38,404 bases of DNA from the NCBI GenBank assembly GCA_018607135.1, contig JABBCA010000017.1, positions 1 through 38,404 of the forward strand, given 5' to 3'. A program made the translations under genes and the position numbers. Below the pieces are notes generated by a model. It was not told the DNA's origin, did not search any database, and saw only the letters and a program-made list of their open reading frames with translations. How positions within the stretch are numbered: the first letter of the stretch is position 1; every line of letters starts with the position of its first letter. This document shows positions 1 to 38,404 of the stretch, piece by piece. The stretch is from Opitutales bacterium (GTDB lineage: Bacteria; Verrucomicrobiota; Verrucomicrobiia; Opitutales; Coraliomargaritaceae).

Positions 1-763
1 CTGCAGTGAGCACATTCTTGCCCTTGGCTTTTTTGATGCCCGTAACCTTAGTCTTGAGATGAAAATTAAGACCTTGTTTTTTGAAGAGACGTTCCGCCAT
101 CTTGGAAACATCTTTATCGAAGGTCGGGGCGATGGTAGGCAAAAATTCGATAACATCGACTTGTGCCCCTAAGCGTGCCCATACAGAACCAAGCTCGAGA
201 CCAATAGCGCCCGCGCCCACGACCGCCATTTTTTCGGGGACTTTGTCGAAAGCGATTGCTTGATCACTGCTGACAACGGTTTCGCCATCAAATTTCAAGA
301 AGGGCAGTTCGATCGTTGAAGAACCGGTCGCGAGGATGATGTGCTTACCTTCAATATCAATATTCTGTCCCGTTGCTCGAACGCTGACTTTGTTGCCACC
401 TGCTAATGAACCGAGGCCATTGAAGACCTTGATCTTGTTGGCTTTCATCAAATGCTTTACGCCATTGCGAAGCTGATCGACTGTTTTGCTCTTTTTCTCC
501 ATGAGCTTTTCAATGCTGATGGAGAGGTTCGTCAAATCGATGCCGTGTTGTGCTGCACCATGACCGGCGAAGTGATACATCTCAGTCGAGTGGAGGAGTG
601 CTTTGCTGGGAATACAGCCGACGTTTAAGCAAGTGCCGCCAAGGTTGTCATCTTTTTCAATGATGGCGGTTTTTAAACCGAGTTGTGCACCGCGTATGGC
701 GGCGACATAGCCGCCAGGGCCAGAACCGATGACAACGAGATCGAAATGATTTTCTTCAGACAT
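1..763 (-). CDS. lpdA: Dihydrolipoamide dehydrogenase (E3), C-terminus outside window
   Basis: FAD-dependent E3 subunit that reoxidises the lipoyl group of 2-oxoacid dehydrogenase complexes and passes electrons to NAD+. I translated the minus strand from the ATG at 763-761. It begins [19 protein letters not shown] (dinucleotide-binding GxGxxG) and carries the redox-active disulfide motif [13 protein letters not shown] with Cys45 and Cys50. A second GxGxxG ([15 protein letters not shown]) marks the NAD site. About 254 of the usual ~465 residues are present; the reading frame is open to the left edge, so the dimerisation domain is missing only because the window ends. It lies downstream of sucA and sucB on the same strand, so it is very likely the E3 of that complex, although E3 can also serve pyruvate dehydrogenase. 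Confidence 0.96.
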
Positions 764-774
764 ATTAGAAATGG

Positions 775-830
775 CTAATGAGTAGTGACTAATGAGTAAT
801 GGCTAATGGGTAATAGCTAATTGGTGATGG
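775..830. repeat. Four imperfect 14-bp tandem repeats between sucB and lpdA
   Basis: Four consecutive 14-bp units start at 775, 789, 803 and 817. All begin CTAAT and follow the pattern CTAATGRGTARTGR with small changes. They fill almost the whole gap between the sucB stop (844) and the lpdA start (763), so they would lie in the mRNA leader of lpdA. TAATG-type satellites of this kind often vary in copy number. I see no RBS or promoter within them. Confidence 0.85.
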
Positions 831-843
831 TTTATTGCTAAGA

Positions 844-2097
844 TTAAATGCCGAAGAGTAGGCGGCTTGGGTCTTCGATGGCTTCCTTAATTTTGACTAG
901 GAAGGTTACGGCTTCTTTGCCATCGATGAGACGGTGGTCGTAGCTGAGCGCTAGATACATCATCGGGCGAATCACAATTTCACCGTTCACTACAACCGCA
1001 CGTTCAGTGATGTTGTGAAGGCCGAGGATTGCAGGTTGCGGGTAGTTGATAATCGGAGTGCTCAACATGGAGCCGTAGATACCGCCATTAGAAATAGTGA
1101 AGACACCGCCTTCGAGGTCGCTCATTTGAATCTTACCCTCACGTGCGAGCTTAGCGTAGGCAATGATGTCACCCTCAATTTCAGCAAATCCTTTTTGATC
1201 ACAATCGCGCAGCACTGGAACCATGAGCCCCTTGTCCGTGCCCACTGCGACACCAATATCGAAGAAGTTTTGAGAAACAATTTCGTTGCCCTCGATACGA
1301 GCATTCACTTCTGGGACTGCTTGCAATGCGTGGGTGACTGCTTTGGTAAAGAATGACATGAATCCAAGCTTTAGACCATGGCGTTCAACAAACTTTTCTT
1401 GGTGTTGCTTGCGCAGCTTCATGACTGAACTCATGTCTACCTCATTGAAAGTGGTCAGCATCGCTGCTTCTTGAGTCGCAGTTACCAGGCGCTCTGCAAT
1501 CTTGCGGCGCAGTGGACTCATTTTCTTACGAGTCTCGCGTTCGCCATTGTTAGCTGAAGTCGCTTTTACTGGTGCTGGAGCTGCCTTTGCGGGCGCCGCG
1601 GGTGCTGGTTTAGCTGGGGTAGGTGCTTTGGCAGCTTCGAGAATGTCATTTTTAGTGACGCGGCCATCTTTGCCGCTGCCAGCGACAGCGGCTGGATTTA
1701 CGCCCGTTTCTTCTGCGGCTTTGCGAGCAGCGGGTGAGAGTGTTGCCACGGGATCTACTTTTGATTCAGCACTTGCAGCAGCAGGAGCCTGTGCAGGTGC
1801 TGCTTCATTTTGAGTAGCGGTTTCTGCAGGTGCTGCTGCTTTGTCTGAAGCGGTGCCTTGTGCGCTCTCGTCAATGGTGGCCACCACTTGACCGATGTCG
1901 ACTTCCTCGTCGGCTTCGACTTTGATTGAGATCACGCCCGAGACTTCTGCAGCAGCCTCTGAGGTAATCTTATCGGTTTCAAGTTCGTAGATCGGTTGAT
2001 CTTTCTCGACGTAGTCACCGTCATTTACGTGCCATGCGGCGAGGATGCCGCTGCTGATGGATTCGCCCATCGCGGGAATTTTAACTTCTGTAGCCAT
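844..2097 (-). CDS. sucB: Dihydrolipoyllysine-residue succinyltransferase (E2 of 2-oxoglutarate dehydrogenase)
   Basis: E2 core of the 2-oxoglutarate dehydrogenase complex; it transfers the succinyl group from lipoate to CoA in the TCA cycle. Residues 1-75 form a lipoyl domain with the modified lysine in ETDKITSE (Lys43). An Ala/Pro-rich linker follows, then a peripheral subunit-binding domain at about 119-155 ([19 protein letters not shown]), a second Ala/Pro linker, and the catalytic domain from about 190. The catalytic signature [13 protein letters not shown] near the C-terminus supplies His388 and Asp392. The length of 417 residues is normal, with a single lipoyl domain. It lies 41 bp after sucA on the same strand, as expected for a sucAB operon. 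Pairing with sucA favours succinyl over acetyl specificity. Confidence 0.95.
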
Positions 2098-2138
2098 TTT
2101 AATTTTGAAAAGTGGTAATGTTAGGAAAGTAAGAGAGT

Positions 2139-4871
2139 TTAGAGTTCAAAAGCAGACTTCACTAGGCGGGCTTGCTCATGTTTGTGCATCGCTAAGGAAC
2201 CCACTGCGGGACTTGCGGAGGATTTACGACCTGCGTATAGGGGCATCTTTTCGACTGCTTCCATGATCCTTGGCGCGATGAAAGACCAGCCACCCATGTT
2301 CTTAGGCTCTTCTTGGCACCATACCAACTTCTGAGCTTTTGGATAATTGGCGACGATACGCTGCAAGAGGTCAACGTTGAGAGGATAGAATTGCTCAATG
2401 CGAACCACAGCGGTATCTTTTATCTTGTTTTCGACGCGATAGGCTTCGAGGTCGTAGTAAACTTTACCAGAGCAGAAAACAACACGCTTTGCGGTCTTCT
2501 TTGTCACAGTCTCATCGTCGAGGATTGACCAGAATTCGTTTTCAGTGAAATTCTCTACTTTGGATACGCAGTCCTTGTTGCGAAGCAGGCTCTTTGGCGA
2601 CATAATGATCAAAGGCTTTTTAAATTCGCGCTTCATTTGTCTGCGCAGCACGTGGAATAACTGAGCAGGTGTGGTAAGGTTACATACTTGAATGTTGTTT
2701 TCGGCACAGCTCTGAAGGAAGCGCTCTAGGCGTGCTGAGGAGTGCTCAGGGCCCTGGCCTTCGTAGCCGTGAGGTAGCAGCATGACCAGCCCGCTGAGGC
2801 GACCCCATTTCGACTCACTGCTAGTTATGAACTGGTCGATGATTACCTGCGCACCGTTTACAAAGTCGCCGAATTGAGCTTCCCAGATACAGAGCATTTG
2901 TGGGTAGTCGAGCGAGTAGCCATAGTCGAAGCCAAGCACTGCAGCTTCGGATAGCAAGGAGTTGTGAACACAGAATTGCCCCTGATCCTCGCTGAGGTTA
3001 AGTAGAGGGATGTAGCTTTCGCGCGTCTTATCGTCGTAGAGCACTGCGTGACGGTGACTGAATGTGCCGCGTTCGCAATCTTGCCCTGATAGGCGCACCG
3101 GATTTTTATCCATTAACAGGCTGCCAAATGCGAGTGCTTCGCCCATGCCCCAATCAATTCCAGTGTCTTCATTGAAGGCTTTAGCTTTGGCTTTGAGCTG
3201 ACGAACGATCTTTTTATTCGCGCTAAAGTCGTCTGGGATGTGAGTGATCCGATCCGCGATATGCTGCAGCTCTTTTTTGGAAATGCGAGTATTGTAGCCC
3301 TTAAAATTGTAGGGTGGTTGTTTTTTTGCGTTGGAACCTGCAAATGGATCGACCTTCTCGTTTTCTTTTTGCTTCGCAGTTTCGAAAGACGCTTCGAGGC
3401 GCTTCAGGTAGTCGCCTTCAATCTCGTCAATTTCTGCTTGTGTAAACTCGCCGCTATTGACCAATCGCTCGGCAAGTGAACGGCCAATGGGCTTCATACT
3501 TTTGATGGTTTTATACAGCAAAGGTTGAGTAAAGGCGGGTTCGTCAGACTCGTTGTGTCCATGCTTTCGCCAGCAATACATATCAATCACCACGTCGCAA
3601 CCAAAGGTTTGACGATAGTCAAATGCAGCTTCACAAGCAGCGATGACTGCGAGTGGATCATTGCCATTCACGTGAAAAATGGGTGCTTCTACAATCTTCG
3701 CAACATCGGTGCAATAGCGACTCGAACGTGCTTCTGAAGGATCGGTGGTGAAGCCAATTTGATTATTGATTACTAAGTGAATGGTTCCACCAGTGCGATA
3801 GCCCTTGAGTTGCGAGAAGTTGAACACTTCGGCGACCACGCCTTGACCCGCAATCGCAGCATCACCGTGGATCAAAACGGGTAGCACTGCCTTACGTTCA
3901 AGGTCGCCACGAATGCGCTGACGAGCGCGTGCCTTGCCTTCTACGACTGGATTGACCGCTTCTAGGTGACTCGGGTTTGCTGCCAGTCGGAGCTCAACTT
4001 CATGGCCATCAGCAGCTTTACGCTTGGTTTCAAATCCTAGGTGATACTTTACATCACCGTCTCCATGTATGGTGTCTGGAATGTAGTTTTCAGAGAACTC
4101 TTGAAAAATATAATCGAATGATTTGCCGAGGAAATTTGCTAGAACATTGAGGCGTCCGCGGTGAGCCATGCCCATTACAATTTCATCCACACCATTTTTA
4201 CCACAACGATCCAGGATGCTCTCTAGGCATGCGATCATCGTTTCGCCACCTTCGAGTGAGAAACGTTTTTGCCCAACAAAGCGCGTCTGCAAAAAGCTCT
4301 CAAAGTCTTCCGCTTCCATGATAGTGCGGACGATGCGATGCTTTTCTTCTTTCGTGAAGCGGGGAATAAAACATTCAGGTTCAATGCGGGCCTGAATCCA
4401 GCGGCGCTTCGGCGTCTCTTGTATATGGATGTATTCCGCACCGATGGTGTGGCAATAGGTTTTCTCCAAACGCTCAATCAGCTCGCGCAAGGTCATTTCG
4501 ACACCGCCCAGATAATTTCCAGTGTGGAAAACGAGCTCTAGGTCCGCCTCGGTAAATCCGAGACGCTCCAAGGTGAGCCGCGGATTGGCAGGTGCATCCG
4601 CTTGTAATGGGTTGAAACGAGCAATGGTGTGTCCGATCGAACGGTAGGCGTAGATTAAGCCAATCGCTCGTGCTTGCTTCGTTGCGTCACTGTCGGCCTC
4701 GGATGGAGTGACGCCAGCGATGTCAGGTTTTCCAGATTCTTGGGCGAGCTCAAAGCCTTCGAAGAAAGCGCGCCATTCGGGGTCGACAGATTGAGAGTTG
4801 GAAATCCAAGCCTCATAATTTTGGTCAATCAAGTCTGCGTTCCAGCGACTTGTGATTGTGGAGTGCTTCAT
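2139..4871 (-). CDS. sucA: 2-oxoglutarate dehydrogenase E1 component
   Basis: Thiamine-diphosphate-dependent E1 that decarboxylates 2-oxoglutarate and succinylates the E2 lipoyl group. The N-terminal segment ([30 protein letters not shown]) is the E2-interaction segment typical of OdhA/SucA. Family hallmarks in order are [47 protein letters not shown] and [13 protein letters not shown], followed by the transketolase-like pyrimidine-binding half and the C-terminal domain ([15 protein letters not shown]). The length of 910 residues is normal. The frame can be opened at a TTG at 4880, but the ATG at 4871 is the likelier start; neither has a clear Shine-Dalgarno sequence. It is divergent from the gene at 5026, and the 145-bp gap should hold both promoters. 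Confidence 0.95.
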
Positions 4872-5025
4872 GCTATTCAATTGGGTAAATAAAGGTCGCT
4901 AAGATGCACCGATGTATTAGTGATACAAATCTTAAAGAAAGATATTGATGGTTATTCGAAATGCTAATGGTAGGATCTTTAAGTTAAGGCTTTGCGACTT
5001 ATTTTTAGTCTGATTTACTCGCTAG

Positions 5026-5238
5026 ATGGATCGTGAACAAGTCAAAGCAGACCTAGAGTGTATCAGCCAAAAAAGGCCTCTTTGCCCTGGTGAAACCTTA
5101 GCGACGGTGTTACATCGTTTGGATGCTGTAACCTCAGAAGCTGGTCTACCCGAGCGTTTGAAGCACTACCTTTCGCGACGGAGTTACTTAAAAGCTCTTG
5201 AGTGGCTGGAAAATCCAGATACCCCTCATCGAGTATGA
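5026..5238 (+). CDS. Small conserved-looking protein coupled to a SUI1-domain gene
   Basis: A 70-residue protein I do not recognise. It is soluble and charged, with no membrane segment or signal. The first half is KADLECISQKRPLCPGETL and the rest is mostly helical (VLHRLDAVTSEAGLPERLKHYLSRRSYLKALEWLE). Its stop codon overlaps the ATG of the next gene by four bases (ATGA at 5235-5238), the usual sign of translational coupling, which is the best argument that it is real. A helper role for the downstream SUI1-like protein is possible but is pure context. There is no strong Shine-Dalgarno before the ATG. Confidence 0.7.
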   Translation: MDREQVKADLECISQKRPLCPGETLATVLHRLDAVTSEAGLPERLKHYLSRRSYLKALEWLENPDTPHRV

Positions 5239-5633
5239 GTTCACGCAAGACTTCTAAAATATCGATCGACGGTGATTCAGAATCATTGGACAACAACCCA
5301 TTTGGTGGTTTAAATTTGGGCGAATTGCCAGAAGCGCCGCCGCTCGCTAGCACAATTCATAAGCCTAAACAGAAAAAAACGGTTTCAAAAGGGCGAGTGG
5401 AAGTGCGAAGAGAAAAAGCAGGCCGAGGTGGAAAGACGGTGACGACTCTTCGCGAGTTTGCGACGCATATACCGCTTACTGAGCTGGATAAGCTAACTTT
5501 TGATTTAAAGAAAACATGCGCATGTGGAGGAACACTCAAAGGCAGAGTGGTTGAACTGCAAGGCGATGTATGTGTGCGTGTTTTATCTGAATTGGAAAAT
5601 CGCGGTTATCGGCCAGTTCGAGCAGGTGGCTAA
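5235..5633 (+). CDS. SUI1/YciH-family translation-initiation-factor-like protein
   Basis: A 132-residue protein related to eukaryotic eIF1 and bacterial YciH, which bind the small ribosomal subunit and affect start-codon fidelity. The N-terminal half is low-complexity and basic (residues 1-60). The C-terminal half carries the SUI1 fold: GGKTVTTLREF, then LKKTCACGGTLKGRVVELQGD and ENRGYRPVRAGG. The frame extends upstream to a GTG at 5202, but the ATG at 5235 is chosen because it gives the 4-bp overlap with the preceding gene. The final Gly-Gly-stop lies at the start of a 33-bp perfect tandem duplication that runs into the 3' flank, so the stop codon itself has been duplicated. Confidence 0.85.
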   Translation: MSSRKTSKISIDGDSESLDNNPFGGLNLGELPEAPPLASTIHKPKQKKTVSKGRVEVRREKAGRGGKTVTTLREFATHIPLTELDKLTFDLKKTCACGGTLKGRVVELQGDVCVRVLSELENRGYRPVRAGG

Positions 5634-5697
5634 TTCGCAAAGCAGGACGAGCCTATTGGTGGCTAATTCGCAAAGCAGGACGAGCCTATTGGTGGCT
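5625..5697. repeat. 33-bp perfect tandem duplication across the SUI1 stop codon
   Basis: The unit at 5625-5657 is repeated exactly at 5658-5690, and 7 more bases (GGTGGCT) start a third copy at 5691-5697. The unit begins with GGTGGCTAATTCG, which includes the last two codons and the stop of the SUI1-like gene. The sequence after the partial copy diverges. The reading frame of the gene is not changed, because the first stop is intact. Confidence 0.95.
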
Positions 5698-5960
5698 CGC
5701 CCTGAGCTGGCATTGTTATGCCAGAAGAGGATATCATAATGGCGACCCGGCTGGCTAGGCCTGCACTAGATCTGATCCGGTTGACACCCTTATCTGAATG
5801 AGACTCGTTCGCTCTGAGTAGGTTCCCTTAGTTGTTACTGAGCCTTTCGCGGGGTCAGTATTAGCTTTAAGACTTTTGTGGCCATTATTAGGCCCAAAAA
5901 AAGATATTTTGAGCGATAAAAGTAGTTTGCAAGATACGTCCATGGATATAATCTTAAAGT
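5698..5960. other. Intergenic region with one hairpin, no gene seen
   Basis: Gap between the SUI1-like gene and the CBS-pair gene. A perfect 7-bp hairpin, CTGGCAT-TGTT-ATGCCAG, lies at 5707-5724. It has no U-run after it, so it is not a classic intrinsic terminator. A TTGACA box occurs near 5780 but without a convincing -10 at the right distance. No ORF here has recognisable protein character. Confidence 0.5.
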
Positions 5961-6419
5961 ATGCCCCTTAATAAAGTATCTGTTACCACTATTCTCGGAG
6001 ACAAGACCTCTTCACTTTACACAATTCCTCTGGATTCTACAGTTGAGACTGCGGTTTCTGAAATGAATCGCCAACGTATTGGTTCACTCATGGTGAAAGA
6101 TGGCGGCCAATGTGTCGGCATCTTTACTGAACGTGATGTTTTAACTCGTGTGGTTGCAGCTGCGCGGGACCCAAAGGAAACCCCACTGGGGGATGTGATG
6201 ACTCGCGATTTTCAGTTTATTGAACCTGGCACCTCCGTTGAAGATGCGATGCAGATCATGACGGACAAGCGCGTGCGTCACTTGCCGATTTTGGAAGGAG
6301 AGGGGAAGAAACTTGTCGGGATGATTTCTATCGGTGATGTCACTCGTTGGCTTTTGAAAGTCAATGAGCTCGAAGCTGAGAATCTGCGCAGGTATGTGTT
6401 TTCCGAGTATCCCGGTTAA
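5961..6419 (+). CDS. CBS-domain-pair protein
   Basis: A 152-residue protein made essentially of two tandem CBS motifs (a Bateman module), which in this family bind adenosyl ligands such as AMP, ATP or SAM and act as sensors. The first motif spans about residues 13-70 (YTIPLDSTVETAVSEMNRQR, GIFTERDVLTRV). The second spans about 80-140 (MTRDFQFIEPGTSVEDAMQI, LVGMISIGDVTRW). There is no catalytic domain, so it is a stand-alone CBS pair whose partner cannot be told from context. The ATG at 5961 has little Shine-Dalgarno character. An intrinsic terminator follows at 6448-6476, so it is probably monocistronic. Confidence 0.88.
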   Translation: MPLNKVSVTTILGDKTSSLYTIPLDSTVETAVSEMNRQRIGSLMVKDGGQCVGIFTERDVLTRVVAAARDPKETPLGDVMTRDFQFIEPGTSVEDAMQIMTDKRVRHLPILEGEGKKLVGMISIGDVTRWLLKVNELEAENLRRYVFSEYPG

Positions 6420-6447
6420 CTATTTACAGCTGTGTCCTTCTTATTGA

Positions 6448-6476
6448 AGCAGCAGTCTCAGGACTGCTGCTTTTTT
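6448..6476 (+). terminator. Intrinsic terminator after the CBS gene
   Basis: A perfect 10-bp stem (AGCAGCAGTC / GACTGCTGCT) with a 4-nt loop TCAG runs directly into six T residues. It lies 29 bp after the CBS stop codon and reads in the plus direction. Confidence 0.93.
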
Positions 6477-6566
6477 GTAGATCACTGTGATTTGCGAATT
6501 TACAAAAATGAAGTAACTATTTTTTAAAGTTCAATTTTTACTCAATGTGAGTTTGAGGCACGTAAC

Positions 6567-7103
6567 ATGCAGAATGGCGTTGGAATAGTGGAAAAACAAA
6601 ACATACTTAGGCGTCTTCATCGGAAGCTCATTCGCGGTGAGGCCAATCCGCGAGTGGTAGCCAACTCAATTGTATTAGACCGAGGTGTCCGATCGCCGGA
6701 ATCCGACGCAACAGAGTTGAATCAATCCTTAATCAGTGTGCGAATTGAGCCAGCATCTGACCAAACTCGTGCACAAAGCTTGTTGAGAGCATGTGCGATC
6801 GAAACTGAAGTATTTACAATTGGTAGGAAGGTCGGTTTCGTCGCACAAGCTCCAGTAGAGGTTGATTTCTGCATCCGCCAAGTTGAGCCATACACTCTCT
6901 CGCGTAGGCATTGTGTCATTGAGCGCGCAGAAGACCACATCACCATTAGCGATCTAGGTGGGAAATATGGTTTTTTAATTGATGACCAGCGGGTTGGAGG
7001 GAGGCCAACGGCTCCTAAGTCGATAGAGCTTAAGAGTGGCACCTATCACTTAGTGCTCGGTCCCAGAGGGAGTAGTGTTTGTTTTGATTTAATTGTTGGC
7101 TAG
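6567..7103 (+). CDS. FHA-domain protein
   Basis: A 178-residue cytoplasmic protein with a forkhead-associated domain in its C-terminal two thirds; FHA domains bind phosphothreonine peptides. The core motifs are FTIGRKVGF (about residues 86-94), the SRRHCVIERAED strand with the conserved Ser-Arg-x-His, and ISDLGGKYGFLIDDQRV, which has Gly-Lys-Tyr-Gly where many members have the conserved Asn loop. The first ~65 residues have no recognisable domain. No serine/threonine kinase or phosphatase lies in the window, so its partner is unknown. The ATG at 6567 is the first in frame. It stands alone between a terminator and ybaB. Confidence 0.8.
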   Translation: MQNGVGIVEKQNILRRLHRKLIRGEANPRVVANSIVLDRGVRSPESDATELNQSLISVRIEPASDQTRAQSLLRACAIETEVFTIGRKVGFVAQAPVEVDFCIRQVEPYTLSRRHCVIERAEDHITISDLGGKYGFLIDDQRVGGRPTAPKSIELKSGTYHLVLGPRGSSVCFDLIVG

Positions 7104-7199
7104 GGATCAAACTTCACTGCAATCAGCTTGACTCAGCGACCGCCATTCGTGGACACTTTGCGTTTTATTATTTAAACCCACAAATAAGGAATAACTATC

Positions 7200-7508
7200 A
7201 TGGCAGGAGTCGGAAAACTACTTAAACAGGCCCAAAAGATGCAGAAGCAGATGGAGGCGATACAGGAACAGCTCGCGGAGCAAATAATCGAAGTGTCAAG
7301 CGGTGGTGGCGCGATTCAAATTAAAATCAACGGGCAAGGCGACTTTCAGTCGTTCAAGATGGATCCTGAGTTTTTGAAGGAAGATGCAGAGTTTATTGAA
7401 GAAACTTTGCTCGCTGCAGTTCAAGAAGCTGCCGCCAAAGCAAAAGAAACCAGTGAAGAGGCCATGGGGTCGGTAACTGGTGGCATGTCTGGTTTTCCTG
7501 GATTTTAA
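7200..7508 (+). CDS. ybaB: YbaB/EbfC nucleoid-associated protein
   Basis: A 102-residue DNA-binding protein of the YbaB/EbfC family, a homodimeric nucleoid-associated factor. The N-terminal helix is rich in Lys, Gln and Met (MAGVGKLLKQAQKMQKQMEA). It is followed by the family strand region GGGAIQIKINGQGDFQSFKMDPEFL and a helical C-terminus ending in a Gly/Met-rich tail. An AAGGA Shine-Dalgarno lies 8 bases before the ATG. It is followed 12 bp later by recR; the ybaB-recR pairing is a widely conserved gene order and supports both calls. Confidence 0.95.
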   Translation: MAGVGKLLKQAQKMQKQMEAIQEQLAEQIIEVSSGGGAIQIKINGQGDFQSFKMDPEFLKEDAEFIEETLLAAVQEAAAKAKETSEEAMGSVTGGMSGFPGF

Positions 7509-7520
7509 AAGTGTGCTCTC

Positions 7521-8117
7521 GTGACGCCTGCTTATGAGAATCTTCTAAACAAGCTCAAGCAACTCCCTGGCTTGGGCTATCGCTCAGCTGAGCGCATTGC
7601 GATGCATCTCTTGGTTGAAAAAACAGAGCATCTAGATGAGTTGCTCAAATCTTTAGAAGCGGCTCGTTCTGCTGTAGGGCGATGTAAAGCCTGTGGCAAC
7701 ATTGCAGAGGAAGAGGTTTGTTCAATCTGCGCGGATACACGTCGCGATTTCAGTAAAATCTGTGTAGTTGAGCATGTGCCCGATTTGATGGCAATTGAGC
7801 GATCTTCCGCATGGAAGGGGCACTACCATGTGCTACACGGTAAACTATCTCCAATTCATGGTGTTGGACCCGAGCAGTTAAATTTTGAAAGCCTGTGTGA
7901 GCGCATTAAGCAGGGTGAAGTTGAGGAGTTCGTTCTGGCATTATCCAATGATATCGAGGGGCAAGCGACCTGCCACTATATTCAAGAAGAACTCTTGGCG
8001 CATACGACGATTAAAGCCACGCGCATTGGTTTTGGCTTACCGAGTGGCGGGGGAGTCACTTATGCAGACTCTGTGACGCTTCGTAGTGCTTTAGATGCTC
8101 GCCGTGACTATCAATAG
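7521..8117 (+). CDS. recR: Recombination mediator RecR
   Basis: RecR works with RecO, and in many species RecF, to load RecA at gaps in single-stranded DNA. The 198 residues show the helix-hairpin-helix LPGLGYRSAERIAMHLL, the Cys4 zinc finger (CKACGNIAEEEVCSIC), the TOPRIM domain (KICVVEHVPDLMAIERS through FVLALSNDIEGQATCHYI), and the C-terminal Walker-B-like segment IGFGLPSGGGVTYADSVTL. Length is typical. The start is a GTG at 7521; no in-frame ATG lies before the HhH motif and the family N-terminus aligns with this start. It is probably cotranscribed with ybaB. Its last codons overlap the antisense remnant of a GIY-YIG gene. Confidence 0.96.
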   Translation: MTPAYENLLNKLKQLPGLGYRSAERIAMHLLVEKTEHLDELLKSLEAARSAVGRCKACGNIAEEEVCSICADTRRDFSKICVVEHVPDLMAIERSSAWKGHYHVLHGKLSPIHGVGPEQLNFESLCERIKQGEVEEFVLALSNDIEGQATCHYIQEELLAHTTIKATRIGFGLPSGGGVTYADSVTLRSALDARRDYQ

Positions 8118-8291
8118 GAGAGCTAAGTTTTTCCTCGCTTGTCCAAACGAGCTTCCACGGGCCATGTTTTGCCGTCCACTTTGATTTACCGTCGTTGTGT
8201 TATTGAGGCGATTGATAACATTTTCACTGAGTCCTATATAGCGCTTGGCGCGGTCGTTCTGAAGAACATAGACTTGATAGTTTGTATCCAT
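8091..8291 (-). pseudogene. GIY-YIG (YhbQ/UvrC-N-like) gene remnant, frameshifted
   Basis: The intact N-terminus reads MDTNYQVYVLQNDRAKRYIGLSENVINRLNN, the VYVLxN...YIG core of small GIY-YIG proteins. After that the frame makes no sense, but the -1 frame continues the family perfectly: GKSKWTAKHGPWKLVW. Restoring one C near 8200 (AATAACACAAC to AATAACCACAAC) rejoins the two. Even then the protein runs into the recR coding region and stops at 8056 with a tail unlike the family's C-terminal helix, so it is probably both frameshifted and truncated. It lies beside the tRNA fragment and recombinase border. A sequencing error remains possible for the single missing base. Confidence 0.75.
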
Positions 8292-8303
8292 AGTGATGAT
8301 TAC

Positions 8304-8336
8304 AAAAAAAGCCCCTTAAATCGATTCTAAGGGGCT
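8304..8336 (-). terminator. Intrinsic terminator on the minus strand, downstream of the tRNA
   Basis: A perfect 9-bp stem (AGCCCCTTA / TAAGGGGCT, arms 8310-8318 and 8328-8336), read on the minus strand, is followed by a run of seven T residues (8304-8310). It lies just past the 3' end of the tRNA-Met sequence and would end that transcript. This fits a tRNA gene that originally read leftward. Confidence 0.9.
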
Positions 8337-8341
8337 CAAAT

Positions 8342-8392
8342 TGGGTGCAGGGCTAGGATTTGAACCTAGGACCTTCAGGTTATGAGCCTGAA
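8342..8392 (-). tRNA. 3' portion of tRNA-Met(CAT), probable attachment site at the element border
   Basis: On the minus strand this gives an anticodon arm TCAGG-CTCATAA-CCTGA with anticodon CAT, a variable region AGGTC, a T arm CTAGG-TTCAAAT-CCTAG, and the acceptor 3' strand CCCTGCA followed by C and an encoded CCA. The acceptor would need 5' TGCAGGG, or CGCAGGG for an initiator tRNA with its C1-A72 mismatch. Upstream of the anticodon arm there is no such strand and no D arm. The 5' half is therefore missing, and only the 3' half remains. Tyrosine recombinases commonly integrate into tRNA 3' ends, and one lies 240 bp away. The reading as an att remnant is inference. Confidence 0.78.
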
Positions 8393-8598
8393 ATACTATT
8401 TCCGCCTAAAGCCCTTAAAATAAGGGATTGTAGGCATTTTGGGCACTTTTTATTGACTAACATGGGTCAAAACTTAGTCTTTGAATCATTGATTTAGTAA
8501 TCTTGATTCTTATTGTTTCAGATTGCTACAACAGCCTGAATCTAGCTCATATTGGAAAGCAATCAAGCTTCCGCAGCCAGAAGTGAATAGGCCATCTG

Positions 8599-8618
8599 CA
8601 CGGTGAATAAATACCGTG
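8599..8618. promoter_or_regulatory. Inverted repeat upstream of the integrase
   Basis: CACGGT (8599-8604) and ACCGTG (8613-8618) form a perfect 6-bp inverted repeat with an 8-bp spacer. It lies 17 bp before the integrase ATG at 8635. It could be an operator or a recombinase arm site; nothing in the sequence decides between them. The rest of 8393-8634 shows no gene. Confidence 0.45.
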
Positions 8619-8634
8619 AAAAGGTAAGTCGCGA

Positions 8635-10110
8635 ATGTGCGACATAAATTATTCATCTCTAATAGAAAGGTTGTTTATGGCATTACAAATGAATCCTGAT
8701 TCGAAATGGTTTTATGGGCGTATTATGGTAAATGGAGCTAGGAAAAACGTCCGCTTAGGCGTCGAAATAAAGGGCAAGCGCCCACCAACTCTCAGAGAGA
8801 AGGGAAACGCTTTGTTCGAACGCTCAAGAGGGCAGGCTCAAGAAAAGCTTCAACAGCTACAGAAGGCAGCTAACCAGAAGAAAGCCTCGATTGAGATTTT
8901 ACAAACTATCCATGAGGCACGCACTGGTGAGCGAGCTGGCTCAATTCCTTTGAGGGCAACAGAACAGCATCAGGGAATGTTTGAAGCATGGAAGACACTT
9001 CCTAAGAAGCGTAAGCCCTCGGAACGTTACGTTAAACAGATCAAATCATTGTTCGAACGATTCATCGTATTCTTGGAATCTGAATATCCTCAAAAAAAGA
9101 TTCGAGAAATGTCAGATGTTCGCTGCCACTTTGCTACAGATTTCATGAACTCAGTGGAAAAGCGTGGTGTATCCGGCAAGACATACAACAATGAGCTAAT
9201 TGCTCTTCGTTCAGCGTTTGATGCTCTGGCAAAAGAAGCGGCTCTTTTTGAAAACCCATTTCAAGGGATTCCGACCAAAGAAGAAAATACGGCATTCCGT
9301 AAGCCTTACGATATTGATGAGCTATCAAGAATTGTTGAGGTAGCTGGCTGTGCTAAGCATGCCTTCATTCGTCCTATCATATTGACCGGAATTTGCACGG
9401 CTATGCGACGAGGGGATTGCTGTCTCTTTTCTCCACAGTCGGTCGATTTTGAACGCAAGTATATTAGAGTTAAGACGGGCAAGACGGGAAAAATTGCTCA
9501 GATACCTCTGTTTCCGTTACTGGAAAATGAGTTACTCAAGCACACGTCCTCGAAAAATTCTGAGTATCTTTTTCCAAAGCAGGCTGAAATGTATTTGAAA
9601 AATCCAGACGGTATTACATGGCGCGTCAAAAAGGTACTAAAGGAAGCAGGGTATTATGATACAAAAAACGGTGGTTCTGCACCCGCTGACCATGTTGCAA
9701 ATACGCACGCGGTGCGCGAGAAAGGGTTGAGAGCTGCCTCCATTCGAGACTTTCACTCTTTTCGCGTAAGTTGGGTAACGCTGGCTTTGACCTCGGGTGT
9801 CGATTTGGAATTAGTGAAAATGGTTACGGGGCATCAGACGGTCGATATCGTCCTCAAGCACTATTTCCAACCAGGTCGAGACTACTTTAAAGCGAACCTA
9901 CAATCGAAAATGCCAGGCCTGTTGGTCGGCGTTGCCATTGAAACTGAATTAGAGCGGAAAATTCATAGTCTCATCGAGTTAACCAATAAACTGAAAGGTA
10001 AGGCTAATTTAGAAACCAAAGAACTAATCTTAGAAGGGCTGAGGGGGCTTCTGCATGAGCGTCCTGACCTTGGAAGTAAGGATGTAGCGCAACTATTGCG
10101 CCAAGCTTAA
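8635..10110 (+). CDS. Tyrosine recombinase / integrase
   Basis: Site-specific recombinase expected to integrate and excise the element at the adjacent tRNA-Met. The C-terminal catalytic domain shows the set of active-site residues: Arg258/259 (GICTAMRRGDC), a lysine in VKTGKTGKIAQIP, His374-x-x-Arg377 (HSFR), His400 (TGHQT) and the nucleophile Tyr410 (HYFQPG). Residues about 110-215 form a SAM-like core-binding domain, and the N-terminal ~90 residues are basic and coiled. The length of 491 is on the long side for the family, with a ~75-residue tail after the catalytic tyrosine. A second ATG at 8677 (MALQMNPDSKWFYGR) is an equally good start. It converges with the next gene, whose stop is one base away. 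Confidence 0.92.
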   Translation: MCDINYSSLIERLFMALQMNPDSKWFYGRIMVNGARKNVRLGVEIKGKRPPTLREKGNALFERSRGQAQEKLQQLQKAANQKKASIEILQTIHEARTGERAGSIPLRATEQHQGMFEAWKTLPKKRKPSERYVKQIKSLFERFIVFLESEYPQKKIREMSDVRCHFATDFMNSVEKRGVSGKTYNNELIALRSAFDALAKEAALFENPFQGIPTKEENTAFRKPYDIDELSRIVEVAGCAKHAFIRPIILTGICTAMRRGDCCLFSPQSVDFERKYIRVKTGKTGKIAQIPLFPLLENELLKHTSSKNSEYLFPKQAEMYLKNPDGITWRVKKVLKEAGYYDTKNGGSAPADHVANTHAVREKGLRAASIRDFHSFRVSWVTLALTSGVDLELVKMVTGHQTVDIVLKHYFQPGRDYFKANLQSKMPGLLVGVAIETELERKIHSLIELTNKLKGKANLETKELILEGLRGLLHERPDLGSKDVAQLLRQA

Positions 10111-10111
10111 G

Positions 10112-10459
10112 TTAAGCACTTGCGGCTCTACCACGCGCTTTTGGGCGATACTGAGCACGCTGCTGTGCCAGATTGATTAAGTCGCAATAGCTGTAGCGGA
10201 AGACTCCTTCAAAAATCTCAATCGGTTTGATGGCTCCAGAGTTGACCAGCCGCCAAAAAGTTACGCGACTCACTCCCAGCTTTTTAGCTGCACCATTCAT
10301 TTTCAGAAGTAGTGGCTCATCGCTACAGAAATCCTGAGAGTTACCAGACTGCGGAACATTGCCGCTCAAAGCCTTCGTTATGAATTCTGCGATCTGAGGA
10401 TCAACTTGATCGTCATTATTCATCGCCAGCTCGATAATTGATTTGGTTGCGTCTTTCAT
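10112..10459 (-). CDS. Small helix-turn-helix protein, possible excisionase/regulator
   Basis: A 115-residue protein whose C-terminal half carries a MerR/excisionase-like winged helix-turn-helix: LLKMNGAAKKLGVSRVTFWRLVNSGAIKPIE and then GVFRYSYCDLINL. The first 45 residues are acidic and unrecognised. Such proteins serve as recombination directionality factors (Xis) or as transcription regulators of mobile elements; its place beside the integrase fits either. Its stop codon and the integrase stop lie within one perfect palindrome (GCTTAA-G-TTAAGC, 10105-10117). A 17-bp palindrome abuts its start codon, suggesting autoregulation, and a matching palindrome lies in the T4SS promoter region. Confidence 0.8.
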   Translation of the reverse strand: MKDATKSIIELAMNNDDQVDPQIAEFITKALSGNVPQSGNSQDFCSDEPLLLKMNGAAKKLGVSRVTFWRLVNSGAIKPIEIFEGVFRYSYCDLINLAQQRAQYRPKARGRAASA

Positions 10460-10476
10460 AGCGTCTAAGTGACGCT
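10460..10476. promoter_or_regulatory. Candidate operator AGCGT-N7-ACGCT next to the HTH gene start
   Basis: A perfect inverted repeat AGCGTC-TAAGT-GACGCT begins the base after the start codon of the HTH gene (ATG at 10459-10457), so protein bound here would block its transcription or translation. The same outer pattern AGCGT-N7-ACGCT, also followed by TT, recurs at 23389-23405. Confidence 0.55.
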
Positions 10477-10568
10477 TTCAGAATATGAAAAAATCTCTCG
10501 GTTTAATAGGGAATGCTGGTGCATATGATTTCCCCTATTTGCTCTAAGCTAAAATCTAAGCGAATGCT

Positions 10569-11045
10569 TCACCACAGCGCTAATTGCGGCGCGTGCGCCT
10601 CTCTCAAGGCCTTGAGCATCTGTATCGCCTCTTTCATTTCCGACTGACTATATCCGGCACTACTACTGAATGCCTCAAATCTTTTTATGAGTGCTTCGAT
10701 GGCTGCTAGTCTTGAATCCTCGCGTGATTTATAAGCTTTGACCGTCCGGATTGAAGGCGCATACCCCATGCCACATGTGAGAGAAGACCAACTAAAGCTG
10801 TAGATCCATAAATGTATGGGAGTCTCGACTAATTTCACATGAATGTAAGATAGATTATTTTCATAGAGAATCAGCCTTTCAGGATTTAGTATTACGCCGC
10901 AGTCATTCACTGCGTCTGTATCATGCGAATACCCCCAAAGTGTGGCGAGATCATTGCGGTAAGCTTTATTTCTAATATCGCTGCTGTTATGTTTTCTTTT
11001 TATTGCGGCCAATTTTTGAGACATATCAACGGTTTCAATCGTCAT
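10569..11045 (-). CDS. Unknown protein in the ardA operon
   Basis: A 158-residue protein I do not recognise. It has no signal peptide or membrane span. The central part is rich in beta-type residues (LILYENNLSYIHVKLVETP, LWIYSFSW, MGYAPSIRTVKAYKS) and the C-terminal ~50 residues are helical (ALIKRFEAFSSS, EAIQMLKALREAH). An AAAGGAA Shine-Dalgarno lies 8 bases before the ATG at 11045. It follows ardA on the same strand with a 62-bp gap and probably belongs to the same leading-region operon. A role in establishment or anti-defence is possible by context only. Confidence 0.7.
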   Translation of the reverse strand: MTIETVDMSQKLAAIKRKHNSSDIRNKAYRNDLATLWGYSHDTDAVNDCGVILNPERLILYENNLSYIHVKLVETPIHLWIYSFSWSSLTCGMGYAPSIRTVKAYKSREDSRLAAIEALIKRFEAFSSSAGYSQSEMKEAIQMLKALREAHAPQLALW

Positions 11046-11107
11046 TTTTATTTCCTTTGAAATTTATATTGCTGAAAAGCTCCCCGCCGAAACTGGGAGC
11101 TGGATTT

Positions 11108-11644
11108 TTAGTGATTCAAAAAAACGTGCACCTTGTCGTGATTCGTTTGAATGGTGAAAACGTCACCGCTGCTTTCCATATCCTTCCCCATACGCTCGTA
11201 ATCTATGTAGAATTCTAGGTGCTTGGGGATGGTTGCAGTGCCTTCGGTGCTTTCCTCTGCATAGTCGGCTAGGCTGGTGTAACACCCCATGTAGTTTTCA
11301 AGGGTTGTCTCAGCGTCGTCGATTGCTCCGTCATGGTGGCTTAGTGCTAAAGCACCAATTTTGTCATGTTCTAGCAAAAAATCGGCGAGTTCATGCACCC
11401 GCTCGATAGTTTCATACTCGCTTAGCCTGATGCCTCCGAAGCCTTGAAAGTCATGGATTGCCCATTCTTCGGCCTGTGGTATCGGAGAAGAGGCAAGCAC
11501 GTTGCGAATCGCTTTCCAAGTGTCGTCAATTTCATCCGAAATTTCGACCCATTCTCCGTGCAGGATTCCGTTATTGTAAGCAGCAAGACAAGCTACGTAG
11601 ATAGATGGTTCATCATTTGCGGTGGGTTGTGCTGTATATGTCAT
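11108..11644 (-). CDS. ardA: ArdA antirestriction protein
   Basis: ArdA is a DNA-mimic protein that inhibits type I restriction enzymes and protects incoming conjugative DNA. The N-terminus carries the hallmark PSIYVACLAAYNNGILHGEW. The rest is strongly acidic, as expected of a DNA mimic (WVEISDEIDDTW, HHDGAIDDAETTLENYMG, YTSLADYAEESTEG). The 178-residue length is typical of the three-domain ArdA fold. A strong AGGAG Shine-Dalgarno lies 8 bases before the ATG at 11644. It is preceded by a ~500-bp structured non-coding block at 11645-12153, the usual position for ardA in the leading region that enters the recipient first. Confidence 0.93.
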   Translation of the reverse strand: MTYTAQPTANDEPSIYVACLAAYNNGILHGEWVEISDEIDDTWKAIRNVLASSPIPQAEEWAIHDFQGFGGIRLSEYETIERVHELADFLLEHDKIGALALSHHDGAIDDAETTLENYMGCYTSLADYAEESTEGTATIPKHLEFYIDYERMGKDMESSGDVFTIQTNHDKVHVFLNH

Positions 11645-12153
11645 TCTAATCTCCTGTTCTCGTGGGTTTGGTTTTTAAGAAGCGAAGCTCTGCTCGCTCT
11701 TGTGAAAACCTGCCCTCGGCGAGAGCGGGGGTAGCAAGGGTCAAGAAAAAGTTGCGGCGGGCGCACAAACGCAGTGCGGAGCCTCGGGAGACCGACACTT
11801 ATTCTTGACGAGCGCGAGGGGTAGCACCCCTTAGTCAATGAGCCGTCACGTAATGGGAATGCAGCTTTAGCGGAATTCCGTTTGTGTGATGGCGTTCCAC
11901 TAGATGCTAGCTATTGAGCCTTGAGCGAATGTCTGCCTGTAGCTGAACGAGGAGTTCGGGCGAAAGGCAGTCTGTCGCGTGCTCGACTCTTAGCTGACCA
12001 CAGCTTTTGCCGAGTTGAATACCGGCGGATAATAATACTGCTCATATAAAATCCCCCAAGTCTCGCAACTCGGCGAGCTGGGGGACTATAGGGGGTTGGA
12101 AGTGGTGGGGAGCTTTGCTTGCCAAAGCGGGAACCAAAATCAGACAGATTTCA
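11645..12153. other. Structured non-coding block upstream of ardA, candidate transfer/leading-region control site
   Basis: About 500 bp without a credible gene. An imperfect direct repeat ends in GGGGTAGCA at 11718-11736 and 11809-11827 (first copy starts GGCGAGAGCG, second GACGAGCGCG). TCAAGAA at 11741-11747 is inverted as TTCTTGA at 11802-11808. Smaller hairpins are CGCAC/GTGCG (11762-11778) and AGGGGT-AGC-ACCCCT (11817-11831). A strong nested hairpin lies at 12052-12085: outer TCCCCCA/TGGGGGA and inner CTCGC/GCGAG around AACTCG. Such density of inverted repeats is typical of oriT or single-strand promoter regions; which of these it is cannot be told from sequence. Confidence 0.55.
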
Positions 12154-12567
12154 TTATAGAGATTCTTTGCTAGCTCTCGGTTTTGCTGCGCTGCTTCTTT
12201 CCAATGTCGTCTTAATCACTCTCGCGACAAACTTCCTACTGACTACTTTTTGAATCGCTCTGTCTTCGGCTTTTTTAATCTCAGCATCCAAGAGCGGGAT
12301 TGCAGCATCCACCACAGCTTTCAATAATGCAGGAGGCAATTTGTCCAAATCGTAACCGCGTCCCACATGCTTTAACTGCTCAGTGATTTTATTTTTCATG
12401 CGAGTAAATGTATCCTCACAGCACTTCAAAAAATAGGGAAATCCCAGGGGCACAAGCTCCTCTATTTTGGTCTGAAAATTCTTGGTATCTTCGGTGGCCT
12501 CACACCAAACCAAGGAAATAAAATGAGTAACAAGGAAGATCAAACAGAGCTGGAAATGGAAACACAT
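12154..12567 (-). CDS. Unknown small protein, start uncertain (antisense overlap)
   Basis: The frame runs from 12669, but its first third lies opposite the better supported plus-strand gene at 12523, so a later start is likely. The first plausible one is the ATG at 12567, which would give a signal-like N-terminus (MCFHFQLCLIFLVTHFISLV). TTG or GTG codons near 12510 would remove nearly all overlap. The C-terminal part looks like real protein: RMKNKITEQLKHVGRGYDL followed by ALLKAVVDAAIPLLDAEIKK and a basic tail. I do not recognise a family. It is read leftward towards ardA. Confidence 0.4.
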   Translation of the reverse strand: MCFHFQLCLIFLVTHFISLVWCEATEDTKNFQTKIEELVPLGFPYFLKCCEDTFTRMKNKITEQLKHVGRGYDLDKLPPALLKAVVDAAIPLLDAEIKKAEDRAIQKVVSRKFVARVIKTTLERSSAAKPRASKESL

Positions 12568-12765
12568 CTCCAACCGAAAACGAAGCAACCTAACTATCTT
12601 GCGTATCAAGTGACTAAGCTTGAAAACCGTGAGCCGTCTTGGACAAAGATCGGAGTGGGTTTTCTCCACCGCGATGGTGGCGGGTTAAATCTCCTATTGG
12701 ATTGTTTACCCACCAAGGGACGGATTACGTTACGGGCACGGCCTTATCGCGAAGACAGCGAATAG
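12523..12765 (+). CDS. Small conjugative-element protein (WTKIGVGFLHRDGGGLNL type)
   Basis: An 80-residue protein resembling a small, widespread but uncharacterised family found on proteobacterial plasmids and integrative elements. Its core has the form YxVxxxExxxxxWTxIGxxFxHxDGxGxNLxLDxLPxxGRIxLR. Here that is LAYQVTKLENREPSWTKIG, FLHRDGGGLNLLLDCLPTKG and RITLRAR. An AAGGAA Shine-Dalgarno lies 8 bases before the ATG, and a strong terminator follows at 12790-12825. It is the only gene in this part of the element read rightward. The family assignment is from memory of the motif; molecular function is not known to me. Confidence 0.75.
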   Translation: MSNKEDQTELEMETHLQPKTKQPNYLAYQVTKLENREPSWTKIGVGFLHRDGGGLNLLLDCLPTKGRITLRARPYREDSE

Positions 12766-12789
12766 TTCAAACGAGTTGAGCTGTATCAT

Positions 12790-12825
12790 AAAAGTGGGAA
12801 AGTCGATTTCGGCTTTCCCACTTTT
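12790..12825. terminator. Bidirectional intrinsic terminator
   Basis: A perfect 13-bp stem AAAAGTGGGAAAG / CTTTCCCACTTTT with loop TCGATTTCGG. It has a T run on the plus side and an A run on the opposite side, so it can stop the plus-strand gene ending at 12765 and the minus-strand genes ending at 12834. Confidence 0.9.
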
Positions 12826-12833
12826 TTATTTTA

Positions 12834-13046
12834 CTAAGGTTTGATCCGCGTTCCGCGCTGGATACTCGACTTCTGTTCTAAGGTAGCTGCCGTCACCTCA
12901 ATGTGAGGAACTTTGTCCGCTACAGCTTTTTGAAAACCGGAATTCTGTTGAACCCAATCTGATACCGGAGATCCGACTTTTTGTCCGGTTTTGAGCTTTT
13001 GTTTCAAGGTCTTCTTCTCGATGGAATCTGTCAGTCGTTTATTCAT
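12834..13046 (-). CDS. Small basic unknown protein
   Basis: A 70-residue, Lys-rich protein with no membrane segment. The N-terminal part is highly basic (KKTLKQKLKTGQKVG) and the rest is mixed (VSDWVQQNSGFQKAVADKV). I do not recognise it. Its start lies two bases after the stop of the gene at 13049-13327, and a terminator follows its stop, so it is probably the last gene of a leftward operon. The tight spacing is the main evidence that it is expressed. Confidence 0.55.
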   Translation of the reverse strand: MNKRLTDSIEKKTLKQKLKTGQKVGSPVSDWVQQNSGFQKAVADKVPHIEVTAATLEQKSSIQRGTRIKP

Positions 13047-13048
13047 AT

Positions 13049-13327
13049 TCAGTCGTTGTTCTGATCGTTCTGCATGTCGAGATATGTTTGTAACAGGTGC
13101 TCGTCTTGGTCGGGCGGTGTTTTACCGGAAACCTGCAAGACCTGCCTTTCAAGGTTAGCGACGATCTCGTGCGCTTCGACACCCGATAGATAAAAGATGA
13201 CCAACTCTTCAGGGCTGGGAGCGACACCATCGTATTTACGTGCAAGAAAGGCATTCGAGCGTTCAAAGGTTGCCTGTATCTCCGGTGGCAAAAGTAGGGA
13301 AGGCATTTCCGTTTTTTGAGTTTCCAT
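13049..13327 (-). CDS. Small acidic unknown protein
   Basis: A 92-residue protein, mostly helical and acidic (PPEIQATFERSNAFLARKYD, PSPEELVIFYLSGVEAHEIV, then a tail ending QNDQNND). No domain is recognised. It is followed two bases later by the basic 70-residue gene. The acidic/basic pair could form a complex, in the way of toxin-antitoxin or scaffold pairs, but no known toxin signature is visible and I do not claim one. The ATG at 13327 has little Shine-Dalgarno character. Confidence 0.6.
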   Translation of the reverse strand: METQKTEMPSLLLPPEIQATFERSNAFLARKYDGVAPSPEELVIFYLSGVEAHEIVANLERQVLQVSGKTPPDQDEHLLQTYLDMQNDQNND

Positions 13328-13386
13328 AATTTTTAAGCAACAAGCGGTTGACCGGGCTTAACTGCCCGCCCGGGCAACCTTGTTAG

Positions 13387-13755
13387 TTACATTTTCAGGG
13401 CAGTCCTAGTCGCTTCTCTGCGTCCGAGGTTCAAGCGTGCTTGTTGCTTCTGGTCCTCAGGCACTTTGGCAATCTTGTTCTCAATGGACTGAGCAATCTC
13501 AGGGTTCTCTTTGAGAAACGAATTGATCGCTTCGTTTTCTTTGACCTTCTGCGTGGTGTTTGCATCGTACTTGAGTGCATCTCGTAACACAGCGCGGCGA
13601 ACCAATTGGTCTTTGGTTTCCGTCTTCAAGTAAGCGATCCGCTCGGGATGCTCCTTGATGTAGTTATCGATTTTGGCATCGATCTCAGGATTCCGTTTTG
13701 GACCTTTTGATTTTGCCGCTTCTGACTTTTGACTAACTCTATTTGTTAATGACAT
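13387..13755 (-). CDS. Helical unknown protein, start codon within a hairpin
   Basis: A 122-residue hydrophilic protein, nearly all helix and charged (KSKGPKRNPEIDAKIDNYIK, VRRAVLRDALKYDANT, LKENPEIAQSIENKIAKV). It ends LGRREATRTALKM. It has no signal, membrane span or known motif. Short helical proteins of this style are common in the maintenance regions of conjugative elements. An AGGA Shine-Dalgarno lies just before the ATG, and both fall inside a perfect inverted repeat at 13754-13768 that could limit translation. Confidence 0.6.
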   Translation of the reverse strand: MSLTNRVSQKSEAAKSKGPKRNPEIDAKIDNYIKEHPERIAYLKTETKDQLVRRAVLRDALKYDANTTQKVKENEAINSFLKENPEIAQSIENKIAKVPEDQKQQARLNLGRREATRTALKM

Positions 13756-13768
13756 AGGATTTTCCTAT
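13754..13768 (-). promoter_or_regulatory. Hairpin enclosing the RBS and start of the 13387-13755 gene
   Basis: ATAGGA-TTT-TCCTAT is a perfect inverted repeat. On the minus strand the upstream arm carries AGGA, the ribosome binding site, and the other arm runs into the ATG. A hairpin in the mRNA would sequester both. Confidence 0.5.
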
Positions 13769-13828
13769 TATAACCCCGCGATTTCTTTACCTGTCCGCGA
13801 GGCCGCTATTTGTTCAGCTGATGACAGG

Positions 13829-13845
13829 TTTGGCAGTATGCCAAA
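13829..13845. promoter_or_regulatory. Palindrome TTTGGCA-GTA-TGCCAAA between two leftward genes
   Basis: Perfect 7-bp arms with a 3-bp spacer lie in the 113-bp gap after the T4SS operon's last gene. It looks like an operator for the genes at 12834-13755. There is no T run, so a terminator is less likely. Confidence 0.45.
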
Positions 13846-13868
13846 TTCAGAGGTTCGTGTATGCATGA

Positions 13869-14381
13869 TTACTTATCCTCAATTTTTGAAATTCGGTTTG
13901 ATAAAGATTGAATAGCTTTGTCCTTCTCCATGAGCTGCGACTGTAGCGTGTCGTTCTGTTCAATCAGTGCTGTGATCAGGCTATTTGCCTGAGCGATTTT
14001 ATTTTCGAGCTCCGCTGAGAGCGGTGCCGTTTGCTTGGCTGGGTCAGCGACCGCGATGACCGGGCCAAGCGGCACCGCCGTAGGAGCGCTCGGCGAAAGG
14101 TTCCATTTCGCGGTGCGCTCCACCCGTGCAATACGGTGGCCGTCATGCCGGATTCCCGAGTCTTGAGGGTCGATGTAAGGGCCGAGGTAATACGCTTGAA
14201 TTCCTTCGGGTGTGCGAATCTTAGCCATGTTGTAGGGGTTCAACTCTGTCCCCGAAACTTGGATCGGATTTGATGGCGGTGGAGGTGGCGGCACTTCCTT
14301 TTTCGTTTTACAGCCAGCGACAAACGTTGCGGCGAAGCAAAGCGCAACGAGCGTCAAGAGATGGGTCATTTTATCCGTCAT
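13869..14381 (-). CDS. T4SS-associated lipoprotein with C-terminal coiled coil
   Basis: A 170-residue predicted lipoprotein: hydrophobic signal LLTLVALCFAATF and lipobox VAGC with Cys24. A proline stretch follows, then a compact middle region (NPYNMAKIRTPEGIQAYYLG and TAKWNLSPSAP). A coiled coil occupies about residues 122-168 (ELENKIAQANSLITALIEQN, LQSQLMEKDKAIQSLSNR). It overlaps the end of the virB10-like gene by 11 bp and so is coupled to it. The position next to VirB10 and the lipid anchor suggest a VirB7/TrbH-like role stabilising the outer-membrane core, or an outer-membrane spacer. This is inference; the sequence does not resemble classic VirB7, which is far shorter. Confidence 0.7.
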   Translation of the reverse strand: MTDKMTHLLTLVALCFAATFVAGCKTKKEVPPPPPPSNPIQVSGTELNPYNMAKIRTPEGIQAYYLGPYIDPQDSGIRHDGHRIARVERTAKWNLSPSAPTAVPLGPVIAVADPAKQTAPLSAELENKIAQANSLITALIEQNDTLQSQLMEKDKAIQSLSNRISKIEDK

Positions 14382-15417
14382 TATTCGAGCCTTGGTTATT
14401 CCAGATGTTCAAGTTGCTGGTGTTTCCACGTGAGCCTTCCCGCGCATCGATCGTTTGAGTTATATAGACGTAGAACTGTTTGCCTGTGGGGATTCGTATG
14501 TAGAATCCATCTTGTAAAATCGCATCGCGTATTTGCTGCGCATACTCTTCGAGTATGGCCGTTGTGCCGTCTAGCGCCGCATTACTTGCGGTGCTTTTGG
14601 CAAGCTGAACGGTCGAACCTGTTTCCGTAATGAATTCATCATAATCTTTAATGCCTTGGGTTGCGGCTGCTAAAAAAGTGGCCGCGAATAATTTGATTTC
14701 ATTCCAGTTATCGCTTTTGATGAGGTAGCCTTTAAGTCCAGCGGAGCCGTCACGTAATCCCCATAAACCAGTATTAAAATCAATTTCCCGATCCAGTGCG
14801 ATACCCTCAAGGGCAAGCTCTGTTCCATTCAGGAAATTCTGCGTCCTCCATACAAAATTCCAAGTGCCTGAAGCGTCTATACGGTCGCGGGTGCGTCCTT
14901 CGCTGGCTCTGCCGTGAACTTCGGCTCCTGCGGGGATGATAACCTTTCCGGCATGAACCACATCTTCGGTCACAAGGCCGATGATGGGCGTATCGATAGA
15001 GTTACTTTCAACTGTGATGGTCAGTTCACATGGAACCAGACGGCCAAAAGGAGCGTAGTTGTTAGAAAGCTCAGTTTCCTTTGAACCCTGATTTGCGAAC
15101 AGATTAAGAGGCAGGACGTTTTTGCTCTTTTTCTCACGCGCTAGGAGTGGACGGGAGACAACAGGTTCAGGAGTCTTTACCGGCACGGGCTGTGCAACAG
15201 GCTCAGCCTTGTTGCTTTCAACTTCCCTCGGCAATTTGAACCGAGGAATGTCTCGTTCGTAGACTTCTGGCTTATAATTATATTCTTCGTTGGCTTCAGT
15301 AAAGTCATCATCGCCACCCTGTGCCAGTGAGTTCAAGACCACGGACACCCCAATGAAGGCAACAACAGCCAACATAATCAGGGCATTACCCAGAGGTGAT
15401 TTTATGAATGCAAACAT
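14371..15417 (-). CDS. virB10: VirB10/TrbI-like T4SS core protein
   Basis: Inner-membrane-anchored protein that spans the periplasm and helps gate the outer-membrane pore of type IV secretion systems. The 348 residues begin with one membrane segment (about 9-32, GNALIMLAVVAFIGVSVVLN), then a proline/valine-rich linker (PVAQPVPVKTPEPV). The beta-barrel domain typical of VirB10/TrbI follows: APFGRLVPCELTITVESNS, IIGLVTEDVVHAGKVIIPAG, AEVHGRASEG, and a C-terminal IRIPTGKQFYVYITQTID. The antenna-helix region sits between them (AATFLAAATQGIKDYDEF). Length is close to family norm. It lies 13 bp after the virB9-like gene and overlaps the lipoprotein gene after it. Confidence 0.85.
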   Translation of the reverse strand: MFAFIKSPLGNALIMLAVVAFIGVSVVLNSLAQGGDDDFTEANEEYNYKPEVYERDIPRFKLPREVESNKAEPVAQPVPVKTPEPVVSRPLLAREKKSKNVLPLNLFANQGSKETELSNNYAPFGRLVPCELTITVESNSIDTPIIGLVTEDVVHAGKVIIPAGAEVHGRASEGRTRDRIDASGTWNFVWRTQNFLNGTELALEGIALDREIDFNTGLWGLRDGSAGLKGYLIKSDNWNEIKLFAATFLAAATQGIKDYDEFITETGSTVQLAKSTASNAALDGTTAILEEYAQQIRDAILQDGFYIRIPTGKQFYVYITQTIDAREGSRGNTSNLNIWNNQGSNNDG

Positions 15418-15430
15418 CGTTTAATCGAGA

Positions 15431-16321
15431 TTATGGAATGATGAGCTTAGCGGGGTCGTTAATTTTTGAGACGATGATCTGAAAGCGGTTTTTTATACTC
15501 AAATCAGCACGTTCGCCGTTTGGCTTCCCCGTTATGGCAACATAAGCAATGCTGTCGGAATTCGCGGGAATAATTCCTGAAGCATCCGCAACGGATGGAA
15601 AGTATAGGTTTTGGCCTATACGAACGGCTATACTCTGCGGCTGGTAGAAAATGTTTTCCGAAGAGTCATTTTGTAAGCTAATTTTGAATACTAAAGTGTC
15701 GTGGTCTTCGAAGCGGAAAATTTCATCAACCATGACAGCAAAGTCTTTGTATTCGGTCTTCAGATTTCTAGGAGCTATGTGCTCAATGTCCTGTAACTTG
15801 CCTGGGTACGCATTGTTGACCAAATGGTAGCTTTTGGAACGATCCAAGAGCGAAAGTAAGACTTTAGGGCTTATGTTATGAACTCTATGCTTCGGACTCC
15901 TCGCGTTGTAACCATAGCTTGCTGGTTCATCCGCACCGAGAAGGCGAACAGTCCGATAAGGAATGGAATCTTCCTGATGATAGAAATTGAAGACGTAGGT
16001 TTGGTTGCGGTGGACTACATTAACAGCCGCTTGAGCCTTTGGCTGAACCGCACGAATGGAGAAAAAATAGTGCCCATCGACATAGCTAATTAAAACGGGA
16101 GCATTGTCTGCGGGATTGGTGCTAATATTGGCTCCGTCAATTGAAGTCAGTTGGCTGGGAAAAGTAATTGTTGTCGGTGTGTTTCCGATAGGGATGTTGT
16201 AGACCGTATTGGCATCTAGTGAATACTCCTTGATGACTTTGGTGTTATATCTGTCTTCGCTTGCCAGCATGAGATTTGTAGCAATGAGCAAAGCAGTAGT
16301 GATGTATCTCAGTCGTATCAT
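15431..16321 (-). CDS. VirB9/TrbG-like T4SS outer-membrane core protein
   Basis: A 296-residue secreted protein with a signal peptide (MIRLRYITTALLIATNLMLA). The N-terminal half has the VirB9-type pattern: NIPIGNTPTTITFPSQLTSI, a strand FFSIRAVQPKAQAAVNVV, and HRNQTYVFNFY, equivalent to the family's conserved aromatic strand. The C-terminal half is another beta domain (FRFEDHDTLVFKISLQN, IFYQPQSIAVRIGQNLYFPS). Motifs are divergent, so the call rests on weak sequence likeness plus position between virB8- and virB10-like genes, the standard order. In VirB-type systems this protein lines the outer-membrane pore with VirB7 and VirB10. Confidence 0.65.
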   Translation of the reverse strand: MIRLRYITTALLIATNLMLASEDRYNTKVIKEYSLDANTVYNIPIGNTPTTITFPSQLTSIDGANISTNPADNAPVLISYVDGHYFFSIRAVQPKAQAAVNVVHRNQTYVFNFYHQEDSIPYRTVRLLGADEPASYGYNARSPKHRVHNISPKVLLSLLDRSKSYHLVNNAYPGKLQDIEHIAPRNLKTEYKDFAVMVDEIFRFEDHDTLVFKISLQNDSSENIFYQPQSIAVRIGQNLYFPSVADASGIIPANSDSIAYVAITGKPNGERADLSIKNRFQIIVSKINDPAKLIIP

Positions 16322-16327
16322 GATCCG

Positions 16328-17014
16328 CTAAAGTAAAATGCTTTCTTCAAAAGAGATGACCGCCAGTGGAAAGCGCTTGTTGTCTAGCATGTTCGGGTTG
16401 CGATGCATTACCAAAGTGAGCGTAAACTGAGGATCTTCGACGAAGACCTTCCCCTCGAATGATCCGGTTCGTATGAGCTGTCCGTTGACCTGAGCAAATA
16501 TCTGATCGTCCCGTGTCTTGAGTATTTTTATTTCGAAGACTTCCACCTTCTGGTGGATGTTCTTTTCTCTGAATTCATGAGACGCTTCTGAATAAAGACT
16601 CCGCGCTTTTCGTAAGGGCTCGTCCAGATACATCTTGTCCAGCAACTCGGGCATATCGAAGCCATTCGGGTTTTGCGAAAAAAGCGCGTGGGTTGACCAA
16701 AGTGCCATTTCTTCATGCAGGCCAGTCGCGGTCTCAAAATCGAGCGTAGGTGCAATCGAATAGGTGCCCGCGCCATCGAGAATAATGACTCGCTCGCGGG
16801 TTCTGTAGGCGTTGATGATAAAGAACGGTTGGACGACAACCATACCTAGCAAGGCAATACAGAGAAGAAACCACAGTCGTGCTGCCCATGCATTATCTGT
16901 AAACAATTTCAGAGGATGAAATTTGTTTTGAGCCATACGGCTCTTTGTCCGTGACTGGACGTTATTCGGCTCGGGCGTTGAGCTATCAAGTGTCTCTGTC
17001 TCTTGGGAACTCAT
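16328..17014 (-). CDS. VirB8/TrbF-like T4SS inner-membrane protein
   Basis: A 228-residue bitopic membrane protein: a ~40-residue cytoplasmic tail, one membrane segment at about 46-68 (ARLWFLLCIALLGMVVVQPF), then a periplasmic NTF2-like domain (RVIILDGAGTYSIAPTLDFE, MALWSTHALFSQNPNGFD, VFEIKILKTRDDQIFAQVNG). The final strand LTLVMHRNPNMLDNKRFPLA corresponds to the conserved end of the VirB8/TrbF fold. It overlaps the end of the virB6-like gene by 4 bp and is followed 6 bp later by virB9. VirB8 is an assembly hub that contacts VirB6, VirB9 and VirB10. Confidence 0.8.
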   Translation of the reverse strand: MSSQETETLDSSTPEPNNVQSRTKSRMAQNKFHPLKLFTDNAWAARLWFLLCIALLGMVVVQPFFIINAYRTRERVIILDGAGTYSIAPTLDFETATGLHEEMALWSTHALFSQNPNGFDMPELLDKMYLDEPLRKARSLYSEASHEFREKNIHQKVEVFEIKILKTRDDQIFAQVNGQLIRTGSFEGKVFVEDPQFTLTLVMHRNPNMLDNKRFPLAVISFEESILL

Positions 17015-18231
17015 ATAGTAATGACTGCTTGCGGTGCTGTATTGAGCGCAAAAATTCTTGCGGCATTTAGACTGCCTGACGGGTCGTTCGGGGCGTTGTC
17101 AGTCAAAAGAGGATTCCCACGGTCAGGAGATGCAGGTAATGCTTTCTGAGAACTTCCAGCGATTGCGCTAGCAGGGGAGTGGGGCGTAGGGTGGCTATAG
17201 CGGCTTACGGGGCCTGTTACACCACCGCCTCCATAGGGGGAAGTCGGTTCGTTAACATGGTATCCACCTCCTGAGCCGATGCCTTCATAACCTCCCGTTG
17301 GAGCTGGGCCACCGGAACTGCCTCCACCACTGGATGCTACCGATGAAGGTGCGGAGCCACCGCCACGGCCTGCCATGCCCATGCTGCTGCCCATGTAGGT
17401 CGCAAATGCAACGGCTCCAGTCACTGCATTGGTTGCGCCCTGTAGGATTGCGCCACTGGAAAACAGAAGAAACATGATGGTCGGTGTGGCGAGTGTCCCG
17501 ATCACAAGAATCAAAGACGCAATAAGACTCATAATAAGGGAACCGAAGCTCATCATGTAGAGTGCCGATCCAGTGTCGTTCCCCGTGAAGGTGGATGCCG
17601 TAGCGAAGTCGTTGATGAAGCTGATTGCAGCTAGATTCGTAATGGCAAATCCAATCGGCCATGCCATTACCGCCATGATATTGGAAATGAGTTTGACGCC
17701 GATATTACCCATTGAAGGGAATATGAATAAGGCGAGTCCTATTGGTAGGAATAGAAAACCAAACCACTTCAGCGCGTATTGCAAAATGAGGAAAGGAATC
17801 TGGAAGACTGCCGCGATGGTGATGACGAACTTCGTCGCGCCAAAAACAAGAGCAAGATAGACCGAGTTTACGATTCGATCCACACCCCAGCCTTCAGCTT
17901 CGGGATCTTCTTCGATCGATTTTAGCAAAGCGTCAGATACTTCAAAAGGTTCGCTACCATAGTTGCTATTAATCGTTTCAGCGGCTTGATAGAATCCAGC
18001 ATCTAGCTTTTCGAACCAGAAGGAAATCGTTGAGATTAGGGCTACGAGGAAGAAACAGGTAAAGACAGGCTTTATCATTGAAACCATGTCGGCGTTGCTT
18101 TCCGACACGCGCATCAAGCGAACGATCAAACCAGTAAGAAGTATGAAGTAAGGCACGAACATCAAAGCTCCTTGAAGCTCGGAAATCGAGTCTTCAAAGT
18201 CTTTGAGATAGATAGGGCCTAATAAATCCAT
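17011..18231 (-). CDS. VirB6/TrbL-like polytopic T4SS membrane protein
   Basis: A 406-residue polytopic inner-membrane protein, expected to form part of the translocation channel. I count about six or seven hydrophobic segments between residues 24 and 260 (for example ALMFVPYFILLTGLIVRLM, FTCFFLVALISTISFW, FGFLFLPIGLALFIFPSMG, LIMSLIASLILVIGTLATP). After residue ~275 the chain turns into a Gly/Ser/Pro-rich soluble tail (GRGGGSAPSSVASSGGGSS), a common feature of TrbL proteins. The length matches TrbL. The stop overlaps the virB8 start by 4 bp, so the two are translationally coupled. Confidence 0.82.
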   Translation of the reverse strand: MDLLGPIYLKDFEDSISELQGALMFVPYFILLTGLIVRLMRVSESNADMVSMIKPVFTCFFLVALISTISFWFEKLDAGFYQAAETINSNYGSEPFEVSDALLKSIEEDPEAEGWGVDRIVNSVYLALVFGATKFVITIAAVFQIPFLILQYALKWFGFLFLPIGLALFIFPSMGNIGVKLISNIMAVMAWPIGFAITNLAAISFINDFATASTFTGNDTGSALYMMSFGSLIMSLIASLILVIGTLATPTIMFLLFSSGAILQGATNAVTGAVAFATYMGSSMGMAGRGGGSAPSSVASSGGGSSGGPAPTGGYEGIGSGGGYHVNEPTSPYGGGGVTGPVSRYSHPTPHSPASAIAGSSQKALPASPDRGNPLLTDNAPNDPSGSLNAARIFALNTAPQAVITI

Positions 18232-18264
18232 AGCTAACTGAGAACCTAATGTAATTGCTTCGAG

Positions 18265-18708
18265 CTATTGAGCATTCTCGATCCCATCTAGATAAGTTCT
18301 GGTTTCACGAATAGCTTGATTTATATCTTCTCCTTCGGCGGTGAAACTGACGCCGTTATGTGCTTTCATCTGCTCACGGATAAAGTCTTTTCTCCTATCT
18401 TGAAGTTCGCGCACGTATTCGCCTGTTTCAGTGCTGTATACGCTGTAGGCTTTGCGCTCTTCTGGTGTCATAATCTTGCGGTTTTTTATGAAGTCATTGC
18501 GCCTTTCGATATACTCGGCGGATAACGTTTCAATTTCCTCAATGTAAGGGTCTTCGATGATCACATCTTTTTTGCCTTCAACGGTAATACGAATCGTTCG
18601 GCTTGGCTCACCCGCCTCTTCGATGATGACCTCGACTTCCTGCGATTCTTTGGAGCAAGCAACGAAAGCGAGTGAAACGAGAATGAGTGACATCCATAGT
18701 ATTTTCAT
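18265..18708 (-). CDS. Small T4SS-operon lipoprotein
   Basis: A 147-residue predicted lipoprotein. The frame opens at 18738 but the start MKILWMSLILVSLAFVACS at 18708 gives a clean signal with lipobox FVAC (Cys18) and avoids overlap with the preceding gene. The mature part is highly charged and helical (EERKAYSVYSTETGEYVREL, RRKDFIREQMKAHNGV). It sits between the VirB5-like and VirB6-like genes, the position of small entry-exclusion or lipoprotein genes (TrbK/EexN) in Trb and VirB operons. An entry-exclusion role is therefore a reasonable guess, not demonstrated. Confidence 0.65.
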   Translation of the reverse strand: MKILWMSLILVSLAFVACSKESQEVEVIIEEAGEPSRTIRITVEGKKDVIIEDPYIEEIETLSAEYIERRNDFIKNRKIMTPEERKAYSVYSTETGEYVRELQDRRKDFIREQMKAHNGVSFTAEGEDINQAIRETRTYLDGIENAQ

Positions 18709-18721
18709 AATGGGTCTTTGG

Positions 18722-19513
18722 CTAATTGGTGGATTCATTATTTTGCGTAATGCCGTCTAGATATCCTCGCAAAGATCGGTAAGCATTGTTCTGATCCTTT
18801 AGCTGCGCCTTGATCGAAACTGCTTGCGATTTTTCCGTTTGATTTTCGTTCAGACTTTTTAAAGCCGTGTATTGCTGATGCTGCTTTTCGCGCTCTGAAA
18901 TCAGTAGAGCGACTTGGCCGTTCTGAGCGTTGACGATAGCTGAAAGCTTTTGAACTTCGGCATCCGTCTCAGCTGCTTCGAGTTCGGCTAAGGTAAGTGC
19001 CTGATTCTCCTGTAGCTCTGCTAATCTTAAATCAATCTCTTTGCTGGAAGTTACGTAATTGGTGTATTGCTGGTCAACGACAGCATACTTTTTAAGTGCG
19101 GCATCATCGACGGTAACGACTTCACCCGTGACCGTAGTCGCTTCGACTGTTTCGAACAAACCGTTGTGGGTTTCTTCGAGACTGTCCGAACCATCGGCTT
19201 CGCTGATAATTGTGTCCCACGGAATGCCGTAATCCAAAGCGTCTAGAAAATCTTCGAAGGAGAGGACTTCAATCGAAGGCAATTCAACGAGTATCGGGTC
19301 GCCCATCCAATCTTTGATCGTTGTTTGAACCTCCAATTGTTCCGTCATTTTTTCATAATTCCGTGTCCATTCGGCTATGGTTTCCGCGTGTTGAGCAACG
19401 TCCTGTAGCTTCATGATTATGGTTTGAGCGGTATGGCCTGGGTCAGTAACCACCCATTGCCCATACATTTGAAGGGACAGTAATGGAATCGAGAGTATGA
19501 TTTTTAGCTTCAT
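18722..19513 (-). CDS. VirB5/TrbJ-like T4SS protein
   Basis: A 263-residue exported protein: a short signal (MKLKIILSIPLLSLQMYGQ) followed directly by WVVTDPGHTAQTIIMKLQDV, which matches the TrbJ/VirB5 opening pattern of W-V-x-D-P followed by Ala-Gln and long helices. The rest is almost wholly helical coiled-coil (HAETIAEWTRNYEKMTEQLE, AELQENQALTLAELEAAETD, LISEREKQHQQYTALKSL). In VirB systems this minor component sits at the pilus tip; TrbJ homologues are needed for mating. It overlaps the preceding glycine-zipper lipoprotein gene by 4 bp. Confidence 0.78.
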   Translation of the reverse strand: MKLKIILSIPLLSLQMYGQWVVTDPGHTAQTIIMKLQDVAQHAETIAEWTRNYEKMTEQLEVQTTIKDWMGDPILVELPSIEVLSFEDFLDALDYGIPWDTIISEADGSDSLEETHNGLFETVEATTVTGEVVTVDDAALKKYAVVDQQYTNYVTSSKEIDLRLAELQENQALTLAELEAAETDAEVQKLSAIVNAQNGQVALLISEREKQHQQYTALKSLNENQTEKSQAVSIKAQLKDQNNAYRSLRGYLDGITQNNESTN

Positions 19514-19971
19514 TTTGCTTTCAGGTAGATGATGCGTGAGTTTCGGATTTCGCCGTTAATTTGCTGTTCCGGTATCTGGATCGGAACGAAGCTTTCTGTC
19601 TGCGTTTCGTAAGCGAAGGCGTCTTCTTTTTGTCGATTCTGAGTAATCCAGTATTGTTGCTTTACGCTCTGATTGAGCGCGGCTTCATAACCGCTTCGGT
19701 AAGCTTGTCGCTCGTTCTCTTCGGCAAGGGCATTTGCTCCAATAGCCGTCAATGCTCCTAATGCGGCACCTCCGGTTGTCCATGCGGCATCACCATCGGA
19801 GGCTTCGTGTGCAATGATTGCACCCAAAGCACTGCCACCAATAACGGTCGCGTTCTTACCAGCTTTGCTACTGGCGCAACCTGACAAAAGAACCGAGATC
19901 AAGAGCGTGCAGAAAGGCAAAATATACCTTTTTGTCGGGAACTGAAATGTTGAGTCAGTCAGAGCTTTCAT
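19510..19971 (-). CDS. Glycine-zipper lipoprotein
   Basis: A 153-residue predicted lipoprotein: signal RYILPFCTLLISVLLSGC with Cys32 in lipobox LSGC. A glycine-zipper/YMGG-like hydrophobic segment follows (VIGGSALGAIIAHEASDG and WTTGGAALGALTAIGANALA), then a helix RQAYRSGYEAALNQSVKQQY. Glycine-zipper lipoproteins associate with the outer membrane; here the gene is flanked by virB4 and virB5, with 4-bp overlaps on both sides, so it is an integral part of the T4SS operon. I do not know a standard VirB counterpart. Confidence 0.7.
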   Translation of the reverse strand: MKALTDSTFQFPTKRYILPFCTLLISVLLSGCASSKAGKNATVIGGSALGAIIAHEASDGDAAWTTGGAALGALTAIGANALAEENERQAYRSGYEAALNQSVKQQYWITQNRQKEDAFAYETQTESFVPIQIPEQQINGEIRNSRIIYLKAK

Positions 19972-22616
19972 TGTAGGACGGTTTCCCTTTTGGGTGTAGA
20001 CGTTGTATCGTCTTCGTTTTCATAGTAGGTCTGAGCCTGTATGTTCAGTGCCGTGCCGCAAAGCGGTGGATGTGCACCAGGAGCGTAGTAGCAAACACTG
20101 GAAAATTTGTGGCCTTTGGATTGTTGCTCAACAAGAGGGTAATCCATAATCGCCTCTTGAACGGATGGCGGGAGTCCTGTGTCATTAGCGATTTCCTGAA
20201 TGTCAGCTTTGTCCAACTGACGCATTAACAGGTGTTGCTTGGAGTTACCCATTACAACGGAGCGGATACGCGAACTTTTGAAGCGTTCGTACTGCTGGAC
20301 AATCGAACAAGTCCAGCACGAGAATTTTCTGAGCTGCGCGTATGCCTCAGAAACCGTTTTTTCACCTCCAGGAACATCAAGGAACCGTGAAACCTCCTCA
20401 AAGATGATCCGCTTGCGAAGGTTTCGAGGCATTGAAATTATATGCTGACGAGCAAACGAGGTAATCAGCAAACCTGCGGCAGTTCTCAATTCGACAGCCT
20501 CGTCGCCAAGTTGCCCTAGCTCGAAGTGCGCGATCTTGTTTCTGAGATTGATGTTGGTCGTCCCGTCGAAAAGCTTTCCGTAACTGCCCGTTGCCGTCCA
20601 TGCAGACATGAGCGTGGCAAGCTCGTCGATTTCGCGCTTCGGATGGTAAGAGCTACGCCCAAATCGCATTAGCTCGATCAATTGGGAGTGAATAGGGTAG
20701 TCTGTCGGTTCAAAGTAAGCGAATGCAGTATCCTTAACGTAATCGCTGGTGTCGGGGTTTTTAGCGAATTCGACGATGACATCGGATTGAATCGTATCGA
20801 AAAACTCAAGAGCTTCTTCATTCTCTTTTTTGAGTAATTCTTTGAAGATACTGAACGCTTCGACGAAGCTGGTTTTAGTGGCGATCTTCTGCTGTTTCCA
20901 AAGGTAGGTTGCACAGGCCATCTTCCGAACCTCGGGCATTTGATCACGGTGCTTCTTACTCCAGCTTTCAAATTGATCGCGGCATAGGAGATCGATGTAA
21001 TGACCAATCTGCGCTTGCCTGACTTGCTGCCTTTCTTGGGAATCCGGTGCGCCGATCATACGCGAGACGAGCGTAACGCCAGAGGATACCTGTAGCCGCG
21101 TCAGCGGCATACCCGCCGTATCAAAGTAGTTGATGACAAGATCGCTGTCCGGCTCGATAATGATCGGTGTCCCTCCCAAATTATTGGTGAAGCGTTCGTA
21201 TGAAAGGCCTTCTTCGATGATAACCGAGTAAGCGAACTTGTGAGCGGTTTGGGATAAGAGGTCTTCCATGAAGACCGATTTACCCGCGCCACTGATCCCG
21301 AAAAGAACAGTGTGCTGTGGCGTTTCGTCTACGAAAGTGCTCAGACCAACGAGGTTGTTCTGGTTGCCGTCGTAGATGGCCTCGGCGTTATTAAGGTATC
21401 CGGTAAACGTAGCTGAAAAAGGAAGTAGATCCGCAAGATAGCCATCTTCGGCATACTCATCGCGGTGGGTGTAGCTGGAACCTGTCCAGCCAGGCCATGA
21501 ACTGAAGAAGAGCTTCTTGCTCGATGCGAAAAGTGTATTCTGGTAAACTTCAGCGCCGTTCATTTGACTGACGGCTTGTTTTAGTTCGGCGGTTTTAGCG
21601 CGTAAGGTATCAATGTCTTTCGACCACGTTCGGATGATGTAAGTGACGCTATAGGGGCGCGTATATCCTTGGGCAAGCGCATCAATCGTCGTTTCCTTTT
21701 TCTGAATTGCTGTGGCGTCGGATTGACGGCCTTTATGACGGTGCTCGTTTTTGAGGCGGTCGGCTGCTTTTTCCTCCTTGCGAATGACTTTCTTAACGTC
21801 GAGCGGCCTGATGTTGACCGTTATCTGATAATCCAAGGACGGCAAACTGGTGAGGTTATGAATGATTCCAGGATAGGTTTCACTCGGCCAGCGCATGACC
21901 GTAAATATGCTATGGTAGTAGCCGTCGAACTCTAACGCGGCCTTGTCTGCTGGACGCAAATCGCAGTGTAGGCAATTTTCTTGGATACTGTATCGTTCGT
22001 CGAAACTTCCCTCGTAATTGTAGTCGAAGGTTTCCGTGAGTGATGGATTAAGGAACTTCTTGAAATAGGTGTAGTGTGCCAAGTCGTCCATTGGGACGAC
22101 GGTCGTATCAGCGCCTAAGATACTCCTGATCTGGTTGTAAAGCTCGTTGAAATGAGTCTGTAAACTATCGAGCTGGGCATCATAGAATTTGCGCAATCCC
22201 GATTTCGTTTTTACATTACCCGAGTATTTTTCCATCCGAGAAGAAACAAAAATAACCAAGTGCTCTCTTCGTAACTTGCGTTCGAGCATTCTCGACCAGT
22301 AGCGGGAAAAGCGCTCGTTGCGTATGGCTTTGATATACTCGTCTGTGCAATTGTTGCAGGTGTCTTCGTAATACTTCGTAAGTGGATTTCGGTAATCATT
22401 GTTACATGTCCATTGAACCTGCATCGATTGATTCGGGCCGAGTGAATTTATCAGATGCCGTATCTTCCGTTTGTATTCATTCTTTATTCCAACACTACCG
22501 CCCCGTAAATCGGGTGTTTCGACAACAAAACCCTTTGACGCAGTGCATCCTTTTTCAAGTGAGCCGAATATCAGCATTCCATCTGCAAACCAACCATTGG
22601 GGGCTTGGCTAGACAT
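19968..22616 (-). CDS. virB4: VirB4/TraC-like T4SS ATPase
   Basis: Large cytoplasmic ATPase that powers pilus assembly and substrate transfer. The 882 residues show a Walker A site LFGISGAGKSVFMEDLL at about residues 438-450, and a Walker B-like RIIFEEVSRFLDVPGGEKT near 735 with the double Glu usual in VirB4. An Arg/Gln-rich C-terminal motif follows (AQLRKFSCWTCSIVQQYERF and MGNSKQHLLMRQLDKADI). The N-terminal domain (about 1-400) is the VirB4 N-lobe. Length is near that of TraC/VirB4. It overlaps the virB3-like gene before it by 8 bp and the lipoprotein gene after it by 4 bp. This is the best T4SS marker in the window. Confidence 0.92.
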   Translation of the reverse strand: MSSQAPNGWFADGMLIFGSLEKGCTASKGFVVETPDLRGGSVGIKNEYKRKIRHLINSLGPNQSMQVQWTCNNDYRNPLTKYYEDTCNNCTDEYIKAIRNERFSRYWSRMLERKLRREHLVIFVSSRMEKYSGNVKTKSGLRKFYDAQLDSLQTHFNELYNQIRSILGADTTVVPMDDLAHYTYFKKFLNPSLTETFDYNYEGSFDERYSIQENCLHCDLRPADKAALEFDGYYHSIFTVMRWPSETYPGIIHNLTSLPSLDYQITVNIRPLDVKKVIRKEEKAADRLKNEHRHKGRQSDATAIQKKETTIDALAQGYTRPYSVTYIIRTWSKDIDTLRAKTAELKQAVSQMNGAEVYQNTLFASSKKLFFSSWPGWTGSSYTHRDEYAEDGYLADLLPFSATFTGYLNNAEAIYDGNQNNLVGLSTFVDETPQHTVLFGISGAGKSVFMEDLLSQTAHKFAYSVIIEEGLSYERFTNNLGGTPIIIEPDSDLVINYFDTAGMPLTRLQVSSGVTLVSRMIGAPDSQERQQVRQAQIGHYIDLLCRDQFESWSKKHRDQMPEVRKMACATYLWKQQKIATKTSFVEAFSIFKELLKKENEEALEFFDTIQSDVIVEFAKNPDTSDYVKDTAFAYFEPTDYPIHSQLIELMRFGRSSYHPKREIDELATLMSAWTATGSYGKLFDGTTNINLRNKIAHFELGQLGDEAVELRTAAGLLITSFARQHIISMPRNLRKRIIFEEVSRFLDVPGGEKTVSEAYAQLRKFSCWTCSIVQQYERFKSSRIRSVVMGNSKQHLLMRQLDKADIQEIANDTGLPPSVQEAIMDYPLVEQQSKGHKFSSVCYYAPGAHPPLCGTALNIQAQTYYENEDDTTSTPKRETVLQ

Positions 22617-22956
22617 GGTCGCCTTTTTGTAAACGGGGGTTCATCGGCTGATTGGCCTTCACAAAGGAAAATCCTTGAGAGGAGACGTTGTCGAACCAAT
22701 CGCGGTCAAATCCCTTCGGCCTATTGTGCCGCAGAAAGATGACATACAGCGTTGGGAAAACGAAAAAAGGCAGCGCCGCGATTGCCGAAATAAGTAAACC
22801 GAGCTTCAACACGCTAAAGCAGATTGTCGCAACCGATAATGCCGCGACGACTCCGACAATTGGATACAGAAACAAATTGCCCGAGAGGCCGAAAGCCTGA
22901 CCTTTGGAGTCCGTTGCCGCATTCGTTCGCGTTCGCTCCAGTTGTTCCATCGTCAA
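22609..22956 (-). CDS. VirB3/TrbD-like T4SS protein
   Basis: A 115-residue membrane protein with two adjacent hydrophobic segments (about 27-48, LFLYPIVGVVAALSVATIC, and 50-72, LGLLISAIAALPFFVFPTLY). A soluble C-terminal tail follows (RHNRPKGFDRDWFDNVS). Size, topology and position between the pilin and VirB4 fit VirB3/TrbD. Its stop overlaps the virB4 start by 8 bp, and VirB3 and VirB4 are known to act together (they are fused in some systems). Confidence 0.75.
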   Translation of the reverse strand: MTMEQLERTRTNAATDSKGQAFGLSGNLFLYPIVGVVAALSVATICFSVLKLGLLISAIAALPFFVFPTLYVIFLRHNRPKGFDRDWFDNVSSQGFSFVKANQPMNPRLQKGDHV

Positions 22957-22987
22957 GGTAGGCTAATTGTTATGATCGATTTCGAGC

Positions 22988-23257
22988 TTAGAATGTCGGT
23001 GTTATCACCGCATCTCCGATACCTGCCAAGACGAAGAACGCCGACATAATTAATCCCGCTGCGGCAATAATGATTCCTCCGAAAATCGACGAGTAGCCTT
23101 CGGAATCGCCGTCTGCAATTTTTTTGGCACCGCGCCAGATTAGAAAAATTCCGTAAACAAAACCGAAGAAGAAGATGACCCCTAGTGCGAGGGAGAACAT
23201 ATCTTTCAAATCAGTAAGGTTTGCTTGGGCTATGATCGGTGCATACGGGATAGTCAT
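22988..23257 (-). CDS. VirB2/TrbC-like pilin
   Basis: An 89-residue protein with two membrane segments (about 22-42, FSLALGVIFFFGFVYGIFLI, and 59-80, GGIIIAAAGLIMSAFFVLAG) separated by a short basic loop (WRGAKKIADGDSEG). This is the topology of the VirB2/TrbC major pilin. No long N-terminal signal is present; the first ~20 residues may be a short leader. It is the first gene of the leftward T4SS operon, with its promoter expected in 23258-23441. Confidence 0.78.
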   Translation of the reverse strand: MTIPYAPIIAQANLTDLKDMFSLALGVIFFFGFVYGIFLIWRGAKKIADGDSEGYSSIFGGIIIAAAGLIMSAFFVLAGIGDAVITPTF

Positions 23258-23360
23258 GGTAGTTGTGTTTTTCTTTTTTAATAAAAGGGAAATTTATAAA
23301 TCTTGAATTACTTGATAATTGACAGCCGAAAGGTTCAAATTAAGCATAGTCAATAACGTA

Positions 23361-23405
23361 GTTATGAACTATAACAATAATGTGTATTAGCGTAGTGATT
23401 ACGCT
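23361..23405. promoter_or_regulatory. Divergent promoter region with two palindromes
   Basis: The AT-rich 184-bp gap between the T4SS operon (leftward) and the AAA+ gene (rightward) holds two inverted repeats, each with a 5-bp spacer: GTTAT-gaact-ATAAC at 23361-23375 and AGCGTA-gtgat-TACGCT at 23389-23405. The second has the same outer pattern, AGCGT-N7-ACGCT, as the site at 10460-10476 beside the HTH gene. It lies 36 bp before the AAA+ ATG and about 130 bp before the pilin ATG. Confidence 0.55.
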
Positions 23406-23441
23406 TTATTTTTGATTAAGTAATTTAACGTAAATGGTTAT

Positions 23442-24389
23442 ATGATGGACAATCAGAGAATCAAAAAGGTGTTGGGGCTGCGGAGGCATTTGATGTCACA
23501 AATCAAGGGGCAAAGTCACGCAATTGAAAGAGCCTGCTCGGTATTGGAACGTGGTGCCTTTAATCTTCCATCTGCTGAACGACCGCTCGGTTCATTTCTT
23601 TTTGTTGGCCCGACGGGTGTTGGAAAAACCGAGCTGACGAAGTGTTTTACTAGCTATTTTTTCGAAGGTGATAACCGACTTATTCGATTCGATATGTCAG
23701 AATATCAGAATAAGGAACAACTTGAAGTTCTGCTAGGTGACGGGAGTAACTCACAGGGGCAGATGGGGCGTTTCTTTGAACTCAATAAAGACGAGAAGGG
23801 TGAACTTAGAGGCGGTACGTTTTTGCTGGATGAAATAGAAAAAGCGCATCCCGATATTTTGCTTATTCTGCTTCAAGTATTGGAAGATGGTCGTCTGACC
23901 TTACGTGACGGCACGCTACTGAATCTTTCGAAATTCTATATTGTGATGACTTCAAATATCGGAGCTTCCGAAGCAATGGAGATGCGAAAGTCTTCGGCTG
24001 AGACGGTTGAACGTGTTGTATTTTCACTGGTGAAAGAAAAGTTAAGGCCGGAATTGGTCGGTCGTATTACCGAGCAAATCGTGTTCAATCGTTTGGACTA
24101 CGAGGTGCAGGTTGAAATCGCCCAACTTTTGTTGGATCGTGAAATCAATCGCCTAATGGAGCAGTTTAATACGTCGATTACCTATAACAAAAACGTCTTG
24201 GAACTAGCGTTGATTGAAGGTTTCGATTCTCGCTTCGGGGCGCGTCCGATGCGTCGCTGTATTGAGCGTCTCGTGGGAGATGCTTTAGTGGAACAAATTT
24301 TGCAACAAAATGAACCAGTGGGTTTGCTGACCGTAAATGAAGAAGCAGGCACTCTGCATTTGAAGGTCTCTGCGGCTGCGCGGACTTAG
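23442..24389 (+). CDS. Clp-type (ClpA/B D2-like) AAA+ ATPase
   Basis: A 315-residue stand-alone AAA+ module of the ClpA/ClpB second-ring type. It has the lead-in KGQSHAIERACSVL, Walker A GPTGVGKT (residues 56-63), FDMSEYQN as in ClpB D2, and Walker B TFLLDEIEKAHPD (126-138). Sensor-1 follows as VMTSNIG, then an arginine-finger region LRPELVGRI and the D2-small C-domain (FGARPMRRCIERLVGDAL). It lacks a Clp N-domain, the first AAA ring and the ClpB middle domain, so it is about a third of ClpB. It is divergent from the T4SS operon, from which VirB11 and VirD4 are absent; an accessory unfoldase or transfer-regulation role is an inference from that context. The start may be either of two consecutive ATGs (23442, 23445). 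Confidence 0.85.
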   Translation: MMDNQRIKKVLGLRRHLMSQIKGQSHAIERACSVLERGAFNLPSAERPLGSFLFVGPTGVGKTELTKCFTSYFFEGDNRLIRFDMSEYQNKEQLEVLLGDGSNSQGQMGRFFELNKDEKGELRGGTFLLDEIEKAHPDILLILLQVLEDGRLTLRDGTLLNLSKFYIVMTSNIGASEAMEMRKSSAETVERVVFSLVKEKLRPELVGRITEQIVFNRLDYEVQVEIAQLLLDREINRLMEQFNTSITYNKNVLELALIEGFDSRFGARPMRRCIERLVGDALVEQILQQNEPVGLLTVNEEAGTLHLKVSAAART

Positions 24390-24505
24390 TTCTATTCAAG
24401 CACCGATTGGGGTAAATTTGGGTCAATGCTGAGATTAAAGCTCAAACGGCATTTGAAATACTGTTTAGTGGTCAGGATTAAAAAACAGCAATCGACAGTA
24501 GAAAG

Positions 24506-24540
24506 TTTGAGGGTTTTAGTGTTTAATCGCGTTTAAGAAG
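24506..24540 (+). promoter_or_regulatory. Candidate ECF-sigma promoter before the anti-sigma gene
   Basis: TTTGAGGGTTTT (24506-24517) followed by CGCGTTTAAG (24528-24537) recurs with identical spacing at 25951-25985. About 27 of 35 positions match between the copies, concentrated in the two blocks. A spacing of ~15 bp between GAGGGT and CGTTTA suits an ECF promoter. The predicted start of transcription would fall at or near the ATG at 24543, so the mRNA may be leaderless. Confidence 0.6.
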
Positions 24541-24542
24541 TC

Positions 24543-24875
24543 ATGAAAGACCATATATTTGAAGAATTACTGAGGGCAGAAAGGGCTCGGTCGTTGCCGG
24601 AATGTCCCTCAAACATTGAGGCAAATGTCCTTCGGCGTATTCGTCTGGCTAAAAGTGAAAGTGATGCTGGTAGCGTGTTAGATTGGATATTCGGGCTACT
24701 GCCTCAAAAAAGCCTGATTTTAAGTGCTTTAGCTGTAACGGTGATGCTAAGCGTGACCTCCACTGTGGTGTTGGAGGCGAGTTCTGCACGCGCTTCAAAG
24801 AGCCAAAGTCTTGCCGTCAGTGCTCTGGACTTTGGAGTTTTCAACGAAGCTCCGTTTTTTGATTTGGAAAATTAG
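24543..24875 (+). CDS. Putative membrane anti-sigma factor (CnrY-like position)
   Basis: A 110-residue protein with a soluble N-terminal half (EELLRAERARSLPECPSNIE), one membrane segment at about 56-76 (SLILSALAVTVMLSVTSTVV), and a short periplasmic tail. Topology, size and position directly before a metal-sensor-like gene and an ECF sigma gene match the CnrY anti-sigma of CnrYXH systems, where the cytoplasmic N-terminus holds the sigma factor. Sequence likeness to CnrY itself is not obvious to me, so the call rests on topology and synteny. The next ATG lies 4 bp after the stop. Confidence 0.65.
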   Translation: MKDHIFEELLRAERARSLPECPSNIEANVLRRIRLAKSESDAGSVLDWIFGLLPQKSLILSALAVTVMLSVTSTVVLEASSARASKSQSLAVSALDFGVFNEAPFFDLEN

Positions 24876-24879
24876 GTCT

Positions 24880-25356
24880 ATGATAACAAAGGATCGATCA
24901 AAACGAACTAGACAGATACTCACGCTAGTCGCCCTCGCACTGCTGATGATCACTATCTGCATTGGGGCGTCATTCGTTACGACACAGTGGTTCTCGAAGA
25001 GTCAGGATGATTGGAGTCACGATACGCCACACGGACATGATTGGCTGCATGAAGAGCTGGACCTGAATGAGCAGGAAGAAATCGCGATAGATGCGTTTGA
25101 GGGTGATTATCGGAGGCAGCGAAAAGCTTTACTCAACGAATTCGAGTCGCGGGTCGGAGATCTGCGTCAAATTTTAGTTGATACAGATCAATACGTGCCT
25201 GAGGTGGATGTTGCCATTCACCGACTTCACGAAGTCCATGGGGAGCTCCAGGAGTTATCCATACAACACTATTACGACATGTTGAGCGTGCTACCTACTG
25301 AAAAACAGGATAAATTGCGTCAACTTGCGGTGAAAGCACTTAGCCAGCCGGAGTGA
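24880..25356 (+). CDS. Periplasmic metal sensor, CnrX/Metal_resist-like
   Basis: A 158-residue membrane-anchored periplasmic protein. The frame extends upstream but the ATG at 24880 is the start, because it follows the previous stop by 4 bp and gives a single N-terminal membrane segment (LTLVALALLMITICIGASFV). The periplasmic domain opens with a His-rich stretch (SHDTPHGHDWLHEELDLNEQ) and continues as a four-helix-like charged domain (DAFEGDYRRQRKALLNEFES, HRLHEVHGELQELS). This WLHEELxL signature is that of CnrX-type heavy-metal sensors and related CpxP-like proteins. In CnrYXH, metal binding by X releases the sigma factor from Y. The metal here is presumably copper, given the island, but that is inference. 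Confidence 0.78.
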   Translation: MITKDRSKRTRQILTLVALALLMITICIGASFVTTQWFSKSQDDWSHDTPHGHDWLHEELDLNEQEEIAIDAFEGDYRRQRKALLNEFESRVGDLRQILVDTDQYVPEVDVAIHRLHEVHGELQELSIQHYYDMLSVLPTEKQDKLRQLAVKALSQPE

Positions 25357-25364
25357 TCCTATGA

Positions 25365-25955
25365 ATGGGCGAAATCGATGCAGACCTAAAGTCGCTAGAG
25401 AAGATCCAACAAGGAGACGAAGCTGGACTCACGGAATTGATGTCGCAGCATCGCAGTGCTTTGTTTCACTTCATTTATCGCTATGTCGCCAATGAAGCGG
25501 ATGCCGCCGAGCTGACGGAGGAAACGTTCTTTCGAGTTTATCAGAAAGCGAATCGCTTTCAGCCGAAGGCTAAAGTAGTCACTTGGATATTTTCGATAGC
25601 CGGGAACTTATGCAGGGACTCCATTCGAAAGAATAAAAAGCGTAGGGGCGATTTGTCTTTAGACGCTGAGATTGACGGAACGTCGGGTGTCCAGCGAGGT
25701 GATACTTTCGCCAGTGATTCGAGGAACCCAAGCGAGGCAACGACCTCGAACGAAGCGCTCGCAGGCGTCCATGCTGAAATTTTTGCGCTACCTCATAAGT
25801 TGAAGTTTCCCTTCATCTTTTGTATTTTGGAGGGCAACTCCTACGATGCTTGCGCTGAGGTTTTGAAAACGAGCCGAAAGACCGTGGAAACTCGAATCTA
25901 TCGGGCTCGAAAATTACTTCGCGAGAAATTGTCGGAGATGTTTCAGGAAATTTGA
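25365..25955 (+). CDS. ECF sigma factor (CnrH-like)
   Basis: A 196-residue RNA polymerase sigma factor of the extracytoplasmic-function group. Region 2 spans about residues 14-85 (LMSQHRSALFHFIYRYV, DAAELTEETFFRVYQKANRF, VVTWIFSIAGNLCRDSIRKN). A variable linker follows, and region 4 covers about 133-190 (LPHKLKFPFIFCILEGNSYD, AEVLKTSRKTVETRIYRARK). The start is the ATG at 25365, 8 bp after the sensor stop; another ATG at 25361 is out of frame. It is the third gene of a Y-X-H-type cassette, and a duplicated promoter-like motif overlaps its stop codon. Confidence 0.9.
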   Translation: MGEIDADLKSLEKIQQGDEAGLTELMSQHRSALFHFIYRYVANEADAAELTEETFFRVYQKANRFQPKAKVVTWIFSIAGNLCRDSIRKNKKRRGDLSLDAEIDGTSGVQRGDTFASDSRNPSEATTSNEALAGVHAEIFALPHKLKFPFIFCILEGNSYDACAEVLKTSRKTVETRIYRARKLLREKLSEMFQEI

Positions 25956-25985
25956 GGGTTTTTGAGTAAAGCCGCGTTTAAGTAG
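25951..25985 (+). promoter_or_regulatory. Second copy of the candidate ECF-sigma promoter
   Basis: It starts two bases before the sigma stop codon (TGA at 25953). TTTGAGGGTTTT at 25951-25962 and CGCGTTTAAG at 25973-25982 repeat the motif before the anti-sigma gene with the same spacing. It would start an mRNA with a ~118-nt leader ahead of the AraC-type regulator and the copper genes. Confidence 0.6.
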
Positions 25986-26104
25986 GTATTACAAACTAGA
26001 AGGCTAAATTTCAGCGAACGCTCATTCCTGAAAATGTCTGCTCATGCACACAACCAAGAAACCGATCAGCTGCGACTGGCACTCGTTCTATTAAAAAAAT
26101 CTTA

Positions 26105-26677
26105 ATGAAAGAACGCACTACACTATCCATCAAACACATGGTCTGCCCCCGATGCATCACAACGGTGCGATCCATTGCTGAGGATCTCGGTTTGGAAGTG
26201 CTATCGGTTGTTCTGGGCGAGCTTACTGTGAAAGGAGAGATCAGTGGAAAAACGATGCAGATGTTCAAAGAACAGCTGGAGGCCTCCGGTTTTTCAATTC
26301 TTATATCAAGGGAGCAGAAGCTGATCAATCGAATCAAAACGCTCATTGTTGAACGCATCCATTATCAAGACGAAGTCCCTGCGATAAAATTGTCGTCTTA
26401 TCTCTCGGATAAGCTGCGCCATGATTACGGCTATCTGAGTAAAATCTTTTCTTCAGTCGAAGCCGTAACTATCGAGCGATACCAGACCGCTCAAAGGATT
26501 GAGCGAGCAAAAGAACTGCTTTCATATAACGAAGTCAGTATTACTGAGGTCGCGGAATGGCTCGGGTTTAGTAGTTTGCCGCATTTTTCCTCTCATTTTA
26601 AACGAGAGACCGGGCTCGCCCCGAAGGAGTTTAAGCGAGTGAAGCATCCAGAGAGACGTTCACTCGATTCGATTTAG
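26105..26677 (+). CDS. AraC-family regulator with N-terminal heavy-metal-associated domain
   Basis: A 190-residue fusion. Residues 1-70 look like a ferredoxin-fold metal-binding domain with a C14-P-R-C17 motif (LSIKHMVCPRCITTVRSI) and the second-half signature LTVKGEISGKTM. Residues about 92-185 are an AraC DNA-binding domain with two HTH motifs (YLSKIFSSVEAVTIERYQ and SITEVAEWLGFSSLPHFSS, ending KRETGLAPKEFKR). It could sense a metal directly and control the copper genes that follow 75 bp later. Fusions of this kind are seen beside metal-efflux genes in several Gram-negative phyla. The second promoter-like repeat lies upstream, so the ECF sigma may control it. Confidence 0.85.
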   Translation: MKERTTLSIKHMVCPRCITTVRSIAEDLGLEVLSVVLGELTVKGEISGKTMQMFKEQLEASGFSILISREQKLINRIKTLIVERIHYQDEVPAIKLSSYLSDKLRHDYGYLSKIFSSVEAVTIERYQTAQRIERAKELLSYNEVSITEVAEWLGFSSLPHFSSHFKRETGLAPKEFKRVKHPERRSLDSI

Positions 26678-26707
26678 AATACGCCAAATCATATAACAAA
26701 AATACAC

Positions 26708-26719
26708 GCTTATATAAGC
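26708..26719. promoter_or_regulatory. Perfect 12-bp palindrome before the copper ATPase gene
   Basis: GCTTATATAAGC lies in the 75-bp gap between the AraC-type gene and the ATPase gene. A TATAAT hexamer follows at 26740-26745 but is only 8 bp from the ATG and has no clear -35. The palindrome is a candidate operator for a metal regulator. Confidence 0.4.
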
Positions 26720-26752
26720 AAATGAAGCTTTTGAGCTGTTATAATTATTCAA

Positions 26753-29077
26753 ATGAAACAAAAGCCTAAATGTTGCCAACATGAAGATCCACATGGTGGA
26801 GATCATCACCACCACGCGGATGCTGATGTCGAACCCTCTGTAGACGCAAAATACTTTTGCCCGATGTGTCCGGGTGTGGAATCCGATACACCTGGTGACT
26901 GTCCAAAGTGTGGTATGCGTCTGGAGCGTAATCCAGCTTTTAAGGCAGAGACTTCGAAAATCTGGACCTGCCCAATGCATCCCGAAATTCAAGAGTCAAA
27001 GCCGGGGCAATGTCCCAAATGTGGTATGGATCTTGAGCCGATGGACGGAGTGCTCGAAGATGATGAGGAAGCAGGCGAGATCAACAGCCTGAAGCGCAAG
27101 ACACTGATTGCAGGGATTCTCACTGTGCCGATTTTGCTACTGGCATTCGATAGCATGATTCCCGGCTTGTCCTTCGACTCGATTCTTTCGCCTACTTTGC
27201 AAGGTTGGCTTGAGCTGCTGTTGGCAACTCCCGTCATCCTTTGGGCAGGCGGCATGTTTTTCACGCGTGGATGGCGCTCGATCATCAATCGCAGCTTGAA
27301 TATGTTTACCCTCATCATGCTAGGGGTCGGCGCAGCCTATGCTTACAGCGTAGTTGCGGTGCTTTTTCCGAGCATTTTCCCCGACTCATTCCGAAGGCAC
27401 GGGGAAGTTCAGCTTTATTTTGAAGCGGGGGCCGTTATTACGACATTGATTTTGCTCGGGCAATGGCTGGAAGCCCGCGCCCGAAGGCAGACGGGGCAAG
27501 CCATCCAGAGCTTGCTCGATCTCGCGGCCAAAACCGCCCACCGCATCAACGACGATGGCGAGGAAGAAGAAGTCGATATCGACGTGATTGAGAAAGGCGA
27601 CCGCTTGCGTGTGCGTCCCGGTGAAAAGATTCCCCTCGACGGTTCGATTCGTGAAGGCAAAAGCACCATCGATGAATCCATGATTACTGGAGAGCCAGTG
27701 CCTGTTGGAAAAGGCGAAGGCGACAAGGTCATCGGCGCTACGGTCAACCAGACCGGTAGTTTCATCATGGAAGCCGAGGCGGTCGGTGAAGAAACCATGC
27801 TCTCACAAATCGTCGGCATGGTCGCTCAAGCACAGCGCAGCCGTGCCCCGATTCAGAAGCTGGCCGATCAGGTCGCAGGCTATTTCGTGCCTGCCGTGGT
27901 TTTAATCGCAGTCATTGCATTTACCGTTTGGGCGATTTTTGGCCCAGCTCCAGCGATGGCTTATGCAATTGTCGTAGCCGTCTCGGTCCTGATTATAGCT
28001 TGCCCCTGTGCTTTAGGTCTTGCGACGCCTATGTCGATTATGGTCGGAGTGGGGAAGGGTGCTCAGAACGGAATTCTGGTGAAAAATGCCGAGTCAATTG
28101 AGCGAGCCGAGAAAGTCACTCATTTGATTACGGACAAGACTGGCACGCTCACGGAAGGCAAACCTTCGGTCGTCGATGTGCAAATTGGCGAGGGGGTCGA
28201 ACCGCACCATTTATTGGCAATGGCTGCTGCCGTCGAAACGCAATCCGAACATCCACTCGCGCGTGCCGTGGTTGATAAAGCGAAGGCAGACGGCTTAGAC
28301 CTCTCCGATATTTCAGACTTCGAAAGCACGACTGGTGGTGGCGTTCACGCTCATATTCAAGGTAAGCTTATTCGAGTGGGCAAGCGCAGCTTCATTGAAT
28401 CCAACAGCATTGCGATTCCTGATGATCTTGTGAGTGAAGCAGAGCGTTTGCAGGAAAAAGCCAAAACCGTGATCTGGGTTTCCGAAGATAGCCAACTATT
28501 AGGGCTTATCGCTATTGCCGACCCCATTAAGGAAACCTCAAAAGAGGCCATCGAATCACTCCATGCTATGGGAATTAAGGTCGTCATGTGCACGGGCGAT
28601 AATTCGCGCACGGCACACGCTGTCGCCAAAACACTTGGGATCGACGAAGTGCATGCCGAAGTGTCCCCAGAGGATAAGCAACGCATCGTTAATGAATTGA
28701 AAGCCCAAGGCCATCGGGTCGCTATGGCGGGTGATGGGATCAACGATGCGCCCGCGCTGGCTGCTGCGGACGTGGGGATCGCCATGGGGACAGGAACCGA
28801 TGTGGCTATCGAAAGCGCCGGGCTGACTTTAGTCAAGGGGGACCTTCGAGGCATCGTAGGCGGGCTCAAGTTAAGCAGATCCGTCATGCGCAATATCCGG
28901 CAGAATCTGTTTTTTGCATTCATCTATAATGCGATCGGGGTGCCGGTTGCAGCGGGAGTTCTCTATCCGTTTTTCGGAATACTCCTAAGTCCTATGATTG
29001 CAGGCGCTGCGATGGCTTTCAGTTCCGTATCTGTCGTGACAAATTCACTACGTTTAAAGCGATCCTCTATCAATTAA
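26753..29077 (+). CDS. Copper/heavy-metal-translocating P1B-type ATPase
   Basis: Inner-membrane ATPase that exports copper, most likely Cu(I). The 774 residues begin with a His-rich stretch ([11 protein letters not shown]) and two heavy-metal-binding modules of the CPM(C/H)P...CPKCGM type: Cys36, Cys39, Cys50, Cys53, then Cys73, Cys87 and Cys90. There is no classical HMA domain. The membrane core carries the ion-binding CPC (417-419, [13 protein letters not shown]), and the actuator motif is TGEPVPVG. The phosphorylated Asp461 lies in DKTGTLTEG, with SEHPLARAV as the P1B His-Pro motif and [20 protein letters not shown] as the hinge. It is followed 21 bp later by a cupredoxin gene. Several genes share the name copA, so none is assigned. 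Confidence 0.93.
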
Positions 29078-29098
29078 TAACCTCAACATATACAAAAT

Positions 29099-29593
29099 AT
29101 GAATCAGCTTAAAAGCATCACATTCGCCGCGCCCGTTGGACTAATACTTATTTTCTTACTAGCAGGATGTGGTGTCGAAAAAGAATCGGAGGACGGCCAC
29201 GGCCATGAACACAGCGAGACTGTGTCGAATATGCATGCGCCGCATCTCACGATGAGCGCAGATGAGTCAACGGATCATCACGGCTCCACTGGTAAGATTG
29301 AGAAGCCTGCGGATGCCAGAAAAGTCACTGTGATTGCGACCGATTTTGCTTTTGAACCGTCGGATATTACAGCGAAACCTGGCGAGAAGCTTTTCATCGA
29401 ACTCGTGAACACTGGCAACGCCGTGCACATGTGGCAATTGGAAGGAAAACCAGAGACGCACGTCCATACCAGTGGCGGCGAGACATCTTCGAAAGTAGTC
29501 ATCGCGCCTAAAAAAGCTGGAACCTACAAGCTGGTATGCAGCACGCCGGGACACGTTCAACTCGGTATGGTTGGCACGCTGACGGTCAAATAA
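29099..29593 (+). CDS. Cupredoxin-domain lipoprotein
   Basis: A 164-residue predicted lipoprotein with signal GLILIFLLAGC (Cys24). It carries a His/Met-rich linker (DGHGHEHSETVSNMHAPHLT, DHHGSTGK) likely to bind copper. Residues about 70-164 form a cupredoxin fold with the type-1 copper ligand pattern: His in NAVHMWQLE, then LVCSTPGHVQLGM with Cys, His and Met in the usual Cys-x4-His-x4-Met spacing. It may deliver or store copper in the periplasm between the ATPase and the multicopper oxidase on either side of it. Both gaps (21 and 49 bp) suggest one operon. Confidence 0.87.
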   Translation: MNQLKSITFAAPVGLILIFLLAGCGVEKESEDGHGHEHSETVSNMHAPHLTMSADESTDHHGSTGKIEKPADARKVTVIATDFAFEPSDITAKPGEKLFIELVNTGNAVHMWQLEGKPETHVHTSGGETSSKVVIAPKKAGTYKLVCSTPGHVQLGMVGTLTVK

Positions 29594-29642
29594 AGACCAA
29601 CAAGAGTTTCATTAAAAACAAATACTAAAGCAATCCTCACAC

Positions 29643-31433
29643 ATGACAGAGAAAACAGAATTAGATACCCATTTGAACCGACGTCGATTCATCCAGAAGA
29701 TGAGCGCGGGCGTCTTCGTAACAAGCCTTGGCGGTTTGCTACCGCGCCCATCTTGGGCTGATGTTGTCGGTAAAAGCTTAGCCGATTTGGATATCCGCAG
29801 GCGTTACGATCTGAATATCGGCTATATGCCGTTCATCCTGAACGGAAAAAAAGAATCGGTCAAAGCGACTGCAATCAATGGCACTGTCCCCGGGCCACTC
29901 TTGCGTCTTCGTGAGGGTGATGACGTCGAGCTAAACGTAACGAACTCTCTTATGGATACGAAGCATTCTTCGATCCACTGGCACGGTTTGATTGTCCCTT
30001 ATAACATGGATGGCGTGCCCGGTGTCAGCTTTAAGGGTATTCCGCCAGGAGAGACCTTCAAGTATCGCTTTAAGCTGCAGCAGGCAGGCACCTATTGGTA
30101 TCACAGTCATTCCGGATTTCAGGAGCAGACGGGAACCTACGGGCCGCTCGTGATTGAGCCGCGCCAGAAGGAGCCCTTTAAGTATGACCGCGACTACACT
30201 GTGTTGCTTTCTGACTGGACTTCTGATGGTCCTGACGCGGCATTCCGTAACGTCACAATGGATGACGGATATTATAATTTTCAACAACGCACGGTTTTTG
30301 ATTTTGTGAGAGATGCTAAAGAGCGCGGCTTAAAAAGCACGGTCGCGGATCGACTGGCGTGGGGCAAGATGCGGATGAGTCCAGTCGATTTGGCAGATGT
30401 TACCGGTTTTGAATATACCTACTTAATGAACGGTAATTCACCCGAATCAAATTGGACTGCCTTGTTCAATCCAGGGGAAACCGTTCGCCTTCGTTTTATT
30501 AATGGGGCAGGGATGAGCACGTTTGATGTGCGTATCCCCGGCTTGGATATGAAAGTCGTCATGGTCGACGGTAAGCAGGTCAAACCTGTCGACATCCACG
30601 AGTTTCGCATCAGCGTGGCAGAGACTTACGACGTGCTCGTAACTCCGAAAAAAGATCAGCCATTTACGATCTTCGCGGAGTCCCTTGATCGCAGTGGTTA
30701 TGCGCGGGGCACCTTGTCACCACAGGAAGGACTTATGGCCGAAATTCCGAAATTAAGACCAAGGCCTGTTCGCACACTTGAAGACATCGGGATGGGCGGT
30801 ATGGATGAGATGATGCTCGGTGGTAAAATGGACCACGGTTCAATGGGACAGGGTAAAATGGATTCGAAAGCACCCAGCCAGATGACTCCGGATATTCCTG
30901 GTCCTATCGGCCCCGAGCCTTTTAAGCCGGAGAAAGGAATCAATCCCGCGATGATCATTATGAACCCAAGAGACCGTGCTTCAGAGCCTGGAATCGGGCT
31001 TGGTGAAGACGGTTGGAAGGTGCTCACATACGGCGACCTTGTAAACGCAGAACCGCAGCTATATTCTTCGAAAGTAGATCGTGAAATGACGATAAACATC
31101 ACTGGTAACATGGAGCGCTATATTTTCTCCTTCGATGGGAAAAAATACTCACAACATCCGGGCCCCTATAACTTCCGTCATAATGAACGACTCCGCTTAT
31201 GGCTCGTGAACCACACCATGATGGAGCACCCGATTCACCTGCACGGAATGTGGATGCAGATTGAGAACGGACAGCCGCATGAGCGTATTCCTTATAAGCA
31301 CACTGTTCTGGTCAAGCCCGGCGAGAAGATCTCGACCCTAATCACGCCCATCGAAAAGGGCGACTGGGCCTTCCACTGTCATCTACTCTACCACATGGAA
31401 GCGGGCATGTTCCAAGTCGTCCGTGTTTCCTAA
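29643..31433 (+). CDS. CopA-type multicopper oxidase, Tat-exported
   Basis: A 596-residue periplasmic copper oxidase of the CopA/PcoA type, thought to oxidise Cu(I) to the less toxic Cu(II). A twin-arginine signal leads the protein (LNRRRFIQKMSAGVFVTSLG, cleavage near PSWA). The four copper-binding stretches are present: SSIHWHGLIV, GTYWYHSHSGFQ, HPIHLHGMWM and FHCHLLYHMEAGMFQ, giving the full type-1, -2 and -3 ligand set with an axial Met. A Met-rich segment at about residues 380-405 (GGMDEMMLGGKMDHGSMGQG) is typical of copper-tolerance oxidases. Length is normal for the family. It is followed by copB, the usual copAB order. Confidence 0.94.
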   Translation: MTEKTELDTHLNRRRFIQKMSAGVFVTSLGGLLPRPSWADVVGKSLADLDIRRRYDLNIGYMPFILNGKKESVKATAINGTVPGPLLRLREGDDVELNVTNSLMDTKHSSIHWHGLIVPYNMDGVPGVSFKGIPPGETFKYRFKLQQAGTYWYHSHSGFQEQTGTYGPLVIEPRQKEPFKYDRDYTVLLSDWTSDGPDAAFRNVTMDDGYYNFQQRTVFDFVRDAKERGLKSTVADRLAWGKMRMSPVDLADVTGFEYTYLMNGNSPESNWTALFNPGETVRLRFINGAGMSTFDVRIPGLDMKVVMVDGKQVKPVDIHEFRISVAETYDVLVTPKKDQPFTIFAESLDRSGYARGTLSPQEGLMAEIPKLRPRPVRTLEDIGMGGMDEMMLGGKMDHGSMGQGKMDSKAPSQMTPDIPGPIGPEPFKPEKGINPAMIIMNPRDRASEPGIGLGEDGWKVLTYGDLVNAEPQLYSSKVDREMTINITGNMERYIFSFDGKKYSQHPGPYNFRHNERLRLWLVNHTMMEHPIHLHGMWMQIENGQPHERIPYKHTVLVKPGEKISTLITPIEKGDWAFHCHLLYHMEAGMFQVVRVS

Positions 31434-31456
31434 ATTCACAGCACAAAGGTTTATCA

Positions 31457-32299
31457 ATGAAACAAATTTTCAGAAACACCCTATCATTCGCACTCTTCGC
31501 TATGGCCGCTCCGCTCACGTATTCGCAACACGCAGGCCACGCCATGCCGGACGACTACCAATCACCGCCTCCGCTACCGCCCGAGGGGCAGGCCATCGGC
31601 AAATATGCGCCCGACGATCCCGGCACAGGAGCCACGAATTTTGGCGTGGCTCCCGTTCACGATAACCAACTATTTTACTTCTTCCGCGCCGACCGATTCG
31701 AATACCGCTCCTTCGATGATGGAGAGGTCGCTCTCTGGGACATCCAAGCTTGGGTGCAACGCGATTACAACAAGCTGTATTTTGAATCCGAAGGCGAATA
31801 TTCGCTCGACGAGGACAGCTTCGAGTCCGTGCAGACTGAGTTACTCTACGGTCGCGCCATTTCCTCCTTTTGGGACTTGCGTGGGGGACTTCGCTATGAC
31901 TTCGAGCCCAATCCTGAACGTGCCTTCGCTGTTTTGGGCATTCAGGGCTTGGCACCGCAATGGTTTGAAGTAGATGCCAACTTCTTTCTCAGCGAAGATG
32001 CCGACCTGTATTTTGGCATCGAGGCAGAATATGATCTATTGCTGACGCAAAGACTTATCCTTCAGCCGCGCCTAGAACTGGATCTTGCCGCGCAAGACGT
32101 TCCCGAGTATGGCACAGGAGCTGGGTTCACTGGTATTGAGCTGGGGCTCCGCCTGCGCTATGAAATCTCCCGGAAGTTCGCTCCTTACATCGGCGTCAGC
32201 TGGGAATCGGCTCTGGGCGAAACTAAAAATATCGTCGAGTCGAACGGAGCTGATCCGGACAGCACTTCATTCGTCGCCGGTATCCGATTCTGGTTTTGA
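31457..32299 (+). CDS. copB: CopB/PcoB-like outer-membrane copper resistance protein
   Basis: A 280-residue outer-membrane beta-barrel protein usually encoded after copA/pcoA. It has a signal peptide (FRNTLSFALFAMAAPLTYSQ) and a His/Met/Pro-rich start (HAGHAMPDDYQSPPPLPPEG). Alternating strands of the CopB family follow: NQLFYFFRADRFEYRS, LWDIQAWVQRDYNKLYFESE, VQTELLYGRAISSFWDLRGG, ending in AGIRFWF with a C-terminal aromatic Phe as for outer-membrane barrels. The acidic-aromatic pattern through the barrel matches PcoB. It lies 23 bp after the oxidase and probably ends the copper operon. Confidence 0.92.
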   Translation: MKQIFRNTLSFALFAMAAPLTYSQHAGHAMPDDYQSPPPLPPEGQAIGKYAPDDPGTGATNFGVAPVHDNQLFYFFRADRFEYRSFDDGEVALWDIQAWVQRDYNKLYFESEGEYSLDEDSFESVQTELLYGRAISSFWDLRGGLRYDFEPNPERAFAVLGIQGLAPQWFEVDANFFLSEDADLYFGIEAEYDLLLTQRLILQPRLELDLAAQDVPEYGTGAGFTGIELGLRLRYEISRKFAPYIGVSWESALGETKNIVESNGADPDSTSFVAGIRFWF

Positions 32300-32359
32300 T
32301 CAAGAATGCGACTCAACAGAAATTTATTTACTACCCGCCCATAATATTAATGCAAAAGA

Positions 32360-32503
32360 ATGTCATCAATACTGATGGTGACTAACGAATTAAAAACTAG
32401 TAACGAAAAAGGAAGCGATGTTCCTCTAGGTTTTATCTCTCTGACCGAGAACCTCATGATGATGGCGATGGCCATTTGGATGATGCTCAAATGCTTTGTC
32501 TAA
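32360..32503 (+). CDS. 47-residue Met-rich single-span membrane peptide
   Basis: A short frame from the ATG at 32360 to the TAA at 32501-32503. The N-terminal half is polar (VTNELKTSNEKGSDVPLGF). The C-terminal half is one hydrophobic, extremely Met-rich segment, ENLMMMAMAIWMMLKCFV, with seven Met and one Cys, enough to span a membrane. Met and Cys are Cu(I) ligands, and the frame lies 60 bp after copB in the same direction, so a small copper-handling membrane protein is possible. The Shine-Dalgarno is weak (AAAAGA). I do not recognise a family; chance is a real alternative. Confidence 0.4.
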   Translation: MSSILMVTNELKTSNEKGSDVPLGFISLTENLMMMAMAIWMMLKCFV

Positions 32504-32798
32504 CACGTTGGTCGGTTATCTAAAAGGCCCCGCAGTTTATTGGTAAACAGCCGTATGTCATGCAGAACGCACCGTTTCTATGCGGAACCAGTTTTATGTG
32601 ATTAGGCAAAGATTGCACTCATGCCAGATTGCAAGTTGCATTGCTGCACTCATATCTTCACTATTTTCCGTGATTAAGGTCTAACTCTGGCTAATCTGGC
32701 TAAATGCGGATCAATTATCAATAGTGAGTCTAGCAGCAGGGGGAGGCCATGAGGCTTTAGCCGCTAGGAAATGACAGTGACTACGAAGAAATACACCT
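32504..32798. other. Intergenic region before the qat operon
   Basis: About 295 bp without a gene. Short direct repeats occur: TGCACTCAT at 32614-32622 and 32645-32653, and TCTGGCTAA twice in tandem at 32686-32703. The promoter of the qat operon should lie here. I see no clear terminator for the copper operon and no inverted repeat that stands out. Confidence 0.45.
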
Positions 32799-34646
32799 AT
32801 GTGGGCAGACAACGAAACAGCAGAAGATCTCTTTGGGTTCCGAATCCATTCGGATTTGGTTTGTGAATTAATTCTCGATCCGTCCGTCCTACCAGTGACA
32901 ATAGGAGTCTTTGGTGACTGGGGTGGCGGAAAATCAAGTATTATGCAGATGCTTAACGCTGATTTAGAAGCACTAGAGAAGGAAAATGGAATCGCAACGC
33001 TCTATTTTAATGGCTGGCTGTTCGAGGGATATGACGATGCGAAAGCAGCATTACTAGGTTCGATTCTTACTTCACTGCGAGATCACGAGACATTTGGTTC
33101 TCAATTAAAAGAGAGTGCGATAAAGCTTCTTAAGCGTGTTGACTACATGCGCGGAGCCAAAATTCTGTTTTCAGGTGCCCTTGCGGGCGGAGTTGCTGCG
33201 GCGACTGGTGGTGCTGGTCTGGCCGCAGTTCCCGCAATTATGGGTGCAGCTTTCAGTGGCGCGGGTGATAAAGCCTTGGATGCCGCTAAGGAATCCGTAT
33301 CCGGCGATGAGGAAGCTGAGGCGGGCGAAGTGCTGTCAGATATAAGGCAATTTCGAGATGATTTTGCAAAAATGCTGGCGGCAAGTGATATCCAAACTTT
33401 GGTAGTCATTATTGATGATCTAGACCGATGCTCTCCCGAGCGCATTATTGAAAATCTTGAAGCAATTAAACTGTTTTTGAATGTGCCGAATACCGCTTTT
33501 GTCATTGGGGCTGATCGACGGATTATTAGTCAGGCAGTGGCGTGGAGATATCGTGAGACATTGCCCAAATTGGATTTAAGCGTAAGCGATGGAAGTGAAC
33601 GTCTTGTTGAAGATTATTTGGAGAAGCTTATACAGATTCCATATAGTTTGCCAAAATTGTCTCCATCTGAGATCGAAACTTACTTAACCCTTCTTTTCTG
33701 CAAGCGTCACATGTCGCCGGAAGAATTTGCACGAGTCCTAGAGGCTTCTGAGAGTCAAAGAGCTACGGATAGGCATCAGTCTTTTGCCCAGACCCAGGTA
33801 TTGGAAATTATGGGAGGTGACTGCTCGCGTGAACTATCGGAGTCAATGCAGATGGGGTCGATGATTGCTGAACAGATCACAGACGTCCTGCAAGGGAATC
33901 CCCGTCAAGTTAAGCGGTTCTTAAATGCGTTCTTTTTGAGAAGAAAATTAGCTACAGTTGCAAAATTGGAGGATGTTCTTGATGAGGTATTGGTAAAACT
34001 GATGCTTTTGGAATATTCCGCTCCAAAGCTATTTCAGTCACTCTTCAAGAGTATGAATGGTGAGAGTGGGGATATACCTTTCATTGCAGATTATGAAGCC
34101 ATCGTGGCGGAGGAAAACAGAGTCGAGGAACTCCCTGCAGAGTGGAAGCCATATATCCGTTGGCTATCATATGAACCGAAGCTTACGAACGTGGATCTAC
34201 GGAATTACATGTGGGTGACAAGAGATCGCCTCCGATCTACCATGAGTTCAACGGTAATGGTTCCGACGGTCGTCAGAAATACGCTTAAATTACTATTAAG
34301 TGAGCTCGGTGACACTGAAGGCCGTAAGCAGGTAGGTGCACTACAGCCTGATGAATTGGAAATTTTGTTCAATCTCCTTGAAAATCACGCACAACAGCGG
34401 CCCGGAGAAATGAAAGCGTTTAAAGCACTTATAGACATATCCGAGGCGAATCCGAGCTATGTGCCCGCTTTTTCGGCTTTAATTGAGCGCCTGCCCAAAA
34501 GTGATTTAGCTCCCGCCTTGGGAGTCACTTTAGGGACTCTGTCAAAGAAGGGCACACCGCTTGGTCTATGGGGCAAAACGTGCATCGATCAGTATAAGTT
34601 AGGTAGGAGCAAATTCGAAAAAGCGTTTACCAAAGCTAGTAAGTAA
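32799..34646 (+). CDS. qatA: QatA, KAP-family P-loop ATPase of a Qat defence system
   Basis: First gene of a Qat anti-phage system (known as QatABCD). The 615 residues form a KAP-type NTPase: Walker A GVFGDWGGGKSS at about 36-47, and the Ala/Gly-rich hydrophobic insert of KAP proteins at about 115-155 (FSGALAGGVAAATGGAGLAA). Walker B follows at about 201-210 (LVVIIDDLDRCSPERI) with sensor region FVIGADRRIISQAVA. Further on is the KAP motif PRQVKRFLNAFFLRRKLA. The C-terminal ~200 residues are helical and unrecognised. It is followed by qatB after 2 bp. QatA is the presumed phage sensor or regulatory ATPase; the mechanism of the system is still not settled. Confidence 0.92.
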   Translation: MWADNETAEDLFGFRIHSDLVCELILDPSVLPVTIGVFGDWGGGKSSIMQMLNADLEALEKENGIATLYFNGWLFEGYDDAKAALLGSILTSLRDHETFGSQLKESAIKLLKRVDYMRGAKILFSGALAGGVAAATGGAGLAAVPAIMGAAFSGAGDKALDAAKESVSGDEEAEAGEVLSDIRQFRDDFAKMLAASDIQTLVVIIDDLDRCSPERIIENLEAIKLFLNVPNTAFVIGADRRIISQAVAWRYRETLPKLDLSVSDGSERLVEDYLEKLIQIPYSLPKLSPSEIETYLTLLFCKRHMSPEEFARVLEASESQRATDRHQSFAQTQVLEIMGGDCSRELSESMQMGSMIAEQITDVLQGNPRQVKRFLNAFFLRRKLATVAKLEDVLDEVLVKLMLLEYSAPKLFQSLFKSMNGESGDIPFIADYEAIVAEENRVEELPAEWKPYIRWLSYEPKLTNVDLRNYMWVTRDRLRSTMSSTVMVPTVVRNTLKLLLSELGDTEGRKQVGALQPDELEILFNLLENHAQQRPGEMKAFKALIDISEANPSYVPAFSALIERLPKSDLAPALGVTLGTLSKKGTPLGLWGKTCIDQYKLGRSKFEKAFTKASK

Positions 34647-34648
34647 TT

Positions 34649-35425
34649 ATGGGAACTTCCACCAACTACAAAGCGTCTCCAAATTGGAGCGATACCAAGC
34701 AACAGGTAACGCAGACCGGAGGTGACGGGTTTGTGACGCCTCAGAAAGCGGCCTCGTTAGTGTCGGCAGTGGTAAGCCAAATGACACGAGAATCTTCTTT
34801 GGGCTTCAAAGGTAGCTCTGGCGGTGGTGCTGGTTCTACAGGAGGTGGAACTGGTGGAGGGGGTTCGACTCGTGCTTCAGGTGGTTCTATTCGCAATGTC
34901 GCTAGAGGCGTCGGAAGCTTCCTGTCAGATGTTCAGCAAAAAGGATTTGAGCAAGCGTTAGTTGATCGTGGACTGTCAGATTTATCTGATAAAAGTCCTG
35001 ACGAAGTCGCGCTAGAAATAGTCGATATTCTGTGTGAACCAACGAGCTTAATTGACGACACCGTCTTACGCGACGCCTTAATCGACATGATGATGGATTG
35101 GTCCGAAGGTAAAGATTCTTTGGAGGATTTAGGAGCAAACATAGAAAGCGCATCGTCTAATATCGGTGGAGTGCTCCACGAACTCATGGGTCATTACATT
35201 TATCACGTATTCAAGTCAGTGGGTTATCAGGGTGTATTGAAGACTCACGGGTTCGAAGCTGCTGAAAGTATGTGTGGGCAGATTCGTGATTACATCGAAG
35301 CTAGGGTATCCAGCATTGAGTCGACTCGCGATTTAGCGTCTGTTGATTGGAGCGGGCTAGATGGCTCAAACGTTGTCGACGAGATCGTCGCCGATACTGT
35401 GGATTTATTTGGAGGGACTGAATGA
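34649..35425 (+). CDS. qatB: QatB, second component of the Qat system
   Basis: A 258-residue protein with no enzyme motif. The N-terminal ~50 residues (GTSTNYKASPNWSDTKQQVT) are followed by a Gly/Ser/Thr-rich linker at about 52-82 (SSGGGAGSTGGGTGGGGSTR), then a helical C-terminal domain (SFLSDVQQKGFEQALVDRGL, DDTVLRDALIDMMMDWSE, LMGHYIYHVFKSVGYQGV). This build, and its place between the KAP ATPase and the QueC-like gene, match QatB. Its stop overlaps the qatC start by four bases (ATGA at 35422-35425). Confidence 0.88.
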   Translation: MGTSTNYKASPNWSDTKQQVTQTGGDGFVTPQKAASLVSAVVSQMTRESSLGFKGSSGGGAGSTGGGTGGGGSTRASGGSIRNVARGVGSFLSDVQQKGFEQALVDRGLSDLSDKSPDEVALEIVDILCEPTSLIDDTVLRDALIDMMMDWSEGKDSLEDLGANIESASSNIGGVLHELMGHYIYHVFKSVGYQGVLKTHGFEAAESMCGQIRDYIEARVSSIESTRDLASVDWSGLDGSNVVDEIVADTVDLFGGTE

Positions 35426-36765
35426 TGCGAACGGAAATTGTTGTAAAAGTAGAGGCTGGCCCCAATCATAAGAAAGAGTCAGCCGTCATGTCTCTTGAAG
35501 TCGATGGACACGCGAAGGCTGCCGAGTTGGACATACATGGATCCGCGCTGCTGAAAGTATCTCGTTCGGTTCCGGACATGGCGCAGGACTTTTTAACGAT
35601 AGCCGCATGTGTATATGCCGCAGACAAAGCGATCAGTCGTAGTGACCAGGAAGACCGGTGGACGAGAAATATCTCGATTCAAATTCCAGTGGAGCATCCC
35701 ACAGCTTGGACATCTACCCGTGAACGCTTGTCAAAATGTGTTAGTTTTCTAACGGGGGACAAGTGGGAAATTACTTTTTACAAGACACCTGTCCGTCTCG
35801 TCCAACGCCGTCCCAGACTTCGGAGAACTCGGTTCTACAGACCGAATGGAAGCGCGGTTTGTCTATTCTCAGGTGGTTTGGATTCATTGATTGGCGCAAT
35901 CGACTGGTTGGAGCAAAACCCCAATGATAGATTGTTACTCGTGGGGCACTATGATGGTGACGTAGGAGGCCCCAAGTCTGATCAATCTGAATTGAAAGTC
36001 TTTTTGGAGACTCGGTATCCAAATCGCTTTGAACTGGCTCAGACACGCATCGGACTTTCAAGCGGCAGCGCAGATACGAATTTCCGAAGCCGTTCGTTAC
36101 TCTTTTTGGCTCTTGGTTGTTACTACGCAGAAATACTTGGCGAGGACACTCCAGTTTTGATCCCGGAGAATGGCCCCATTGCATTGAATTTTCCTCTGAC
36201 ACCTGCGCGACGGGGGTCTTGCAGCACGAGGACGGTGCATCCATTTTTTGTAGACCAACTGAACCAAGTTCTGGCTGCAGTGGAGATGAAGACTACAATT
36301 TCTAACCCTTATGAACTCAAAACAAAAGGAGAGATGGTTGCTGAATGTTTGAACCAGGATCTTCTAGAGTCTATTTACTTCCTAAGTCGCTCATGCTCTA
36401 AATTTGGGCACAGACGCTATTGGGAGAATCGCACTGCAGGGTCTTGTGGCATTTGTGTGCCTTGTTTATTTAGGCGAGCATCTTTGCACGCGAACAAATG
36501 GGATACTGAGACTTACGGTCGCAGAATAGAATCGTTCCACGATGCGGTCGGTTTACCGGATGATCCGTTAGCACTTCTTACATTTGTGAAGCAACCTCTT
36601 ACAGATCGGGATATTGCCGCCAGGATGCTTGCAAATGGAAGACTTCCAGCGGATAAGTTGGCGGAGAGCGTGGCTTTGGTTCAGAGGATGCGTAAAGAAG
36701 TCCTGATTTGGCTGCATGCTGTGGGTTCTTCTGGCATTAAAGAGGGCTTGCCGAATGTTGATTGA
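35422..36765 (+). CDS. qatC: QatC, QueC-like ATP pyrophosphatase-fold protein
   Basis: A 447-residue protein whose core resembles QueC, the 7-cyano-7-deazaguanine synthase. The PP-loop AVCLFSGGLDSLIGAIDWL lies at about 146-164. A Cys-rich zinc-type site AGSCGICVPCLFRRASLH near residue 345-360, with an earlier Cys in SRSCSKFGHRRYW, parallels the QueC Cys4 site. About 140 N-terminal residues and ~80 C-terminal residues are extra to QueC. In Qat and related systems the QueC-like protein is thought to modify a protein or nucleic acid rather than make queuosine precursors; the target here is unknown. Start is the first of two ATGs at 35422, inside the 4-bp overlap with qatB. Confidence 0.92.
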   Translation: MMRTEIVVKVEAGPNHKKESAVMSLEVDGHAKAAELDIHGSALLKVSRSVPDMAQDFLTIAACVYAADKAISRSDQEDRWTRNISIQIPVEHPTAWTSTRERLSKCVSFLTGDKWEITFYKTPVRLVQRRPRLRRTRFYRPNGSAVCLFSGGLDSLIGAIDWLEQNPNDRLLLVGHYDGDVGGPKSDQSELKVFLETRYPNRFELAQTRIGLSSGSADTNFRSRSLLFLALGCYYAEILGEDTPVLIPENGPIALNFPLTPARRGSCSTRTVHPFFVDQLNQVLAAVEMKTTISNPYELKTKGEMVAECLNQDLLESIYFLSRSCSKFGHRRYWENRTAGSCGICVPCLFRRASLHANKWDTETYGRRIESFHDAVGLPDDPLALLTFVKQPLTDRDIAARMLANGRLPADKLAESVALVQRMRKEVLIWLHAVGSSGIKEGLPNVD

Positions 36766-37492
36766 TACTCACTGCCATATTGATCAATTCCCCAATCCAG
36801 AGGCGATTGTTGTAGAATGCGAGGCTGCTGACGTGAAGGTTGTCGCGGTGACAAACCATCCTGAGCACTACGAAATGGCACTGCCACATTTAGCGAATTC
36901 TGAACGAGTATTTCCCGCGTTGGGTTTTCATCCATTAAACGCGACAACAAATCCAACTGAGTTGAGAATTTTTGAACGATTTGCAAAAGAGGCTAAATAT
37001 ATCGGGGAGATCGGATTAGACTTTTCTAAAGCGGGATTGCCCACGCGTCGGCAGCAAGAAGAACTTTTCAATCATTTGTTGGGTTTACTCCAAAAGACAT
37101 CCTCATTTATCACGCTACATAGCCGTGGAGCAGAGAAAGAGGTGCTTGAAGCACTTCAGATTCATAAAATCAGCAGAGCCTGTTTTCATTGGTATTCTGG
37201 AGCTATCGATACTCTGGAAGAAATATTATCCGAGGGGCATTTCGTCTCGATCAACACATCCATGTTGATGACCCAGAAAGGCCAAAAGATATTAGATGTT
37301 GTTCCTTTAGGTCAGTTACTTGCGGAGTCGGATGGTCCATACGCGAAATTGAACCGTAAACCATGCAAACCAACCGGAGTCATTGAGGTGTATCAGGCAA
37401 TTTCGCGGAAACTCCGACTAGAGCTTGACGAAGTAAAATACATTCTGAAGCGAAACTTTGAAAGAGCCTCTAAGCATAAGATGATGGATTGA
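36755..37492 (+). CDS. qatD: QatD, TatD-family metal-dependent nuclease/hydrolase
   Basis: A 245-residue TatD-type TIM-barrel hydrolase, the fourth Qat component. The longer frame opens at 36716, but the family starts with the metal motif, so the ATG at 36755 (MLIDTHCHID) is chosen; this also gives an 11-bp overlap with qatC. Metal ligands expected for TatD are present: His6 and His8 in DTHCHID, Glu in YIGEIGLDFS, His in FITLHSRGAEKEV, His in ACFHWYSGA, and Asp in LLAESDGPYAKL. It is ~20 residues shorter than housekeeping TatD and divergent from it. Its link to qatC makes it a defence gene rather than a housekeeping nuclease. Confidence 0.92.
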   Translation: MLIDTHCHIDQFPNPEAIVVECEAADVKVVAVTNHPEHYEMALPHLANSERVFPALGFHPLNATTNPTELRIFERFAKEAKYIGEIGLDFSKAGLPTRRQQEELFNHLLGLLQKTSSFITLHSRGAEKEVLEALQIHKISRACFHWYSGAIDTLEEILSEGHFVSINTSMLMTQKGQKILDVVPLGQLLAESDGPYAKLNRKPCKPTGVIEVYQAISRKLRLELDEVKYILKRNFERASKHKMMD

Positions 37493-37596
37493 AGGCTAGA
37501 ATTACTCGGTGTTAGCACTCTAATTAAGCTCAACCATCTGAATACAAATGGGCTTTTTCTCTTAACATTCTTAATGCGGGCTCGGATATTTCGTAG

Positions 37597-38016
37597 CTAT
37601 CGCTGGCGGCCCATGACGCTGTAGAAGAATGTCGCAGACCATGTCAGAATTATGATGCCTGTGAGTGATTCCATCGCAGTCATGAAGCGAAGGTGACCTG
37701 ATGGTATTTCGCTGAGACCCAGCGAAGAGTAGGTAACCGCAGAGTGATAAAAGAAATCCATAAACGCGTTGCCGACAGACGGCCCTAACTCTCCCAATTG
37801 CAGCCAATGCGCTGAGATATAAAAACCACCCGCAAACCAGAGGATTTCCACCACGTGCGCGCATACCAACAGAATGAGAACTAAGGTTGATTGGAGAAAA
37901 TGCGAGTGGGGCACATCCTCGTCAGGGAGCATATCTTTAAGCCGTCCCATCACCCAATAGCGAAAGGTAATGACGGTGAGCATCAGAAAAACGGTTATGA
38001 TAATAGATGTAAGCAT
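37597..38016 (-). CDS. Two-TM ion-channel-like membrane protein
   Basis: A 139-residue inner-membrane protein with about four hydrophobic stretches: residues 4-20 (SIIITVFLMLTVITF), 44-66 (TLVLILLVCAHVVEILWFAG), a re-entrant pore-loop-like region at about 85-105 (FFYHSAVTYSSLGLSEIPSG), and a final helix (AMESLTGIIILTWSATFFYS). The pore-loop plus helix is the build of ion_trans_2 potassium-channel-like proteins. The filter reads TYSSLGLSEI, without the canonical GYG, so potassium selectivity is doubtful. It points toward the qat operon and need not be part of it; it may be element cargo or chromosome. Confidence 0.72.
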   Translation of the reverse strand: MLTSIIITVFLMLTVITFRYWVMGRLKDMLPDEDVPHSHFLQSTLVLILLVCAHVVEILWFAGGFYISAHWLQLGELGPSVGNAFMDFFYHSAVTYSSLGLSEIPSGHLRFMTAMESLTGIIILTWSATFFYSVMGRQR

Positions 38017-38404
38017 TAGGTGTAGTTCGGATTCTAGTCGTCGGCCCCATGCGTGCGAAGGAAATAACTCTTCTGAGTAAAACTACAGCTAGACCCATAC
38101 GCAGAGTCCAGCACGCAAATCCCCATACCGATCATCACGCCAGTTCCCATCGAAACGATAATCACCTTAAGGTTAAACTAACTTTCTCATTATTTAAAGA
38201 TTCATTTTTGCTCATAGGTAAACGCCTAACACGATACTCGGATGTTTTCTAGTGGAGAATAAACTTAGTCATGGGGGCATCATCTTTTATTTTCAGACAC
38301 TGTTTTCTATGAGGGCGAGAAACTTTATAAGGGTTTCATCCTTCCGCTACGTTTAACTCTAACGTAAGCCAATCTACAAACCCCTTAGGAAATGACGACG
38401 AACG
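38017..38404. other. Right-end region without a clear gene
   Basis: About 390 bp after the channel gene start. Its one longer frame (38049-38252) has no protein-like character. I searched it for a second copy of the tRNA-Met 3' sequence and found none. Confidence 0.5.

Follow-up and report, generated by a model that had tools for sequence, protein, structure and literature searches.

The window analyzed here is the whole 38,404-nucleotide stretch from an Opitutales bacterium; it is contig C17 of a genome of 3.53 Mb in 106 contigs. Three adjoining genes on its forward strand encode Y, a putative anti-sigma factor with a short N-terminal part and one hydrophobic segment (24543..24875; 110 aa); X, a membrane-anchored periplasmic metal sensor homologous to CnrX and NccX (24880..25356; 158 aa; PF13801, Metal_resist, 3.5e-8); and an ECF σ factor identified by family matches (25365..25955; 196 aa). 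Downstream on the same strand follow an AraC-family regulator (26105..26677), a copper-type P1B ATPase (26753..29077; family models), a CopI-like cupredoxin (29099..29593; scoring under the curated threshold for CopI), a CopA-type multicopper oxidase (29643..31433; TIGR01480, 3.1e-219), and the outer-membrane copper resistance protein CopB (31457..32299; PF05275, 4.1e-84). The contig also holds a phage-type integrase and conjugation genes.

The cassette is bracketed by a repeat: TTTGAGGGTTTT-N10-CGCGTTTAAG has two exact same-strand matches in the window, at 24506-24537, before the anti-sigma gene, and at 25951-25982, across the stop codon of the σ gene, just where the first-pass annotation had placed them; 100 dinucleotide shuffles of the window gave no match. 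That annotation described a duplicated 35-bp promoter-like sequence. The duplication is real and the 10-base spacing identical, but because the two blocks (22 bases) are the same in both copies while the spacers have 4 of 10 bases in common, the repeat is a 32-bp two-block signal rather than a plain 35-bp duplication. As a predicted promoter, copy 1 (24506..24537, forward strand) would consist of a -35-like block, TTTGAGGGTTTT, at 24506-24517 and a -10-like block, CGCGTTTAAG, at 24528-24537, with the core CGTTTA at 24530-24535 and a predicted transcription start at 24542 or 24543; only 5 nt separate its end from the Y ATG (24543). In copy 2 (25951..25982, also forward) the core occupies 25975-25980, the predicted start lies near 25987, and the σ stop codon (TGA, 25953-25955) forms the first three bases of TGAGGG. 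The predicted start sites are carried over from two mapped starts of the cnr system, 7 nt after CGTATA.

How close is this cassette to CnrYXH, the type to which it was first assigned? For X the kinship is clear: among solved structures its profile finds NccX at 2.4e-11 and CnrX, under the deposited name CnrR, at 1.3e-10 and weaker, and window residues H53, H57, E74, H130 and M134 align with CnrX H42, H46, E63, H119 and M123, positions kept, in this order, in 73, 67, 72, 75 and 74 of 83 aligned sequences. The first four of these CnrX residues are known as metal ligands. The fifth, M123, is described as one in PMC7689651. The σ profile finds SigW best among solved chains (4.5e-35) and also CnrH (1.1e-19). 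Y is another matter: it has no match above cut-off among family models and no relative among solved structures (a single match at E 1 was taken as chance), and both Y profiles, compared by hhalign with the single CnrY sequence, give probabilities under 1%, in what is a weak test against one short template. The two groups of Y proteins match each other by profile (96.5%), and CnrY matches neither; Y is likened to CnrY by position and topology only. The label thus stands for the X homology, the layout and the promoter type, promoters of one kind being present by sequence before Y and after the σ gene, and not for Y, which has no detectable similarity to CnrY.

The closest described system is cnrYXHCBAT on pMOL28 of Cupriavidus metallidurans CH34, where the genes likewise run Y-X-sigma-efflux, one promoter stands before Y and another after the σ gene, and a homologous X has the same five ligand positions. 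The cnr promoters have (A/G)AGGGG at -35 and CGTATA at -10; the window has CGTTTA and one base less between the blocks. A regular expression run over 8.5 kb of pMOL28 recovers cnrYp (AAGGG...CGTA) and cnrCp (GAGGG...CGTA), with a block spacer of 17 in both, plus one match inside cnrB, while a weight matrix made from the Verrucomicrobiota-side sites finds nothing above threshold in the cnr locus; this matrix was built partly from loci that were later scanned, and its scores there are circular, so the counts used in this analysis were taken with fixed patterns instead. According to PMC9045368, the cnr starts lie at 53286 and 54660, within a base of earlier cnrYp and cnrCp primer extension; both are exactly 7 nt after CGTATA, and the cnr Y message has a leader of 23-24 nt, whereas the window Y is predicted to be leaderless. 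Also unlike cnr, the window has a second promoter that takes in the σ stop codon, a neighborhood of copper genes, and a Y dissimilar in sequence. The bracketing layout is therefore known from cnr; the predicted leaderless Y and the stop-codon overlap, as judged from sequence, look like a variant of it. A literature search that left most subscription journals outside its reach returned no description of the motif in Verrucomicrobiota or of such a leaderless anti-sigma gene.

Conservation in the order was assessed in 372 genomes, a scan that is the least fitted of the tests; the patterns behind the cassette-by-cassette counts were written after sites had been seen. A profile search for X (cut-off E 1e-6) found it in 36 of the 372 genomes (29 of the 231 good ones), and TTTGAGGGTTT-N12-GCGTTTAA, with at most one mismatch, occurred at 28 sites in 11 of the 372, against one site for the reversed pattern. 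All 11 genomes with a near-exact motif fall among the 36 with X. The chance of this is 1.5e-12 if genomes are independent, a figure overstated because they are related; here and elsewhere related sequences are not independent, and duplicates were dropped by identical sequence. The remaining 25 X genomes have no near-exact copy, which we count against the promoter reading. Loci were available for 30 of the 38 X matches in the order, plus one fetched separately. The 28 sites reduce to 27 distinct ones (two share one sequence), and 25 of these are followed within 160 nt by an ATG-started frame of 70 codons or more: at 7 nt in eight cases (seven Y genes and one efflux gene), at 11 nt in seven (all efflux genes by eye), at 1-10 nt in five and at 39-93 nt in five. 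Among the genes at the remaining sites, named partly by eye, are methyltransferase, P-II-like and multicopper-oxidase-like ones. The two sites without a nearby frame are window copy 2, whose extracted locus ends before AraC, and L181, near a contig end.

One regular expression was also run over 91 distinct σ loci. Of the 36 usable loci from the Verrucomicrobiota side, a set that includes Kiritimatiellota, MAGs and one contig labelled Gammaproteobacteria (L063), 32 carry the upstream motif; three of the four misses (L056, L059 and L147) show variant blocks and the fourth, L063, does not. All 44 alphaproteobacterial σ loci (one of them, L101, a MAG) have the motif. A second copy is found in 18/37 and 34/44 loci, respectively, and of 416 control segments, each 1000 nt long and taken at a distance from the cassette, 17 contain the motif. 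Within the cassette, two blocks with a spacer of 16 lie within 60 nt upstream of 32/33 Y genes, 0/25 X genes and 0/31 σ genes. The locus L075 has neither an upstream motif (0/1) nor a second copy (0/1), and Verrucomicrobiaceae-type σ relatives without a clear X have the upstream motif in 0/8 usable loci and a second copy in 0/9; this group of nine, one of which has a weak X match, was formed after the absence of X had been seen. Sequence comparison thus shows a motif specific to the X-bearing kind of σ locus, rather than to X itself, because the group without X is post hoc and its σ factors stand apart in the tree. The motif is conserved beside homologous σ genes, whose lack of it the first-pass annotation had named as grounds for abandoning the idea, and its suggested consensus, GAGGGTTTT / CGTTTA, is borne out by comparison with the relatives.

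In a quick tree of 81 σ factors (80 of 137 relatives were kept), the window σ belongs to a Verrucomicrobiota-Kiritimatiellota group, where it joins Coraliomargarita (support 97); CnrH sits on a long branch with the alphaproteobacterial σ factors that have X. X-bearing σ factors do not form one clade and the label "has X" needs two changes; a single origin is therefore not supported by this tree. The alphaproteobacterial cassettes, from Sphingomonadales (Novosphingobium, Erythrobacter and others), are CnrYXH-like and stand before multicopper oxidase genes (3 of 3 tested). As in the window, they have GAGGG at -35, mostly 16-nt spacing, and a second promoter over the σ gene end, with second copies at two overlapping offsets in 30 of 34 loci; unlike in the window, the -10 reads CGTA- and Y mostly has room for a leader.

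Further copies lie elsewhere in the window genome. A whole-genome scan with the full motif and at most three mismatches finds one extra site, on contig C7 (G000:C7:874-905; two mismatches), and none for the reversed control. The end of its CGTTTA is 11 nt from the ATG of an outer-membrane efflux gene (PF02321, 6.8e-35); the frames after this gene read by eye as a metal-efflux adaptor and an RND pump. A relaxed scan of the same genome returns 12 sites, against four for the reversed control; the perfect ones are the three strong copies only, and the other nine have two mismatches, among them one at window position 38327. This is a weaker fourth copy, TATAAGGGTTTC-N10-TACGTTTAAC (38326..38357, forward strand), whose -10 core lies 36 nt before an ATG at 38392; the gene that starts there, a methyltransferase (PF08241, 1.7e-22), runs on into contig C7. 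Window and C7 share an exact 55-base overlap, the last bases of the one being the first of the other, and this stretch is found at no other place in the genome; C7 is therefore very probably the continuation of the window, with the copies on a single island. A motif copy also precedes a methyltransferase gene, followed by a copper-ATPase-like gene, in the relatives G004 and G011, the methyltransferase family having been tested for G004.

What might copy 2 drive? As for its overlap with the σ gene, the stop codon is the TGA of TGAGGG in 9/18 second copies on the Verrucomicrobiota side and in 5/34 alphaproteobacterial ones, and in 25 of those 34 the last sense codons, GAG GGN, are the -35 itself, followed by the stop. 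The genes that come next vary. On the Verrucomicrobiota side, an outer-membrane efflux gene was identified by test in L038, L055, L057, L061 and L066; a P-II-like gene follows the second copy in G004 and a MauE/glutaredoxin-like one in L140. In Alphaproteobacteria the next gene starts 6-9 nt from the -10 in 21/34 loci, and the three genes tested are multicopper oxidases, one at 8 nt and two at 30-32 nt. Window copy 2, unlike 20 of the 26 other near-exact sites, has no gene start within 11 nt: the first longer gene, for the AraC-family regulator, begins 124 nt on, which would leave a predicted 118-nt leader containing a 23-codon open frame whose stop overlaps the AraC ATG. A remnant of a cation diffusion facilitator was considered for this short frame and rejected, as it has no similarity to the five matches to that family in the genome. 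The expectation that the target promoter would stand twice, before the cassette and before the resistance genes, needs a qualification: copy 2 here has AraC, 124 nt away, as its next gene, and the copy placed directly before a resistance gene is the one on C7, at the efflux gene.

This arrangement permits another reading, in which copy 1 is a working σ promoter and copy 2 a relic of the promoter of the efflux gene now at the far end of the island, the copper operon being transcribed from its own promoter or through AraC. The bases after the copy 2 core, AGTAGGTAT, resemble the efflux-gene promoter of G055, AGTAGGCAT, which leads into an ATG; here the ATG is gone and the next gene is 124 nt off. 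The copper ATPase has a TATAAT of its own, 7 nt before its ATG. The AraC gene is rare: a homologue is present in 2/178 relatives, the window genome included, and for this reason the junction between copy 2 and AraC is probably recent. Against a relic, copies 1 and 2 do not differ in either block, which speaks for ongoing selection, and L058, L140 and L143 likewise have 104-132 nt between copy 2 and the next longer frame. A relic is a serious possibility, though one we do not favor; since both blocks are intact, we lean slightly toward copy 2 driving AraC and the copper operon through the 118-nt leader.

At the other end of the cassette, the spacing between copy 1 and Y is nearly fixed among relatives. 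Of 33 distinct regions upstream of Y, 31 match the two-block pattern, with a GAGGG-to-CGTT spacer of 16 nt in 30 and 17 in one, and the Y start lies past the end of the -10 core by 7 nt in 22, 8 in six, and 6, 11 and 21 in one each. One of the 22, L139, was aligned to a non-ATG codon, with an ATG 3 nt further and thus 10 nt away; after this correction 28/33 Y genes lie at 6-8 nt. The two that miss the pattern (L056 and L147) have, by eye, variant blocks with a spacer of 16 and a distance of 7. L151 (21 nt), L152 (11 nt) and L139 (ATG at 10 nt) are exceptions to the spacing expected of a leaderless message. Applied to copy 1, the 7-nt rule of the cnr starts gives 24542, one base before the Y ATG. 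RNA polymerase usually prefers a purine start after a pyrimidine, a preference that would favor a start at the A of this ATG. The preceding base is T in 27, C in five and A in one of 33 Y genes; before X it is C in 13, T in seven and G in five of 25 (a pyrimidine in 20/25), and before the σ gene C in 12, A in 10 and G in nine of 31, with T in 0/31. Going by these counts, T before the ATG is peculiar to Y, while pyrimidines in general are often found before X as well. Before 125 genes of the window genome the counts are T 41, A 39, C 33 and G 12.

Could the Y message instead start upstream, for example at a σ70 promoter, with the motif near the ATG incidental? Shine-Dalgarno-like 4-mers occur before 7/33 Y, 5/25 X and 7/31 σ genes and so are not rarer before Y; in the window genome they precede 9/64 first genes and 11/61 others, against ~9% in shuffles, so that their absence says little about a leader. 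This is in line with the few Shine-Dalgarno sequences noted for some Verrucomicrobia in PMC10783764. The same 125 genes (~200 kb of the window genome, with uncurated starts) give no clear TAnnnT peak at 6-8 nt, and so the leaderless Y is not plainly mirrored in other genes. However, an incidental motif would have to contend with the 6-8-nt spacing in 28/33 Y genes by pattern, plus the two variants found by eye, and with the T before the ATG in 27/33; a leadered Y message is accordingly rather unlikely. The Y message of the window is predicted to be leaderless, from the near-fixed spacing, the mapped cnr starts and the T-ATG context, and the earlier suggestion that the first-copy transcript may lack a leader holds by this comparison. 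In Alphaproteobacteria the Y start follows the -10 by 21-49 nt in 30/44 loci, by 17 in one and by 0-9 in 13; for these 13 the first possible start codon was taken, often GTG or TTG, and by eye the conserved N-terminus comes later. The leaderless Y therefore appears to belong to the Verrucomicrobiota-Kiritimatiellota side.

The repeat has also been considered as something other than a σ promoter. It could be an operator for a DNA-binding regulator such as the AraC protein encoded from 26105, whose gene adjoins copy 2 and for which conserved blocks about 22 bp apart could be half-sites; but the blocks do not repeat each other, their letters resemble the mapped cnr promoters, and their distance to the start codon is near-constant. 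An AraC homologue is found in 2/178 relatives, but the motif accompanies X throughout the order, and on this ground the AraC operator, which we regard as very improbable, was rejected. That the two copies are a functionless footprint of recent duplication or recombination, for which the integrase and conjugation genes of the contig might speak, is rejected as extremely improbable, given that the copies agree in their two blocks and not in the spacers, and that the pair stands at the same gene positions in other phyla.

The reading that we hold with considerable confidence is that the repeat serves as the promoter for the ECF σ factor encoded between the copies, part of a CnrYXH-like switch that senses metal. 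Comparison supplies the motif, its fixed spacing and conservation, its tie to X-bearing cassettes, and the X ligand positions; what we infer is that this σ factor recognizes the motif, that Y sequesters it, that Y is translated without a leader, that transcription reads on from copy 2, and which metal is sensed. Besides the 25 X genomes that lack a near-exact copy, we count against this reading the dissimilarity of Y to CnrY, SigW instead of CnrH as the best solved match of the σ factor, the silence of the weight matrix in cnr, the lack of a single clade of X-bearing σ factors, the absence of a gene start close to copy 2, the second copy in 18/37 loci on the Verrucomicrobiota side, the exceptions to the leaderless spacing, and Shine-Dalgarno-like 4-mers as frequent before Y as before X and σ. 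At rest, Y would hold the σ factor at the membrane, and X would sense metal in the periplasm. Once metal, most probably copper, binds to X, the σ factor would be released and together with RNA polymerase would fire the copies of TTTGAGGGTTTT-N10-YGCGTTTAAG. Copy 1 would then raise the switch itself, a positive autoregulation that includes the brake, Y, through a message starting at the Y AUG or one base before it. Copy 2, lying over the σ gene end, would direct transcription to the genes that follow: often an outer-membrane efflux gene in relatives, a multicopper oxidase gene in Alphaproteobacteria, and in the window, probably after a rearrangement, the AraC-copper operon.

Copper is proposed because of the genes around the cassette: the neighboring copper genes, the efflux operon, and the alphaproteobacterial oxidases all point to it. 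The ligand set of CnrX is that of a cobalt-nickel sensor. A copper-responsive ECF σ factor would have a counterpart in CorE, which senses metal through a domain of its own and is not known to come with a YXH cassette. CorE, from Myxococcus xanthus, is described as copper-dependent in PMC3107203, and the likeness to the window σ factor, as proposed here, is that of an ECF σ answering copper.

A more speculative idea, which we consider doubtful, joins these features into one design. In Verrucomicrobiota and Kiritimatiellota, a conserved, leaderless Y message would be driven by the σ factor while X and σ are translated from internal starts, and the efflux gene would start a few bases down its own message; the ratio of brake to σ would then follow the state of the ribosome, and the output promoter inside the σ gene end would tie σ and output together. 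If this is true, a change of initiation under metal stress would reset the switch at the translational level, and σ and output would stay tied when the cassette moves between genomes.

The two-block signal provides a concrete promoter candidate for a group of metal-sensing σ factors outside Proteobacteria. It also suggests that, together with the metal site of the sensor, the letters of the promoter and an almost unchanged spacing have persisted across phyla. Predicted leaderless and leadered Y genes offer a natural comparison for the role of leaderless starts in stress regulation, and a search with the motif may point to candidate target genes wherever a genome bears the cassette.

The predicted leader 3' of the second motif copy contains an open frame of 23 codons (window positions 26034-26105), for which no relative was found among the loci compared. 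The TAA of this frame shares bases with the ATG of the AraC regulator gene (TAATG), and the two may be translationally coupled. Farther along, a TATAAT sequence (26740-26745) lies 7 nt 5' of the copper ATPase ATG; it may be an independent promoter whose transcript would have a very short leader.

One of the sigma loci compared across relatives, L063, encodes a Verrucomicrobiota-type sigma factor, yet its contig is labeled Gammaproteobacteria: either the contig is misbinned or the locus was transferred. The CnrX-homologous sensor was not found at L063; the motif is present 3' of the sigma gene, with a PEP-utilizing enzyme encoded downstream of this copy, and again at 4951.

How far does the copper island extend? 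The final 55 bases of the window (38350-38404) are identical to the start of another contig of the same genome (G000:C7:1-55), and this overlap is absent from the rest of the genome; thus, C7 probably continues the window. Inside the island, consecutive genes for the anti-phage proteins QatA, QatB, QatC, and QatD (32799-37492) are flanked by copB on one side and the methyltransferase-efflux part on the other. A phage-type integrase gene close to recR, together with TrbI-, TraG-, and DUF4141-type genes (8635-22616), suggests an integrative conjugative element that carries the copper cassette as cargo.
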